Assembly (NCBI GenBank): GCA_021802645.1
Contig: JAJZRO010000004.1
Coordinates: 1-64,000, forward strand
DNA from: Deltaproteobacteria bacterium
Lineage (GTDB): Bacteria; Desulfobacterota; Desulfobulbia; Desulfobulbales; Desulfurivibrionaceae
Direction: 5' to 3'
DNA: 64,000 bases
Below are positions 1 to 64,000 of the stretch, one piece after another. Position 1 is the stretch's first letter, and the number at the start of each line of letters is the position of its first letter. Below the pieces are notes generated by a model. The model made no database searches and had not been told where the DNA came from. It was given only the letters and a program-made list of their open reading frames with translations. The position numbers and the translations under genes were made by a program.

Positions 1-224
1 ATCGGCCGGCGGGCTTTAAGCGAGGGTCTCATAGCAAAAAACTAGGCCCGATCCGCAACACTTGTCAACGCAAAAGCGGTGCCGAGGGAGAGCACCGCCA
101 TCACCCCAACGCGCCGTCGCTCCGTCCCCCTGCCGGATCGTCAGCCGGCCGCCCCTTTTTTCTCCCCTGAAAATGCTTATTGTTATTACAGAAGGAAGGG
201 AAATCCTGAAAAGGAGGAACCGAT

Positions 225-437
225 ATGAAGAAAAGCAAACTTTCAAGCACCAGCAGGCTGCAATGTCCCGAATGCCGGATGGAGCTCCTGCCGGGTGATT
301 ACAGCAAGGAAAACGAACACGTGACCTGTTGCCGCTGCGGCCGTGAAATCTATGTTCCGATCTGCGAGGAACGGCCGGAAAAGGAAACGCGGAAGTCTCT
401 CGAAGAGACAGAGTGGGTCGTTAGCTGCTGTTGTTAA
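225..437 (+). CDS. Small CxxC zinc-ribbon-like protein, 70 aa
   Basis: A 70-residue protein with two CxxC pairs (CPEC near residue 14 and CCRC near residue 35), the spacing of a small zinc ribbon, and a C-terminal run of cysteines (SCCC at the very end). A strong Shine-Dalgarno (aaaggagg) lies about 8 bases before the ATG, and a terminator-like hairpin follows the stop, so it looks like a real monocistronic gene. The function is unknown; zinc or other metal binding is inferred only from the cysteine pattern. The unusual terminal cysteines could bind metal or form disulfides. Confidence 0.65.
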   Translation: MKKSKLSSTSRLQCPECRMELLPGDYSKENEHVTCCRCGREIYVPICEERPEKETRKSLEETEWVVSCCC

Positions 438-484
438 CCCCGGCGAAGCAACCGCCGCGAGGCGGGATTGACAGCCTGAAAAAC

Positions 485-522
485 GGGCTGGATCGGCGAA
501 AGGCGATCCGGCCCGCGTCTTT
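485..522 (+). terminator. Rho-independent-like terminator after the zinc-ribbon gene
   Basis: An 11-bp GC-rich stem (485-495 pairs with 504-514, one G-U pair) with an 8-base loop is followed by gcgtcttt. It sits 47 bases downstream of the 225-437 stop and before uppP. The T tract is short, so termination efficiency is uncertain. The rest of 438-681 shows no gene or recognisable riboswitch. Confidence 0.5.
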
Positions 523-681
523 GTGAGGAAAGGGTGCCGAAGCCGGAAAAACCCTGGCGGCGGCTGGCGTTTTCCGCTAAGGTGGGGAAAACGAGCGCCC
601 AGCCCGGCCGCCATACCCGCCGGCAAAGGGCAGCCCCCCTTGCGTAGATCCCTTGCCGCGGTTCTGCTCCGCCTTGAGCCT

Positions 682-1506
682 ATGGACACCATCCTCGCCC
701 TAAAAGCCCTCCTCCTCGGCATTGTCGAGGGGGTCACCGAATTCCTCCCCATCTCCAGCACCGGCCACCTGATCCTGGTGGGCGACCTGCTCCACTTCAA
801 CGACGAACTGGGCAAGGTCTTCGAGATCGTCATCCAGCTCGGCGCCATCCTGGCGGTCTGCTGGGAGTACCGCGACCGGCTGCTGGGCGTGCTGCGCCAC
901 CTGCCCCACAGCCGCCAGGCCCAGCGCTTCACCGTCAACCTCGTCGTCGCCTTCCTGCCGGCCGCCGTGCTCGGCGTCCTCTTCATCAAGGCGATCAAGG
1001 CCCAGCTCTTCAAGCCGGTGCCGGTAGCCCTGGCCTTCATCATCGGCGGCCTGCTGATCCTCTGGGCGGAGCGCCGCCAGCACCGCATCACCATCACGCA
1101 GGTGGACGAGATGACCTGGCGCGATGCCCTCAAGATCGGCCTGGCCCAATCGCTGGCCCTCATTCCCGGCACCTCCCGCGCCGGCGCCACCATCATCGGC
1201 GGCCTCTTCTTCGGGCTGTCGCGGGCCGCGGCCACGGAATTCTCCTTCTTCCTCGCCATCCCGACCATGTTCGGGGCCACGGTTTTCGATGTGTACAAAC
1301 ACCGGGGTCTGCTGCACGCCAGCGACCTTGAGGTCTTTGCCATCGGCTTTGTCGCCGCCTTCATCAGCGCCTTCTTCGCGGTGCGCGCCCTGCTGCGCTA
1401 CATCGCCCGCCACGACTTCACCGTCTTCGCCTGGTACCGCATCGCCTTCGGCCTGGTGGTGCTTGCCACCGCCTACTTCGGCGTGATCAGCTGGCCGAAC
1501 GGTTGA
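682..1506 (+). CDS. uppP: Undecaprenyl-diphosphatase UppP (BacA family)
   Basis: An integral membrane phosphatase that recycles undecaprenyl pyrophosphate to the monophosphate carrier used for peptidoglycan and O-antigen synthesis, and confers bacitracin tolerance. The 274-residue length is typical. Diagnostic motifs are [14 protein letters not shown] (about residues 17-30) and [13 protein letters not shown] in the second half, the two family signature loops containing catalytic Glu, Ser and Arg. Multiple hydrophobic segments run throughout. The reading frame is open upstream to 523, but homology begins at the ATG at 682. No close partner gene; it appears monocistronic. Confidence 0.95.
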
Positions 1507-1677
1507 TCGCCACCCGCCCCGCGGGGCGGCGGAACAGAGACGCCCATCCTCTCGAGCAGCGCCACCCGGCGCGTTAGAGGGTGCAGGAATCCTGAGCGAT
1601 ACGGCCCGGAAGAACGCGCCATCTGGTGCATTTCCGGTTGCTGCCCACCCTAACCTTTTCCACAGGAGGAACGCCTT

Positions 1678-2685
1678 ATGAAAGCGGTACGACTTCATGG
1701 ATCCGGAGGGCTGGAGCGACTGACCGTGGCTGCCATGGACGAACCAGGGGCGCCGCAGAAGGGCGAAATCCTGGTGCGCCTGCACGCCAGCTCGCTGAAC
1801 TTTCATGATTATCTGGTCGCGATCGGGAAGATTCCCACCGCCGACGGCCTCATCCCGTTGTCCGATGGCGCGGGCGTTGTCGAAGGGGTAGGGGAGGGCG
1901 TCAGCGACTTTACCGTGGGCGATCGCGTCGTCTCCTGTTTTTTCCCCGAGTGGCAAAACGGCACCGCCGTCCCCTCCGTGGTCGCCACGGTGCCGGGCGA
2001 CACCGTGGACGGCTATGCGCGGGAACGGGTGGTGCGGCCGGCGCATTGGTTCACCCACGCGCCCAAGAATTACAGCCATGCCGAGGCGGCGACGTTGACC
2101 ACCGCCGGTCTTGCGGCGTGGCGCGCCCTGGTCGTCGATGGTCCCCTGAAGGCCGGCGAGACGGTCTTGGCCCTGGGCACGGGCGGGGTGTCGATCTTCG
2201 CGCTGCAGTTCGCAAAGATGATGGGCGCCTCGGTGATCGTCACCTCCTCGTCGGATGAAAAACTGGCGCACGCCCGCTCGCTGGGCGCCGACCACACCAT
2301 CAACTACAAGCAGCATCCCCAGTGGGCGGAGCAGGTGCTGGCGCTGACCAACGGGCGTGGCGTCGATCACGTCATCGAGGTGGGCGGGCCGGACACCTTG
2401 CCGCAGTCGATCAACGCATGCCGCATCGGCGGGCATATCGCCTTCATCGGCGTCCTTACCGGCTTCTCCGGTCCGATTCCCACCGTGGCGCTGTTGACCC
2501 ACCAAGCGCGGCTTCAGGGGTTGCAGGTCGGCAACCGCCAGCAGCAGATCGAGATGATCCGCGCCCTGGATGCCAACAACATGAAGCCGGTCATCGACAA
2601 GACCTTCCCGCTTGCAGAGCTGGGCGAGGCATTCAGTTACGAGGCGGCCGGGGGGCATTTCGGCAAAATCTGCATCGACATCTGA
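1678..2685 (+). CDS. Zinc-independent MDR-family NAD(P)-dependent alcohol dehydrogenase / quinone oxidoreductase
   Basis: A 335-residue medium-chain dehydrogenase/reductase. The GroES-like N-terminal domain (about 1-130) is followed by a Rossmann fold with the GTGGVS nucleotide-binding turn near residue 166. The usual structural-zinc four-cysteine lobe is absent, as in quinone oxidoreductase-type MDRs. The substrate cannot be deduced. A clear aggagg ribosome binding site lies 8 bases before the ATG. Oddity: the last 58 codons and about 65 bases of 3' flank are duplicated at 4261-4512, beyond the DUF4143 ATPase gene, so a paralogous copy apparently once lay immediately downstream. Confidence 0.9.
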   Translation: MKAVRLHGSGGLERLTVAAMDEPGAPQKGEILVRLHASSLNFHDYLVAIGKIPTADGLIPLSDGAGVVEGVGEGVSDFTVGDRVVSCFFPEWQNGTAVPSVVATVPGDTVDGYARERVVRPAHWFTHAPKNYSHAEAATLTTAGLAAWRALVVDGPLKAGETVLALGTGGVSIFALQFAKMMGASVIVTSSSDEKLAHARSLGADHTINYKQHPQWAEQVLALTNGRGVDHVIEVGGPDTLPQSINACRIGGHIAFIGVLTGFSGPIPTVALLTHQARLQGLQVGNRQQQIEMIRALDANNMKPVIDKTFPLAELGEAFSYEAAGGHFGKICIDI

Positions 2686-2750
2686 AGCGCGACCGGCCGC
2701 GGTAGACTTGGCAAACCAAGAGGCGGGGAAGAGGTTTTCCCCGCGTGCCC
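2511..2750 (+). repeat. Copy A of a diverged direct repeat (3' end of the MDR gene plus flank)
   Basis: Matches 4261-4512 at an offset of 1750 bases with few substitutions through the coding part, then with small indels through the 3' flank. Both copies include a hairpin with stem gcggggaa/ttccccgc (2723-2744 here, 4483-4505 in copy B), probably the original transcription terminator. The differences are mostly silent or conservative at protein level, which suggests both copies were under selection as coding sequence before copy B lost its 5' part. Confidence 0.85.
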
Positions 2751-2945
2751 CATCCGAGCTGGAGCGAGAGGACTAAGCCTTTTCAAAGAGAAACCTGATT
2801 TGGCCACACTTCGGTGGTGCTGCTTTGACCACTGTCCCAGTCCAGCCCTTCCCGCTTCCCATACGCCTCTCCTTCTTTCGTCATCCCAATCACACGACCA
2901 TAGAATCCCAAATTTCGGTTGTCATTTTCCCAATCACACGATACC

Positions 2946-4196
2946 ATGTTTGGCATGAACACCGCGCCTTCCCTCTATCCGCGGCATATCGGTGCCCGAG
3001 TCGCCGAGGCAATGGCGGACACGCCGGTGGTGCTCCTTGCCGGCCCACGACAGGCTGGCAAGACCACCCTGGTGCGCCAGATCGCCGACCAGGGGCTCCA
3101 TTACCTCACCCTCGACGATGATCTGACGCTGCTGGCAGCCAGAGAAGACCCGGTTGGCATGATCCGCGACCTGGACCGGGCCGTCATCGATGAAATCCAA
3201 CGCGCCCCGCAGTTGTTGCTGGCCATCAAGAAAAGCGTTGACGAAGATCGGCGACCCGGCCGCTTCCTGCTGACCGGCTCGGCCAACCTGCTCACCTTAC
3301 CCACGGTGGCGGATTCGCTGGCCGGGCGGATGGAAACCCTGACGCTGCTGCCCCTCTCCCAGGCGGAAATCCATAACACCGCGGTCAACTGGCTGGACAG
3401 CGCCTTTGCCGGGCACCTGCCGCAAATGGCCACCCCGCTGGCAGGCAAAGCTCTGGTAGAAACCGTGCTACGCGGCGGTTATCCCGAAGCGATCGTGCGC
3501 GCCACGCCACGCCGGCGCACAGCCTGGGCCCAGCAGTATCTTGACGCCATCATTCAACGGGATGTTCGCGATGTGGCCGGCATCGACCGCCTTGACCAGT
3601 TGCCACGCTTCCTGCGGGCCTTGGCGCAGGTCGCCGGCCTGCCGTGCAACTACAGCCAACTCGGGAGCCAGGTCGGGCTGGATCACAAAACCGCGGCCCG
3701 GTACATCGGCATCTTCGAGCAGATGTATCTGCTCAGGCGGGTCGAGGTTTGGGCGCGCAATCGGCTCAACCGCATGGTGAAGGCCCCCAAGATGCAATTC
3801 CTTGACTCTGGCCTGCTCTCCACCCTCGTTGGCCTTACGCCCACCTCGGCCTCGCAGGACCGCACTCGCTTTGGCAAGGTGCTGGAAACCTTCGTCTACG
3901 CGGAGTTGCTCAAAATGGCCACCTTCGCGGAAGACACCTGTCAGTTGCTGTATTATCGGGATCACGACCAGTTTGAGGTCGATGTGGTGATCGAAAACGC
4001 CAGCGGTCACCTGGTGGGGGTGGAGATCAAATCGGCCGCCACCATCAAGGAAGGCGATCTACGCGGTCTCAAGCGGCTCGCCAGTGTCGCCGGCGAAAAG
4101 CTCACCATGGGGGTGATCCTTTACAATGGCGAGGCAACCCTGCCGCTCGGCAAGCGCCTCTGGGCCGCGCCCCTCTCGACCCTGTGGGGGAAGTAG
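2946..4196 (+). CDS. AAA_14 / DUF4143 ATP-binding protein
   Basis: Two-domain ATPase of about 416 residues. The N-terminal P-loop domain has Walker A GPRQAGKTT (about residue 30), a Walker B-like AVIDEIQ and a sensor segment LLTGSAN. The C-terminal DUF4143 half ends with the PD-(D/E)XK-like signature DVVIENASGHLVGVEIK. These proteins are widespread, sporadically distributed and of uncertain role; defence or mobile-element functions are often suspected. No good ribosome binding site; alternatives are TTG 2919 and ATG 2955. Two 14-bp direct repeats (2884-2897 and 2928-2941) precede the start. It lies between the intact MDR gene and its truncated copy, consistent with insertion or replacement. 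Confidence 0.85.
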   Translation: MFGMNTAPSLYPRHIGARVAEAMADTPVVLLAGPRQAGKTTLVRQIADQGLHYLTLDDDLTLLAAREDPVGMIRDLDRAVIDEIQRAPQLLLAIKKSVDEDRRPGRFLLTGSANLLTLPTVADSLAGRMETLTLLPLSQAEIHNTAVNWLDSAFAGHLPQMATPLAGKALVETVLRGGYPEAIVRATPRRRTAWAQQYLDAIIQRDVRDVAGIDRLDQLPRFLRALAQVAGLPCNYSQLGSQVGLDHKTAARYIGIFEQMYLLRRVEVWARNRLNRMVKAPKMQFLDSGLLSTLVGLTPTSASQDRTRFGKVLETFVYAELLKMATFAEDTCQLLYYRDHDQFEVDVVIENASGHLVGVEIKSAATIKEGDLRGLKRLASVAGEKLTMGVILYNGEATLPLGKRLWAAPLSTLWGK

Positions 4197-4212
4197 GGAA
4201 ATGGCCAAGAGG

Positions 4213-4258
4213 TTTTTCTGGACAATCCGTTTGTCAGCGCTGTAGGCTACAGGCCATA
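4213..4258. repeat. 46-bp direct repeat, left copy
   Basis: Nearly identical (4 mismatches in 46) to 4561-4606. The two copies bracket the MDR remnant. It starts 17 bases after the ATPase stop and ends 2 bases before the MDR homology resumes. It begins tttttctggacaat and ends ctacaggccata. The precise placement at the edge of the remnant suggests a recombination or mobile-element end. Confidence 0.8.
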
Positions 4259-4260
4259 GG

Positions 4261-4435
4261 GCTTCAGGGGTTGCAGGTCGGCAACCGCCAGCAGCAGATC
4301 GAGATGATCCGCGCCCTGGATGCCAATAACATGAAGCCGATCATCGACAAGACCTTCCCGCTTGATGCGCTGGGCGAGGCATTCGGTTACGAGGCGGCTG
4401 GGGGACATTTCGGCAAAATCTGCATCGAAATCTGA
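4261..4435 (+). pseudogene. 3' remnant of a second MDR oxidoreductase gene
   Basis: Encodes the last 57 residues of a protein almost identical to the C-terminus of the 1678-2685 product (VIDK to IIDK, AEL to DAL, FSY to FGY, IDI to IEI) with an intact stop. The N-terminal 80 percent, including the cofactor fold, is missing. An open frame reaches back to 4184 through the 46-bp repeat, but it has no ribosome binding site and no domain, so I treat it as a remnant. Confidence 0.8.
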
Positions 4436-4560
4436 AGCGCAACGAGCCGCGACCAGCCACGGTAGATTTAGCAAACCAAGAGGCGGGGAAGAGGCTTTTC
4501 CCCGCCTGCCCAACACCTCGCCAGCGCGGCAATGTTTTTCCAGCCGCCGCCGCGCGGAAA

Positions 4561-4606
4561 TTTTTCTGGACAATTAGTTTGTCAGCACGGTAGGCTACAG
4601 GCCATA
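4561..4606. repeat. 46-bp direct repeat, right copy
   Basis: Partner of 4213-4258. The 302-base interval between the copies carries the MDR remnant, its terminator-like hairpin and about 50 bases of GC-rich sequence. No transposase is present and no inverted terminal repeats were recognised. Confidence 0.8.
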
Positions 4607-4618
4607 TGTTTCGGGAGC

Positions 4619-4670
4619 CTGAGGTCAAAAAAAACTAACTTTTCAAGACCTGACCCTTTTTGTTCCTCAG
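4619..4670. repeat. REP-like nested inverted repeat
   Basis: Nested arms: ctgagg (4619-4624) with cctcag (4665-4670), and aggtc (4622-4626) with gacct (4647-4651). The core includes caagacctgaccc, a motif that resembles dispersed REP-like elements in proteobacteria; that resemblance is from memory, not a search. It adjoins the right 46-bp repeat. About 400 bases here (4261-4771) carry only repeats and remnants. Confidence 0.4.
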
Positions 4671-4720
4671 CCGAATGCGCGCTAGTTACCAGAGTTCGCC
4701 AAGTGGTCTAAAAACCGGAC

Positions 4721-4737
4721 AACCGTATAATACGGTT
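4721..4737 (+). promoter_or_regulatory. Palindrome overlapping a tataat -10-like hexamer
   Basis: Perfect 8-bp arms (aaccgtat / atacggtt) with a 1-base centre contain tataat at 4726-4731, 41 bases before the lipoprotein start at 4772. No convincing -35 is seen 17 bases upstream. It could be a promoter with an overlapping operator. No regulator gene is adjacent. Confidence 0.35.
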
Positions 4738-4771
4738 ATGTCAGTGATTGGTTAATAAAAGAGCACATCAC

Positions 4772-5239
4772 ATGAAATCTACTCAAGCCATAATGATAAT
4801 AGTGACATTGGTTTTAGCCTCTGGCTGTACCGCTATTGAAGTCGATCCCGTCAGCAATGCTTTGGGAATGAAACATGTTTGTGTTGAGGATGGACAACAA
4901 AGATGTTTTGACGGAGATTTGCTGAATATTATTCGTGATGGATTTGATCGGCATGGCATAACTACCCAAGTTTATAGTAGCGATTTACCGCCTGAGTGCG
5001 AATATCGTTTGTCATACATGTGTGAACGTACTTGGGACATGGCAACATATATGCATCATGCAGAATTACGCCTCTACCAAGGATACAAAAAAATTGGTTA
5101 TGCAGAATATCATTTGCAAGGGAAGGGTGGTTTTTCTCTGCTGAAATGGCAAAGCACTAAAACAAAAATGGACCCTGTAATTGACGAACTGCTTAGTGGT
5201 TATCCTGTGCTCCAGACTGGCATGGCAAAAGAAAATTGA
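4772..5239 (+). CDS. Sbal_3080-like lipoprotein
   Basis: About 155 residues with a short hydrophobic signal peptide and the lipobox LASGC, so it is probably exported and lipidated. The conserved body, with HVCVED, a DGFDRHGI segment, a WDMATY segment and the C-terminal KGGFSLLKWQ and KTKMDPVIDELL, fits the Sbal_3080 family of small lipoproteins as I remember it. The function is unknown. The ATG at 4772 places the signal peptide correctly; an earlier in-frame non-ATG start at 4748 adds only charged residues. Base composition is visibly more AT-rich than neighbouring genes, and the gene follows a repeat-laden stretch, suggesting lateral acquisition. Confidence 0.75.
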   Translation: MKSTQAIMIIVTLVLASGCTAIEVDPVSNALGMKHVCVEDGQQRCFDGDLLNIIRDGFDRHGITTQVYSSDLPPECEYRLSYMCERTWDMATYMHHAELRLYQGYKKIGYAEYHLQGKGGFSLLKWQSTKTKMDPVIDELLSGYPVLQTGMAKEN

Positions 5240-5410
5240 AAACAACTTACCAATCACTTCAGCGTCTGGCGAGAATGGCTTGAGGCTTATCGGGTTATGT
5301 TTTTGGCGCCGCCGCTGGGTTTTGTCGTTAGTCTTTCTCTTCGCCGCTCTCCTCCGCCGCTCGTTTCCAACCCGCCCTCTCCCGCTTTTCCCCTTGCGTC
5401 TCGCTCCTTG

Positions 5411-5446
5411 ATGTGCTAAAAAAGCTCCTTTTTTCAAGGAGAAAAC
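5411..5446 (+). promoter_or_regulatory. Leader hairpins overlapping the ABC-F ribosome binding site
   Basis: The Shine-Dalgarno aaggag (5436-5441) can pair with ctcctt (5425-5430) across a 5-base loop, hiding the ribosome binding site. A mutually exclusive hairpin pairs aaaaaag (5418-5424) with the T-rich run at 5428-5434 and would free it. A two-codon minimal ORF (ATG TGC TAA, 5411-5419) lies immediately upstream. The layout resembles translation-dependent control; it is seen by eye only and no folding was calculated. Confidence 0.35.
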
Positions 5447-7081
5447 ATGATCCACTGCACGAACCTCAGCCGCCAGCACGGCAGCCAACTCCTCTTCCAG
5501 AACGCCTCCTTCCAGATCCTGCCCGGCGTGCGCACCGGCCTCGTTGGCCCCAACGGCGCGGGCAAGAGCACCATCTTCCGCCTCATCACCGGCGAGGAAC
5601 AGCCGGACAAGGGGGAGATCTCCTGCGCCAAGAACACGGTGATCGGCTACTTCTCCCAGGAGGTAGGCGAGATGAGCGGCCGTTCGGCCCTCGAAGAGAC
5701 CATGGCCGCGGCTGGCGACGTGATGGCCCTTGGTGTTTCGATCCGCGAGATGGAAGAGGCCATGGCCCAGCCCATGGAGGACGACGCCATGGCCGCGCTC
5801 CTGGAGCGCTACGGCAATGCGGTGGAGGAGTTCGAGCACCGGGGCGGCTATGACCTCGAAACCCGGGCACAGACCGTGCTCACCGGTTTGGGCATCGGCC
5901 CGGAGGAGTACAACCGGCCGGTGGAGTCCTTCAGCGGCGGCTGGAAGATGCGCATCGCGCTCGCCAAGATTCTCACCATCAACCCGGACGTCCTGCTCCT
6001 CGACGAGCCCACCAACCATCTCGACATCGAATCCATCGTCTGGCTCGAAGAGTGGCTGGCCAGCGAGTTCAAGGGCGCGGTCCTCATGACCTGCCACGAC
6101 CGCGACTTCATGAATCGGCTCGTCTCCCGGATCATCGAGGTGGCTCATGGCGCGGTCACCACCTACAGCGGCAACTACGATTTCTACGAGCGCGAGCGGG
6201 ACATCCGCCGCGAGCAGCTTCTTGCCAGCCACCAGCGCCAGCAGGATATGCTGGCCAAGGAAGAGGAGTTCATCGCCCGCTTTGCCGCCCGCGCCTCCCA
6301 CGCGGCCCAGGTGCAGAGCCGGGTGAAGAAGCTCGAAAAGATCGAGCGCATCGAGGTGCCGGCCGAACAGCGGGTGATCCGCTTCGAGTTCCCCGAGCCG
6401 CCCCGGAGCGGCGACGAGGTGGTGACCATGACCAATCTCGCCAAGGTATGGCCGCTGCCGGATGGCAGGGAGAAGTCGATCTTCGGCGGGGTCAGTGGCG
6501 TCATCCGCCGGGGCCAGAAGATCGCGGTGGTGGGGGTGAACGGCGCGGGCAAGTCGACCTTTTTGAAGGTCCTGGCCGGCCAGACCGAGGCCACCTCCGG
6601 CACCGTGCAGATCGGGGCCAACGTCTTTCCCGGTTACTTCAGCCAGCACGCCATGGAGCTGCTCACCCCGACCAAGAGCGTCTTCGAGACCGTGCAGGAC
6701 GTGATGCCCCAGGCCACGGTGGGCACCATCCGCAACCTCTGCGCCGCCTTCCTCTTCCAGGGCGATGCCGTGGAAAAGCGGGTCTCCACCCTCTCCGGCG
6801 GCGAGAAGAGCCGGCTGGTGCTGGCAACACTCCTGGCCCGGCCGCTCAACTTTTTGATTTTGGACGAGCCCACCAACCATCTCGACATGCAGTCCCGCGA
6901 GATTTTGCTCGACGCCCTTAAAAAGTTCACCGGCACCGTGGTGCTGGTGAGCCACGACCGCCACTTCCTGCGCTCCCTCATCGACCAGGTGATCGAGGTG
7001 GACCACGGCGAGATGCGCACCTACGGCGGCGACTACGGCTACTACCTGCGCAAGTCCGCCGAGCTGCACGCCGCCGCGTAA
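5447..7081 (+). CDS. ABC-F family ATPase
   Basis: Soluble 544-residue protein with two ABC cassettes and no membrane domain. Cassette 1 has Walker A GPNGAGKST (about residue 35), signature FSGGW and Walker B LLLDEPTNHLD. An inter-cassette linker rich in charged helices (about 235-320) follows. Cassette 2 has GVNGAGKST, LSGGE and LILDEPTNHLD. ABC-F proteins bind the ribosomal E site and modulate translation or antibiotic protection; the subfamily (EttA, Uup, YbiT or resistance type) cannot be fixed by eye. A ribosome binding site lies 5 bases before the ATG and may be sequestered in a hairpin. Confidence 0.93.
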   Translation: MIHCTNLSRQHGSQLLFQNASFQILPGVRTGLVGPNGAGKSTIFRLITGEEQPDKGEISCAKNTVIGYFSQEVGEMSGRSALEETMAAAGDVMALGVSIREMEEAMAQPMEDDAMAALLERYGNAVEEFEHRGGYDLETRAQTVLTGLGIGPEEYNRPVESFSGGWKMRIALAKILTINPDVLLLDEPTNHLDIESIVWLEEWLASEFKGAVLMTCHDRDFMNRLVSRIIEVAHGAVTTYSGNYDFYERERDIRREQLLASHQRQQDMLAKEEEFIARFAARASHAAQVQSRVKKLEKIERIEVPAEQRVIRFEFPEPPRSGDEVVTMTNLAKVWPLPDGREKSIFGGVSGVIRRGQKIAVVGVNGAGKSTFLKVLAGQTEATSGTVQIGANVFPGYFSQHAMELLTPTKSVFETVQDVMPQATVGTIRNLCAAFLFQGDAVEKRVSTLSGGEKSRLVLATLLARPLNFLILDEPTNHLDMQSREILLDALKKFTGTVVLVSHDRHFLRSLIDQVIEVDHGEMRTYGGDYGYYLRKSAELHAAA

Positions 7082-7096
7082 TTAAGGGGTCTACCC

Positions 7097-7879
7097 ATGG
7101 AATACCTGCTCGTCTGTTCCGTCGCGCTCTTTGTGTCCGGGCTCACCCTCTTTTCCGGCTTCGGCCTCGGCACCCTCTTGATGCCCGCCTTTGCCCTCTT
7201 CTTCCCGGTGCCGGTGGCGGTGGCCGCCACCGCGGTGGTCCATCTGGCCAACAACCTCTTCAAGGTCTCCCTGCTGGGCAAACACGCCGACTGGTCGGTG
7301 GTGGCGCGTTTCGGCCTGCCGGCGGCGCTTGCCGCCATGGGCGGTGCCGCCTTGCTGCACCTCTTCGCCGGACAGCCGCCCCTGGCCCACTACCCGCTCG
7401 GCAGCCAGACCCATTGGATCACGCCGGTCAAACTCACGATCGGCACCCTCATCGTCGCCTTTGCCGGCCTGGAACTGCTGCCCAGCCTCGGATCGCTCAC
7501 CTTCGACCGCCGCTATCTTCCGGTGGGCGGCCTGCTCTCCGGCTTCTTCGGCGGTCTCTCCGGCAACCAGGGTGCCTTCCGCGCCGCCTTCCTGCTGCGG
7601 GCCGGCCTCGGTCCCGAGGCCTTTGTCGCCACCGGCACGGTGGCGGCGGTGATCGTCGATTGTGCCCGGCTGCTGGTCTATGGGCTGAGTTTCTATAGCT
7701 CCGCCTTGCGCGGGGCTGCCACCGTCGGTCCGCTGGTGGCAGCCGCCACCCTTGCCGCCTTTCTCGGCGCCCTGGTCGGCCGGCGGCTGCTCAAAAAGAT
7801 CACCCTCGCAGGCCTCCAGCGTCTTGTCGGCACCCTGCTGGTCATGGTAGGATTGGGGCTCGCTGCGGGCCTCATTTAA
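7097..7879 (+). CDS. TSUP-family (TauE/SafE-like) membrane transporter
   Basis: 260-residue polytopic protein with about eight hydrophobic segments and the duplicated TSUP arrangement, including glycine-rich GLLSGFFGGLSGNQGAF in the second half, the family's recurrent loop. TSUP members carry sulfite, sulfonates, sulfoacetate or other small organic anions; the substrate here is undetermined. It begins 15 bases after the ABC-F stop, so the two may be cotranscribed. Starts at an ATG preceded by aagggg. Confidence 0.85.
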   Translation: MEYLLVCSVALFVSGLTLFSGFGLGTLLMPAFALFFPVPVAVAATAVVHLANNLFKVSLLGKHADWSVVARFGLPAALAAMGGAALLHLFAGQPPLAHYPLGSQTHWITPVKLTIGTLIVAFAGLELLPSLGSLTFDRRYLPVGGLLSGFFGGLSGNQGAFRAAFLLRAGLGPEAFVATGTVAAVIVDCARLLVYGLSFYSSALRGAATVGPLVAAATLAAFLGALVGRRLLKKITLAGLQRLVGTLLVMVGLGLAAGLI

Positions 7880-7922
7880 AAAACAACGTACCCCTTTTCA
7901 CCCATACAGAAAGGATCACCCC

Positions 7923-8240
7923 ATGTCGGATCAATTCACCAACGTCACGGTCGTCAAGAAGGCCAATGTCTATTTCGATGGCGGCGTGGTCAGCCGCACC
8001 GTGCTCTTTGCCGACGGCACCAAGAAGACCCTGGGCATCATGCAGCCGGGCGAATACACCTTCGACACCGGCGCCCCGGAGATCATGGAGATCCTCTCCG
8101 GCGAACTCGACCTGCAACTGCCCGGCAGCAAGGTGTGGCGCAAGGTCAAAGGCGGCGAATCCTTCGAGGTGCCTGGCCACTCGGAGTTCCGCATGAAGGT
8201 CGCCACGCTCACCGACTACTGCTGCTCCTTTGTCAGCTAA
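7923..8240 (+). CDS. ppnP: Pyrimidine/purine nucleoside phosphorylase PpnP (YaiE/DUF1255)
   Basis: A 105-residue cupin, the normal family length, that phosphorolyses nucleosides to free base and ribose-1-phosphate. Family features seen: N-terminal VKKANVYFDG, the central MQPGEYTFDTGAPEIMEI and the near-C-terminal SFEVPGHSEF followed by YCCSFV. Cytosolic. It begins 43 bases after the TSUP gene and is followed closely by a Lrp-type ligand-binding domain gene. Confidence 0.93.
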   Translation: MSDQFTNVTVVKKANVYFDGGVVSRTVLFADGTKKTLGIMQPGEYTFDTGAPEIMEILSGELDLQLPGSKVWRKVKGGESFEVPGHSEFRMKVATLTDYCCSFVS

Positions 8241-8264
8241 ACTCACCGCCTGGGAGGGGACGCC

Positions 8265-8549
8265 ATGGTAACCGCCATCATCCTGCTCAACGTCGAGCGC
8301 AGCCAGATCAACGAGGTGGCGGCGCAGCTCGCCGACACCCCCGGCATCTCCGAGGTCTATTCGGTGAGCGGCACCTACGACCTGGTGGCCCTGGCCCGGG
8401 TCCACTCCAACGAGGAGCTGGCCGAGCTGGTCACCGGCCGCCTGCTGCAACTTCCCGCCATCACCAAGACCGAGACCATGCTCGCCTTCCGCGCTTTCTC
8501 CCGGCACGACCTCGACGCCATGTTCGCCATCGGCCTCGACGGGGCATGA
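8265..8549 (+). CDS. Stand-alone AsnC/Lrp ligand-binding (RAM) domain protein
   Basis: 94 residues consisting only of the alpha-beta RAM fold of Lrp/AsnC regulators. It has the typical EVYSVSGTYDLVALARV strand-helix pattern but no helix-turn-helix, so it cannot bind DNA by itself. Such stand-alone domains bind amino acids or form ring oligomers that modulate partner proteins. Its stop overlaps the next start (ATGA), indicating translational coupling with the DOMON-like gene. Confidence 0.85.
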   Translation: MVTAIILLNVERSQINEVAAQLADTPGISEVYSVSGTYDLVALARVHSNEELAELVTGRLLQLPAITKTETMLAFRAFSRHDLDAMFAIGLDGA

Positions 8550-9082
8550 ACGCCCGTCCCTTTGCGCTGGCGCCCTTTCCCGGCGGGCCGGCGCTGCCGT
8601 TCGGGATTGGCGGCAGGGTGACCCGCCAGGGGGACCGGCTCACCCTGGTCTATGAGCTGGCCGGCGCGGTGACTGGCGTGGCCTGGCCCTCTCCGGCGAC
8701 CGCTCCGGAACGGCGCGATCAGCTCTGGCAGGCGACCTGCGCCGAGTGTTTTGTCGCCCGGCCGGAGGAGGGGGGCTACTGGGAGGCCAACTTCTCGCCA
8801 TCCGGCCACTGGCAGCTCTACCGTTTCGACGACTATCGGCAGGGGATGCGGCCCGCGACCGCCATCGCTGCCCCGACGATCGCCGCCGCCCGAAGCGGCG
8901 ACTCTCTCACCCTTGCCGCCACCCTCGATCTCGGCTCCCTGCTGCCCGCGGAGTCTGCCCTGCTCCTCGGGGTCACCATGGTGGTGCGCACGATGGACGG
9001 CGCCACCAGCTACTGGGCCCTGGCCCATCCCGGCGAAAAGCCGGACTTCCACCACCGCGCCGGCTTCTGCCTCAGCCTGTAA
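8546..9082 (+). CDS. DOMON-like domain protein
   Basis: 178-residue soluble protein. The segments WQATCAECFVA, YWEANFSPSGHWQLYRFDDYR and a C-terminal TSYWALAHPGEKPDFH motif match a small family annotated as DOMON-like. DOMON folds can bind haem or sugars, but no ligand residue can be named here and there is no signal peptide. The frame is open far upstream; the ATG at 8546 was chosen because it overlaps the stop of the RAM-domain gene (ATGA) and homology begins there. Confidence 0.7.
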   Translation: MNARPFALAPFPGGPALPFGIGGRVTRQGDRLTLVYELAGAVTGVAWPSPATAPERRDQLWQATCAECFVARPEEGGYWEANFSPSGHWQLYRFDDYRQGMRPATAIAAPTIAAARSGDSLTLAATLDLGSLLPAESALLLGVTMVVRTMDGATSYWALAHPGEKPDFHHRAGFCLSL

Positions 9083-9124
9083 CGAAGCGGTGCGCGCGCC
9101 AGCCCGATCTGCTATAATCCGACC

Positions 9125-9754
9125 ATGCGAGTCCTCAAAGACCTCTTCGACAACAACCGGCGCTGGGCCGCGCGGATCAAGGCGCAGGACCCCGCGTTCT
9201 TCCAGACCCTCTCGCAGCAGCAATCGCCCCAATATCTGTGGATCGGCTGCGCCGACAGCCGGGTGCCGGCCAACGAGATCGTCGACATGCTGCCCGGCGA
9301 GATCTTTGTCCACCGCAACATCGCCAACGTGGTGGTGCACACCGATCTCAACTGCCTCTCGGTCATCCAGTACGCGGTGGAGGTGCTCAAGGTAAAGCAC
9401 ATCATCGTCTGCGGCCATTACGGCTGCGGCGGCATCCAGGCGGCGCTGGAGAACACCGACCACGGCCTGATCGACAACTGGCTCCGCCATATCCAGGACG
9501 TCTACCGCTATCACCAGGCCGAGGTGGACGCCGCCCCGGACAAGGAGGCGCGGCAACGGTTGCTCTGCGAACTCAACGTGGTGGAGCAGGTGGCCAACGT
9601 CTGCCACACCACCATCGTCCAGAATGCCTGGAAGGCGGGCCAGCAACTCGCGGTGCACGGCTGGATCTACGGCATCGACGACGGCATCCTGAAAGACCTG
9701 AACGTCTGCACCACCGGGCTGGCCGAGATCTCCGCCACCCACCGGTTGCGCTGA
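9125..9754 (+). CDS. can: Beta-class carbonic anhydrase
   Basis: Catalyses the interconversion of CO2 and bicarbonate. At 209 residues it has the complete zinc site: Cys42, Asp44 (with Arg46), His98 and Cys101, at the same numbering as E. coli Can. Residues are in GCADSRVP and CGHYGCGG. Cytosolic, no signal peptide. It supplies bicarbonate for carboxylations and CO2/pH balance. It starts 42 bases after the DOMON-like gene and is followed 16 bases later by the RlmI-like methyltransferase. Confidence 0.95.
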   Translation: MRVLKDLFDNNRRWAARIKAQDPAFFQTLSQQQSPQYLWIGCADSRVPANEIVDMLPGEIFVHRNIANVVVHTDLNCLSVIQYAVEVLKVKHIIVCGHYGCGGIQAALENTDHGLIDNWLRHIQDVYRYHQAEVDAAPDKEARQRLLCELNVVEQVANVCHTTIVQNAWKAGQQLAVHGWIYGIDDGILKDLNVCTTGLAEISATHRLR

Positions 9755-9770
9755 CCCGAGGCTCGAACCC

Positions 9771-10952
9771 ATGGCCATAGTCACCCTCAAGAAGGGGCGC
9801 GACAAGTCGGTGCGCCACCGCCATCCCTGGATCTTTTCCGGCGCCATCGCCAGGGTGGAGGGCGACCCCGCCCCTGGCGCCACCGTGGCGGTGCAGGCGG
9901 CCGACGGCTCTCCCTTGGGCTGGGGCGCCTGGTCGCCGGCCTCGCAGATCACCGTGCGCCTCTGGTCCACCGACCCAGGGACGGTGATCGACGAATCCTT
10001 TTTCCGCGCCAAGCTCACCCAGGCCATCGCCTCGCGGCCGCCGCTCAATGAGGACGACAATGGTCAGCGCTTGGTGAACGGCGAGCCCGACGGCCTGCCG
10101 GGGCTGATCGTGGACCGCTACGCCGATTTCCTGGTTTGCCAGATCTTTGCCGTCGGGGCGGAATACTGGAAAGAAACCGTCGTTGCCCTGCTCCAGGAGC
10201 TGACCGGCTGCACCGGCATCTACGAGCGCTCCGAGGCCGAGGTGCGGGACAAGGAGGGGCTGCCCCGCTGCTGCGGCCGGCTGGCCGGGGCCGAGCCGCC
10301 GCCCTTGATCGAGATCAGCGAGGGCGGCTTCCGCTACCTGGTGGATATCCGCCAGGGCCACAAGACCGGCTTCTACCTCGACCAGCGCGACAACCGCGCC
10401 CGGGTGGCCCGCTACTGCCGGGATGCCTCGGTGCTGAACTGTTTCGCCTATTCCGGCGGCTTTGCGGTGGCGGCCCTAGGCCATGGCGCCCAGTCGGTGG
10501 AAAACATCGACACCTCGGCCGACGCCCTGGCGTTGGCGCGGCAGAATATCGCCCTCAACGGCTTTGCTCCGGACCGTGCCCAGTTCACCGACGGCGATGT
10601 CTTCCGGGTGCTGCGCCGCTATGCGGAGGAGGGGCGGACCTTCGACGTGGTGGTCCTCGACCCGCCCAAGTTCATCGAGTCGCGCCGCCACCTGGAGCGG
10701 GCCAGCCGCGGCTACAAGGACATCAACCTCCTCGCCTTCCGGTTGCTTGCGGCGGGCGGCATCCTCGCCACCTTCTCCTGTTCCGGCCTCATGGACCGCG
10801 ACCTTTTCGAGCGCACCGTGGCCTATGCGGCGCTCGACGCCGGCCGCGAGGCGCGGGTGCTGGAATGGCTCGACCAGGCCGCCGACCACCCGGCCGCCCT
10901 CCACTTTCCGGAGGGCAAATATTTGAAGGGGCTCCTCTGCCGGGCATGGTAA
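9771..10952 (+). CDS. RlmI/RlmK-like class I rRNA methyltransferase
   Basis: 393 residues. An N-terminal PUA domain (about 1-75, with HPWIFSGAI) is followed by a THUMP-like/EEHEE segment and a Rossmann methyltransferase core with VLNCFAYSGGFAVAA (motif I, about 222) and VVLDPPKF (motif IV, about 297). The C-terminal FSCSGLMDRD lies in the region that carries the family's cysteine motif. The family contains the 23S rRNA m5C1962 methyltransferase RlmI; the precise target here is inferred. A very short zinc-ribbon gene starts one base after the stop. Confidence 0.88.
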   Translation: MAIVTLKKGRDKSVRHRHPWIFSGAIARVEGDPAPGATVAVQAADGSPLGWGAWSPASQITVRLWSTDPGTVIDESFFRAKLTQAIASRPPLNEDDNGQRLVNGEPDGLPGLIVDRYADFLVCQIFAVGAEYWKETVVALLQELTGCTGIYERSEAEVRDKEGLPRCCGRLAGAEPPPLIEISEGGFRYLVDIRQGHKTGFYLDQRDNRARVARYCRDASVLNCFAYSGGFAVAALGHGAQSVENIDTSADALALARQNIALNGFAPDRAQFTDGDVFRVLRRYAEEGRTFDVVVLDPPKFIESRRHLERASRGYKDINLLAFRLLAAGGILATFSCSGLMDRDLFERTVAYAALDAGREARVLEWLDQAADHPAALHFPEGKYLKGLLCRAW

Positions 10953-10953
10953 A

Positions 10954-11133
10954 ATGAAGCCGGAAGCGCCAAGCAACCCCCCGCAGCAAAACCGCCCGCC
11001 CGAGGCAGCCTGCGCCCGTTGCGGCCGCCTCTTCCCGCTGGCCCAGCTCCACTGGCGGCATGGCGAGTTGCTCTGCGACTTTTGCTGGCAGGAAGAAGAA
11101 AGCTGCGGCTGCGACGACGACCCGGCCGACTAA
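10954..11133 (+). CDS. Small cysteine-rich zinc-ribbon protein, 59 aa
   Basis: ATG one base after the methyltransferase stop, ending TAA at 11131-11133. The 59-residue product has CARCGR near residue 20, CDFCWQEEE near 41, then CGC at 51-53 and an acidic tail. The two CxxC pairs 18 residues apart resemble a zinc ribbon. It has no own promoter space and is likely translationally coupled to the upstream gene. Function unknown; RNA or protein binding alongside the rRNA methyltransferase is a guess from position only. Confidence 0.6.
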   Translation: MKPEAPSNPPQQNRPPEAACARCGRLFPLAQLHWRHGELLCDFCWQEEESCGCDDDPAD

Positions 11134-11174
11134 TCGACTCGCGCGCGCCGCGAACCACGGCAAGGAGGACCCCC

Positions 11175-11918
11175 ATGGCAAAACATCCGCGCATCGCCCT
11201 GGTCACCGGGGCCAACAAGGGGCTGGGCTTCGAGACCTGCCGCCAGCTCGGCCGCCAGGGCATCATCGTGCTGCTCGCCGCCCGCAACCGGGCGCTGGGC
11301 GAGGGTGCCACCGCCCAGCTCCGGGAAGAGGGACTCGACGTCCACTTCGTCGTCCTCGACGTCACCAACTCCGACCAGATCCACGAGGCGCGCCTTCAGA
11401 TGGAAAAGCACTACGGCCACCTCGACATCCTGGTCAACAACGCCGGCACCATCAGCCCGGAAGAAACGCTCTTCGGCAACAGCACCGCCACCATCGCGCC
11501 GGAGATCCTGCGCCGCACCTTTGACGTCAACTTCTTCGGCCTGGTGGAACTGACCCAGGCCCTGCTGCCGCTCCTCAAGAAAAGCCCGGCCGGTCGCATC
11601 GTCAATGTCGCCAGCATCCTCGGCTCGCTCACCGTGCACAGCGACCCGGCCTCGGACTTCGCGGCCATCAAACCCTTTGCCTACGATGCCTCGAAGACCG
11701 CGGTCAACCAGTTTACCATCCATCTGGCCGCGGCGCTGGCCGACACCCCGATCAAGGTGAACTCCGCCCACCCCGGCTGGGTGCGCACCGACCTCGGCGG
11801 CAACGAGGCGCCGATGGAGGTGGCCGAGGGGGCAAAGACCGCGATCTGGCTGGCCACCCTCGGGCCGGATGGTCCCACCGGCGGCTTCTTCCACGGCACG
11901 GAGCGGCTGCCCTGGTAA
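11175..11918 (+). CDS. Short-chain dehydrogenase/reductase
   Basis: 247-residue SDR oxidoreductase. The NAD(P)-binding TGANKGLG motif is near residue 10, NNAG near 90, a catalytic Ser in the VNVASILG segment, and YDASK supplies the catalytic Tyr and Lys. A strong aaggagg site lies 7 bases before the ATG. Resembles carbonyl reductase-type SDRs; the substrate is not predictable. It starts 41 bases after the zinc-ribbon gene and nearly abuts the following small gene. Confidence 0.9.
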   Translation: MAKHPRIALVTGANKGLGFETCRQLGRQGIIVLLAARNRALGEGATAQLREEGLDVHFVVLDVTNSDQIHEARLQMEKHYGHLDILVNNAGTISPEETLFGNSTATIAPEILRRTFDVNFFGLVELTQALLPLLKKSPAGRIVNVASILGSLTVHSDPASDFAAIKPFAYDASKTAVNQFTIHLAAALADTPIKVNSAHPGWVRTDLGGNEAPMEVAEGAKTAIWLATLGPDGPTGGFFHGTERLPW

Positions 11919-11919
11919 C

Positions 11920-12123
11920 ATGGCCTTCCTCCTCGTTACCTGCGACCACGAGGTCTTTTCCGCCGCCGCCTTTGCAATGGCGCAGCTCCTCTCCGCAGAG
12001 GGGATCGACTACTCCTTTCTGGTCCGTCCCGAAACCCCCTTTTTCAGCCGCGCCGCGGTGCGGGCGGCGGTGGCGGCGGGGCTCGGCATCCCGCCCGACG
12101 ACGTGCTGCTGGAGGAGGTCTAG
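11920..12123 (+). CDS. Small hypothetical protein, 67 aa
   Basis: Starts one base after the SDR stop and ends 3 bases before the FAD oxidoreductase start, so it fits snugly within the operon. The product has one CDHE motif near the start and a predicted mixed alpha/beta content with an acidic C-terminal end. No recognised domain. Spacing and codon usage matching the neighbours are the main support. Confidence 0.55.
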   Translation: MAFLLVTCDHEVFSAAAFAMAQLLSAEGIDYSFLVRPETPFFSRAAVRAAVAAGLGIPPDDVLLEEV

Positions 12124-12126
12124 CCG

Positions 12127-13218
12127 GTGCGGCCGGTGACCATTCTCGGCGCCGGTCCGGCGGGACTCACCGCGGCCATTACCCTGGCGAAAGCGGGCTG
12201 GCCGGTCACGGTCTACGAGCGACGCGCGACGGTGGGCCACCATGGCAACGGCGACCTGCAGGGGCTGGAAAACTGGGCGGACGCCGACGACGCCCTCGCC
12301 CTCTTCCGCGCCTGCGGGCTGGCCATCAACTTCGCCGCCACCCCCTTCCGCGAATTGACCGTCTTGGCCGGCCGCGACGACGAACACCTCTTCCAGTGCG
12401 AACGGCCCGCCTTCTATCTGGTCCGTCGTGGCAAGGAGCCCGCATGCCTCGACCACGGCCTGGCCGAACAGGCGCTGGCCAGCGGGGTCGTTATCCGCTG
12501 CAACGAGACCGTGGCGCCGGCCGCGGCGGACATCCTCGCCACCGGCACCCTCCATCGCCACCATTTCGCCGTGGCCATGGGCGAAACCTTCCGCACCGAT
12601 CATGCCGACTTGGCCTGCGGCCTCTTGGACGACGAGGCCGCGGCAAAGGGGTATGCCTATCTGCTGGTGGCCGGCGGCCACGGCTGCCTCTGCACCGTCT
12701 TTTTCGACCACTTCGACCAGCTGGCGGCGGGTTACGAGGTAAGCCGGCAACGGTTGCTGGCCCGTTTTCCGCTGTCGATGACGGCGCCGCGCCCCTTCGG
12801 CGGGGTGGGCGGCTTTCTGCTGGAGAACTGCTTTGTCGAGAAGGGGCGGCTCCGGGTCGGTGAGGCGGCCGGTCTTCAGGATCTGCTCTGGGGCTTCGGC
12901 ATCAAGAGCGCCGTGGCCTCGGGCTGTCTCGCCGCCCAAAGCCTCATCGACAACACCGACTATGCCGTCGCCGCCCAGGCCCGCTTTGCCGGCCGGCAGC
13001 AGGCCAGCCTGGTCAACCGCTATCTCTGGGAGCGCTTTGCCGGGGCCGACTATGCCGCCTTTCTGCGCCGCGTCCGTCGGGCGGCCGATCCCCTGGCCTG
13101 GCTCGGTTCATTTTATAATTTGAATCGGGTGCATCGCGTGGTATACCCATTCGCAGTGGCGGCGCTGGAGAAGCGCTACCGACTGACCCCCACCGGAGCA
13201 CCGAACGAGAGACCATGA
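12127..13218 (+). CDS. FAD-dependent oxidoreductase (geranylgeranyl-reductase-like)
   Basis: 363 residues beginning at GTG. The N-terminal dinucleotide motif ILGAGPAGLTAA followed by an acidic VYER segment binds FAD. A second FAD motif (RVGEAAGLQDLLWGFGIKSAV, about residues 240-260) is typical of the p-hydroxybenzoate hydroxylase / geranylgeranyl reductase superfamily. It may reduce or hydroxylate a lipid-like substrate, but this is not provable. It is followed by an ATGA overlap with the next gene. Confidence 0.85.
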   Translation: MRPVTILGAGPAGLTAAITLAKAGWPVTVYERRATVGHHGNGDLQGLENWADADDALALFRACGLAINFAATPFRELTVLAGRDDEHLFQCERPAFYLVRRGKEPACLDHGLAEQALASGVVIRCNETVAPAAADILATGTLHRHHFAVAMGETFRTDHADLACGLLDDEAAAKGYAYLLVAGGHGCLCTVFFDHFDQLAAGYEVSRQRLLARFPLSMTAPRPFGGVGGFLLENCFVEKGRLRVGEAAGLQDLLWGFGIKSAVASGCLAAQSLIDNTDYAVAAQARFAGRQQASLVNRYLWERFAGADYAAFLRRVRRAADPLAWLGSFYNLNRVHRVVYPFAVAALEKRYRLTPTGAPNERP

Positions 13219-13433
13219 GCTTTTCCACGGAAGACGACGCACGGCGGGCCATCGACGGCTGGCGGCAGGAGCCGGCCATGGCCCAGCGCAAAGAAATCCA
13301 GCTCGCCATCGAATCATTGGAATTGAGCCAGATGTACTACGAACAAAAAGGCAACGAAAATGGTATCGCCCGGGCCGGCCGCTGCATCGCGCTGCTCCGC
13401 GATCGGCTGGCGGAACTCGCCTCCTCATCCTAA
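13215..13433 (+). CDS. Small helical hypothetical protein, 72 aa
   Basis: Its ATG overlaps the preceding stop (ATGA). The product is charged, predicted all-alpha, and contains no cysteines. No known domain. The overlap and compact operon position argue that it is translated together with the FAD oxidoreductase. Confidence 0.55.
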   Translation: MSFSTEDDARRAIDGWRQEPAMAQRKEIQLAIESLELSQMYYEQKGNENGIARAGRCIALLRDRLAELASSS

Positions 13434-13450
13434 ACCAAGGACCATCAATC

Positions 13451-14152
13451 ATGTCGCCTGTCCCCACCCGCTTTGGCGCCGCTGTCCAGCTCTGTCGCCG
13501 TTCTCCGTTGCTGCTGCTCGCCCTCCTGCTCCTGCTCGGCACGGGTTGCAGCAAAAAACCGACCGGCCCGCCCGATGCCGGCGGCCTCGCCAACGGCGTC
13601 TACACCAACACCTTCTTCAATTTCAAGATGACCCTGCCGACCCGGTGGTATTCGCTCACCAAAAAAGGGCTCGCCGCCAAGGAGGCCTGGTCCGAGGAGG
13701 TCTTCCGCAGCCAGCAGGGGGGGCAACCGCAGTCGCCCGCCGCCACCCCGCCGGCCGCGCCGGAACGAACTTCCTACAACCTTTTCATGGTGTCGCAGCT
13801 CCAGCCCGACACCACCGGCACCTTCAACCCCTCCCTGAGCTGTGTCGCCGAGCGGGTCGCCCACCTATCGCAGCCCATTACCGCCGCCGACTTTTTGGCC
13901 AGAATCAAAACCATCCTCAGCGAGTCCCGCAGCTTCACGGCCTCCTTCACTGGCGAGCCTGACGTCGTTGCGCTGGGCGGCCAGAGCTTTTCGCATCTCC
14001 GCGCCAACCTCACCGTCGGCCCGATGGTGATCACCCAGGAGTATTACGCCCTGGCCGCCAACGGCTACATCCTGGCCCTGGTGAAAAGCTATCAAACCCA
14101 GGAACAGGGCGCGATTCTGGAAGAGAGTCTGCGGAGCCTGCGCTTTTTATGA
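13451..14152 (+). CDS. Lipoprotein with unknown body
   Basis: 233 residues with a leucine-rich signal peptide and a lipobox (LGTGC, Cys33), so anchored in the inner or outer membrane. The mature part starts with a Ser/Lys/Pro-rich tether and continues as a mixed alpha/beta domain of about 170 residues with no motif I recognise (starting near TNTFFNFKMTLPTRWYSL, reminiscent of PsbP-like or DcrB-like fold leaders). Function unknown. Its stop overlaps the start of the next small membrane gene. Confidence 0.7.
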   Translation: MSPVPTRFGAAVQLCRRSPLLLLALLLLLGTGCSKKPTGPPDAGGLANGVYTNTFFNFKMTLPTRWYSLTKKGLAAKEAWSEEVFRSQQGGQPQSPAATPPAAPERTSYNLFMVSQLQPDTTGTFNPSLSCVAERVAHLSQPITAADFLARIKTILSESRSFTASFTGEPDVVALGGQSFSHLRANLTVGPMVITQEYYALAANGYILALVKSYQTQEQGAILEESLRSLRFL

Positions 14153-14349
14153 GCTTCCCCGCCCTGACCGGCATCGCCCTCGGCGCTCTCGGGGCCCTGA
14201 TCTCCGTGTTGTTCTGGACCCCGCTGGTCAACCGCCGGCGCCTCCGGGAACTGCTCGGCCCCCGCTACCGGGTGATGTACTTCATCTATACGGCAAACGG
14301 GCCGCTGCTGCTCCTCCTCGGCCTGATCCTGTTCTTCCGCTTCGGATGA
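14149..14349 (+). CDS. Small membrane protein, 66 aa, two predicted TM segments
   Basis: ATGA overlap with the lipoprotein stop implies coupling. Two hydrophobic segments (about 8-25 and 45-63) are separated by a basic loop (NRRRLRELLGPRYR). No family known. It could assist or be a partner of the preceding lipoprotein. Confidence 0.6.
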   Translation: MSFPALTGIALGALGALISVLFWTPLVNRRRLRELLGPRYRVMYFIYTANGPLLLLLGLILFFRFG

Positions 14350-14383
14350 TACCCGCACCCTTACGCAATCACGAGGAACCCTT

Positions 14384-14875
14384 ATGAGTGAACAAGGCTT
14401 TGGCTGGAGCGACGACCTGGGCATGCCCCTGCTCGCCAAGATGAAGGCAGACCTCAAGGCTGCCATGCTGGCCAAGAACGAGGCGGTCAAAGGCGCCATC
14501 CGGGTGATCATGAGCGAATTCCCCACCAAGCTCACGGTGCCCATCACCCTGGAGGGCGGCAAGAAGAGCAACCGCCCCAAGCGGGAGGAGGAGATCACCA
14601 ACGACGACGTGATCGGCATCATCCAGGGGCTGGTCAAGTCGGAGAAGCAGACCCTGGAGCTGAAGAAGGAGGCAACCTCGGACTACCTCCAGGTGCTGGA
14701 GTCCTATCTGCCGCAAAAGGCCTCCGAGGAGGAGATCGCCGCCTGGGTGAAGGCCAACGTCGATCTGACCCAGTTCAGGGCGCCGATGCAGGCCATGGGC
14801 GCCATCATGAAGCACTTCGGCAAGACGGCGGACGGCAACCTGGTGAAGAAGGTGCTGGGGAGCCTGGCCGGGTGA
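14384..14875 (+). CDS. GatB/YqeY domain protein
   Basis: 163 residues, the usual length of the YqeY family, related to the C-terminal tRNA-binding domain of GatB. Family hallmarks are VKGAIRVIMSEF in the first third, EEITNDDVIGIIQGLVK, and the C-terminal ASEEEIAAWV plus MGAIMKHFG. Its molecular role is not established, though a tRNA amidotransferase-related function is inferred from the domain. Stop overlaps the next gene's GTG. Confidence 0.9.
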   Translation: MSEQGFGWSDDLGMPLLAKMKADLKAAMLAKNEAVKGAIRVIMSEFPTKLTVPITLEGGKKSNRPKREEEITNDDVIGIIQGLVKSEKQTLELKKEATSDYLQVLESYLPQKASEEEIAAWVKANVDLTQFRAPMQAMGAIMKHFGKTADGNLVKKVLGSLAG

Positions 14876-15360
14876 GCGAGACCGAACCCTGTCCCTGCGG
14901 CAGCGGCCAGGCGTATGCCCGCTGCTGCTGTCCGTTTGTGGAGGGTGGAGAACCCGCCCCCACCGCCGAGGCGCTGATGCGTTCCCGCTACACCGCCTAT
15001 GCCCGGCGGCAGGTGCCCTATCTGCTGGCGAGCTGGCATCCTTCCACCCGGCCCGCGCGGCTGGAGTTGGAAGAGGAGCTTCGCTGGCAGGGGCTTACCG
15101 TACTGGCCACCGCCAAGGGGGGACCGGCGGACGTGGACGGCATCGTGGAGTTTGAGGCCGTCTTCGCCTTCCAGGGCCATCAGCAAAGGCTCCGGGAACG
15201 CAGCCGCTTTGTCCATGAGGCGGGGCAATGGTTCTATGTGGAGGGGGTCGAGCTGCCCGCCACCAGCGCCAAGACCGGCCGCAACGAGCCCTGCCCCTGC
15301 GGCAGCGGCAAGAAGCACAAGAAGTGCTGCCTCGGCAAGGCGGATCCCCCCGCCGCCTGA
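14872..15360 (+). CDS. YchJ family protein with SEC-C zinc motif
   Basis: 162 residues from a GTG that overlaps the YqeY stop (GTGA). Two short cysteine motifs, an N-terminal CPCGSGQAYARCC and a C-terminal CPCGSGKKHKKCC, bracket the middle NTF2-like domain (LMRSRYTAYARRQVPYLL). SEC-C motifs bind zinc; the C-terminal one resembles the SecA SecB-binding motif. Family function unknown. Confidence 0.92.
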   Translation: MSETEPCPCGSGQAYARCCCPFVEGGEPAPTAEALMRSRYTAYARRQVPYLLASWHPSTRPARLELEEELRWQGLTVLATAKGGPADVDGIVEFEAVFAFQGHQQRLRERSRFVHEAGQWFYVEGVELPATSAKTGRNEPCPCGSGKKHKKCCLGKADPPAA

Positions 15361-15506
15361 ACCTCCTCATTCGCCAAGACTTGCCCCCACCCACCTCCTT
15401 TCCTGTCAAAACCCGGCTCCGCGATATGATCTAGATCGTGAGGGTTGCGCTGGTGTATAATCACGCAGGGTTCTATCCATTCTCAACACACCAAGGGGGA
15501 AACCGT

Positions 15507-16097
15507 ATGCACAAGAAATTCTGTGTGGTCGGGGTGATGGCAGTGATGATGCTGGCTGGCTGCAAGCCGGCCGAGAAGCAGGCGGAGGCGCCGCTGACGA
15601 CGCCGGCCCCGGTCGAGCAGGCTGTGCAGAAGACGCAAGAGACGGCTGGCACGGTGGCGAAGCAGACGGAAAAGGCTGCCACCACGGTGGAGGAAAAGGC
15701 CGCGGTGGTGGCGAAAAAAGGTGAAAAAGCGGCCGCCGTGGTAGAGGAAAAGGCCGTGGCCGTGGCAAAAAAAGGTGAAAAGGCGGCCGCCGTGGTAGAG
15801 AAAAAGGCCGTGGCCGTGGCGAAAAAAGGGGAAAAAGAGGCCGCCGAGATCAAGGCGAAGGCCGAGAAGGCGCTGGGTCCGCCGGAAACCGTGACCCTCG
15901 ACAACAAGCAGGGCACGATCGTCCTGCCCCACAAAAAACACGCCGAGGCCTTCGGTTGCGCCGCCTGCCACGGCGACAAGACGCCCGGCCCCTTCACCCT
16001 GGGCAAGGAGAAGGGCCACGCCCTCTGCCAGGGGTGCCACAAGCAGAAGCAGGCCGGCCCCACCAGCTGCCCCAAATGCCACCAAAAAAAGGGCTGA
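15507..16097 (+). CDS. Lipid-anchored triheme cytochrome c (class III / c7-like) with Lys-Ala repeat tether
   Basis: 196 residues. Signal peptide and lipobox (LAGC, Cys19) imply outer- or periplasm-facing lipidation. Residues about 40-140 are a low-complexity tether of EKAAAVVEEKAVAVAKKG repeats, predicted helical. The C-terminal domain has three CxxCH haem sites at 151-155, 174-178 and 188-192, plus upstream histidines (PHKKH and KGH) that could be distal ligands. This suggests an electron-transfer tether in the periplasm or on the membrane surface. The ATG at 15507 follows aagggggaaac. Confidence 0.88.
   Translation: MHKKFCVVGVMAVMMLAGCKPAEKQAEAPLTTPAPVEQAVQKTQETAGTVAKQTEKAATTVEEKAAVVAKKGEKAAAVVEEKAVAVAKKGEKAAAVVEKKAVAVAKKGEKEAAEIKAKAEKALGPPETVTLDNKQGTIVLPHKKHAEAFGCAACHGDKTPGPFTLGKEKGHALCQGCHKQKQAGPTSCPKCHQKKG
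15690..15845 (+). repeat. In-frame tandem repeat within the cytochrome gene
   Basis: About 2.7 copies of a roughly 54-bp unit encode the 18-residue EKAAAVVEEKAVAVAKKG-type repeat of the lipoprotein tether. Copies differ by only a few bases. Length may vary between strains by slippage or recombination. Confidence 0.8.
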
Positions 16098-16136
16098 TCG
16101 TCTCGCGGCGAACGCCCTTTCCATGATGCACCCTGC

Positions 16137-16174
16137 GGGGCAGATTCCGCGCACCTGGAATCTGCCCCTTGTTT
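16137..16174. terminator. Bidirectional terminator between the cytochrome gene and ftsH
   Basis: A perfect 12-bp stem (ggggcagattcc at 16137-16148, ggaatctgcccc at 16157-16168) with an 8-base loop is followed by ttgttt. It lies just beyond the stop codons of two convergent genes, so it may serve both strands. Confidence 0.75.
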
Positions 16175-16180
16175 GCGCGG

Positions 16181-18004
16181 TTAGCCGGCCTTGACCTCCG
16201 GGGGCAACAACGCCTTGAACTCCTCGTCGTCCAGGGCCTCCTTTTCCAGCAGGGTCTGCGCCACCTTTTCCAGCAGCGGCCGCTGCGCGGCCAGGGTCTT
16301 CTCCACCCCGGCCATCCGCTCTTCGATGATCCGACGCACCTCCTCGTCGATCATGAGGGCAGTCTGCTCGCTGAACTCCTTGGGCTGGAACATCCCCTGC
16401 TGCAGGAACTGGTTGGCCGGCTGCTGGTAGGTGACCTGGCCGAGCTTTTCGTCCATGCCGTACATGGCCACCATGCTGCGGGCGATCTCGGTGGCGCGCT
16501 GCAGGTCGTTCTGCGCCCCGGTGGTGATCTCGCCGAAGATCAGTTTTTCGGCGGCCCGGCCGCCGAGGAGCACGTCGATCTTTTCCAACAGCTCGGTCTT
16601 GGACATCAGAAAGCGATCCTCGGTGGGCAGCTGCATGGTGTAGCCCAAGGCCCCGATGCCGCGGGGCACGATGGAAATCTTGTGCACCTTCTCCGTGGTC
16701 TTGCGGAAGGTGGCCACCAGGGCGTGACCGGTTTCATGGTAGGCCACGGTCTTTTTCTCGTTCTCGTTCAGGACCCGGTTCTTCTTCTCCAGGCCGGCAA
16801 CGATGCGGTCGATGGCCGCCTCGAACTCCTCGCCGCTTACATCCTCGCGGCCTTTGCGCACCGCGAGCAGGGTTGCCTCGTTGACCAGGTTGGCGAGGTC
16901 CGCCCCAGTAAAGCCCGGGGTCCGGCGGGCGATGATCTCGAGATCCACGCCGGGCGCCAGCTTGATCCCCTTGCTGTGGACCGCAAGGATCGCCACCCGC
17001 TCCTTGAGGTCGGGACGGTCAACGAGGATGTGGCGGTCGAAGCGACCGGGCCTGAGCAGCGCCGGATCGAGGATCTCCGGCCGGTTGGTGGCCGCCAGGA
17101 TCACCACCCCCTTGTTCGCCTCGAAGCCATCCATCTCGGCCAGCAACTGGTTCAGGGTCTGCTCCCGCTCGTCGTGACCGCCGAGCATGCCGGTGCCGCG
17201 CGCTTTGCCCAGCGAATCGAGTTCGTCGATGAAGACGATGCAGGGCGCCTTGGCGTTGGCCTGCTCAAAGAGGTCGCGCACCCGGGCGGCGCCCAGGCCC
17301 ACGAACATCTCGATGAAGTCCGAACCGCTGATGGAAAAGAAGGGCACCCCGGACTCGCCGGCCACCGCCTTGGCGAGCAGCGTCTTGCCGGTGCCCGGCG
17401 GCCCCACCAGCAGGATGCCCTTGGGAATCTTGGCGCCCAGCCGGGTGAACTTCTCCGGGGTCTTCAGAAATTCGATCACCTCGGCCAGCTCCTGCTTGGC
17501 CTCCTCCTGGCCGGCCACCGAGGAAAAATCCACCCCGAGATCGGTCTGGGCGATGATCTTGGCCTTGGACTTGCCGAGCGTCATCATCCCGCCGGCTGCC
17601 CCCTGGCCCATGCGGCGCATGAAGAACATCCAGATGCCGACAAAGATCAGCGCTGGCAGCACCCAGGAGAGGATGGTGCGGAGCAGGGTGTTCTCGTTCT
17701 CGGCGATGATGTCGACGTTGTTCTTTTCGAGAAAGTCCACCAGCCCCCGGTCATCGACTCGGGGGGTGACATAGACCTGCTTGGGAAAGAGCGGTTCCTT
17801 CTTCTGGGCATCCTCCACCTTGTCGAAGCCCTTCAGGAGATTCGAGGAAATCACCACCGAGTTGATCTTCTGCTCGCTCACCAGCTTCTTGAACTGGGTG
17901 TAGGAGACGTTGGTGATCTGCGGCGACAACCAGTACTGGAGGAGCATGAAGACGCCGAGGGCGATAAAGAGGTAGTAGAGGGAAAAGGACATTTTCTTTT
18001 CCAT
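16181..18004 (-). CDS. ftsH: ATP-dependent zinc metalloprotease FtsH
   Basis: 607 residues. Two N-terminal transmembrane segments surround a periplasmic domain (about 1-125). The AAA ATPase has Walker A GPPGTGKT (about 198), Walker [11 protein letters not shown], the second-region-of-homology with RPGRFDR, and the protease site HETGH (about 419) with a downstream acidic Glu ligand. It degrades misfolded membrane proteins and short-lived cytosolic proteins. Length is near-typical, with a short hydrophilic C-terminus. Divergent from the NUDIX gene. Confidence 0.97.
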
Positions 18005-18114
18005 GGTTGCTCCTTGCGGTATGATGGGGGGCGCACCCTGTGGTCCTGTTCCACATGTATCACGTTGGCTGCCAGGGTTGCAACTTCGGATGCGGAGTGC
18101 GCAGGGAGGGGAAC

Positions 18115-18621
18115 ATGGGAAGCGCCGAGGAGTTGGTCGCCATCGTCGACCGCGACAACCGGGTGATCGGCAGCGCCCGGCGCCACGAGATGCGGGCGCA
18201 GAACCTCATCCACCGGGCCACCTACATCCTGGTGCTCAACCAGGCGGACGAACTCTTTGTCCAGCTGCGGACCATGAGCAAGGACATCTACCCCGGCCAT
18301 TACGATGTGGCGGCCGGCGGGGTGGTGCTGGCCGGCGAAGCTTACGCGGCGGCGGCGGAACGGGAACTGGCCGAGGAGTTGGGGGTGCGCGGCGTACCGC
18401 TGACCGCCCACTTCGACTTCTACCACGAGACCCCGGACAACCGGGTGTGGGGCCGGGTTTTTTCCTGCCGCCACGAGGGCCCTTTCACCCTGCAGGCCGA
18501 AGAGGTGGCGGGCGGCAGCTTTACCCCGCTGACGGCCACCGCCGCGCTGGCCTCGCGCCACCCCTTTACCCCGGACGGCTTGCGGGTGCTGGAGCGCTTC
18601 CTCCATGAGTGCCGCCGCTAA
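18115..18621 (+). CDS. NUDIX hydrolase (YfcD-like)
   Basis: 168 residues. A NUDIX box is intact: GGVVLAGEAYAAAAERELAEELG fits GX5EX7REUXEEXGU (seen near residues 65-90). YfcD-type members contain VDRDNRVIGS and MRAQNLIHRATY. The substrate is a nucleoside diphosphate-linked molecule that cannot be specified. ATG at 18115 has an agggagggg site; the open frame continues to 18040. It overlaps the start of comF by 17 bases. Confidence 0.87.
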   Translation: MGSAEELVAIVDRDNRVIGSARRHEMRAQNLIHRATYILVLNQADELFVQLRTMSKDIYPGHYDVAAGGVVLAGEAYAAAAERELAEELGVRGVPLTAHFDFYHETPDNRVWGRVFSCRHEGPFTLQAEEVAGGSFTPLTATAALASRHPFTPDGLRVLERFLHECRR

Positions 18622-19342
18622 CTCCAACCCCTGGTGGCAGGCCTGCCTGGACCTCCTTTTTCCGCCTCTCTGCCTTGGCTGCGGCACCTGCCTTGGTTCG
18701 TCCCGGCCGCCGCTCTTCTGCCCTGGGTGCCAAGAAAAAATCATCCCGCTGGCGCCGCCGTTTTGTACCTGCTGCGGCCGACCGCTGCCCGCTGCCGCGG
18801 GCCAAGGCCACATCTGTGGCCGCTGCCTCACCAAACCGCCGGCCTTTACCATGGCCCGGGCCCTGGTGCTTTACGACGGCCCCATCGCCGAGGCGATCCA
18901 CCGCTTCAAATACCAGGGCGAGACCGCCGGGCTCGCCACCTTTGCCCACCTGAACACCATGGCCGCCCCCGCCGTCCTCTCCGCGCCGGATCTCATCCTG
19001 CCGGTACCGCTGCACCCAAAACGGCTGCGCCAGCGCGGCTTCAACCAGGCCCAGCGCTTGGCCGCCGCCTTCTTCCCGAACGGGCGGGAGCGCCTGCGGT
19101 CGGAACTGCTGCTCCGCACCCGGCCCACCGCGCCGCAGACCGGGATGTCAGGGGGCGAGCGGCGGCGGAATCTGCGCCGCGCCTTCGCGCTCTCCCGGCC
19201 GGGGCTGGTCCGGAACCGCCGAATCCTCCTGGTCGACGATGTCTACACCACCGGCTCCACGGTAAACGAATGCGCCAAGGTCCTGCGGCGGGCGGGGGCC
19301 ACGGCGGTGGAGGTGCTGACCCTGGCCCGGGTGCGGGAATAA
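18605..19342 (+). CDS. ComF-family phosphoribosyltransferase-like protein
   Basis: 245 residues. N-terminal zinc finger-like double CxxC (CLGCGTC, CPGC, CTCCGRP, CGRC) followed by a phosphoribosyltransferase fold with the PRPP loop ILLVDDVYTTGSTV near residue 205. The family includes ComFC, needed for natural transformation in some bacteria, and other PRTases; a function in DNA uptake is possible, not demonstrated. Overlaps the NUDIX gene by 17 bases, indicating coupling. Confidence 0.9.
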   Translation: MSAAANSNPWWQACLDLLFPPLCLGCGTCLGSSRPPLFCPGCQEKIIPLAPPFCTCCGRPLPAAAGQGHICGRCLTKPPAFTMARALVLYDGPIAEAIHRFKYQGETAGLATFAHLNTMAAPAVLSAPDLILPVPLHPKRLRQRGFNQAQRLAAAFFPNGRERLRSELLLRTRPTAPQTGMSGGERRRNLRRAFALSRPGLVRNRRILLVDDVYTTGSTVNECAKVLRRAGATAVEVLTLARVRE

Positions 19343-19411
19343 CCCTTGGCGGCCGGGGTTGCTCCGGAGTAGAGTGTGCTTGAATCAATCACAACCCATG
19401 ATGAGGAACCC

Positions 19412-19513
19412 ATGACCACCCACCTCTTTGCCCTGCTTGCTGCCTGCGTCGTCGGAGGCCTCACCTTCGCCCTCCTCTATCGCAAGCAACGGGATGACGG
19501 CTGCCCGGCCTGA
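19412..19513 (+). CDS. Candidate single-TM small protein, 33 aa
   Basis: Starts at an ATG preceded by gagg at a suitable spacing. The product has a hydrophobic stretch (residues about 5-21) and a C-terminal charged tail (YRKQRDDG). It lies between comF and mtnA in otherwise empty sequence. Small size and lack of family make this tentative. Confidence 0.35.
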   Translation: MTTHLFALLAACVVGGLTFALLYRKQRDDGCPA

Positions 19514-19597
19514 CTGCTGGTCTATGCCTCACTTGGTATGGGTCTCATATCATATTATCTCGTCACCCTCCTGTTCTAGCCGCGCAAGGAAACGCCC

Positions 19598-20697
<1,100 letters not shown>

Positions 20698-20704
<7 letters not shown>

Positions 20705-21807
20705 TTCGCGAGCCCCAGGCCCCGCATCACCGCATCGTGGAGCGCGGGGCGGAAGGCCTTGATGGTGTTGTTTTCCCGGCTGGGGTGGACCCGATTGGTG
20801 AGCAGCACCACCATGACGTGCTGGTCCGGATCGATCCAGAAGGAGGTGCCGGTGAAGCCGAGATGGCCGACACTGCGGGGGGAAAAGAAGTGGCCGCTGG
20901 TGGAGCCGCTGGCCGACGGGGTATCGAAACCCAGCGCCCAGGTGGAACCAGGGGTTGGCTGCCTGATCACGAAGTCTTGCAGATTCCCGGGGTTGATGGC
21001 GAGCGGGCTCGCCTCGCCCAGCCAGAGATCGTGGATGGCCTCGATCAGGGTGAGCACCGCGGTGGTGGTGCCGAAGAGCCCGGCATGGCCCGCCACCCCG
21101 CCCAGGGCAAAGCAGTTTTCATCGCTTACCTCGCCGGCGAGCAGCCGCCCGCGCCAGGGGCAGAACTCGGTGGCGGCATAATGGCCTGGCCGCGGCAGAT
21201 TATCCTGGTTAAAGAACAGGGTCTCGGCTAGCCCGAGCGGCATGGCGATGCGTTCCTGAAAAAGGACATCCAGCCGCTTCCCACTCACCTCTTCCACCAC
21301 CATCCCCAGCAAGAGAAAACCCAGATCGCTGTACACCGCCTTGGTGCCGCGGGAATATTGGAGGGGTTCGGCAAGAATCGTCCGGCAGAGGGTTGCCTTT
21401 CGGGTCGCCGGCGGCTCGCTGCTCAAGGTTTTATAATACGGCTGGTACGCTGCCAGGCCACTACAGTGACACAAGAGTTCCCGGAGGGTGATCCCCGCCT
21501 TGTCGGTCGGCGCGTCGGCAAAAAAGCGGGCCACGGGGTCTTCGGGGGCGATCACCCCTTCCTGGATCAGGGTCAATAGCAACAGGGTGGTGGCAAGGGG
21601 CTTGGTCAGCGAAGCAAGATCAAAAAGGGTCGTCTGGTCGACCTGTTGTCCCCCCTCATGGCGGGTGGCGCCACAGAATATCTTGGCCTGTTGCCGCGCC
21701 TCTTTTGTTCCTGTTGCCACCCCGATTCCCACCCCGGAAAAAACCCGGGCTTCTGCCCCCGCGTGGCATATGGTTTCTATTTCTTTGATATTGTTAAAAA
21801 TATTCAT
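20698..21807 (-). CDS. Serine hydrolase (class C beta-lactamase-like)
   Basis: 369 residues. The SxxK motif SLTK has Ser66 and Lys69; a YSDLG segment (YxN-like position) follows near residue 160, and HLGFTGTS near the C-terminus takes the KTG position. This fold includes esterases, D-aminopeptidases and beta-lactamases; there is no signal peptide, so a cytosolic esterase or peptidase role is likelier. Convergent with mtnA, sharing 7 bases. Confidence 0.85.
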
Positions 21808-22288
21808 ATGGTCCCGGTTGGTTTACGGCCTGTTTGCCGTCCTCTTTCGCCGCGGTCAAAAAATTACACTAAAACAAAGAGATAAAATATCTCTTTTTCT
21901 TCATTATCATTGAATTTTTCGCCTTTTTCATCTATCATTTTGTAACGTTTCAGGGGGTTCCCTTGGTTCCGGGGAAGAAATCGTTTTTTCTCAATATTAT
22001 TATTGGGTTGTCATGACATTTTTGCCACGAGCCCGCTTCTCTTTCTTTTTCCCTCTTTCCACAACCTTTCCCCAGCCGCTGCTTTTTTCCTTGTTGGGGG
22101 TTGTCTCATATCCTGTTGATAACCCCTGGCGGTCTTTTTTCCCGATCTTTTCCCGGTTCTGGCCCCGAATAAAAAAAACAATGATTCTCGTTTGTTGCCA
22201 TTTTTTTCAACGAATCAACAGGTCTTATAACCATAATCTTTTTTCTTTCTCTCTTGTTTCCCTATAACCCAAACACAGGATACCCACC
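21808..22288. promoter_or_regulatory. AT-rich gap upstream of dnaN; candidate origin-proximal region
   Basis: 481 bases with no gene, visibly AT-rich within a GC-rich chromosome. Contents: an inverted repeat with 9-bp arms (21876-21884 / 21888-21896, 3-base loop) followed by a T run, one DnaA-box-like site (22114-22122, 8 of 9 to TTATCCACA on the reverse strand), a weaker one in ctttccaca near 22055, and long T tracts. dnaN-gyrB-gyrA follow directly. Only one good box is seen and dnaA is absent, so an origin is a candidate only; it may simply be the dnaN promoter. Confidence 0.3.
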
Positions 22289-23422
22289 ATGTCCTTGACC
22301 GCGAATCTGCCCCGAGACGCCTTTCTGGCGGCCCTTGCCTCGTTACAAAACGTGACTGGGAAAAAGGGCACCATCGCCATCCTGGCCAACATCCTTATCG
22401 AGTCGCAGGATAGTGGTGTTTTGCTCACCGCCACCGATCTGGAGATTGGCATCCGCATAGTCGTCCCTGCCGAAGTCCTCAGTGCCGGCGCCATTACCCT
22501 GCCGGCCCGCAAGCTCTTTGAAATGGTACGGGAATCGAGCGCCGAACAGATTCACCTAGAGGTCAAGGAAAACAACTGGGCCAGGATTACGGCCGAGTCC
22601 ACCAATTACAAGCTGGCCGGCATGCCCAGTGACGAGTATCCCGCCTTTCCGGAATATGACGAGGCCAATCTGGTCCAACTCGCCAGTGAAGAGGTCAGGG
22701 ACCTCATCGACCGCACCCTTTTTTCCGTGGCCCAGGAGGGCGAGAGCCAGTTCAACCTCACCGGCCTTCTGGTGGAAAGGGATGTTGTGGAGGGCGAAGG
22801 GCATTTCCTGCGGGCCGTCTCCTCGGACGGCCACCGCCTCACCATGATGGAAAAGAAGGTGGCCAGCGACCTCTCCCCCCTCAAGATGGACCGCACCATC
22901 CTCATCCCCAAGAAAGGGGTGCAGGAGATCCGGAAATTCTGCGACAACAAGGAATCCCTGGCCATCGGCTTCGAGGAGAAACAGGCAGTGGTCAAGACCG
23001 AGGGGGCGATCCTCATCATTCGCCTGATGAACGGCGACTTCCCTGATTACAAAAACATCATCCAGGTAATCAATAAGGCCCGCCACATCGCCATCCCGCG
23101 GCAGCCGCTGATGAATTCCCTGAAACGGATGAACCTCTTCACCGAGGATCGCTACAACGCGGTGCAGTTTCTCATCGGCAAGAACCGGCTGATTCTCTCC
23201 TCCCAGAATCTCGACATCGGCAGCGCCAAGGACGAACTGGAGATAAGCTACGACGACCAGGAGATGCAGCTCGGCTTCAACGGCAAATATTTTATCGAGG
23301 CGATCCAGGTCATGGAGAGCGAGGTGGTCAAGGCCTACATCAACTCCGAGGAGAGCCCCTGTCTCATCCAGGGCGATGACGATCCCGGGTACATGAGTGT
23401 CATCATGCCGATGAAGATATGA
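22289..23422 (+). CDS. dnaN: DNA polymerase III beta clamp
   Basis: 377 residues forming the ring-shaped sliding clamp that tethers Pol III. The three topologically similar domains are recognised through VTGKKGTIAILANIL in the first, DRTLFSVAQEGE in the second and the C-terminal RRMN-like region; the terminal VIMPMKI resembles the conserved VIMPMRL tail. It starts the dnaN-gyrB-gyrA block; no dnaA or recF is in the window. Confidence 0.95.
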   Translation: MSLTANLPRDAFLAALASLQNVTGKKGTIAILANILIESQDSGVLLTATDLEIGIRIVVPAEVLSAGAITLPARKLFEMVRESSAEQIHLEVKENNWARITAESTNYKLAGMPSDEYPAFPEYDEANLVQLASEEVRDLIDRTLFSVAQEGESQFNLTGLLVERDVVEGEGHFLRAVSSDGHRLTMMEKKVASDLSPLKMDRTILIPKKGVQEIRKFCDNKESLAIGFEEKQAVVKTEGAILIIRLMNGDFPDYKNIIQVINKARHIAIPRQPLMNSLKRMNLFTEDRYNAVQFLIGKNRLILSSQNLDIGSAKDELEISYDDQEMQLGFNGKYFIEAIQVMESEVVKAYINSEESPCLIQGDDDPGYMSVIMPMKI

Positions 23423-23475
23423 GGATGCCATGACGGATCTGTCACAGTCGTTCAAACAAATCCACCACAGAGTGA

Positions 23476-25890
<2,415 letters not shown>

Positions 25891-25915
25891 TTTCATCTAA
25901 GGAAGGTATATTTCC

Positions 25916-28435
<2,520 letters not shown>

Positions 28436-28513
28436 CATCATGCGTCACGAAAACCACGAAAGGGTCGAAAAACTTTTCGCGGCTTTGGTGGATTTCGTGG
28501 CTAATATCATCGT

Positions 28514-29542
28514 ATGACACCTCCGACAAAGGTAGCGGTCATCGGGGCCGGCAGCTGGGGCACCGCGCTGGCCAGGCTGTTGGCTGGCAAGGGGCTTGCG
28601 GTCTCCCTCTGGGTCCACCGCCAGGAGCAAGCAGCGGCGCTGGTCCGCGACCGGGAGAACCGCGCCTACCTGCCCGGCATCCCGTTGCCCGCCACGGTAC
28701 AGCCCACCGCGAATCTGGCGGCAGCGGTGGCGGGCCAGGAGGCGGTGGTCATGGTGGTGCCCTCCCACGGCTACCGCCAGGTCTTTCGCGACCTGTTGCC
28801 CCATCTGGCCGACAACGCCGCCGTGATCTCGGCGGCCAAGGGCATTGAGAACGACACCCTGATGACCATGACCCAGGTGATGGCGGCCGAATGCGCCGCC
28901 ATGCCGGGCAAGCGCCTCCGCCTTGGCGTTTTGGCCGGCCCCTCCTTTGCCAAGGAGGTGGCGGCCGGCATTCCCACCGCGGTCACCGTGGCCTCCTCGA
29001 CCAAGGAAAACGCCCGCTTCTTCCAGGACCTTTTCTTCACCGAACGCTTTCGCGTCTACGCCAGCACCGACGTCATCGGCCAGGAGCTGGGGGGCGCGCT
29101 CAAGAACATCATCGCCATCGCCGCCGGCATCTGCGACGGTCTCGGCTACGGCACCAACACCCGCGCCGCCCTGATCACCCGGGGGTTGGCCGAAATCACC
29201 CGGCTGGGGGTGAAGATGGGCGCCAACCCCCTCACCTTTTCCGGCCTCGCCGGCATGGGCGACTTGGTGCTGACCTGCACCGGCGATCTCTCCCGCAACC
29301 GCACCGTCGGCCTCAAGCTCGGCCAAGGCATGACCATCAGCGCCATCCTCGCCGAGATGCGGATGGTGGCCGAGGGGGTCAAGACCACCAAGTCGGCCCG
29401 GGCCCTGGCCGCGAAAATGGGGGTGGAGATGCCGATCCTCACCCAGGTCTACCAGGTGCTTTACGAGGAGAAGCCCTGTCAGGCCGCGGTCCGGGATCTG
29501 CTCGCCCGCGACCAGAAAGAGGAAATGGATTATCTGGTATAA
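28514..29542 (+). CDS. gpsA: NAD(P)+-dependent glycerol-3-phosphate dehydrogenase
   Basis: 342 residues; cytosolic enzyme making sn-glycerol-3-phosphate for phospholipid synthesis. The N-terminal Rossmann motif is VIGAGSWGTALA, followed by GVLAGPSFAKEV, with catalytic Lys in GALKNIIAIAAG and the GLAGMGDLVLTC segment near 240. The stop shares a base with the next ATG (taatg), so DUF3343 translation is probably coupled. The 28436-28513 gap contains cacgaaa/tttcgtgg inverted-repeat sequence but no gene. Confidence 0.96.
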   Translation: MTPPTKVAVIGAGSWGTALARLLAGKGLAVSLWVHRQEQAAALVRDRENRAYLPGIPLPATVQPTANLAAAVAGQEAVVMVVPSHGYRQVFRDLLPHLADNAAVISAAKGIENDTLMTMTQVMAAECAAMPGKRLRLGVLAGPSFAKEVAAGIPTAVTVASSTKENARFFQDLFFTERFRVYASTDVIGQELGGALKNIIAIAAGICDGLGYGTNTRAALITRGLAEITRLGVKMGANPLTFSGLAGMGDLVLTCTGDLSRNRTVGLKLGQGMTISAILAEMRMVAEGVKTTKSARALAAKMGVEMPILTQVYQVLYEEKPCQAAVRDLLARDQKEEMDYLV

Positions 29543-29817
29543 TGGGCATGGCGGCGGACCAGTGCGTGTTGCTCTTCGCCTCGATCCATTTTGTGCTTAA
29601 GGCGGAGCAGCTCTTCAAGGCGGCCGGCATCGCCCACGAGGTGGTGCCGGTGCCGCGGCAGTTGAGCAGCGATTGCGGCATGGCCATCACCGTCGCCTGC
29701 CGCGAGCTGGGCCCGGTGCGCACGGTGTTGGCCGGGGTGATTTCCATCGTCCGCCTCTATCGACAGGAGCCGGGCGGCGGCTATAGCGAACTTCCCATCA
29801 CGACGGACGAGGCATGA
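29542..29817 (+). CDS. DUF3343 / putative Se-S carrier-like protein
   Basis: 91 residues matching PF11823, which is annotated as a putative Se/S carrier protein. LLFASIHFVLKAEQLFKAAGI and the SSDCGMAI motif with its single conserved cysteine are the family features. The ATG overlaps the gpsA stop by one base; the stop overlaps the selD start (ATGA). The placement immediately before selD supports a role in selenium or sulfur delivery. Biochemistry for the family is limited. Confidence 0.85.
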   Translation: MGMAADQCVLLFASIHFVLKAEQLFKAAGIAHEVVPVPRQLSSDCGMAITVACRELGPVRTVLAGVISIVRLYRQEPGGGYSELPITTDEA

Positions 29818-30851
29818 TCAAGCTGACCAGCAGAGCCAAGGCCGCCGGCTGAGCGGCCAAGCTCAGTCCAGGGGACCTGGACCAGATCCTGTGCGGCATG
29901 AAGGTGCCGACCGACCCCAATCTGCTCGTGGGCATCGATGGCTGCGAGGACGCCGGGGTCTATCGTCTGAACGACGAGACCGCGCTCATCCAGACCGTGG
30001 ATTTCTTCACCCCCATTGTCGATGACCCCTACCGTTTCGGCCAGATCGCCGCGGCCAATGCCTTAAGCGACGTCTACGCCATGGGCGGCAAGCCGCTCCT
30101 CACCATGAATCTGGTCGCCTTCCCAGTGAAGACCATGGACAAGGGGGTCTTGCGGGAGGTCTTGCGCGGCGGCCTCGATACCATCACCGAAGCCGGCGCC
30201 CTGCTGGTGGGCGGCCACTCCATCGAGGACGAGGAGCTCAAATACGGCCTGTCGGTGACCGGCACGGTCCATCCCAACCGGGTGGTGCGTAACAACGGCG
30301 CTCGGGTGGGCGACCAACTGCTGCTGACCAAGCCCATCGGCACCGGGATACTCGCCACCGCCCTCAAGGGCAACCTCGTCGGCCAGGAGGTGGAGGAGCT
30401 GATCACCGCCGTGATGGCGACCTTGAACCGGGAGCCGGCGCAGCTGATGAGCACGGTGACCGTCCACGCCTGTACCGACATCACCGGCTTCGGCCTCCTC
30501 GGCCACCTCATCGAGGTGGCGGCGGCCTCGCAGGTGGCGATCCGGCTCGACGCGAGACGGGTGCCGGTACTACCCCAGACCCCGCATTTTGCCGCCATGG
30601 GCATTATCCCGGAAGGGGCCCACAAGAACCGGGCCTTTTACCAGCCGCGAGTCACCTCGCATCTGGCCCCCATGGACCCGCTGGAGATGGTGTTCTACGA
30701 CCCGCAGACCTCGGGCGGCCTCTTGATCGCCGCACCCCAAGAGGCCCTGGAATCGATCATGGCCCGGCTGGCCAAGCGCCACTACGCCTTGGATTACGGC
30801 ATCATCGGCGAGGTCGTGGCGGGGGAGGCCGGCACCATTACCGTGGAGTAG
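29814..30851 (+). CDS. selD: Selenide, water dikinase SelD with predicted selenocysteine
   Basis: Makes selenophosphate, the selenium donor for Sec-tRNA and selenouridine. Translated from ATG 29814, the N-terminus reads KAAG, then an in-frame TGA (29850-29852, codon 13), then [10 protein letters not shown]. The TGA falls exactly at the catalytic Cys/Sec of SelD (GCxAKL context), and the rest of the protein from 29898 is an intact SelD with [21 protein letters not shown] and [11 protein letters not shown]. Without readthrough the start would lack the conserved Lys and catalytic residue. About 345 residues. Translationally coupled to DUF3343. Confidence 0.9.
29849..29882 (+). promoter_or_regulatory. 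Bacterial SECIS-like element at the selD UGA
   Basis: Just after the TGA, gtccagg (29866-29872) pairs perfectly with cctggac (29876-29882) across a GGA loop. A lower stem pairs ctgag (29849-29853, including the TGA) with ctcag (29862-29866). The apical loop G residues lie about 20 bases beyond the UGA, within the known bacterial spacing. Seen by eye only; no folding was run. Confidence 0.7.
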
Positions 30852-30856
30852 CGCCG

Positions 30857-32677
<1,821 letters not shown>

Positions 32678-32698
32678 AAGGAGAGACTTTGCCGCACT

Positions 32699-34603
<1,905 letters not shown>

Positions 34604-34624
34604 CGCCTCACGCCCGATACGATT

Positions 34625-35731
34625 TCAAAAGGCGAGTTTCTGCCATGTTCGGCCTTGCGCCGCCGCCACCTCCCGGCAGGTCAAGACCCCCTTGTAAACA
34701 TTGATGCCGCGCATCAGGGCCGGATCCTGCCGGGCCGCCGTTTCCGCCCCCTGCCCGGCAATTTTCAGGGCATAGGGGAGGGTGGCGTTGGTGAGGGCAA
34801 AGGTCGAGGTGCGGGGTACAGCGCCGGGCATGTTGGCCACGCAGTAATGGATGATATGGTCCACGGTAAAGACCGGGGCCGAATGGGTGGTGGGATGCGA
34901 GGTCTCGGCACAGCCGCCCTGGTCGATGGCGACATCGACGATGACCGCGCCCGGCTGCATGCGGCCGAGCATCTGGCGGCGGATGAGCTTGGGGGCGCTG
35001 CCGCCGGTCACCAGCACGCCGCCCACCACCACGTCGGCGGTGGTCAGCGCCTCTTCGATGGCGTGTTGGCTGCTGATCAGCGTGACGAGGCGGCCGCCGA
35101 AGGCCAGATCAAGTTCGGCCAGGCGCTTGGCATTGCGGCCCAGCATGGTGACCTGGGCGCCGAGCCCCAGCGCCATCTGGGCCGCGTGGGTGGCCACGGT
35201 GCCGCTGCCGAGAATCACCACCCGTCCCGGCGCCACCCCCGGCACCCCGCCCAGCAGCACGCCGCGGCCGCCCTGTTCTTTTTCGAGGAAATGGGTCCCG
35301 ACCTGCACCGCCATGCGGCCGGCCACCTGGCTCATGGGGGTCAGGAGCGGCAGCGCGCCGTCGGCCAGCTCGATGGTCTCGTAGGCAATGCCGATGACTT
35401 TCTTGTCGAGCAGCACCTGCGTCAACTCCGGCAGCGGCGCCAGATGGAGGTAGGTGTAGATGATCTGCCCCTCCTTGAGGAGCGGATATTCCGGGGGCAG
35501 CGGCTCCTTGACCTTCATGATCATCTCGGCCTCGCCATAGACGGCGGCGGCCGTCGGCAGCAAGTCGGCACCGCTGGCCCGATATTCCTCGTCGGCAATG
35601 CCGCTGCCCAGACCGGCGCCGGCCTCGACCACCACCCGCTGGCCCGCCGCAGTCAGTGCCTTGACCCCGGCCGGGACGATGCCGACCCGGAACTCTTTGT
35701 CCTTGATCTCCTTGGGAATGCCGATAATCAT
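34625..35731 (-). CDS. ald: Alanine dehydrogenase
   Basis: 368 residues; NAD-dependent reversible deamination of L-alanine to pyruvate and ammonium. N-terminal [16 protein letters not shown] with Arg15-type substrate residue, [14 protein letters not shown] and TYLHLAP (catalytic His) in the first domain, the Rossmann motif [14 protein letters not shown] in the second. Convergent with the second hybrid kinase (21 bases apart); its ATG overlaps the stop of the upstream SDR-DUF2867 gene (35728-35731). Confidence 0.95.
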
Positions 35732-37230
35732 GGGAATGCCGTCTCCTTGGGTTGGGCGGGGACTTGCGCTTGCAGCTGGCGGGCTCGCCCGACGATATGC
35801 GTGGCTAGATCACGAAAGACCAGGGTATGGAAGGGCAGCATCGCAAACCAGTAGAGCCGGCCCCATAGCCCCTGGGGATAAAAATGAGCGGTCTGCACGA
35901 ATTGGTGTTCCTGGATGTCGAACTCCAGCCACGCCTTGCCCGGCAGCCTCATCTGCGCTGCCAACAACAACCGTTTGCCGGGTTTGAGGTCCGCCACCTT
36001 CCAGAAATCGAGGGCATCGCCGACGCGCAGCTCCCGCGGGTCGCGGCGACCGCGATTAAGGCCGTAGCCGCCCACCGCCTTGTCGATGAGGCCGCGCAGC
36101 CGCCAGAGGAAATCGTAAGTGAACCAGCCCTGGTCGCCGCCGATGGCGGTGGCGGCGGCATAGACCGCGGCGGCCGGCAGATCGCCCAAGGGGAGGACCC
36201 GGCGGTCGCGGAGGATGGCGCGGCTGATATCATCCTCGCCGCCGATGTCGCAGGCAGCCCCGGCACTGCTGTCACACCAGCGGCTCACCACCTGGTTTTG
36301 CTCGATTTCGGCCAGCGCGAGTTGCACGGCATCTTCATAAGAGACCGGCCGGATCTGTGGGAAAAAGCGGCGGGCATGGTCGTCCTGCGCCACGGTTTCC
36401 GACTTGAGCCCCTCCACCAGGGCCGCGGCAATGGCGTGAGGGACCGGGGTCAGGAGCATCAGCCAGTAGGAGGAAAGGCGCGGCGAGAGCACCGGCACCG
36501 GCAGAATGAGGCGCCTGAGCCCCATGACCTTGGCGGCCCGCAGCAGCATCTCCCGGAAGGTGGTCCTGGCCCCGCCGATATCGATTATCAGGTTGGCGTG
36601 GGAGGGCAGGGTGAGGGCGGCGGCGAGGTAGGCGAGCACGTCGTCCACCGCGATGGGCTGGGTCTTGGTGGTGACCCAGCGCGGGGTGAGCATGAGCGGC
36701 AGCTTCTGCACCAGGTGGTGGATGATCTCGAAGCTGGCGGAGCCAGAGCCGATGATGACCCCGGCCCGGAACCAGAGGGTCTGGATGGACTCCGGCTTGG
36801 CCGAGAGGAGCTCGCCGGTCTCGATGCGGCTTGCGAGGTGTTTGCTGGCGGTCTCCTTCTCTCCGAGGCCGCCGAGATAGACGATGCGTTTGACCCCTTG
36901 GCGGATGGCGGCGTCGCGGAAGTTGGTGGCGCTTTCCCGGTCCAGCCGGTCGTATTCCTTGCCGGCGCCCATGGAGTGGATGAGGTAGTAGGCGGTGTCG
37001 ACCCCGGCCAGGGCGGCGTCGAGGGCGGCGGGGTGGAAGGTGTCGCCCTCGACGATCTCGACCCGACCCACCACCTCGGGCCGCACCTTGCTGCGGTTGC
37101 GGACCAGCAGCCGGATGGTGCAGTGGCCCTCGGCCAGCAGCTTGTCCTTGAGGCGGCGGCCGATGTAGCCGGTGGCGCCGGTGATGAGCACCCGGGGTGG
37201 CGGCCCGGGATGCGCGGTCGGGGTGTCCAT
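35728..37230 (-). CDS. SDR-family NAD(P)-binding protein with C-terminal DUF2867
   Basis: 500 residues. An atypical SDR domain (TGATGYIGRRLKDKL, residues about 18-32; GDTFHPAALDAALAGVDTAYYLIHS) is followed by DUF2867 (about 330-500, with a WFTYDFLWRLRGLIDK segment and the C-terminal GLWGRLYWF). These proteins often sit in light- or stress-responsive loci. The substrate is unknown. Its stop overlaps the ald start (ATGA), suggesting cotranscription. Divergent from uvsE over a 78-base gap. Confidence 0.87.
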   Translation of the reverse strand: MDTPTAHPGPPPRVLITGATGYIGRRLKDKLLAEGHCTIRLLVRNRSKVRPEVVGRVEIVEGDTFHPAALDAALAGVDTAYYLIHSMGAGKEYDRLDRESATNFRDAAIRQGVKRIVYLGGLGEKETASKHLASRIETGELLSAKPESIQTLWFRAGVIIGSGSASFEIIHHLVQKLPLMLTPRWVTTKTQPIAVDDVLAYLAAALTLPSHANLIIDIGGARTTFREMLLRAAKVMGLRRLILPVPVLSPRLSSYWLMLLTPVPHAIAAALVEGLKSETVAQDDHARRFFPQIRPVSYEDAVQLALAEIEQNQVVSRWCDSSAGAACDIGGEDDISRAILRDRRVLPLGDLPAAAVYAAATAIGGDQGWFTYDFLWRLRGLIDKAVGGYGLNRGRRDPRELRVGDALDFWKVADLKPGKRLLLAAQMRLPGKAWLEFDIQEHQFVQTAHFYPQGLWGRLYWFAMLPFHTLVFRDLATHIVGRARQLQAQVPAQPKETAFP

Positions 37231-37308
37231 ATTTTTAGTCTACGCCCTCAGGTGCCGGGGATGAAGAAAAAAATAGCCGGGTCCGGGCCTGGTCGGTTTT
37301 AATGCACC

Positions 37309-38226
37309 ATGATCCGTTTTGGTCTCTGCTGCCTCTTCAAGAAGGAACCCATCCACTTCCGCGCCATCACGGCCAAGGCCCTGGCCGGCCGGCCGCGGCA
37401 GGAGCAGCTCCGTCTGCTTGCCGCGCGCTGTCTGGCCAATGCCGAGAACCTGCTGCTGGCCCTTCAGGCCGCGCAGCGGCTGGGCATCGGGGCCTTCCGC
37501 GTCACCTCGCCGCTTTTTCCCCGTTTCACCCACCCCGAGGTGGGCTACGCCCTCGCCGCGCTGCCGGCGGCCGGCGAGATTGCCGCGGTGTTGCACCAAG
37601 TGCGGGAGTTTGGCCGGGAACATGATATCCGCCTGAGTCTCCATCCGGACCAGTTCGTGGTCCTCTCCTCGCCGCGAGCGGCGGTGGTGGAGAGCGCCCG
37701 GCGGGAGTTGGAATACCATGGCTTTTTGGCCGAGCAGATCGGGGCCGAGGTGATCACCCTCCACGCTGGCGGCGGCTATGGCGACAAGGGGGCGGCCCTG
37801 GCCCGCTTTGCTGGGGCCTTTGGCACCCTGTCGGCCGGGGTGCGGCAGCGGCTCTGCCTGGAAAACGACGACCATACCTATACCCCGGCCGACCTGCTGC
37901 CGCTCTGCGATCAATTGGCCATCCCTTTTGTCTACGATGTCCACCACCATCGCTGCCACCCGGACACCCTCTCGGTCGCGGAGGCGACCCAGCGGGCGGT
38001 GACGACCTGGCAGCACCTGGGCCGCGAACCCTATTTTCACCTCTCCTCGCCCAAGAACGGTTGGCAGGGAGGTAACCCCAAGCCCCATGCCGACTTTATC
38101 GATCCGGCGGATTTTCCGGCCGGCTGGCAGCAGCTTGGGTGCGAGGTCACCGTGGATGTCGAGGCCAAGGCCAAGGAGCTGGCGGTGTTGCAACTGCGGG
38201 GGGCGTTGCAGGGCCGAATTCGCTGA
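37309..38226 (+). CDS. uvsE: UV damage endonuclease UvsE/UvdE
   Basis: 305 residues, TIM-barrel family; cleaves 5' of cyclobutane dimers and 6-4 photoproducts in alternative excision repair. The N-terminus begins at IRFGLCCLF. Metal-binding histidines and acids are in LSLHPDQFVVL, ITLHAGGGYGDK, LENDDHTYTP, VYDVHHHRCHP and a later FHLSSPKNG. It ends 5 bases from the convergent usp. Confidence 0.93.
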   Translation: MIRFGLCCLFKKEPIHFRAITAKALAGRPRQEQLRLLAARCLANAENLLLALQAAQRLGIGAFRVTSPLFPRFTHPEVGYALAALPAAGEIAAVLHQVREFGREHDIRLSLHPDQFVVLSSPRAAVVESARRELEYHGFLAEQIGAEVITLHAGGGYGDKGAALARFAGAFGTLSAGVRQRLCLENDDHTYTPADLLPLCDQLAIPFVYDVHHHRCHPDTLSVAEATQRAVTTWQHLGREPYFHLSSPKNGWQGGNPKPHADFIDPADFPAGWQQLGCEVTVDVEAKAKELAVLQLRGALQGRIR

Positions 38227-38231
38227 ATTCC

Positions 38232-38720
38232 CTATTCCACCACCAGCACCGCGTAATTCCTGGCGTGGTGGAGGATATGGTTCGAGGTGGAGCCGAAGAC
38301 GAACTCCTCGCTGTGGGAGATCCCCCGCCGGCCCACCACCACGATGCAGCAGCGCAGCTTCTCCTGCTCTTCCAGGATGGCGGCGCCGATGGAGGTGCAG
38401 GGCCGGATGATGATCCGGCTCTCCACCTGGCCCTCCCGAAGGCCCACTGCGAACAGGATGTCGCGGTAGTCGGCCATGGCCTGCTCCATCACCGCCCGCC
38501 TGTCGTGCAGCCACTTCACCCGCGCCGCCTCGGTGGGGAAAAAATCCTCCGAGGGCTCGGGAATGATGGTGAGGAGGGTGATGAAGACGTCTGCAAGCCC
38601 GCCGAAAAAGTCGGCGAGGTACAGCACCGTCCGCCTGGAGTTTTCCGATTCATCCACCGCCACCAGCAGGTGGCGCTCGACGTCGCGACGGCTAAGATCG
38701 CCAAAGGTCTGCGTGTTCAT
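38232..38720 (-). CDS. Universal stress protein (UspA family)
   Basis: 162 residues with a single Usp domain. N-terminal HLLVAVDESENS is the first strand; the C-terminal GRRGISHSEEFVFGSTSN fits the ATP-binding G-2x-G-9x-G(S/T) loop, and the final ILHHARNYAVLVVE strand is typical. It overlaps the upstream kinase-like gene by 4 bases. Confidence 0.92.
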   Translation of the reverse strand: MNTQTFGDLSRRDVERHLLVAVDESENSRRTVLYLADFFGGLADVFITLLTIIPEPSEDFFPTEAARVKWLHDRRAVMEQAMADYRDILFAVGLREGQVESRIIIRPCTSIGAAILEEQEKLRCCIVVVGRRGISHSEEFVFGSTSNHILHHARNYAVLVVE

Positions 38721-39730
38721 GCTCCCCTCCCGGTGTGCAAGGCCAGCGCGGCCTGGGCCGTGGCCAGATCGTCCAGCATCTGATCGGTGGTTTCGTAATA
38801 GAGTTCCGCGCCCCGTGAAAAGTGCAGCAGCACCCGATTCAGGGAATCGGGAATATAGGGAAAGACCTTCTTGAGGTTGGCCACCCGGTTTTTGTAGGAG
38901 ATGTTCAGGTCTTCGCCCCAGAGGGTGTCGAACACCTGCCGCTGGTCGCGGTAGAGGTCCGGCACCAGGACATCGCCGCGGCCCACGAGAAAGATGAGGA
39001 TGTTGCCCAGTCCCTGGAGGTCGAAGCCGAACATCGATTCGCCGTGCTGGTAGGTGTAGTCGAAGTCGATCCAGCGATTTACCTGGCGTTCGCTGTCGCG
39101 GAGGATGTGGTCGCGCCGGATGTCGCCATGTTTTTCTCCGTGATCGTGGAGAAACTTGATCGCCTGGACCAGCTCGATGTAGTCGGTCAGCACCCCGGGG
39201 AAGAAGCGGTGGAAGTATTCCTCGTGGTCGGCGCCGTAGGTGGTGATGATCTCATCATAGCGGAGGCCGGAGATGTATTCGAGGATGCGGACGATGTTGC
39301 CGGCCGCATCCTGGGTCCAACTGCCGTGCATGAAGTTGGGGTGGGCCGCCACCAGGTCGAGAATGCGCGCCTCTTTTTTCGGGCTGCGGAAGCAGGTGAT
39401 GACCACCTCGCCAATCCGGGTTTCGAAGCGCTCGTGGAAGACCAGCTTGAGGATAGTGGTGGCGCCGCTGGTCAGGTCCACGGCCCGGCGCACCCAGTAT
39501 TTGGGCTCGTCGTCGAGGCCGAACCGCCCTTCCTTCTCGTAGCCCTTGATCCAGAAGGTGCGCTCTCCCAGCACCACCACGTCGTTGTAGTCGACCCGGA
39601 AGAAGTCGCTGGTGTCGGCGATGATCTTGAAGCGGGTTGGCACCTTGTCCGCGCCGGCGTGGCGGGCGATGGCGTCGCGAATCGTTGCCGCGGCCGGAGG
39701 CGTGGTGGGGGGCGTCCTGGGGCTCACCAT
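38717..39730 (-). CDS. Protein-kinase-fold protein coupled to a universal stress protein
   Basis: 337 residues. Eukaryote-like kinase fold signatures: ILKL (Lys95), a GxY-type hinge region ILEYISG (about 149), the catalytic loop HGDIRRDH (His201, Asp203) and DFD (222-224) in the DFG position. The Asn expected in the loop is His, so activity is uncertain. No PASTA or transmembrane region. It could phosphorylate the coupled USP. ATGA overlap with usp. Confidence 0.75.
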   Translation of the reverse strand: MVSPRTPPTTPPAAATIRDAIARHAGADKVPTRFKIIADTSDFFRVDYNDVVVLGERTFWIKGYEKEGRFGLDDEPKYWVRRAVDLTSGATTILKLVFHERFETRIGEVVITCFRSPKKEARILDLVAAHPNFMHGSWTQDAAGNIVRILEYISGLRYDEIITTYGADHEEYFHRFFPGVLTDYIELVQAIKFLHDHGEKHGDIRRDHILRDSERQVNRWIDFDYTYQHGESMFGFDLQGLGNILIFLVGRGDVLVPDLYRDQRQVFDTLWGEDLNISYKNRVANLKKVFPYIPDSLNRVLLHFSRGAELYYETTDQMLDDLATAQAALALHTGRGA

Positions 39731-39800
39731 GCGAATATCATAGCATCAGCCCGGCGGCGGGAGTCAAAGATTTTTCTCTCCCGCCGCGCCCCAGGCCGGC

Positions 39801-40751
39801 TTATACGTGATTGCGGAGTTTCAGTTCCAGCGGATGGGGCTGGAGGTAGACCTGACCGGCCAGATAGGGCTCCCGGTACTTGCGGACATAATGGTTCAGG
39901 AGGGTGATGGGCACGATGAGCGGCACCAGCTCCTGGCGGTAGCGGTCGATGGTCTCGACCATCTCCTCTTTTTCGTCGTGGGAGAGCACGTTTTTGAAGT
40001 AGCCCAGAGCATGAAGCAGCACGTTGCTCTGTTTGGCCACCGTGCTCTTGAGGCGCAACGCCTCCAGAAGCAGGGCCTCGTACTGGGAAAAGAGGGTCTC
40101 CTGCGGCAGGGACTTGGCCGCAGCCACCAGTTTGCCCAGGGCGCGATAGTGCTTTTCGCTGTGACCGAGGAGCAGGAGCTTGTGGCGGGCGTGGAAGGCC
40201 ACCAGGCCGCCGCGGTTCTGGTGGCTCGCCAGCAGGTCGCGCCAGCGCCGGAGCACGAAGATGCGGGTGATGAAGTTTTCCCGCAGCACCGGGTCGTGGA
40301 GCCGGCCCTCGTCCTCCACCGGCAGCAGCGGCAGGCGGTCCATAAAGGCCCTGGCAAAGAGGCCCACCCCTTTTTTGACCGGCGCTCCCTCGCCGGTATA
40401 GACCTTGACCCGTTCCATGCCGCTCGAAGGCGAGCGGCTCTTGAAGATGAAGCCGCAGAGGTCCTCGCGAGCCAGATCCTCCACTCGCTTTGCCGCCCAC
40501 GCCGCCATCCGCTGGGTGTGGTCGATCCCGGAGTGGATGGTGACCAGCCGGGGATGGGCCGGGTCGCCCACCAGGCGCATCGCTTCGCGGGGCACGCCGA
40601 GGCCGCACTCCGTTTCCGGGCAGACCGGCACGAAGGTGACGAAGCGGCCCAAGGTCTCGGCCAGGAAGGGGTCGAGCTTGTGGCCACCGTCGTAGCGCAC
40701 CGGCTGGCCCAAGAGGCAGGCGCTGATGCCGAGTTTGATGGGGGTCTCCAT
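39801..40751 (-). CDS. DUF523-DUF1722 protein (YbgA-type)
   Basis: 316 residues. The N-terminal DUF523 domain contains ISACLLGQPVRYDGGHK (cysteine in the first strand) and CPETECGLGVPRE. The C-terminal DUF1722 half contains FHARHKLLLLGHSEKHYRALG and LNHYVRKY. Proteins of this type are often near photolyase genes, which fits UvsE and SDR-DUF2867 upstream. The annotated frame opens further upstream to 40958 but homology begins at METPIK (40751). Function unknown. Confidence 0.9.
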   Translation of the reverse strand: METPIKLGISACLLGQPVRYDGGHKLDPFLAETLGRFVTFVPVCPETECGLGVPREAMRLVGDPAHPRLVTIHSGIDHTQRMAAWAAKRVEDLAREDLCGFIFKSRSPSSGMERVKVYTGEGAPVKKGVGLFARAFMDRLPLLPVEDEGRLHDPVLRENFITRIFVLRRWRDLLASHQNRGGLVAFHARHKLLLLGHSEKHYRALGKLVAAAKSLPQETLFSQYEALLLEALRLKSTVAKQSNVLLHALGYFKNVLSHDEKEEMVETIDRYRQELVPLIVPITLLNHYVRKYREPYLAGQVYLQPHPLELKLRNHV

Positions 40752-40835
40752 GGAGGTATTGTAGCAGGAGCGAAGGAGGCGCGGCGAATTTTTCGACCAG
40801 GCCAGGCGAGGCGGCAGCGCCGCCCGCAGAGGGCA

Positions 40836-40892
40836 ACGGGCCTGTTGCCGCGCCCAAGGAGAGGAAGGGTCCGGGGGCAGCAACAGGCCCGT
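40836..40892. repeat. 13-bp inverted repeat downstream of the repeat protein gene
   Basis: acgggcctgttgc (40836-40848) pairs exactly with gcaacaggcccgt (40880-40892), with a 31-base spacer. It lies immediately after the stop of the 40906-41811 gene and within its likely 3' UTR. No T run follows, so it may be an RNA-stabilising structure or a regulatory site. Confidence 0.5.
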
Positions 40893-40905
40893 GCCTGAAA
40901 AGGGT

Positions 40906-41811
40906 TCAGGCCTGGGTATTGACCAGCGAGGCGGAACCGGCTGCCGCGTTCGGGCCAAGGCTGGTTAAGTTTTGCAACAGGGTCTGCAAGGTGGCAATCT
41001 GCTCCTGCAAGGGGTTCTGACCGCTGCCGGCCGTGGCCGCCGTCTGGGTCAGCGAGGTTGCACTGCTGTCGCCACTCTGGCCGGGAGATCCGGGCTGCAA
41101 CTGATTCAAGAGGGTTTGCAGGCCATCGATGAGCGAAGAGAGCGGGTCGCCGTCGCTGTTCGCGGCATAGGAGGCCGCTGCCTGTTCTTTGGAGGCCGAG
41201 GCGCCGCCCCCCAGGCCGCCATGGTGATGGTGCCCTCCCCGGTGGGCCTGCATGTCGGTCTGCATTTTGGCGTAGGCGGCCTGCGCATCGGAAAGGTTGC
41301 CGGAGTTCAGGGCCTGCCCCAGGGCGGCAAGGTCGTTCCCCATGGTATTGCCGCTGGAGCCGGCAGCGTTGGTGGTGTCGCCCGGGGCGGGCGGTCCCGG
41401 CGGCTGCAGGTTCTGCAGGCTGGCATAGGCCGATTGCGCGTCGGCGAGATTCCCGCTCTGGAGCGCGGAGCCAAGCTGGGAGAAAAGCTGCTGGCGTTCT
41501 TCCCGTTTGGTCTGCCAGGCCTGCTGCATCATGGCGCCAGGGTCGGTAACCTCTGCCGGCGAGGGTGTGGCCGAAGCCGCCGCGAGCGCACCGGTGTCTG
41601 TGGCCCCGGTAGCGGAGGTAGTGGCACTGGTCTGGGCCGCCCCTCCGCCCGGCATGAGGGTCTGGAGGTCGGCAAAGGCCGATTGTGCGGTGGCGAGGTC
41701 GCCGCTCTGGAGCGCGGCACCAAGCTGGGCGAAGTCCTGTTTGCGCTGCTGCATCTTGGCCAGCCAGGCCTGCTGCAGAGCGCTGTTGCTTGAAACTCCC
41801 GAAATGGTCAT
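40906..41811 (-). CDS. Repeat-containing hypothetical protein with three FxQLGxALxSG-type units
   Basis: 301 residues. Three related helical units (about 27-50, 110-133, 160-184) share the pattern LGxALxSGxLxxAQxAYAxLQ. They are separated by low-complexity Ala/Thr/Gly linkers. A His cluster (HHHH at 194-197) lies within a glycine-rich tract. No signal peptide is seen and the function is unknown. A strong aggagga ribosome binding site precedes the ATG. Divergent from the BaeS-like kinase gene across a 220-base intergenic region. Confidence 0.7.
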   Translation of the reverse strand: MTISGVSSNSALQQAWLAKMQQRKQDFAQLGAALQSGDLATAQSAFADLQTLMPGGGAAQTSATTSATGATDTGALAAASATPSPAEVTDPGAMMQQAWQTKREERQQLFSQLGSALQSGNLADAQSAYASLQNLQPPGPPAPGDTTNAAGSSGNTMGNDLAALGQALNSGNLSDAQAAYAKMQTDMQAHRGGHHHHGGLGGGASASKEQAAASYAANSDGDPLSSLIDGLQTLLNQLQPGSPGQSGDSSATSLTQTAATAGSGQNPLQEQIATLQTLLQNLTSLGPNAAAGSASLVNTQA

Positions 41812-42031
41812 TGGTTTCCTCCTATTCGGTTACAGGTTGTCATGACAAGGTTCTTTCCGGTAACGCTTGAAAGCGTGTTCTTACGAGGCGCCTTGTTTGC
41901 CATATCGTCCCCATCGGGGAACAACAATGTGGAAAGAATAAGGAAATGGGGGTGGCGAGAGAAAACCCCCTGTTCCTGGTCGCCGATTGTGATAAGGAAA
42001 GAAAGAAGGCAAGGAAAACGGGGCAAAGGGA

Positions 42032-43474
42032 ATGAAACACGGTATTACCCAGCGACTTTTTCTGACCATCGCCATGGCCGCCGCCATGGCGGCAATCAGC
42101 ATGGTCGTGGTCATGCACTGGAGTGTGCGGCGGGGTTTTCTCCGCTATGTCAACGCCATGGAAAAGGCCGGGGTCTCCCGGCTGGCCAGTTCGCTGGAAG
42201 AGGGGTATCGCCCGGAGGGGGGCTGGGGGTTTGTGGTGCATGATCCGGCCCGCTGGCATCAACTGATCCTGGCGGCCATCCCCCCTGGCGGGCCGCTACC
42301 ACCGCCGTCGGGGACTCCACCGCCACTAAAGCCGAACGGGGCGGGGCAGGGGCCGCCTCCTGGCCCGCCACCGCACATGGTCCGTTCCCTTGACCAGCGC
42401 CTCTTTCTGCTCGACGCCGAGCGACGGGTGTTGATCGGCCATGCCGTGCCGGCGGGGAGTGCATTCACCCCCTTGTTCCATCGGGGCCAGGTGGTGGGCT
42501 ACCTGGGGCTGCTGCCCCGCCAAGAGCTGTCCGGGCCGCCCCAGGAGCGTTTTCTGCGGGAACAGCGGTTGGCCTTCGCTCTGGTGGCGGGGATTATCAT
42601 CCTGCTGGCCACCGGGCTGTCGCTGCTCCTCTCCCGGCGGTTGGTGCGGCCGTTGCGCGGGCTGGCCGCCGCGACCCATCAGCTCGCGGCCGGGCGCTTC
42701 GCCACCCGGGTGGCGGTGATCTCGCAAGACGAGCTGGGGCAGCTGGCCGGCAACTTCAACACCCTGGCGATGACCCTGGAGCGAAACGAACAGGCCCGGC
42801 GGCAATGGGTGGCGGATATCTCCCATGAGTTGCGCACCCCGGTGGCGATCCTGCGGGGCGAGATCGAGGCCCTGGTGGACGGTATCCGCCAGCCGGACCC
42901 GACCTCGCTCGCCTCCCTGCACAGCGAGGTGCTGCGCCTGGCCCGGCTGGTGGATGATCTCTACCAGCTGGCGATGTCCGATCTGGGGGCGCTTACCTAC
43001 CGGAAGGAATACCTCGACCCGGTGCGCCTGCTCAAGGAGATGGTGACCACCCGTCGCGCGGAGTTCGCGGCCAAGGGGATCGCCATGCACGCCGAACTGC
43101 CGCCTGAGCAGACCGTTGCCCTCTTCGGCGATGGCGAACGCCTCTCCCAGCTCTTCGCGAACCTCTTCACCAATGCCCTCAAATACACCGAGGCCCCTGG
43201 GGTGCTGCGGATCACCATGGGGCGCCATGCCGGCCGCGTGGTCATCGATTTTGTGGATTCCAGCCCCGGCGTGGCCGAGACCGACCTGGAGCGGCTTTTC
43301 GAGCGACTCTATCGGGTGGATGGCTCCCGCAGCCGCGCTACCGGCGGCGCCGGCCTCGGGCTGGCCATCTGCCGGAATATCGTCGAGGCCCATCAGGGCA
43401 AGATCTCGGCCCGGCCATCCCCGATGGGGGGGCTGTGGGTGCGGGTGGAGCTGCCGCTGGCGGAGGGTCGCTGA
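42032..43474 (+). CDS. BaeS-type sensor histidine kinase
   Basis: 480 residues. Two membrane segments (about 9-29 and 186-207) bracket a periplasmic domain with proline-rich insertion (PPPGPPPH-type, about 84-115). HAMP region about 207-255, catalytic His265 in SHELRTP, HATPase motifs NLFTNALKYTE, DSSPGV and GGAGLGLAI. It senses an unknown periplasmic signal and phosphorylates the adjacent regulator. Divergent from the repeat protein gene. Confidence 0.93.
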   Translation: MKHGITQRLFLTIAMAAAMAAISMVVVMHWSVRRGFLRYVNAMEKAGVSRLASSLEEGYRPEGGWGFVVHDPARWHQLILAAIPPGGPLPPPSGTPPPLKPNGAGQGPPPGPPPHMVRSLDQRLFLLDAERRVLIGHAVPAGSAFTPLFHRGQVVGYLGLLPRQELSGPPQERFLREQRLAFALVAGIIILLATGLSLLLSRRLVRPLRGLAAATHQLAAGRFATRVAVISQDELGQLAGNFNTLAMTLERNEQARRQWVADISHELRTPVAILRGEIEALVDGIRQPDPTSLASLHSEVLRLARLVDDLYQLAMSDLGALTYRKEYLDPVRLLKEMVTTRRAEFAAKGIAMHAELPPEQTVALFGDGERLSQLFANLFTNALKYTEAPGVLRITMGRHAGRVVIDFVDSSPGVAETDLERLFERLYRVDGSRSRATGGAGLGLAICRNIVEAHQGKISARPSPMGGLWVRVELPLAEGR

Positions 43475-44160
43475 TGCCGATGATTCTGATCGTCGAGGAC
43501 GAGCCGAAGCTGGCTGGCGTATTGCGCGACTATCTGCGGCAGGCGGGCTTCAAGACCGCCTGGCTCGCCAATGGCGCCGAAGTGGTGCCCTGGGTCCGTG
43601 AGCATGGGCCGGCCCTCCTGCTGCTGGACTTGATGCTGCCCGGTAGTGACGGGCTGACCATCTGTCGCGAGATCCGTGCCATTTCCGCCACGCCGATCAT
43701 TATCATTACCGCGCGGATCGAGGAAGGCGATCGGTTGCTCGGGCTGGAGGCCGGGGCGGATGATTATATCTGCAAGCCCTTCAGCCCCCGCGAGGTGGTG
43801 GCCAGGGTCAAGGCGGTGCTCCGCCGCAGCGAGGGGGGTACCAGCCGGGAGATCGCAGGGCTGAGCCTGGACGCCTCCCGCCACGAGGCCACCCTGCATG
43901 GCCACAACCTGGGGCTGACCGCGGTGGAGTTCAAGCTGCTGCAGTGCCTTTTCGTGCGGGCGGGGCAGATCTGCAGCCGCCAGCAACTCATGGACACCAT
44001 CTATCCCGACGAACGCATCGTGGCGGATCGGACCATCGACAGCCACATCAAGAAGCTGCGCAAAAAGATGGCCGCCGTCCTGCCGCAGGCCGATCTCATC
44101 CATTCCGTCTACGGTCTGGGGTACAGGCTGGAGTCTGAGCCACCCGCAGCCGCCCCCTAA
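43474..44160 (+). CDS. BaeR-type OmpR-family response regulator
   Basis: 228 residues. Receiver domain with Asp52 as phosphoacceptor in LLLDLMLPG, acidic pocket in VEDEPK, and a winged-helix DNA-binding domain (LGLTAVEFKLL, IVADRTIDSHIKKLRKK, SVYGLGYRLE). The ATG shares a base with the kinase stop (TGATG). Targets likely include the divergent repeat gene, but no direct binding site was identified. Confidence 0.93.
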   Translation: MPMILIVEDEPKLAGVLRDYLRQAGFKTAWLANGAEVVPWVREHGPALLLLDLMLPGSDGLTICREIRAISATPIIIITARIEEGDRLLGLEAGADDYICKPFSPREVVARVKAVLRRSEGGTSREIAGLSLDASRHEATLHGHNLGLTAVEFKLLQCLFVRAGQICSRQQLMDTIYPDERIVADRTIDSHIKKLRKKMAAVLPQADLIHSVYGLGYRLESEPPAAAP

Positions 44161-44167
44161 AATACCA

Positions 44168-44188
44168 GGGGCGGCCTTGCGCCGCCCC
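44168..44188. terminator. Terminator-like hairpin between convergent genes
   Basis: ggggcggc (44168-44175) pairs exactly with gccgcccc (44181-44188), with a 5-base loop. It begins 7 bases after the response regulator stop and 45 bases before the 100-residue gene's 3' end. There is no long T run. Confidence 0.5.
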
Positions 44189-44232
44189 CACCTTGATCAT
44201 CGTGCGATATCGCTTGTCGCGATGGTGGTTAG

Positions 44233-44535
44233 TTATCCACCAAAGTCATAGTCGGCCAACTCCTCCGTGGCAAAGGTATACTTTTCCTCAAAGCCCTTGA
44301 TGCGGGCATTGATCTCGTCGCGCACCGGCCGCCATTCGGTCGGGCATGCGGTCCTGAGCGCGGTGATCCGGTCGTCGAGTTCCGCCATGATCATATGGAG
44401 TTCCTCGATGTTGCCGAGCATCTTTTCCTTGGTGCCGGTCGGCAAACCCTCGACCCGATGATCAATGGTGCCGAGCCTGTCGCGCCAGTCAGCCAGTTCG
44501 TGTTCTACGGTGGAGCAGTATTCCAAGGTATTCAT
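44233..44535 (-). CDS. Coiled-coil hypothetical protein, 100 aa
   Basis: Predicted largely helical, heptad-like regions (about 8-60 and 70-100), a C-terminal acidic tail (EELADYDFGG). No known family. A strong gggagga site sits before the ATG and a TTGACA -35-like box precedes it, so it looks like an independently transcribed real gene. Confidence 0.65.
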   Translation of the reverse strand: MNTLEYCSTVEHELADWRDRLGTIDHRVEGLPTGTKEKMLGNIEELHMIMAELDDRITALRTACPTEWRPVRDEINARIKGFEEKYTFATEELADYDFGG

Positions 44536-44605
44536 GGTATCCTCCCGCTTCGGCGAAGCGATGTGTGTGTTCGTCGGGGGTCATGTACCCCTTCTGTTAT
44601 TTATA

Positions 44606-44634
44606 CAGATAGGTACGAAATGTGCGTATGTCAA
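44606..44634 (-). promoter_or_regulatory. Sigma70-like promoter for the 100-aa gene
   Basis: On the - strand, TTGACA (consensus -35, 44634-44629) is followed 17 bases later by tatctg (44611-44606, 3 of 6 to TATAAT). It lies about 70 bases before the ATG at 44535. A second overlapping tataaa lies slightly downstream. Confidence 0.5.
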
Positions 44635-44685
44635 CAACCGATATACCACAAAGTGGGAGTCGAGGCGGGGCGGCCGGCAGGCTGG

Positions 44686-47600
44686 CTAGAGGGGCAGGAT
44701 CTGCATTTCCTTGCGGACCGGATGGAGCCCCTTGAGCAGGGCGCCGGAGCGGCCGTCGATGCTGATGGGGTCGCCGAAGCGGATGGTCACTTCGCCCACC
44801 GTAGCATATTCCTCGGTCTCGTAAACCGTGAGGCGGTGGCAGCCGACCACGCAGGTCTTCTCCAGGCGGGTTGCCACCACCGAGGCGTGGGAGGTCTGGC
44901 CGCCGCGGGCGGTGAGCAGTCCCTCGGCCATGGCGATCTCCTTGATGTCCTCCGGCACCGTATCCTGGCGGATGAGGATGAGCGGGGTCTCCGGGTCCTC
45001 GGCCTGGAGCTGATCGATGTTCTCGCGGGTAAAGACCGCCCGGCCGGAGAGCGCGCTGCCCGAGACCCCGATGCCGTAGGCAAGGACGTGCGGTTCCAGG
45101 GCCTTGGCGTTCTCGAAGACGAAGAAGCGCTCCTGCTTCTTGATGGTGATCATGTCGCGGGTCTGTAGAAGGGAGAGCTCCTCGGCCTCCGGCCCCTCGA
45201 AGGTGAACTCGATTTCCTGGGGGTTCCACCGTTTTTCGTAGACCAGCCGTCGGGCGATGGCGAGCAGCCGCTCGTAGACCTTGGGGAAGCGCCGCTCCAG
45301 GGTCTGCTCCGCGTCGCGGCCGTCGATTTCCGCCTGCTCCACCGAGACCGGATAGGTGGTGACCAGGCCGCTGACGATGTCCTCGCCCTGATCGCCCACC
45401 GCGTAGTCGCCCCAGAGGGCCACCCGGCTCACCTTGCGGTAGGGATGGGCGGTGAAGAGCACGCCGCTGCCCGATTCCTGGCCGAGGTTGCCGAAGACCA
45501 TGGCCTGGATGATGACCGCGGTGCCCCAGGCGTCGGAGATGTCCATGAGCGCCCGATATTCCCTGGTTTTGACGGCATGCCAGGAGGCGAGCACCATCTC
45601 CATGGCGCCGATCAGCTGCAGCCAGGGATCATCGGGGATGCCGAGGCCGATGGTGCGGATGTTCTTCTGGTATTCCAGCGCCAGCTCCTGCATCTGGGCG
45701 GCGGTGAAATCCCGCTTCAATTTGACGCCGTGGCGGGTTTTGGCCTCGTCCATCAGGGCCTGGAAGGTCTCTCGCGCCACCCCCTGGCCCATGGCCCAGG
45801 ATTGCAGAAAGCGGCGGAAGTTGTCCCAGGCCAGGTATTCCTGGCCGCTGGCGGCGGCAAAGTGGCGGACGATCTCCTCGTTGAGGCCCACGTTGTGGAT
45901 GGTGCACATCATGCCGGGCATGGAGATGGCCGCCCCGCTGCGCACCGAGAGCAGCAACGGCTGCTCCGGGTCGCCGTAGCGGCGGCCGGTGCGCTCTTCG
46001 AGCTGTTCCAGCGCCAGCCGCAATTGGGCCATGAATTCCTCGCGGCCCTTGGCAAACTCCTTCACCACCGGCCAGCAGCGGAAGATCTCGGTGGTGACGA
46101 TGAAGCCCGGCGGCACCGGCATCCCCTCGTTGGCCAGCACGGTGAGGTTGTAGCCCTTGTTGCCCAGCAGGATGAGGTTGCCGCCCTTGGCCTGGCGGCC
46201 GTGGATAAAGGTGATGGCCCGCTCGGGGTTGTAGGTCATCAGGAGGTCGAGCTGTTCCTTGTCCAGCATCTCCCGCTGGCGCTCCAGGGTCTGGTGGATG
46301 CGGGTGATGAAGTTGTCCAGGTGCTGGAGGCCGAAGGTGGTGGCGATGAGGTCCCGCAGGAAGGATTCGGAGAGGCGGTTGGTGTTGCCGGCCAGGTCCC
46401 CCTCCTCCCACAGCCCCTGGTACTTGGGCAGCAGGTTCTGGCGGCCGATCTGCGGGATGATGATGGAGAGGTTGTTCTGGTGGATGTTGGTGTAGTAGGT
46501 GTAGATGATGTCCTTGACCCCCTCGGAGAGCCCCCGGAAGATGTCGAGGAACTGGGTGTAGGAGAAGCGCTTGATGCCGATGGAATTCATCAAGAGCGAC
46601 ATGTAGGTCTGGAGCTTGCGGCTGGCTATACCGTCGATGGCCAGGGCCCGCAGGTAGAGGCGCAGGCACTTGATGATGTGGATGAAGGTCGCCTTGGTGA
46701 TGATGGTGAGGTTCACCGTGGCGGGCAGCCGCTCGAGATAGGTATTGGCCAGGTTCTCCAGGCGGAAGGTGAGGCTTAGGGCATCGAACTTGCGCTCCTG
46801 GTAGCGGCCGTAGACCGAGGGGATGTCCACCGCGATGTGGCGTTTGTGGTAGATGCTCTCCTTGGCGACGAACTTCTCCTGGCTCAGGATCACGCCTTTC
46901 AGCCGCTCCAGCTGGCTGAGGATCGCCTGGAGGCACTCGAAGGTGTCGCAAATCTCCAAGTCCGCCAGCAGCTGCTCCATCTCCGGGAAGCCTGCCGCGG
47001 CTGCCTGCGTGAGCTGATGGCGCAGCTCCTCGGTGCCGAGGTTGTACTTCTCATGGCAGAGCTTGTACATCTCGACCAGGAGGTCGAAACGACGGCGTTC
47101 CTCCTCGGGCAGGTCGCTTTGCGCCGCGAGGAAGCTCTTGCGCCGATGGTCGTCCCAGGCCAAAAGATCCTGCACGGTGTGGATGTAGTCGAGTTGCCAG
47201 ACGCGGGTGGTCAGGGTGTGGAGGTGGTCCACAAAGGGGCCGCTCACGGCCACCTGGCGGAGTACCTCCTCGGGCACGTACGAGGTAAGCACCGCCTTGT
47301 CCCGCTCATGCCAGAAGAGCAGGATCGCCTCGATGAAGTTCACAATCAGATTGCTCGACTCCACATGGCTCTGCTTGCGGAGGAAGTGGATGAGCAGATC
47401 CTTGCGCTTGTGGATCTCGTCGAGGTCGGTGGAGACATCGCGCAGCAGCCCCTCGGCCCCGATCTCGTTGAAAAAAACCGGCATCAGCTTGGCGAACTGC
47501 TTGGCCAAGTTGTAGATCGGCTCGATGGGGTGGTTCAGCAGCTCGCTCACGTCGCGCTGGAAGAGATCGGTATCCTTGACGCAGGTGCCCGAGAGCTTGA

Positions 47601-48930
47601 GGTTGATGATGAGCGCCGAAAAGAGGGTGGAGCACCACTTGGGCTCCTGCTGCACCAGGCTGAGCCAGGCGCGGATGTTGGCCAGGTGCGCCGGGTTGGC
47701 GATGGGCTGCCACTCCTCGTTCACGCCGGTGAAGTTGGCGTACTGGAAGCCGAAGCGCACCGTCTCCCAGAGGAAGGTCTCCACCAGCCGGGAGTTGCCG
47801 CGCTGGAAGACCTCGGAGCCGATGACCTGGATGCACTGGAGCGAGGTATGCGGGTACTTGCGGACATTGGTCTTCAGGAGCGCCAGGGTGGTGAGCAGGA
47901 AGCGCTCGATCTCCTCGAAGGTCTGCTGGCGGATGAGGTGGACCAGGCTGCGGTTGATCTCGCGCAGCGTCTCCTCATGGATGAGCGCCAGCCCCCGGGT
48001 GTCCATGATGCGGAAGAGGAAGAGGAGCTTGCGGTTCTCGGCGAAGCGGTCGGCGCCTGCGGCCTCGGCCTCGCGCTCTCGCAATTGCTCCGGAATCTCC
48101 TTGTAGAGCCGCACGATCTCCATGTGCGAGGGCAGCGCCAGCAGCTGCCTGAGCGGCTCGGCGCCGCCGTTCGGCGTGATGGCGGCCACGGTGTCGCGGT
48201 GCTCACTGATCCGCTGGTGGGAGATGGCGGCAAAGAGCTTGCCCGCCCGCCACCCCTCGCAGAGGCCGCCGCATTCGGCGGTAAACCACGGCAGCGGGTC
48301 TTCCTCGGAGAGCCAGTAGGTATAGTTGAGCAGCAGCACCCGATGGACGAGACGAGTCAGGGCGGCGAGATCGAGGTGGGCCCCTGGCAGCGCCTCGCCC
48401 TTGGCCAGCAGCAGACCGGCGATCTTGCGCAGCGGGTGGTGGCCCTGGGCGATGTGCAGCAGCAGGTCGTCATCCAGGGCGGCGATGCCGCTGAAGCAGC
48501 GGGCCAGCGAGGGATTGTGGCGCGTCAGCTCGTCGCCGTCGAGGCTTGTCACCAATTTGTCGAGGTAGGCGAGTAGCCCCTCGGCGCCGTAGTGGAGCAG
48601 GGCCTCGTTTTTGGCCGAATCGGCGATGGCGGCGAGGAAGAGGGCGCAGAAGCGTTCGGCCGCCACCGGCCCATCCGGGTGGCGGCGGTAGTGGTCGAGG
48701 TTCTTGAGGACAAAGGAGCGGAGCTTGGGCAGGATCAGCTTCCAGTTGCGGAAGGGGTGGCTGATTTCGAGCAGCAGTTCGCGGAGGGCGTCGTGGATGC
48801 CCTTGTAGCCCACCACGACCGCGAGCAGCACCTCGTACTCCGGGGCAATGACCACCTCGCCCACCGCGGTTTCCAGCAGGTTGGCCCGCAGGGCATCGGA
48901 ATCAAGCGGTGGTGGCGAAGGCTCGGTCAT
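44686..48930 (-). CDS. PEP/pyruvate-binding (PPDK-like) 1414-residue protein
   Basis: The C-terminal third resembles the PPDK/PEP-synthase fold: ATP-grasp nucleotide-binding region (about 920-1290, starting ILLGNKGYNLTVLANEG) and phosphohistidine swivelling domain with TSHAS (His1348). The N-terminal about 900 residues are helical and match no domain I recognise. No PEP-binding TIM barrel is evident, so it is probably not a normal PPDK; it may phosphorylate an unknown acceptor. Start at 48930 chosen for its gaggag ribosome binding site. The frame remains open to 49308. Confidence 0.75.
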   Translation of the reverse strand: MTEPSPPPLDSDALRANLLETAVGEVVIAPEYEVLLAVVVGYKGIHDALRELLLEISHPFRNWKLILPKLRSFVLKNLDHYRRHPDGPVAAERFCALFLAAIADSAKNEALLHYGAEGLLAYLDKLVTSLDGDELTRHNPSLARCFSGIAALDDDLLLHIAQGHHPLRKIAGLLLAKGEALPGAHLDLAALTRLVHRVLLLNYTYWLSEEDPLPWFTAECGGLCEGWRAGKLFAAISHQRISEHRDTVAAITPNGGAEPLRQLLALPSHMEIVRLYKEIPEQLREREAEAAGADRFAENRKLLFLFRIMDTRGLALIHEETLREINRSLVHLIRQQTFEEIERFLLTTLALLKTNVRKYPHTSLQCIQVIGSEVFQRGNSRLVETFLWETVRFGFQYANFTGVNEEWQPIANPAHLANIRAWLSLVQQEPKWCSTLFSALIINLKLSGTCVKDTDLFQRDVSELLNHPIEPIYNLAKQFAKLMPVFFNEIGAEGLLRDVSTDLDEIHKRKDLLIHFLRKQSHVESSNLIVNFIEAILLFWHERDKAVLTSYVPEEVLRQVAVSGPFVDHLHTLTTRVWQLDYIHTVQDLLAWDDHRRKSFLAAQSDLPEEERRRFDLLVEMYKLCHEKYNLGTEELRHQLTQAAAAGFPEMEQLLADLEICDTFECLQAILSQLERLKGVILSQEKFVAKESIYHKRHIAVDIPSVYGRYQERKFDALSLTFRLENLANTYLERLPATVNLTIITKATFIHIIKCLRLYLRALAIDGIASRKLQTYMSLLMNSIGIKRFSYTQFLDIFRGLSEGVKDIIYTYYTNIHQNNLSIIIPQIGRQNLLPKYQGLWEEGDLAGNTNRLSESFLRDLIATTFGLQHLDNFITRIHQTLERQREMLDKEQLDLLMTYNPERAITFIHGRQAKGGNLILLGNKGYNLTVLANEGMPVPPGFIVTTEIFRCWPVVKEFAKGREEFMAQLRLALEQLEERTGRRYGDPEQPLLLSVRSGAAISMPGMMCTIHNVGLNEEIVRHFAAASGQEYLAWDNFRRFLQSWAMGQGVARETFQALMDEAKTRHGVKLKRDFTAAQMQELALEYQKNIRTIGLGIPDDPWLQLIGAMEMVLASWHAVKTREYRALMDISDAWGTAVIIQAMVFGNLGQESGSGVLFTAHPYRKVSRVALWGDYAVGDQGEDIVSGLVTTYPVSVEQAEIDGRDAEQTLERRFPKVYERLLAIARRLVYEKRWNPQEIEFTFEGPEAEELSLLQTRDMITIKKQERFFVFENAKALEPHVLAYGIGVSGSALSGRAVFTRENIDQLQAEDPETPLILIRQDTVPEDIKEIAMAEGLLTARGGQTSHASVVATRLEKTCVVGCHRLTVYETEEYATVGEVTIRFGDPISIDGRSGALLKGLHPVRKEMQILPL

Positions 48931-49537
48931 GATGCTCCTCAGGCGCGGAGACCGTCGGTCCAGCCGGCCGAGGCGGACAAGAGCCGCTTGGCCAGGGGGT
49001 GGAAGTCGTCTTTGCTCCTTCGCGACGAAGGTCGGAAGCGACGACCACAAATTCAAGAGGCAAGGCCGGGTATCCCTTAAAAACATCCACACATGCTGGC
49101 CCGACCGCCAGGGTCTTGGCAACAGCCGCCGGCCGCGTTCACGGCGCACGGCCACGACCGGCTTGTCGCGGCGGCTATTCTCGCCGCCGAATCGGGTTGG
49201 TATTTTCCGGACCGTATCTTCACGGTACGGGCGGGCGCCCTTTTTGTCAATGGGCGCCGTAGAATGGCGGCCGCCTTCCATGCACCCCGGGAGGGTCCCC
49301 GCCCCCATGGGGCCATACCATCGAAGCGGCCGAGGTTGAGGGGCCGCGGGGATGACGGCGGGGGGAAGGGCGGGTTACGCCACGAGAAAATGCGACAAAG
49401 TGTTTTCGAATACCGCGAAGTGGACTATAATCGTGACGGCTGCCACCGCCCCGCAGCGTGTGAGCGTTCATGGTCGCGGAACTCCGTGGCCCCTGCGTGG
49501 TGGGGCGAGGTCATTGAGAAGCAACGACGAGGGGTCG
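48931..49537. promoter_or_regulatory. Divergent intergenic region with candidate promoters
   Basis: 607 bases between the PPDK-like gene (-) and the polyketide-like cluster (+). Seen: a 7-bp hairpin (49234-49240 / 49252-49258) preceded by a short accgt/acggt hairpin, a - strand TTGACA at 49245-49250 that may be the PPDK -35, and a + strand tataat at 49426-49431 with weak upstream -35 ttttcg (49403-49408), about 110 bases before the first cluster gene. No gene was recognised. Promoter calls are tentative. Confidence 0.35.
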
Positions 49538-49972
49538 ATGGGGAGACTGATGCCGAGCGCGACCGCCGGGCCGCCGCCGCGCGGTGGGGTGGAAAACGTG
49601 TGGGGGTTCGTGGTCGCAACCGAAGGGGTACACCCGGCGGGTGACGGCGAGCTGACGGCCCGGATGACAGCGGCGGCCGAATCTCCCTGGTTTTCCGGCC
49701 ATTTCCCCGGCAATCCGATCTTGCCGGGAGTCGCCCAGCTCAAAATGGTGGCGGACCTTCTTGCCGCTGCCGGCAAAAATCTCGGCCGCCCGGTCGGCTT
49801 GAGTCGGGTCAAGTTCAGAAAGATCATCAAACCCGGAGAACTACTTGACATTCACCTAACAATCGGCAAAGTTGAACGGCAATATGTATTCCGGATAACC
49901 TGCGGCAACGAGGAGGTTTGTTCCGGGATGATGTTTTTCGCCCAACCCGATGAAGAAACAGAGGTTCCATGA
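49538..49972 (+). CDS. FabZ-like hotdog protein (first gene of the cluster)
   Basis: 144 residues from ATG 49538 (alternatives: 49550 or GTG 49589). A hotdog fold with GHFPGNPILPG matches FabZ/FabA-type dehydratases, His55 being the catalytic His. At the +14 position, where FabZ has Glu and FabA has Asp, there is Lys69 (LKM), so dehydration may be altered or absent. The next gene, the ACP, starts within the stop codon (ATGA), showing coupling. It probably acts on ACP-bound intermediates. Confidence 0.75.
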   Translation: MGRLMPSATAGPPPRGGVENVWGFVVATEGVHPAGDGELTARMTAAAESPWFSGHFPGNPILPGVAQLKMVADLLAAAGKNLGRPVGLSRVKFRKIIKPGELLDIHLTIGKVERQYVFRITCGNEEVCSGMMFFAQPDEETEVP

Positions 49973-50235
49973 GCAACGACATTCTTCAGAACATCACCCG
50001 CATCGCTGAAATCATCATCAACACCCTGAAACTGGAAGATGTCACCCCGCAAACCTTTGATGCCGATCTCGATCTGGTCGATGAAGTCGGCATTGACTCC
50101 ATGGATCTGGCGACCATTGCGTTGGTGCTCCGCGATGAATACGGCATCCGGATCGACGAAGACGACTATCCCAAGCTCACCACCGTACGGCGCATCGCGG
50201 AATACATCCATACCAAGCTCACCAGTGGTAAATAA
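49969..50235 (+). CDS. Acyl carrier protein
   Basis: 88 residues. The phosphopantetheine attachment Ser44 is in VGIDSMDLA (canonical DSL altered to DSM). Acidic helix II is present. A dedicated carrier for the cluster, not the primary fatty-acid ACP, because it sits inside it. Starts inside the stop of the hotdog gene and is followed one base later by a GTG. Confidence 0.92.
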   Translation: MSNDILQNITRIAEIIINTLKLEDVTPQTFDADLDLVDEVGIDSMDLATIALVLRDEYGIRIDEDDYPKLTTVRRIAEYIHTKLTSGK

Positions 50236-51291
50236 GTGACGGCAGTGGCAACGGAGTACAAATTCTCCGAGATCATCGCGAACCCGGCGATCAAGGAACG
50301 GTGGGACAAGGTCCGCCGCTATTTTTTCCTCCGTGAATCCACCTATGACATGACCAACCGCTGCAATATCCGCTGCGAGGGGTGTTATTACTTTACCGGC
50401 GAGAAGCAGGGCGCCGCAGAAACCAAGAGCCCCGAGGCCTGGAAACGGCTCTTGGAGGAGGAAAAGGCCCGGGGGATCACCTTTGTCGTCCTTGCCGGGG
50501 CCGAACCCTCACTGGTGCCGGAATTGTGCGCGGCCTGCCATGAAGTGATCCCCCTGGGCGCCATCGCCAGCAACGGCCTGAAGCCGCTCCCCCGCGAAAT
50601 AGAGTACCGGATCCATCTGTCGGTGTGGGGGAATGACCGAACCAGCCTTGCCATTCGGAAGGCCCCGGATATGCTGGTGCGGCAGGTGGAAAATTATCAG
50701 GGCGACCCCCGGGCCATTTTTGTGTACACCTTCACCCCCGTCAACATCGAGGAGGCGAGGGAGGTTACGGAACTCCTGGCGCGGCAAGGGTTACAGATCA
50801 CCTTCAACATGTTTTCCGCCCCGGTGGGTTATGGCGGGCCACTGCGGCACACCGCCGCCACCCTGGCCAGAACGGCGCAGGTCATGACCGAGTTGCTTGC
50901 CGAGTACCCGGAGACGGTCGTGTTTTCTCCTTACAACATCCTGGCCCACACCCGGCCACAGGGGCTGCATGCGCTGTTCTCCTGCTCCTATCCCCGGATG
51001 AATCAATCAACGGACATCGGGCTCGGCCGATCGTTTCGCCAGTATCGCACGGACCTGCGGTGGGATCGCGACGCGGCCTGCTGCGTTCCGGATACCGACT
51101 GCGACGACTGCCGGCATTACGCCGCCGGCAGCGCGGTGGTCACCGCCAGAATGTACCGTCACGCCACCGATCCAACGACCTTTTCCGCCTGGCTCGATTA
51201 TGTGGACACCTATCTGGCCGTCTGGGTGAAAGGATATAAAAAAGGGACCAACCTCTGCGCGACACCCGTTATCCCGTCGTCGAACCAATAA
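50236..51291 (+). CDS. Radical SAM enzyme A of the cluster
   Basis: 351 residues from GTG 50236. The [4Fe-4S]/SAM site is CNIRCEGC (Cys43, Cys47, Cys50), preceded by YDMTNR, and an LAGAEPSL SAM-binding motif follows (about 87-94). Five C-terminal cysteines (C250, C282, C283, C289, C292) may bind an auxiliary cluster. The product may be C-C bond formation, methylation or dehydrogenation of an ACP-bound acyl chain, but I cannot tell. Starts directly after the ACP stop. Confidence 0.85.
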   Translation: MTAVATEYKFSEIIANPAIKERWDKVRRYFFLRESTYDMTNRCNIRCEGCYYFTGEKQGAAETKSPEAWKRLLEEEKARGITFVVLAGAEPSLVPELCAACHEVIPLGAIASNGLKPLPREIEYRIHLSVWGNDRTSLAIRKAPDMLVRQVENYQGDPRAIFVYTFTPVNIEEAREVTELLARQGLQITFNMFSAPVGYGGPLRHTAATLARTAQVMTELLAEYPETVVFSPYNILAHTRPQGLHALFSCSYPRMNQSTDIGLGRSFRQYRTDLRWDRDAACCVPDTDCDDCRHYAAGSAVVTARMYRHATDPTTFSAWLDYVDTYLAVWVKGYKKGTNLCATPVIPSSNQ

Positions 51292-51312
51292 GTGCTTTTG
51301 GTATAACTCATC

Positions 51313-52311
51313 ATGAAAACGGTCAGTTCCCTGCTGGATAGTCACTGGTACGAACGGTATAAGAAAATTTCCAGGCTCAATATCCGGAGCTCCATCTATG
51401 ACGTGACCGACCGGTGTAACCTGCGCTGCAAGGGGTGTTTCTTTTTCTCGTCAGGCGAACACACGGTGGCTTCGGAAGAAAAGGACATCACCAAGTGGCA
51501 CGCCTTTGTCGAAAAAGAAATGGCGCGCGGCGTGAACCTGGCCATCCTCATCGGCGGCGAACCCACCCTCTGCCTGGATCGCATCGAGGCCTTTTACAAG
51601 CGGTTGCCAACCTTCTGCGCCACCAACGGGCAAATCAAGGTGCCCCGCGACCGCTTTCCCGACATGATGGTCGGCATTTCCCTCTGGGGCGATACCGAGG
51701 ATGAAGTCACCCTGCGCGGCAAGGATACCTTCAAGATCTCCAGCGCCAACTACGCGGGCGACCCCCATGCCTATTATCTGTACACGATCACCCCCAAGCA
51801 GTTGGGCAAGATAGAAAAAATGATCAAGAGGATTGCAGACGTCGGACTGAAGGTTCATCTGCAACTCTTGTCAAACGACGAGAGCGTGGACGGTTTTTCC
51901 TGGCAGCCGGCGGAACTCGTCGCCGTGCGCGCGGAAATGGATGCGATGCTGGATGCGTATCCGCGGACCGTGATTTCGTCGAAGTATTATCACCAGATCA
52001 TCACCTCGGGCGAGATGCTGGGGCGGCGCTTCGGCTGGATGGAATGCCCGTCGGTCACCGACGCCATCGACAAACGCGAGCCCCAACCCAAACGGCTTAC
52101 CAATTTTATCCGCTGGGCCTCGGATCTGAAAACGATGCACCGCTGCTGCACCTCGGAAACCCGCGACTGTTCCACCTGCAAAGACGGGGCGGCCCACATG
52201 AGCTGGGTCATGGTCAACAAAAGGGCCCATATGCAATCGGCGGCGGATCTGCAGAACTGGATAGAGGTGTACGAAATGTTCGCCAAACTTTACCAGTTCA
52301 TCCCCTGGTAG
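51313..52311 (+). CDS. Radical SAM enzyme B of the cluster
   Basis: 332 residues. CNLRCKGC (Cys35, Cys39, Cys42) with the preceding YDVTDR, and LIGGEPTL as the SAM-binding motif. Shares the C-terminal cysteine pattern of its neighbour: C245, C278, C279, C286, C289. Paralogous to radical SAM A, but diverged. Starts 21 bases after the A gene's stop. Confidence 0.85.
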   Translation: MKTVSSLLDSHWYERYKKISRLNIRSSIYDVTDRCNLRCKGCFFFSSGEHTVASEEKDITKWHAFVEKEMARGVNLAILIGGEPTLCLDRIEAFYKRLPTFCATNGQIKVPRDRFPDMMVGISLWGDTEDEVTLRGKDTFKISSANYAGDPHAYYLYTITPKQLGKIEKMIKRIADVGLKVHLQLLSNDESVDGFSWQPAELVAVRAEMDAMLDAYPRTVISSKYYHQIITSGEMLGRRFGWMECPSVTDAIDKREPQPKRLTNFIRWASDLKTMHRCCTSETRDCSTCKDGAAHMSWVMVNKRAHMQSAADLQNWIEVYEMFAKLYQFIPW

Positions 52312-52333
52312 GATCCGCCAAGGAGCGGCGGTG

Positions 52334-53584
52334 ATGGCCCCCAAAGACGCGGTTGTTGTCGGCTACGACGCCATCTCTCCCCTGGGAAGCCATCTTGAAA
52401 GCCAATGGGAACAAGCGCTCGCGGGCAAAAGCGGCATCGCGCCACTGACCCGCTTTCCCCTGGGCCATGATTTCCCGGTGAGGATCGCCGGTCAGGTTCC
52501 TGCCATCGACGACGCGGATTACCCCTTTCTTTCCGCCCGGCACCAAGCGGCCTGGAGTTCCCCGGTCTTCAAATATTCCATGCTGACGGTGGCAAGGGCG
52601 CTGGCGCAGAGTCGGATAGAAATCCTTCCCGCAATCGCGCCGCGGGTGGCCGTGACATACAGCTCCGCCATTGGCGGGCTCGATGCGGTCTTGGCCGCCG
52701 ACCGCGAACTGCAGCGGGCAAACAAGCTGCCCCCGCCGTATGCCAACCCCAACTCCTGCATCAATATGATCGGCGGGAAAATCGCCATCCAAACCGGGGC
52801 CAGGGGACCCATCACCTCCACCATCTCGGCCTGCGCGACCGGGCTGACCTCGATGCTCATCGGCGCCATGTTCCTCGCCCAGGACAAGGCGGATGTGGTT
52901 ATTTGCGGTGCCGTGGATTTTGCCCTGGTGGAACCGATCGTGGCCGGGTTTTATACCATGAACGGCGTATATACCCCGAAAGAGGGCCAGGAACACGGCC
53001 CGCCCGAAGCGGCCAGCCGGCCCTTTTCTGCAAATCGCCGGGGGTTTGTGCTTTCGGAAGGCGCCGGCGCGGTGATTCTGGCTACCAAGGAATTCAGCCA
53101 GGCCCACGGCCTGCACCACAGCGTCGAGCTTGCCGGCTGGGGGATGACCTCGGATGCCCATCACTTCGTGGCCCCGTATTTCGAGACGGTCAGACAGTGC
53201 ATGGCGGAGGCCATCAACGATGCGGCCATTTCCCCGCAGGACATCGATGTGGTGAACGCCCATGCCGCCTCGACCAAGGTGGGCGACAAGGTGGAATACG
53301 ATGCCCTGAAGGCGGTTTTTCATGAATCGCTGCCGCCGGTCTGTGCCAACAAGTCCCTGATCGGCCATGCCATGGGCGCCTCCAGCGTGATTGAAACCAT
53401 TTTCGCCCTCAAGGGGTTGCAGGAAGGGCTGGTGCCACCGACCATCAATTACCTGCCTGATCCTGAACTCGATCTCGATTGCGTGGCCGAGGGGCAGCGA
53501 CGCGTCCAGCAGGAATTTGTGCTGAAAAATGCCTTTGGCTTTGGCGGATGTAACAGTTGCGCGGTGTTCAAGAGAACCGACTGA
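52334..53584 (+). CDS. Beta-ketoacyl-ACP synthase (KS1)
   Basis: 416 residues from ATG 52334 (GTG at 52331 also possible). The complete Cys-His-His triad is present: Cys167 in SACATG, His310 in NAHAAST, His345 in IGHAMGA. FabF/KAS II type condensing enzyme extending an acyl-ACP with malonyl-ACP. The ribosome binding site aggag is 5-8 bases upstream. The next gene is another KS, 13 bases on. Confidence 0.9.
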   Translation: MAPKDAVVVGYDAISPLGSHLESQWEQALAGKSGIAPLTRFPLGHDFPVRIAGQVPAIDDADYPFLSARHQAAWSSPVFKYSMLTVARALAQSRIEILPAIAPRVAVTYSSAIGGLDAVLAADRELQRANKLPPPYANPNSCINMIGGKIAIQTGARGPITSTISACATGLTSMLIGAMFLAQDKADVVICGAVDFALVEPIVAGFYTMNGVYTPKEGQEHGPPEAASRPFSANRRGFVLSEGAGAVILATKEFSQAHGLHHSVELAGWGMTSDAHHFVAPYFETVRQCMAEAINDAAISPQDIDVVNAHAASTKVGDKVEYDALKAVFHESLPPVCANKSLIGHAMGASSVIETIFALKGLQEGLVPPTINYLPDPELDLDCVAEGQRRVQQEFVLKNAFGFGGCNSCAVFKRTD

Positions 53585-53597
53585 CCCTTAACACGCG

Positions 53598-54863
53598 ATG
53601 AAAGCGCCGCAGAACAGAAAGGTTTTTGTCGTCGGGTATGGCGCGGCCACCGCCCTTGGCCGCACCTTCGAGACCACCTGGGACGCGGCCTTAGCCGGCC
53701 GCACCGGTTTGCGCCGCATCACCCGCTGTGAGGTGCTCACCCGGAGCAACATCGTCGGCGAGATTCCGGACTGGGATCCCAGCCGTCTTGACTATGTGAG
53801 CAAGAAAGAGGCCTCGCTCTGGGATGCGGCCTACGTCTTTCTTACCATGGAGGCCTGCCGGGCCGCATTGGCCAATGCCGGACTGGTCATCGACGAAGAA
53901 ACCGGCCCCCGGACCGGTTGCCTGATCGGTTCCGCGCTCAACGGCACCGACGCCTACCGCATCGCCGTGAATAATTACGTCAACCAGGGGCCCCTCAAGG
54001 TCAGCCCCTATCTCTTGCCGAATGTCTGCGCCAATCTTCCCGCCGGCAAGGCCGGCATGCTTCTAGGTTTTTCCGGCCCCATCTTTTCCCCGCAAGGCGC
54101 TTGCGCTTCCGGCAACCATGCCATTGCCATCGGCGCGCGGATGATCCGGGACGGTGACTGCGATTTCGTCCTGGCCGGCGGCGTTGAAACCTGCCTCGTG
54201 CCGGAGATCATCCAAGGCTTTGCCAACATGCTTGCCACCATCAAGGTCGACGCCAGGGATCGCGCCTTCAACGATCCGGGTCAGGCCTCGCGGCCGTTCA
54301 GCCTGGACCGCAAAGGCTTTGTCCTGGCCGAGGGCGCCGGAGTGTTGGTGCTGGCCGCGGAAGAGTCGGCCCGGGCCTTTGGTTTGACGCCCAAGGCCGA
54401 GGTGGCCGGCATCGGGTGGAATTCGGATGCCCATCACTTTACGCGTCCCAACCAAAAAACCATTGTCCGGGCCATCCAGGCGGCCATCGAGGATGCCGGC
54501 CTTTCTCCTATGGACATTGGCGCGATCAATGCCCACGGCACCTCAACCCAGGCCGGGGACACCACCGAGGCAGGGTGCCTGCGCGAGGTGTTCGGCGCCG
54601 GCCTGCAACACATTCCGATCTCGGCAAACAAATCCCAAGTGGGCCATAGCCTCGGCGCCTCGGCGGCCATCGAGGCGGCCCTGGCCATCGAGGCGATGGG
54701 CAAGGGAATCGTGTTGCCCACCGCCAATCATCTCCCCGACCCGGCACTCAGCGATTTGGATGTCGTTCCCAATCATGCCCGCAACCATGCGCATGAGTTT
54801 GTGCTTTCCAATTCATTCGGCTTCGGCGGCACCAACTGCTGTCTCATTTTCAGGGGAAAGTAA
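53598..54863 (+). CDS. Beta-ketoacyl-ACP synthase (KS2)
   Basis: 421 residues. Cys169 in GACASG, His313 in NAHGTST and His350 in VGHSLGA form the triad, so it is an active condensing enzyme rather than a chain-length factor without Cys. Diverged from KS1. The stop overlaps the next ATG by one base, implying coupling with the thioesterase. Confidence 0.9.
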   Translation: MKAPQNRKVFVVGYGAATALGRTFETTWDAALAGRTGLRRITRCEVLTRSNIVGEIPDWDPSRLDYVSKKEASLWDAAYVFLTMEACRAALANAGLVIDEETGPRTGCLIGSALNGTDAYRIAVNNYVNQGPLKVSPYLLPNVCANLPAGKAGMLLGFSGPIFSPQGACASGNHAIAIGARMIRDGDCDFVLAGGVETCLVPEIIQGFANMLATIKVDARDRAFNDPGQASRPFSLDRKGFVLAEGAGVLVLAAEESARAFGLTPKAEVAGIGWNSDAHHFTRPNQKTIVRAIQAAIEDAGLSPMDIGAINAHGTSTQAGDTTEAGCLREVFGAGLQHIPISANKSQVGHSLGASAAIEAALAIEAMGKGIVLPTANHLPDPALSDLDVVPNHARNHAHEFVLSNSFGFGGTNCCLIFRGK

Positions 54864-55342
54864 TGCGACCAAAACCATTTATTCCGGAACCGCTGGGCAC
54901 GCCATCCATTGTCAGGGACAAAAACAGCGGCAAGGTATGGCATCGTTGCGAACAACGCACCCTCTACGCGGACACGGATCGCTCCCGGGTGGTGTATCAT
55001 GCCAACTACCTGCGATATTTCGAATTCGGCCGGGCGTCGCTCATGCGGGACGCGTCCTATCCGTATAAAAAAATTGAAGAAAGCGGCTACATCTATCCCA
55101 TCATCAAAACCGAACTCAACTATTATTCCCCCCTCTTCTATGACGACCTGATCTATATCCACACCCGGCCGGCCGGCCTGGAGCTGGTCACCTTGCAGTT
55201 TGACTACCTCATCACCAAGGCAGAGAGCGGTGAAATTGCCTGCACCGGGTTCACGCGGCATTGCGCCGTCAACGAGAAGGGTATTCCCGTGGAGATCGAC
55301 GCGAAGACGATCCGGCTGTGGGAGGAATTCCCCCGTTCATGA
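54863..55342 (+). CDS. YbgC/4HBT-like acyl thioesterase
   Basis: 159 residues. Single hotdog fold with the signature YADTDRSRVVYHANYLRYFE (about 35-54), the YbgC/4-hydroxybenzoyl-CoA thioesterase motif. It probably releases or transfers the finished acyl chain. Overlaps the KS2 stop by one base; its own stop overlaps the next gene's ATG (ATGA). Confidence 0.9.
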   Translation: MRPKPFIPEPLGTPSIVRDKNSGKVWHRCEQRTLYADTDRSRVVYHANYLRYFEFGRASLMRDASYPYKKIEESGYIYPIIKTELNYYSPLFYDDLIYIHTRPAGLELVTLQFDYLITKAESGEIACTGFTRHCAVNEKGIPVEIDAKTIRLWEEFPRS

Positions 55343-56226
55343 CCTCCTCCTCGCAGACGCCGCTTGTGCTCGCGATCCAGCCATGGTTTGCCGACCACTG
55401 TTTCAACGGCACAACCGTGCTGCCGGCGGTCGAAACCATGGCCTTGCTCGCGGTGGCGGTGGCCGAGGCCCATCCCGAGATCGCCCTTCAGGTCATGGAA
55501 GAGGTGCGGTTTTCCAAGTTTCTTGAAATTCCGCCGGGCGCCACCGCGATGGAGGTCATCCTTGAAGGCGTGCGGCATGAAGATGGTTCGCTGCAGGCCA
55601 GGCTGCTCAGCAGAAAACAGCTCAAGATGGCGACTCGGCTCACGGAGCATGGCGAAGTGCGGTTTCCCTTGGCGGCATCCCTGCCCGAACTGACCACGGA
55701 ATCCCCCTTGGACCCAGGGGCTGCCGACAGCGCGGTCATAGAAATTCCGGCGGCGCGAGTCTACGCGGAGCTGGTCCCCTTTGGCCCTGGGTATCATACT
55801 CTCCAGGGTACCCTGCACCTTTCTGGAGGAAAGGCCTGGGGCAGCCTGCGGGCTCCAACATTCGCGGCGCCGGCCAATCTCCCGAAAAGCCTCGGCTCAC
55901 CGTTTCCGCTGGACGGCGCTTTTCATGCGGCCTGTGTCTTGGGCCAATGCGTGGTGGATTTTGTGCCCTTTCCCGTAGGGCTTGACAGGCGGGTCATCCT
56001 CCGGCCAACCCAACCCGGCGGGAACTATCTGGTCCGGGTCGAACTGCGTGGCCAGACGCGGAACGAACTGGTTTTTGATCTGGAGATTCTTGACGACACG
56101 GGGCGGGTGTACGAAACGGTCAGCGGGGTACGGATGCGGGATGTGAGCGGGGGACGCAGCAAACCACCAGGGTGGATCAGAAATTCTTTGGCGTCCCCGC
56201 CCAAGCAAGGAGTTTTTCCATGGTGA
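55339..56226 (+). CDS. PKS-type double-hotdog dehydratase
   Basis: 295 residues. N-terminal motif HxxxGxxxxP: H20-CFN-G24-TTVL-P29. C-terminal DxxxH/Q: Asp192-GAF-His196 in the segment PLDGAFHA. These are the catalytic His and Asp of polyketide-synthase DH domains. A stand-alone DH acting on ACP-bound hydroxyacyl chains, possibly giving polyenes. ATGA overlap upstream. The last 50 bases overlap the convergent 56177-56635 gene. Confidence 0.8.
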   Translation: MTSSSQTPLVLAIQPWFADHCFNGTTVLPAVETMALLAVAVAEAHPEIALQVMEEVRFSKFLEIPPGATAMEVILEGVRHEDGSLQARLLSRKQLKMATRLTEHGEVRFPLAASLPELTTESPLDPGAADSAVIEIPAARVYAELVPFGPGYHTLQGTLHLSGGKAWGSLRAPTFAAPANLPKSLGSPFPLDGAFHAACVLGQCVVDFVPFPVGLDRRVILRPTQPGGNYLVRVELRGQTRNELVFDLEILDDTGRVYETVSGVRMRDVSGGRSKPPGWIRNSLASPPKQGVFPW

Positions 56227-56635
56227 TCCGGGTAAGCCACCGGAAAAAAAGCAGCGAGTAGGCGGCGCCGCAAAGATACATGCCGAGCAGAAAGACCAGG
56301 TGCGACAACCCATAGGTCAAGGGTCCTCCCACGACCACGATCCACGGCGTATGCAGCTTGACGGAGAGAATGCCGAGGGCGGCGACGGCGGGCCAGCCGA
56401 TAATATAGCTGACCATGATGGCCCCAAGGCCGCCAATCACCCTGAGGCTTGGTTTTTCCTTAAAGGCGGAAAGGTCGGTCCGCTCCTCGATGGCGGAACG
56501 AACAAAGGCGGTGGCGGCAATTTTCTGGATACTCTGCCTGATCACGTTGGGTGTCCCATGGAAAGAGTGTTCGACACAGCCCGGCGTTTCCATTAAATAC
56601 CTAAAATACCTCGGCCCTGCGAGGCCTTCAATCAT
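56177..56635 (-). CDS. Antisense small membrane protein inside the cluster
   Basis: 152 residues (an alternative ATG at 56593 gives 138). The second half has three hydrophobic segments (about 65-85, 87-107, 110-132) and a basic C-terminus. No recognised family. Its 3' end overlaps the DH gene by 50 bases and its 5' end lies 8 bases from the divergent glycosyltransferase gene. The position in a + strand operon is unusual. Confidence 0.55.
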   Translation of the reverse strand: MIEGLAGPRYFRYLMETPGCVEHSFHGTPNVIRQSIQKIAATAFVRSAIEERTDLSAFKEKPSLRVIGGLGAIMVSYIIGWPAVAALGILSVKLHTPWIVVVGGPLTYGLSHLVFLLGMYLCGAAYSLLFFRWLTRITMEKLLAWAGTPKNF

Positions 56636-56643
56636 TAAACAGT

Positions 56644-57363
56644 ATGGCGACCATGCATTTGCCTGATCCCTGGGCTTTTTTCGACAAGATTTATTGTATT
56701 TCCGTCGATGTGCGCCTTGACCGGCGAGCGGAGGCGCAGAGGCAATTTGCCGCGGTCGGCCTCCTCGAGCGGGTGGAGTTTGTCATTGTTGCCACCCACC
56801 CCGAGGACAGGGAAAAAGGAATTTTTGAATCCCACATGCTGTGCCTGAAGAAAGGCTTGGCGGCCGGCGCCAAGCATATCCTGATCTTTGAAGACGATAT
56901 AGTGTTCCGTCACTTTGACCGGCGCATTCTTGCGGAGGCCTGCGCCGCGTTAGGGCGTTTTCCGACGTGGAACGCCCTTTTTCTCGGCTGCCTTACCTCG
57001 GGAAGCCAGAAGCTTGCAGGTTCGCTGGCGACCATAAAATACCGCTGCCTCGCCCATGCCTATGCGCTCAAGGCGCCGTTTGCCGAGCGCCTTGTCCAAC
57101 AACCATGGCAGGGTGTTCCCTATGACGGCGTGTTGCGACGGTGTGCTGCCGATTTTTTTGCCATCTATCCCATGTCCGCGTTTCAGGGCGGCGCCGAGAC
57201 CGACAACCAAACCATGACCATTGACCGAATCCGCAGATTTTTCGGCGGCCTCGTCTTGATCCAGCAAATGAACGAATTTTATCAAAACCACAAGCCGCTT
57301 GTGGTTGCCATGCATTTGGCCATTTTCCTGGCGCTTATCCTGTTGGTCAGCGTGTGGCGATGA
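56644..57363 (+). CDS. GT25-like glycosyltransferase with C-terminal membrane anchor
   Basis: 239 residues. The N-terminal IYCISVDVRLDRRAEAQRQF and the acidic EDD (LIFEDDIVF, about residue 81) are typical of glycosyltransferase family 25 (LPS-type). A hydrophobic segment (about 219-237) at the C-terminus suggests membrane anchoring. It may glycosylate the lipid-like product. Its stop overlaps the next ATG (ATGA). Confidence 0.75.
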   Translation: MATMHLPDPWAFFDKIYCISVDVRLDRRAEAQRQFAAVGLLERVEFVIVATHPEDREKGIFESHMLCLKKGLAAGAKHILIFEDDIVFRHFDRRILAEACAALGRFPTWNALFLGCLTSGSQKLAGSLATIKYRCLAHAYALKAPFAERLVQQPWQGVPYDGVLRRCAADFFAIYPMSAFQGGAETDNQTMTIDRIRRFFGGLVLIQQMNEFYQNHKPLVVAMHLAIFLALILLVSVWR

Positions 57364-60300
57364 AAAAAAGCATGATGAACTACCGCCTGCTGCTGCTTAC
57401 GGTCGTACTGATCATCGGCTGTGCCGCTCTGGGTAAAATGCGCCTTGAGATCGACACGGACGTGACGCGGGCATTGCCAGCCAGCGAACCGGTCGTTGCC
57501 GACGCCCTGGACATCTTCAGGCACCACCCCATCCAGGATCAGGTCGCCGTCGACATCATGCTCAACCGCGACGATCAGGATGCCCTGGCGGCATGCGGCA
57601 CCCTTCTTGAGCAGAAGATGAAGGCGAGCGGACTCTTCGCCCAGGTCGGCACCGATGCCATGGGGGCGCTTTTCCCGCGTCTTGTCTCGCAGGTGGCCAG
57701 AGATCTGCCCTTGCTCTTTTCCGGCGAGGAATTGCAACAGGTCGCCCCGCTGCTGGAGCCGGCCCGCATCAACGAACGGCTGACCAAGCTGCATGAGGAT
57801 TTGGGGGGGCTGGAGGGAATTGGTCAGGCGGAGTTTGTTGCTCTTGACCCCCTGGGGCTGAAGGATCAGCTCCTTGGCAAAATGGCCTTGCTGGCGCCTA
57901 CCCTGAATGCCAAGTTTTACAAAGGCCACCTGTTCTCCGGCGATGGCCGTCACCTGCTGGTGACGGGAAAACCGCTGACCGCGGGAACCAACACGGCGGC
58001 GGCCCGTAAACTGTCCGCCTTCCTTGCGCAGGCCGCGCAAGAGATTGCGCACCAGTATGCCCGGCAGGGGCTCCAGGTAACCATGACCCCGGTCGGGGCG
58101 TATCGAGCCGCACTTGACAACGAAACCATGATCCGCCATGACGTGCAGTTTGCCCTGGTCATGTCAACCGTGGGCATTGCCCTGCTGCTGATCGTGTCTT
58201 TCTCCAGGCCCCTGATCGGCCTGCTGTCTCTGGTGCCGTCCTTCGTCGGGACGGCCGCCGCCCTTTTGGTCTATTCCTTCTTTCGTTCTTCCATCTCGAT
58301 CATGGTGCTCGGCTTCGGCGGTGCCCTCATCTCCATCACCGTGGATTACGGCATCGCCTATATGCTGTTTCTTGATCGCCCCAACGAAACCAAGGGCAAA
58401 GAGGCGGCCCATGAGGTGCGGGTGGTCGGGATCATGGGGATGGTGACCACGGCGGCCGCTTTTTTGGTGCTGTGCGGCAGCGGCTTCCCGCTTTTTGCCG
58501 AACTGGGGTTGTTCTCCGCCATCGGCGTGCTCTTTTCCTTTCTCTTTGTGCACACGGTGTTCCCCAAGATTTTTCCGGTCATGCCGCCGGGGAAGGACAG
58601 CGCGCCGCCCCTGTATGCATTTGTCGATACCCTCTACAACACCGGCACCACCGGGGCCATCGCCGCGGCGGTGCTTGCCGCTGGTCTGCTCTTTTTCGCG
58701 CGGCCACAGGTTCAGGTCAGCTTAGACAGCATGAACACGGTCAGCCAGGACACCCAGGCGGCCGACGCCTTGTTCACCAAGGTCTGGGGGAAGCTCGATA
58801 ACCGCATCTTCATGATGACCCCGGCCGCGACGGTCGCTGCCATCCAACAGCGCGACGACCGCGCCCTGGCCCGCCTTGAGGAGGATATCCGGAAAGGCAC
58901 CGTTGCCGCGGCCTTTGTCCCGTCGATGTTCTTTCCCGGCAAGGAGCGGGGGGAACAGAACTTGGCCGCCTGGCATGCCTTCTGGGATAGGGGTCGGGCG
59001 GCAGAGGTCAGGAAGGCGCTTCTCGGTGCCGGCCGCCGGCTCGGCTTTACCCCGGAGGCCTTTGCTCCCTTTTTTTCGCGCCTCGAACCCGGATTTGCCA
59101 TGCAACCGCAGGAAATCCCGAAAGAATATTTCGGGTTGCTGGGGATTTCCCAAAATACCCGGGAGCCCGGCCTGCTGCAGTTTATCACCGTGACGCCGGG
59201 AAAAAACTATGATGCCGCCGCTTTCCGGGCCCGCTATGGCCGGGACAGCAAAATCTTTGATCCCACCTTTTTCGCGCAACGATTGGCCGATCTGTTGTTT
59301 ACCACCTTTACCTCCATGTCGGTGATTATCGCCATCAGCGTGGCCCTGCTCCTCTTCTTCGTCAACCTGGACCTGCCGCTGACGCTTTTGACCCTGTTGC
59401 CCTGCGCTTTTGCGTATATCTGTACCCTGGGAACCATGAAACTCCTCGGCCAGCCCCTGGATATCCCTTCGCTCATGCTGTTGTCCATCACCATCCTTGG
59501 CATGGGCATCGACTATCCTATTTTTTGCGTGCGGGGCCACCAGCGATATCGGGATGTTGCCCATCCATCGTATGTCCGGGTGCGCAGCAGCGTCTTTCTC
59601 TCCAGCACCTCCACCATGATCGGCTTCGGGGCCCTGTGTTTCGCCGAGCATCGTCTGTTGCAAGGCATTGGTATTGTCTCCCTGCTGGGCATCGGGTATT
59701 CCCTGCTCGGGACCTTCCTGCTGCTGCCCCCCTTGTTGCAACGCCATTTTTCCGGCCCACCGAAGAAGGCCGGCGAGGTGGCCAGGGGTCTTTTTGCCAG
59801 CGTCCGTCGCCGGTTTCACACGGTGGAGGCGTACCCCAGGATGTTCGCCCGTTGTAAGCTGTATTTTGATCCCCTCTTCGAGGAGCTGCCGAGGATGCTG
59901 GCCGCCCGCCAGGAGATCAGAACGATCATGGATATCGGCTGCGGTTACGGAATTCCCGCCTGCTGGTGCCTCGAAAAATTCAGCGATGCACGGGTCGTCG
60001 CCCTGGAACCGGACCCCGAAAGGGTGCGGATCGCGGGCCTGGCCCTGGGTGAGCGCGGGACCGTCACCCAGGGCTGGGCGCCGGATCTGCCAGCCCTGCC
60101 GCACGGTCTGGCCGATGTGGTTTTTCTGCTGGATATGCTCCATTATCTGGATGACGCGGCGACCGCGGTGGTCTTTCGCAAAAGCGCCCAATCCCTTGCC
60201 CAGGGAGGAATTCTGGTGGCCAGATACACCATCCGGCCGGCTGGCAAGCCATCGTGGTCGTGGCGGCTGGAGAACGCCCGGGTCCAGGCGGCGGGTCAAG

Positions 60301-60446
60301 AGGCGTGGTATCGGTCACCGGAGAGAATGGTTCGCCTCATGACGGAGGCGGGCTTTACGGTCATCGTCAACGAAAAGGCCACCGATCCTGAGTTGGCGTG
60401 GATCGTGGGCATGAACCAAACAGAGGCTGCGCGTGCGTCCCTTTAG
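57360..60446 (+). CDS. MMPL-family exporter fused to a C-terminal methyltransferase
   Basis: 1028 residues. Residues about 1-805 are an RND-superfamily MMPL transporter with about 12 transmembrane segments and two periplasmic domains. Residues about 815-1028 are a class I SAM-dependent methyltransferase (motif I IMDIGCGYGI, Asp858; VVALEPDPERV). It probably exports and perhaps methylates the acyl product at the membrane. ATGA overlap with GT25. The next gene's GTG overlaps its last 14 bases. Confidence 0.85.
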   Translation: MKKSMMNYRLLLLTVVLIIGCAALGKMRLEIDTDVTRALPASEPVVADALDIFRHHPIQDQVAVDIMLNRDDQDALAACGTLLEQKMKASGLFAQVGTDAMGALFPRLVSQVARDLPLLFSGEELQQVAPLLEPARINERLTKLHEDLGGLEGIGQAEFVALDPLGLKDQLLGKMALLAPTLNAKFYKGHLFSGDGRHLLVTGKPLTAGTNTAAARKLSAFLAQAAQEIAHQYARQGLQVTMTPVGAYRAALDNETMIRHDVQFALVMSTVGIALLLIVSFSRPLIGLLSLVPSFVGTAAALLVYSFFRSSISIMVLGFGGALISITVDYGIAYMLFLDRPNETKGKEAAHEVRVVGIMGMVTTAAAFLVLCGSGFPLFAELGLFSAIGVLFSFLFVHTVFPKIFPVMPPGKDSAPPLYAFVDTLYNTGTTGAIAAAVLAAGLLFFARPQVQVSLDSMNTVSQDTQAADALFTKVWGKLDNRIFMMTPAATVAAIQQRDDRALARLEEDIRKGTVAAAFVPSMFFPGKERGEQNLAAWHAFWDRGRAAEVRKALLGAGRRLGFTPEAFAPFFSRLEPGFAMQPQEIPKEYFGLLGISQNTREPGLLQFITVTPGKNYDAAAFRARYGRDSKIFDPTFFAQRLADLLFTTFTSMSVIIAISVALLLFFVNLDLPLTLLTLLPCAFAYICTLGTMKLLGQPLDIPSLMLLSITILGMGIDYPIFCVRGHQRYRDVAHPSYVRVRSSVFLSSTSTMIGFGALCFAEHRLLQGIGIVSLLGIGYSLLGTFLLLPPLLQRHFSGPPKKAGEVARGLFASVRRRFHTVEAYPRMFARCKLYFDPLFEELPRMLAARQEIRTIMDIGCGYGIPACWCLEKFSDARVVALEPDPERVRIAGLALGERGTVTQGWAPDLPALPHGLADVVFLLDMLHYLDDAATAVVFRKSAQSLAQGGILVARYTIRPAGKPSWSWRLENARVQAAGQEAWYRSPERMVRLMTEAGFTVIVNEKATDPELAWIVGMNQTEAARASL

Positions 60447-61320
60447 GCCGTCCTTGGCCGAAACCATCGGCGTTGCCGCCTTGCTGCTGGCGTTGCCGGT
60501 CGCTTTCTGGAGTCCGGCCCTGGCCATCGTGGTTCTGTCCCTGTTTCTGCTTTTTTGCGTGACAGCGCCCTTTTTCCCGGCGTTCGGTTTTTTCCTGCCG
60601 GTGATCCACCGGGGCGCGCCGGAAGACAAGCAGGTTGCCCTGACCTTTGACGACGGGCCCTGGCCAGCCTCCACCCCCGTGTTGCTTGACCTGCTTGCCC
60701 GGTACCATTTGAAGGCCACTTTTTTCGTGGTCGGGCAGCAGGCCGCGCAACACCCGGAACTGATCGCTTTGATCCTCCGGCAGGGGCATGACATCGGCAA
60801 CCATTCCCTCCGGCACGACCCCTTCCTTATGCTGCGGACGCGCAAGACCCTCCATACGGATATTCAGGCCACCCAAGAAATTTTAAAAAGGAACGGGGTG
60901 ATCCCCTTGGTGTTTCGTCCCCCCTCCGGCATCACCAACCCCCGGCTCAAAGGGGTGCTTGCCGCGGAAAACCTGCTCGCCGTCACGTACAGTTGCCGGG
61001 CCCTTGATGGCGGCAATCGCAACGTGCGCAACTTGGCGGGAAAAATCCGCCGCCGCCTCCACCCGGGCGCCATTGTCATGCTCCACGATGTTCCGCCCCG
61101 GCAGCCCGCCATGACCGAGCGCTGGCAACAAGAACTCGACATCCTGTTTACCGCGTTACGGCAGGAGTACCACGTTGTCTCTTTGGAAAAGCTCATCCAC
61201 CATCCGGTCTGTGCACGCATTCCAATAGCCGATGGCTTTTCCCCGCGCGAGCAAAACGCGCTGGCCGGCGAAGACACGCCGGGCGCGCAGACGGCCCTGG
61301 CGCAACTTTCAAAGCCGTAA
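60433..61320 (+). CDS. Polysaccharide deacetylase (NodB family) with N-terminal membrane segments
   Basis: 295 residues from a GTG overlapping the MMPL gene. Two N-terminal hydrophobic stretches (about 11-55). NodB motifs: TFDDGP (catalytic Asp and metal Asp), HSLRHD (metal-binding His pair) and RPPSG. A carbohydrate N-deacetylase acting at the membrane, probably on the sugar of the cluster product or a surface glycan. Confidence 0.9.
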   Translation: MRPFRPSLAETIGVAALLLALPVAFWSPALAIVVLSLFLLFCVTAPFFPAFGFFLPVIHRGAPEDKQVALTFDDGPWPASTPVLLDLLARYHLKATFFVVGQQAAQHPELIALILRQGHDIGNHSLRHDPFLMLRTRKTLHTDIQATQEILKRNGVIPLVFRPPSGITNPRLKGVLAAENLLAVTYSCRALDGGNRNVRNLAGKIRRRLHPGAIVMLHDVPPRQPAMTERWQQELDILFTALRQEYHVVSLEKLIHHPVCARIPIADGFSPREQNALAGEDTPGAQTALAQLSKP

Positions 61321-61445
61321 TCGAGGCCGTCTGGTATAAGAAGAGACAGGCGGCAGAATTCGAGTCATCGAGGCAGGGGAGTCGCGGTTCCCCTCAACGA
61401 CCCAAAAAGCGGGCCTTCCTGGCTGCTGACCACACGAGAACGGCC

Positions 61446-62879
61446 ATGCGCGGCAAACTTCGATTCCTGATTATTCTCGGCCTGCTCGGCTACTGTTTCG
61501 CCTTTCAGGGCGCGCGCGGCCTATGGGAGCCGGACGAAGGCCGCTACACAGCGGTGGCCATGGAAATGCTGCGCGACGGGAACTGGCTGCAGCCGAGCCT
61601 GCACCCCGAGCAGCCGCACTGGACCAAACCGCCGCTCACCTATTGGGCGATCGCCGCCAGTATTGCCGGTCTGGGCCGCAACGAATTCGCCGCGCGTTTC
61701 CCCTCCACGCTGGCCTTTTTCCTGACCACCCTCCTGGTCTATCTCCTCGGCCGGCTCTTTCTTGCCAAGAGGCCCTGGCTGGCACCCCTTGTCTATGCCT
61801 CCTTCCTCCTGCCGGCGGTGGCGAGCAATATCATCACCACCGACGGGTTGTTGACCTTGTGGGAAACGGCGGCCCTCTGCGCCTTTGCGTATGCGACGTG
61901 GGGCGAGAAGAGGAGCGCCGCGTCCACCTGGCTGGTGTTGATGTGGGCGGCCTTCGGCGGTGCCTTTTTTACCAAGGGGCCGCCGGGTCTGTTGCCGCTG
62001 GCCGCCATCGTCGCCTACCGCTACTGGCCGGGCAGCGGTGCGCCTCCGCTACGGTGGCGCACCGGATTACTCGTCATGCTGGCCGTGGCGCTGCCGTGGT
62101 TTGTGGTGGTGGTGGCCAAGCATCCGGCCCTGATCGACTACTTCCTCGTCCACGAGGTCTACGGCCGGGTGGTCACCGGCGAGCACAGCCGCAACAGCCA
62201 ATGGTACAAGGCCTTTGTCATCTACCTCCCCGTCCTGTTGCTGGGCACCCTGCCATGGACCTTCTGGCCGGTTCGCGCGGTTTCTCGAGCGGTCCGTGCC
62301 CTGCGGTGGCCACCCAAGGCGCCGCAGGATCGTTCCCAGGACCAGGAGCTCTTCCTGCTGCTTTGGGTCCTGCTGCCCCTGGTGGTCTTCATGGTGTCGA
62401 GCTCTCGCCTGCCGCTCTACCTGCTGCCCCTCTTTGTGCCCCTGGCGCTTCTTGCCGCCCGCGGCCTTGAGGCGTCGTCCTTTGTCTGGACGCGGTGGCG
62501 GGTGGCCGGGGTGGTGCTGTGGTGCCTGCTGCTCGTCGCCCTGCGACTCATCGCCGCCAGGGTGCCGACCACGAAGAATGCCGCTCCCCTGGCGCGGGCC
62601 ATCGCCGCCCTGCATGTCACGCCGTTCTCGGAGGTCGCCTTTTATGGGACCGATCCGGTGCACAGTATCAATCTGTATCTCGACAAGGAGGTCGAGGATG
62701 TTTCCGCAGCCACCTTGGATGACGAGCTGCTGGAGGATGAGGTGACACTGTGGGTGGTGCCGCCGCCGATTGTTCCCTCGTTTTTGCAGGAGGCGGTGCG
62801 CTACGGGAAGGATTTCCAGACCGTTGGCAGCTTTGGCGACCGCTACGTCTTTCTGCGGGAGCGGCCACCAGCGCGGTGA
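61446..62879 (+). CDS. GT39/ArnT-like polytopic glycosyltransferase
   Basis: 477 residues with about 10-12 transmembrane segments. The N-terminal periplasmic loop motif WEPDEGRYTAVAMEML and WTKPPLTYW are typical of ArnT/PMT-type GT-C enzymes that use a polyprenyl-phosphate sugar donor. It may transfer the sugar onto an envelope lipid. It begins 125 bases after the deacetylase; the gap shows no terminator or gene. Confidence 0.9.
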   Translation: MRGKLRFLIILGLLGYCFAFQGARGLWEPDEGRYTAVAMEMLRDGNWLQPSLHPEQPHWTKPPLTYWAIAASIAGLGRNEFAARFPSTLAFFLTTLLVYLLGRLFLAKRPWLAPLVYASFLLPAVASNIITTDGLLTLWETAALCAFAYATWGEKRSAASTWLVLMWAAFGGAFFTKGPPGLLPLAAIVAYRYWPGSGAPPLRWRTGLLVMLAVALPWFVVVVAKHPALIDYFLVHEVYGRVVTGEHSRNSQWYKAFVIYLPVLLLGTLPWTFWPVRAVSRAVRALRWPPKAPQDRSQDQELFLLLWVLLPLVVFMVSSSRLPLYLLPLFVPLALLAARGLEASSFVWTRWRVAGVVLWCLLLVALRLIAARVPTTKNAAPLARAIAALHVTPFSEVAFYGTDPVHSINLYLDKEVEDVSAATLDDELLEDEVTLWVVPPPIVPSFLQEAVRYGKDFQTVGSFGDRYVFLRERPPAR

Positions 62880-62925
62880 GCGATCTTGGTCGGGGGCTTG
62901 TCGTTGAGCCCTGCCCACGAACCTT

Positions 62926-63807
62926 TTATAGCCGGCGATATGCGGCGAGCAGGTCGTCGAGGGACTCGATGGCGTAGGGATCGAGAGCCAAGAGGCGGGC
63001 CGCGGCCTGGTAGATCAGGGTCGGGGTCACGCCTGCTTCGCGCATGGCGTGGAGCGAGAGGGCGTTGTCCGACTTCGAGAGCTTCCGGCCCCCTTCGCCG
63101 GGGATGAGGGCATGGTGGTGGAAGGTGATGGCCCGGAACGGCGCGCCGGTTGGGCCTAGCTTGCTTGCCAGAAAGAGTTGTGCCGCGGTGGAGGCGAGGA
63201 GATCGGCACCCCGCACGATGCAGGTGATGCGATCGTCCAGGTCGTCGACCAGGCTCGCGAGTTGGTAGGCGGGCTGGTGGTTCCGTCGCCAGAGCACGAA
63301 GTCGCCCATGAGGGAGCCAAGGGGGACTGCCGCGCTGCCGACCTGGACCACGGTTTCCGCCGGCACCCCGACACGGATGGCGTGTTCGCCGTCCGGCACC
63401 TCTCGCCGCTCCCGGCAGGTGCCGGGGTAGAGGCCGGTGGCCGATTGCGCCCGGATCTCCTTGCGGGAGCAGGTGCAGGGGAAGAGGGCGTTCGTGGCCG
63501 AGAGTTCGGCGAGCACCGCCCGGTAGCGCTCCCGGCGCAGCAGTTGGGAGTGGTGGTGCTGGAAGTCCTCAGGACCGCTGGGTCCCTCCTCCCAGGTGAT
63601 GCCGAGCCAGTCGAGCTGACGAAAGATGTCCTCGATGTATTCCGGCTGGGTGCGGTCGCTGTCGGCATCGTCGATGCGCAGTTTCAGGGTGCCTCCCGCT
63701 GTGCGCACCCTGAGCCAGGTGAGCAGAAAATTCACCGCGTTGCCTAGGTGAAGGTAGCCGCTGGGCGTGGGGGCAAGGCGGGAGCGGAGGGGGGCAGAGG
63801 GGTTCAC
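62926..63807 (-). CDS. gluQRS: Glutamyl-Q tRNA(Asp) synthetase
   Basis: 293 residues; attaches glutamate to queuosine-34 of tRNA(Asp). It is a truncated class I GluRS paralog: HLGNA (HIGH-type), KLSKSD (KMSKS-type), and a CTCSR/GTC zinc site. Start GTG 63807 chosen because homology begins there and a gggagg site precedes it; the frame is open to 63891. Confidence 0.92.
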   Translation of the reverse strand: MNPSAPLRSRLAPTPSGYLHLGNAVNFLLTWLRVRTAGGTLKLRIDDADSDRTQPEYIEDIFRQLDWLGITWEEGPSGPEDFQHHHSQLLRRERYRAVLAELSATNALFPCTCSRKEIRAQSATGLYPGTCRERREVPDGEHAIRVGVPAETVVQVGSAAVPLGSLMGDFVLWRRNHQPAYQLASLVDDLDDRITCIVRGADLLASTAAQLFLASKLGPTGAPFRAITFHHHALIPGEGGRKLSKSDNALSLHAMREAGVTPTLIYQAAARLLALDPYAIESLDDLLAAYRRL

Positions 63808-63856
63808 GCCTCCCCTATACCGGAAAAACCACAGCGCGACAAGAGGACCCTTGTTG

Positions 63857-63903
63857 TTCCTTTTCTTTGCGTGCCCAAAGAAAGGAACCAAAGAAAGGGC
63901 ACC
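63857..63903. repeat. REP-like hairpin sequence at the window end
   Basis: ttccttttctttg (63857-63869) pairs with caaagaaaggaa (63876-63887) with one bulge, loop cgtgcc; a further caaagaaagggc overlaps with a second gtgccc/gggcac pair. Similar sequences are common dispersed repeats in proteobacteria (from memory). Positions 63808-64000 show no gene. Confidence 0.5.
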
Positions 63904-64000
63904 CGATCACTTGGCCCACTTAAGGTGGGCTTCCCTGCGCTCCTCGAAGACGCCGGGAGTTTGAAAACTCGGCTTCGCCTCAAACAGTTCAAACTCCATT

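Follow-up and report, generated by a model that had tools for sequence, protein, structure and literature searches.

The cassette and its neighbours

The window (the whole stretch of 64,000 nucleotides that was analysed) contains, as originally predicted, a type II PKS/FAS locus that is compact and operon-like and resembles aryl-polyene (APE) clusters, and an ORF and domain check found all the genes listed for it, in the order claimed:

49309..49537, no strand: divergent intergenic region between a PPDK-like gene (-) and the cassette (+)
49538..49972, +: hot1, ApeI/FabA-like single-hotdog dehydratase (PF07977, 38 bits; start at 49538 or at GTG 49598)
49969..50235, +: acyl carrier protein (ACP) with GIDSMD motif (PF00550, 41 bits; ApeE, 5e-9)
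50236..51291, +: rA, radical SAM enzyme A (PF04055; CNIRCEGC at residues 43-50, C-terminal CCVPDTDCDDC at 282-292)
51313..52311, +: rB, radical SAM enzyme B (PF04055 just under the cut-off; CNLRCKGC at 35-42, CCTSETRDCSTC at 278-289)
52331..53584, +: KS1, FabF-type ketosynthase (TIGR03150, 330 bits, below its cut-off)
53598..54863, +: KS2, FabF-type ketosynthase (TIGR03150, 375 bits, below its cut-off)
54863..55342, +: TE, YbgC/FadM-type (YbgC/4HBT) thioesterase, ApeK-like (TIGR00051, 79 bits, above cut-off; ApeK, 2.8e-22)
55339..56226, +: DH, double-hotdog PKS-type dehydratase (PS-DH; PF14765, PF21089; frame open from 55261)
56177..56635, -: small conserved membrane protein, antisense, with no Pfam or NCBIfam match
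56644..57363, +: GT25-like glycosyltransferase (PF01755, weak, 27.6 bits)
57354..60446, +: MMPL/RND exporter-methyltransferase fusion (PF03176, PF13489, PF08241; ApeM, 8.8e-28)
60433..61320, +: polysaccharide-deacetylase-family protein (PF01522, 98 bits)
61446..62879, +: PMT_2/GT39-like membrane glycosyltransferase (PF13231)

The eight genes from hot1 to DH (hotdog, ACP, the two radical SAM enzymes, KS1, KS2, thioesterase and double-hotdog DH) constitute the conserved cassette, in which adjacent genes overlap or are separated by at most 21 bp, and its position between divergent genes makes 49309..49537 a likely promoter region. The proposal of one operon running from the hotdog gene to GT39 fits this tightly packed part, but the GT39-like gene probably lies outside the system, since it is missing from all 79 long related loci and a gap of 125 bp separates it from its upstream neighbour. 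Among the same 79 loci, DH is present in 74, the deacetylase in 56, a homologue of the antisense membrane gene in 47 and the GT25-like gene in 10, these last mainly within the window's own order.

The hot1 frame is open from 49352, with an upstream ATG at 49538, and relatives, when aligned, point to a start close to the GTG at 49598. For DH, the most likely start is the ATG at 55339, which overlaps the TE stop. The ACP serine is 100% conserved in the alignment of relatives. The Cys-His-Lys-His catalytic residues are present in both ketosynthases (100% conserved across 61 rows for KS1, and equally in the KS2 alignment), and on this basis KS1 is predicted to be elongation-competent. The MMPL-methyltransferase is, as had been claimed, a single 1030-aa frame, with the exporter at about residues 1-810 and a class I SAM methyltransferase at about 816-1030; the fusion is kept in 15 of the 17 loci with MMPL, and an export function is predicted from its sequence. 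In the profile search, the fused methyltransferase domain did not match ApeB of E. coli CFT073.

The remaining pathway parts and their relation to aryl-polyene biosynthesis

The AMP ligase and ketoreductase (KR), originally described as lacking, are indeed absent from the window, but both are encoded elsewhere in the genome, on contig C25, where they match ApeH and ApeQ. This contig additionally carries an ApeP-like dehydratase, an ACP, a KS-CLF fused in one ORF (with Cys-His-Lys-His in its KS half), LolA, a GT2, a B12 radical SAM enzyme and a phytoene-desaturase-like gene, which spans the junction with contig C16. An ApeR-like KS, an ApeD-like acyltransferase, B12 radical SAM enzymes and a SPASM radical SAM enzyme are found on contig C10, and the linked blocks carry at least six radical SAM enzymes. 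An adjacency of C25 and C10, considered by analogy with the related genome G061, was rejected: the end of C25 shares an overlap of exactly 127 bp with C16 and none with C10.

Across genomes, rA and rB occur together in 110 loci, and the cassette order is kept in most of the other genomes read. A loss of the linkage of the radical SAM genes with KS and ACP, which was looked for as grounds for refuting the original prediction, was not seen. The genome scan gave 329 rA relatives, mostly from Desulfobacterota; a few Spirochaetes MAGs and a single Planctomycetota MAG also have them. Within the window's order (146 genomes), the KS-CLF is present in 46 of 47 rA-positive versus 0 of 99 rA-negative genomes, and the C10-type SPASM enzyme in 45 of 47 versus 0 of 99. 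This near-perfect co-occurrence, together with the physical linkage of the cassette to APE-type parts in G124 (most parts on one 32-kb stretch, C9:70475-102121), G061 and many relatives, makes it very improbable that the cassette is an independent pathway merely sharing genomes with an APE-type pathway on C25/C10, even if the location of the parts on separate contigs here, with C25 joining C16 and not C10, would suit such a reading. The KS-CLF was recognised beside rA in only 31 of the 79 long loci, so that in genomes from other orders some of the APE half may have diverged or may lie elsewhere.

The E. coli CFT073 genes apeA-R, with roles taken from PMC8253772, served as the yardstick for ape genes and were searched with profiles built from this system. 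These profiles match 12-13 of the E. coli APE components: the C10 KS matches ApeR (5e-113), the KS-CLF ApeO (2e-78) and ApeC (8e-10), the KR ApeQ (4e-74), the GT2 ApeJ (1e-44), the AMP ligase ApeH (3e-44), the C10 acyltransferase ApeD (1e-25), the C25 hotdog ApeP (1e-14), the ACPs ApeE, and LolA ApeL (1e-7), while hot1, as a single-sequence query, matches ApeI weakly (E 3.4e-5). The matched components include an envelope export set (MMPL to ApeM, LolA to ApeL, TE to ApeK, GT2 to ApeJ and acyltransferase to ApeD); the same profiles gave no match to ApeA (a lipoprotein), ApeG or ApeN. The best PDB sequence matches of the KS-CLF include 7f28 and 6qsp, which we take to be APE ApeO:ApeC complexes.

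Because of the match to 12-13 APE components, an APE-type pathway with radical SAM tailoring is the best reading of these data, and the window probably holds the second half of such a type II PKS/FAS pathway, scattered over the window's contig (C4), C25 (running into C16) and C10. No member of the aromatic ammonia lyase (TAL/HAL) or chorismate lyase families was found in the genome; the use of an aryl starter is therefore uncertain, and the product may be something other than an aryl polyene. As an alternative, a FAS II dedicated to an unusual, non-polyene acyl chain, for instance a glycolipid or LPS acyl group modified by radical SAM enzymes, would be compatible with the FabF-like KS1 and KS2, with their full catalytic residues, and with the deacetylase, GT25, GT2 and lipid-A-type acyltransferase homologue that accompany the system; it is nevertheless unlikely, given that neither the cassette nor the linked blocks showed a recognisable enoyl reductase and that the KS-CLF, the ApeI/ApeP-like hotdogs and the ApeR-like KS best match the polyene pathway.

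For the APE-type pathway, we infer an order of steps, an ACP-bound substrate and an envelope location. The ApeH-like AMP ligase would load a starter acid onto an ACP. Priming would fall to the ApeR-like KS and elongation with malonyl units to the fused KS-CLF (ApeO-ApeC), with the ApeQ-like KR and the ApeI/ApeP-like hotdogs leaving one conjugated double bond per cycle. The rA-rB-KS1-KS2-DH cassette, with its own ACP, would process a carrier-bound chain, the radical SAM pair introducing a change that depends on C-H activation. The TE, acyltransferases and GT2 may transfer the product to an anchor, either a lipid or a sugar, for delivery to the outer envelope by the MMPL(-methyltransferase) exporter and LolA.

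The radical SAM pair

Within the cassette, rA and rB are paralogues of each other (29% identity). The cysteines of the rA CxxxCxxC and C-terminal motifs are invariant (24 and 36 divergent sequences), and rB has a mean column identity of 83% (37 sequences); conservation of both proteins exceeds that of the ketosynthases, and neither matches any curated family. The nearest folds to rA are the BlsE, MoaA, SuiB and viperin structures, which have the radical SAM core in common with it, at 14-19% identity and a TM-score of about 0.4-0.5, and allow no family assignment. The predicted rA/rB models are weak where the cysteine motifs lie. Searches of the PDB by sequence and by fold for rA/rB function returned generic radical SAM relatives only, with no informative structural neighbour.

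APE clusters have no counterpart of rA or rB, and we propose that their reaction is the C-H-activation-dependent change that those clusters lack. Tentatively, rA and rB may be a dedicated pair performing undescribed chemistry on a carrier-bound polyketide or fatty-acyl chain (for example, formation of a starter, aromatic or alicyclic, with no known lyase involved, or of C-C bonds in a polyene), and may define a class of radical-SAM-built polyene lipids of anaerobes, with B12 and SPASM enzymes that are common to anammox ladderane loci.

Ladderane-type loci and comparison with known systems

The two radical SAM genes had been said to recall ladderane-type loci, whose proposed products, the ladderanes, are to our knowledge made by an unsolved route. 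For rA and rB themselves this resemblance was rejected: they have no orthologue in about 25 Planctomycetota genomes that we take to be anammox, the best match there being an unrelated radical SAM enzyme, and only one of 392 Planctomycetota genomes (MAG G525) has the pair. That best match is encoded outside the fatty-acid loci, beside a small conserved gene pair.

The resemblance stands for their partners, since the second B12 radical SAM enzyme on C25 is 34% identical over 462 aa to a kuste3342-like protein, the C10 SPASM enzyme 47% identical over 337 aa to a kuste3343-like protein and the KR 42% identical to FabG. The link to ladderanes is an indirect one, through the B12 and SPASM enzymes on C25/C10 and not through rA/rB. 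With the phytoene-desaturase-like gene across C25/C16, these are all found in the anammox and D. psychrophila loci, and they could be taken to indicate a locus for ladderanes or PUFAs such as Rattray et al. described, where radical SAM enzymes form rings of the ladderane type or anaerobic polyunsaturated lipids. This is improbable, considering the lack of rA/rB in the roughly 25 anammox genomes, the greater closeness of the anammox SPASM enzyme to a second clade, restricted to rA-negative genomes (50-53% versus 47% identity), and the absence of ladderanes from D. psychrophila, the organism with the syntenic locus. For Desulfobacterota, PMC9902471 reports antiSMASH 'ladderane' calls of unknown function.

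No characterised cluster with this core was found in the libraries and literature searched, in keeping with the statement that the exact combination was unrecognised, nor was any described radical-SAM aryl-polyene cluster in Desulfobacterota found in that literature. The pathway is uncharacterised, widely conserved in bacteria and APE-like, with an extremely conserved radical enzyme pair in addition. With the missing enzymes located in the same genome, a new polyene-type envelope lipid of anaerobes becomes testable. This anaerobic APE version shares enzymes with loci proposed to make ladderanes and supplies relatives of anammox enzymes from non-anammox bacteria, and product-specific radical SAM enzymes can be told from general ones (B12, SPASM) by setting the rA/rB variant against its rA-negative, PCL-bearing counterpart.

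Compared with APE clusters, the system has counterparts of the KS-CLF, the ApeR-type KS, the ACPs, the ApeI/ApeP-type hotdogs, the KR, the AMP ligase, the TE, the acyltransferase, the GT2, the MMPL exporter and LolA; it differs in the addition of rA/rB, SPASM and B12 radical SAM enzymes, two further KS, the double-hotdog DH, the deacetylase and the MMPL-methyltransferase fusion, in the fusion of KS and CLF, and in the spread of its genes over three places. With the anammox fatty-acid cluster kuste3335-3352, whose genes are ladderane candidates, and its D. psychrophila counterpart, it has in common homologous B12 (kuste3342) and SPASM (kuste3343) radical SAM enzymes, FabG, MMPL, a glycosyltransferase, the deacetylase family and several KS, whereas a phenylacetyl-CoA-ligase-like gene is additionally present in those loci, and the anammox locus is without rA/rB and has a SPASM gene from another clade, whose genomes exclude rA.

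Gene content of the cassette and location of its other half

The genes listed in the original prediction for 49538-62879 of the window are all there, in the same order. Throughout the cassette (hot1, ACP, the radical SAM genes rA and rB, KS1, KS2, TE and DH) genes overlap or are separated by at most 21 bp; hot1 may start at GTG 49598, as indicated by its relatives, and DH at ATG 55339. GT39, which had been included, was left out of the system, since it lies 125 bp past the deacetylase and is found in none of the 79 long related loci. The surroundings hold:

22289-28435 (+): consecutive dnaN, gyrB and gyrA, named from their sequences
44686-49308 (-): 1540-aa PPDK/PEP-utiliser protein, divergent to the cassette, whose long N-terminal region matches nothing in Pfam; a homologue (65% identity) adjoins a locus of the second SPASM clade, described below, in L232
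62926-63891 (-): GluQ-like tRNA synthetase family protein, directly beyond the cassette and close to the window end

No tRNA or Rfam match was found across the whole 64 kb.

Directly upstream of hot1, most relatives carry all or part of a block made up of a hotdog, an ACP, a fused ketosynthase/chain-length factor (KS-CLF) and a ~450-aa B12 radical SAM. Such genes lie on other contigs of the window's genome, and in one stretch of another genome:

C25 (window's genome): LolA, KR, ApeP-like hotdog, ACP, KS-CLF, B12 radical SAM, second B12 radical SAM, AMP ligase, DegV-like protein, GT2, lipid-A-type acyltransferase homologue
C25/C16 junction: phytoene-desaturase-like flavin oxidoreductase, broken across the two contigs, whose ends overlap by exactly 127 bp
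C10: ApeR-like KS, acyltransferase, two B12 radical SAMs, SPASM radical SAM, KAS III-like protein, ACP
G124 C9:70475-102121 (32 kb, 51-87% identity): KS-CLF, ACP, hotdog, KR, LolA, B12 radical SAM, AMP ligase, DegV, GT2, KS, acyltransferase, B12 radical SAM, SPASM, and every gene of the window cassette, the exporter-methyltransferase fusion (MMPL-MT) and the deacetylase among them

Since the C25 and C10 blocks are present, and the parts stand on one stretch in G124, the pathway is scattered in the window's genome and its lack of enzymes local: the predicted absence of an AMP ligase and a ketoreductase holds for the locus, but not for the genome, where both are on C25. Past its KAS III and B12 radical SAM genes, C10 also carries (L033:10588-13958) a BtrH_N/DUF4872 protein, an ABC transporter and a further ACP; a similar set occurs in a second-clade SPASM locus (L233).

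Conservation and distribution of the radical SAM pair

Conservation of the two radical SAM genes with KS and ACP, named as a check in the original prediction, is borne out by the 79 related loci that are 14 kb or longer (some genomes being counted twice), where rB occurs in 79, ACP and KS1 in 78 each, KS2 in 77, TE in 76, DH in 74 and hot1 in 68. Among 146 genomes of the window's order, rA is present in 47, mostly with rB adjoining; KS-CLF occurs in 46/47 rA-positive and 0/99 rA-negative genomes (Fisher p ~2e-37) and the C10-type SPASM in 45/47 and 0/99 (p ~1e-35), p-values which overstate independence because the genomes are related.

rA and rB are paralogues (29% identity). In divergent sequences, the cysteines of the CxxxCxxC motif and of the C-terminal CC-x-DC-x-C motif are invariant in both, mean column identity being 75% for rA and 83% for rB. 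The two genes occur together in 110 loci, at most 400 bp apart in 101, with overlapping start calls in four more and wider apart in five. The fixed ACP-rA-rB-KS order leads us to infer an ACP-bound substrate. AlphaFold models of the pair (mean pLDDT 77 and 64, low near the cysteine motifs) retrieved only generic radical SAM relatives with Foldseek. KS1 and KS2 keep the complete set of catalytic residues and are not chain-length factors.

At 63% identity or more, rA occurs in 28 of 395 genomes sampled from the phylum, and a scan of GTDB r220 contigs gave 329 relatives. The best 80 of these, by a ranking that favoured those distant from the window and so left out its own order, come from Syntrophaceae, Smithella, Syntrophus, Desulfobacteraceae and other deltaproteobacterial MAGs, with four MAGs of Spirochaetes and a single one of Planctomycetota. 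Among the Spirochaetes sequences, three of the four group together with strong support and lie on long contigs, pointing to transfer, not mis-binning, as the probable cause; as those of L134, L155 and L159 form one clade, a single transfer is suggested. These three loci have additional genes after KS1 (in L155 and L159, between KS1 and KS2). In the Planctomycetota MAG G525 (L219, C88:1335-2321), the rB match runs through two in-frame TGA codons, the sole instance met for rB.

Relation to ladderane loci

According to Rattray et al., fatty-acid clusters of anammox bacteria and Desulfotalea psychrophila are extensively syntenic, with Kuste3343/DP1855 and Kuste3342/DP1853 as radical SAM genes; ladderanes were not found in D. 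psychrophila (PMC2649909). We read the fatty-acid loci of two genomes taken as anammox and gave their genes putative kuste-type names from content and order, using the list of PMC4790861, where ladderanes went undetected in E. coli. The ladderane likeness proposed for the radical SAM enzymes does not extend to rA or rB, neither of which occurs in the ~25 of 392 Planctomycetota genomes taken as anammox (from single or double hydrazine synthase hits in frames of ~810-844 aa), but it does apply to enzymes on other contigs: the C25 B12 radical SAM matches the kuste3342-like protein (34% over 462 aa, E 2e-88) and the C10 SPASM the kuste3343-like one (47% identity). The anammox FabG and the C25 KR are 42% identical.

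Within the order, a second SPASM clade (46-51% identical to the SPASM of the window's genome) is confined to rA-negative genomes, 24 in number. Its identity to the anammox protein is higher (50-53%, versus 47% for the C10 SPASM), and the five of its loci that were read all have a phenylacetyl-CoA-ligase-like gene, accompanied in three by a phytoene-desaturase-like gene. We conclude that the order holds two mutually exclusive variants, the rA/rB type of the window and one resembling the published ladderane-syntenic loci.

Relation to aryl polyene clusters

Profiles from the system match ApeR, O, C, Q, H, J, M, D, K, P, L and E of E. coli CFT073 (roles from PMC8253772), ApeI weakly, and ApeA, ApeG, ApeN and ApeB not at all; the best PDB matches of KS-CLF by sequence include 7f28 and 6qsp. 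rA, rB, DH, GT25, the deacetylase, the membrane protein and the B12 and SPASM radical SAMs are without counterpart in that set. As the window's genome has neither aromatic ammonia lyase nor chorismate lyase families, the product need not be an aryl polyene. Since most Ape proteins are matched, the system, by analogy, works like the aryl polyene pathway and probably derives from the same stock. Its parts are ordinary and their strongly conserved combination, apparently uncharacterised, is unusual; the system is best read as a variant of the aryl polyene-type pathway.

Follow-up and report, generated by a model that had tools for sequence, protein, structure and literature searches.

Paired radical SAM proteins with a shared five-cysteine segment, encoded beside an acyl carrier protein in a lipid-type gene cassette of Desulfobacterota

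It is a long-standing question how acyl chains are desaturated or cyclised in anaerobes, where O2 is not available. The radical SAM enzymes encoded in FASII clusters, the leading suspects since 2009, are still candidates. Rattray et al. (2009) reported that FASII clusters of Kuenenia and Desulfotalea psychrophila contain radical SAM genes; the latter contains C31:8 and C31:9 hydrocarbons and no ladderanes, and an anaerobic PUFA route was proposed (PMC2649909). When Kuenenia genes were expressed in E. coli no ladderanes were obtained, and the two radical SAM proteins were undetected (PMC4790861). Clusters of the "ladderane" type have been reported, without a product, in Desulfobacterota, Myxococcota and other phyla (PMC9902471). 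PDB entry 6LVT, considered as an anammox ACP, was rejected, its source being Thermotoga.

The window analyzed here is a stretch of 64,000 nucleotides (contig JAJZRO010000004.1, assembly GCA_021802645.1) from a Deltaproteobacteria bacterium. Its segment 49538-60446 has the gene content by which ladderane candidates are recognized, i.e., radical SAM genes in a FASII cluster with FabF paralogues and a SAM methylase; the kind of cluster is already known, having been regarded as a candidate for ladderane or polyunsaturated-lipid synthesis since 2009. The Kuenenia and Desulfotalea clusters contain two radical SAM genes (Kuste3342/DP1853 and Kuste3343/DP1855; PMC2649909, PMC4790861), as does the window, where we term the two proteins A and B. 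These clusters also share SAM methylases, FabF paralogues, a polysaccharide-deacetylase-like gene and B12 radical SAM genes, a likeness by description only. The phytoene-dehydrogenase-like gene that is a feature of Kuenenia and Desulfotalea was not found near A/B cassettes among the annotated families; PF01593 matches lie away from the cassette, and there is a fragment on another contig of this genome (C25:92-289). The genes of the cassette and those around it are as follows.

49538..49972, plus strand: DH1, hot-dog dehydratase (FabA/ApeI-like; FabA-like match, 1.3e-9), conserved upstream of the ACP; open frame from 49352, the start at 49538 being an estimate
49969..50235, plus strand: acyl carrier protein (ACP), 88 aa (PP-binding, 2.2e-10), ending one base before A
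50236..51291, plus strand: radical SAM protein A, GTG start, 351 aa; RS cluster C43/C47/C50; AF2 mean pLDDT 90.8
50983..51111, plus strand: five-cysteine segment of A (codons 250-292; C250, C282-C283, C289, C292)
51313..52311, plus strand: radical SAM protein B, 332 aa; RS cluster C35/C39/C42; AF2 mean pLDDT 91.5
52045..52179, plus strand: five-cysteine segment of B (codons 245-289; C245, C278-C279, C286, C289)
52331..53584, plus strand: KS1, FabF-like (SACATG; His motifs NAHAAST, NKSLIGH)
53598..54863, plus strand: KS2, FabF-like (GACASG; His motifs NAHGTST, NKSQVGH)
54863..55342, plus strand: TE, 4HBT/YbgC-type thioesterase (TIGR00051, above cut-off)
55339..56226, plus strand: DH2, polyketide-synthase-type dehydratase-like (PS-DH, 6.2e-9), start estimated; conserved end of the cassette
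56177..56635, minus strand: small protein, no Pfam match; near the cassette in 34/76 loci
56644..57363, plus strand: family 25 glycosyltransferase-like protein (PF01755)
57354..60446, plus strand: MMPL-type exporter fused to a SAM methyltransferase; same fusion in loci L063, L065 and L066
60433..61320, plus strand: polysaccharide-deacetylase-like protein (PF01522), found in 33/76 loci

The order DH1-ACP-A-B-KS1-KS2-TE-DH2 was kept in most of the 19 A/B neighborhoods examined, across the phylum, and the ACP was 64-89% identical in most related cassettes. At 44686-49308 the window encodes a very long protein (~1400-1540 aa), transcribed divergently from the cassette and containing PPDK_N and PEP-utilising domains; relatives have an ApeP/KR/LolA operon at this place.

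Aryl polyene (APE) clusters contain a KS-CLF, a KR, ApeP- and ApeI-like dehydratases, an ACP, a thioesterase, LolA, an MMPL protein and a methyltransferase. Components of all these types are present in this genome, but they are split between the window and contig C25, and the ApeI match was below the cut-off. The A/B system is also unlike APE clusters in having two radical SAM proteins, B12 radical SAM proteins and extra ketosynthases, and in occupying at least two contigs. Contig C25 (L084, 3600-12800) encodes an AMP-ligase, LolA, a KR, an ApeP-like dehydratase, an ACP, a KS-CLF fusion and a B12 radical SAM protein, and its module (ApeP-KR-LolA / ACP-KS-CLF-B12 radical SAM) is the one that lies beside the A/B cassette in relatives, with 56-79% identity. 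The fused ketosynthase has TACSSG and HGTGT in its first half and no active-site cysteine in its second, which matches expectation for a KS-CLF. A further contig, C10 (L083, 1-14000), carries a lipid-like cluster with a KS, an acyltransferase, radical SAM proteins (two of the B12 type and one with SPASM), one FabH-like and one BtrH-like protein, and an ABC-2 transporter.

Aligned over ~300 residues, A and B share 28-30% identity. A preliminary description had reported in both proteins a CxxxCxxC site and, toward the end, a lone cysteine followed by CC-x5/6-C-x2-C, and the translations place every one of these residues exactly as claimed, with CC-x5-C-x2-C in A and CC-x6-C-x2-C in B. The complete set of cysteines is 43, 47, 50, 98, 101, 250, 282, 283, 289, 292 and 341 in A, and 35, 39, 42, 87, 102, 245, 278, 279, 286 and 289 in B. 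In the orthologues compared (52 of A and 52 of B), the three cysteines of the CxxxCxxC site and the five C-terminal ones were invariant where the residues were present, as was C102 of B; positions 98, 101 and 341 of A and 87 of B were variable. The full C...CC...C..C pattern occurred in 144/144 A/B ORFs, versus 0/4823 other ORFs in the same loci, and none of this genome's 30 remaining radical SAM proteins contained CC-x4-6-C-x2-C. The five-cysteine pattern is far beyond chance. It takes the form CCVPDT-[D/E/V]-C-xx-C in A and CCTS-x-TR-[D/E]-C-xx-C in B.

PF04055 (Radical_SAM) matched A at 1.2e-7, the only Pfam cut-off that A reached, and B at 3.4e-5, below the Pfam cut-off; neither protein reached an NCBIfam cut-off, and PDB sequence matches were confined to the radical SAM core. 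Membership of the radical SAM superfamily is indicated by the invariance of CxxxCxxC in orthologues, together with the match of the AF2 models to radical SAM structures. A tree that also included the genome's 30 remaining radical SAM proteins joined A, B and a single-gene clade, T, in one clade (support 100/99), each of the three occupying one side of a branch. This upholds the earlier proposal that A and B are paralogues and runs counter to their belonging to unrelated subfamilies; in a sequence alignment, all five C-terminal cysteines line up in A, B and the third clade. Plasmids of Burkholderia, Tistrella, Alteromonas and one Enterobacter carry members of a fourth clade, P, and the same five cysteines were present in the four P sequences read, the motif being CC-x4-5-C-xx-C in both T and P. 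A grouped with T (96/99). Together, A, B, T and P form one radical SAM family (support 100/99), which was named by none of the curated libraries checked (Pfam, NCBIfam, PDB sequences).

The P operons comprise a trio encoding a PaaA-type diiron protein, the radical SAM protein and a MaoC/PaaI (hot-dog) protein (L214, L215, L216, L217); because these relatives share operons with MaoC/PaaI and a diiron protein, an acyl-thioester context recurs. The Enterobacter copy, which is Alteromonas-like (L216:5956-7089, Enterobacter hormaechei plasmid pVIM-Exn692), adjoins Tn3 and IS21 transposase genes on this conjugative IncC plasmid. Clade T had no link to acyl genes in the loci examined, except for an SDR in L087. 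No relatives of B were found among viral contigs.

A was present in 95/258 genomes of the order, and B, at a minimum identity of 70%, in 28/395 genomes sampled across the phylum. The pairing of A and B is obligate: B comes after A wherever the contig extends beyond it, whether in Desulfobacterota, in Spirochaetes or in Myxococcales. A was found in 74 of 80 named loci, and in each case where A lacked a B match the contig ended shortly after A. The start of B usually lies within ~200 bases of A; in L095, B is more than 2 kb further on, and in L074 a ketosynthase stands between them; these two loci look like one contig. The tandem arrangement suggested earlier is supported in the sense of this obligate co-occurrence and the fixed gene order. 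The cysteine signature by itself does not imply tandem action, because the sister clades T and P carry it as single genes. A and B may work in succession or as a heterodimer.

In genome assemblies titled Spirochaetes and Myxococcales, B was 73-80% identical. B was more conserved than RecA in each of five genome pairs (B versus RecA identity: G193, 89 versus 82%; G644, 78 versus 70%; G651, 80 versus 66%; G385, 80 versus 60%; G649, 75 versus 62%). An argument for horizontal transfer from high B identity alone was rejected, since B exceeds RecA even within the family (89 versus 82%), so that constraint explains much of the high identity of B. A patchy distribution, with presence in 95 of the 258 genomes of the order and absence from the only genome of the same genus (G192), still allows for transfer or loss.

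AlphaFold2 models, built from alignments of 54 sequences for A and 48 for B, were confident. The best PDB fold matches were BlsE, SuiB, SkfB and anSME for A (TM ~0.5), and anSME, CteB, DesII, AbmM and viperins for B (TM ~0.5), with SpeY also among the latter. The Foldseek matches covered mainly the barrel (TM ~0.5, rmsd 4-11 Å); as comparisons of predicted models they support a barrel and a SPASM/twitch neighborhood, and give no fold for the cysteine segment. Twitch domains have three or four cysteines for one auxiliary cluster, and SPASM domains seven to eight for two clusters (PMC10452713). The five invariant cysteines of A and B are enough for one four-cysteine cluster, as in a twitch domain, and the arrangement of a CxxxCxxC barrel followed by a C-terminal cysteine segment is that of the twitch enzymes BtrN, MoaA and SpeY. 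A and B differ from these in their five invariant cysteines with a CC dyad, in having no HMM match, and in a C-terminal superposition that was unconvincing. SPASM enzymes (anSME, SuiB, SkfB, PqqE) gave the best fold and profile matches to the core, but with five cysteines and no PF13186 match in Pfam, A and B fall outside the SPASM definition; PF13186 does match another radical SAM protein of this genome (L083:4063-5100). The likeliest explanation of the five invariant cysteines, on sequence grounds, is the auxiliary Fe-S cluster that had been suggested earlier, and the fifth may be one of the CC pair, serving as a spare or switchable ligand.

Our preferred reading, which we consider about evenly balanced between right and wrong, is that A and B are twitch-like paired subfamilies that oxidize an ACP-bound chain, with the auxiliary cluster as electron acceptor. 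A and B would each cleave SAM at the CxxxCxxC [4Fe-4S] cluster, generating a 5'-deoxyadenosyl radical, and four of the five C-terminal cysteines would hold the twitch-like auxiliary cluster. Held on the neighboring ACP, an intermediate of acyl or polyene type would reach A first and B second, or else a complex of the two; a hydrogen atom of the chain would pass to the radical, and the second electron to the auxiliary cluster. The outcome would be an O2-independent two-electron oxidation, i.e., dehydrogenation or C-C bond formation. Extension, shaping and release of the product would fall to KS1, KS2, DH1, DH2 and TE, and outward movement of the lipid to MMPL/LolA-type proteins. As for the earlier suggestion of an ACP-bound chain, the operon fits it, with the ACP directly upstream and the ketosynthases directly downstream; it is this context that makes an ACP-bound acyl or polyene chain the probable substrate and action upon it plausible. 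In SuiB an auxiliary cluster has been directly observed to accept an electron, and the same has been proposed for BtrN and PqqE (PMC9012708); by analogy it would happen in A and B, whose models both have SPASM/twitch enzymes that carry out two-electron oxidations among their best fold matches. The Fe-S occupancy, oxidative chemistry and order of action are likewise features that we infer.

In the wider neighborhood, over 76 loci (approximate counts, some genomes being present twice in the set), a B12-binding radical SAM protein occurred around the cassette in 48, a KR in 29, an ApeP-like dehydratase in 29 and LolA in 22. A PlsY-like glycerol-3-phosphate acyltransferase lay just downstream of the cassette in 28/76 loci (L070, L071, L077 and 25 others), and its recurrence suggests a glycerolipid as end product. 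An AMP-ligase was found in 11/76 and an aromatic amino acid lyase in 6/76 (L069, L074, L095, L117, L131 and L159, of which L074 and L095 are apparently the same contig), the lyase hinting at aryl-polyene-type starters in some species. These genes, together with the resemblance of the KS-CLF fusion, ApeP-like dehydratase, KR, LolA and MMPL-methyltransferase to aryl polyene machinery, could mean that the target of A and B is not the chain but the starter or head group in a lipid of the aryl polyene kind, the two enzymes replacing O2-dependent tailoring under anaerobic conditions. We regard this as unlikely: the lyase is rare among the loci and absent from this entire genome, and the locking of A and B to two extra ketosynthases and two dehydratases points to the chain.

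It is also improbable, and somewhat more so, that zinc occupies the five-cysteine segment as a structural (or mixed) site and that A and B are single-cluster radical SAM enzymes. CC-x5-C-x2-C does resemble zinc-knuckle spacing, there was no SPASM HMM match, and predicted models show no bound metal. But auxiliary clusters commonly occur where this segment lies, C-terminal to the radical SAM barrel, SPASM/twitch enzymes have the nearest folds, and five invariant cysteines exceed a simple Zn-Cys4 site.

That A and B cyclise an ACP-bound polyene by C-C bond formation, as proposed for anammox ladderanes, seems to us very unlikely. It would agree with the proposal made for the radical SAM enzymes of the syntenic FASII cluster of Kuenenia and Desulfotalea (PMC2649909), with the antiSMASH-type "ladderane" clusters reported from Desulfobacterota, Myxococcota and others (PMC9902471), and with the extreme conservation of B, which fits demanding chemistry. 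However, D. psychrophila carries homologues and makes the C31:8 and C31:9 hydrocarbons, with no ladderanes found, an objection also raised by a referee, and A and B have been likened to Kuste3342/3343 by cluster description, not by sequence. Finally, SkfB, SuiB and PqqE are among the best PDB matches by sequence and structure, but we rejected as extremely unlikely the idea that A and B are peptide (RiPP) maturases lying by chance in a lipid cluster. These matches span the radical SAM core common to such enzymes, neither A nor B had an RRE domain match, a conserved small ORF for a precursor was not seen, and the flanking genes are fatty-acid genes across phyla.

In the literature consulted on such clusters we found no description of a family defined by the five cysteines, of strict pairing across phyla, or of the link to a KS-CLF polyene module. 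A bolder version of the preferred reading, which we think distinctly doubtful, is that A and B are an obligate two-enzyme, possibly heterodimeric, system with a new five-cysteine auxiliary site, whose consecutive anaerobic oxidations of an ACP-bound polyene would provide sulfate reducers, spirochaetes and myxobacteria with a membrane lipid, polyunsaturated or carbocyclic, that has so far gone unrecognised. Homologues of A and B are present in cultured organisms, i.e., Desulfofustis glycolicus DSM 9705 and Desulforhopalus sp. IMCC35007. With B conserved beyond RecA, an invariant site, a fixed ACP partner and these cultured homologues, the A/B pair offers a concrete, purifiable system in which the long-standing question of O2-free desaturation and cyclisation can be put to the test.
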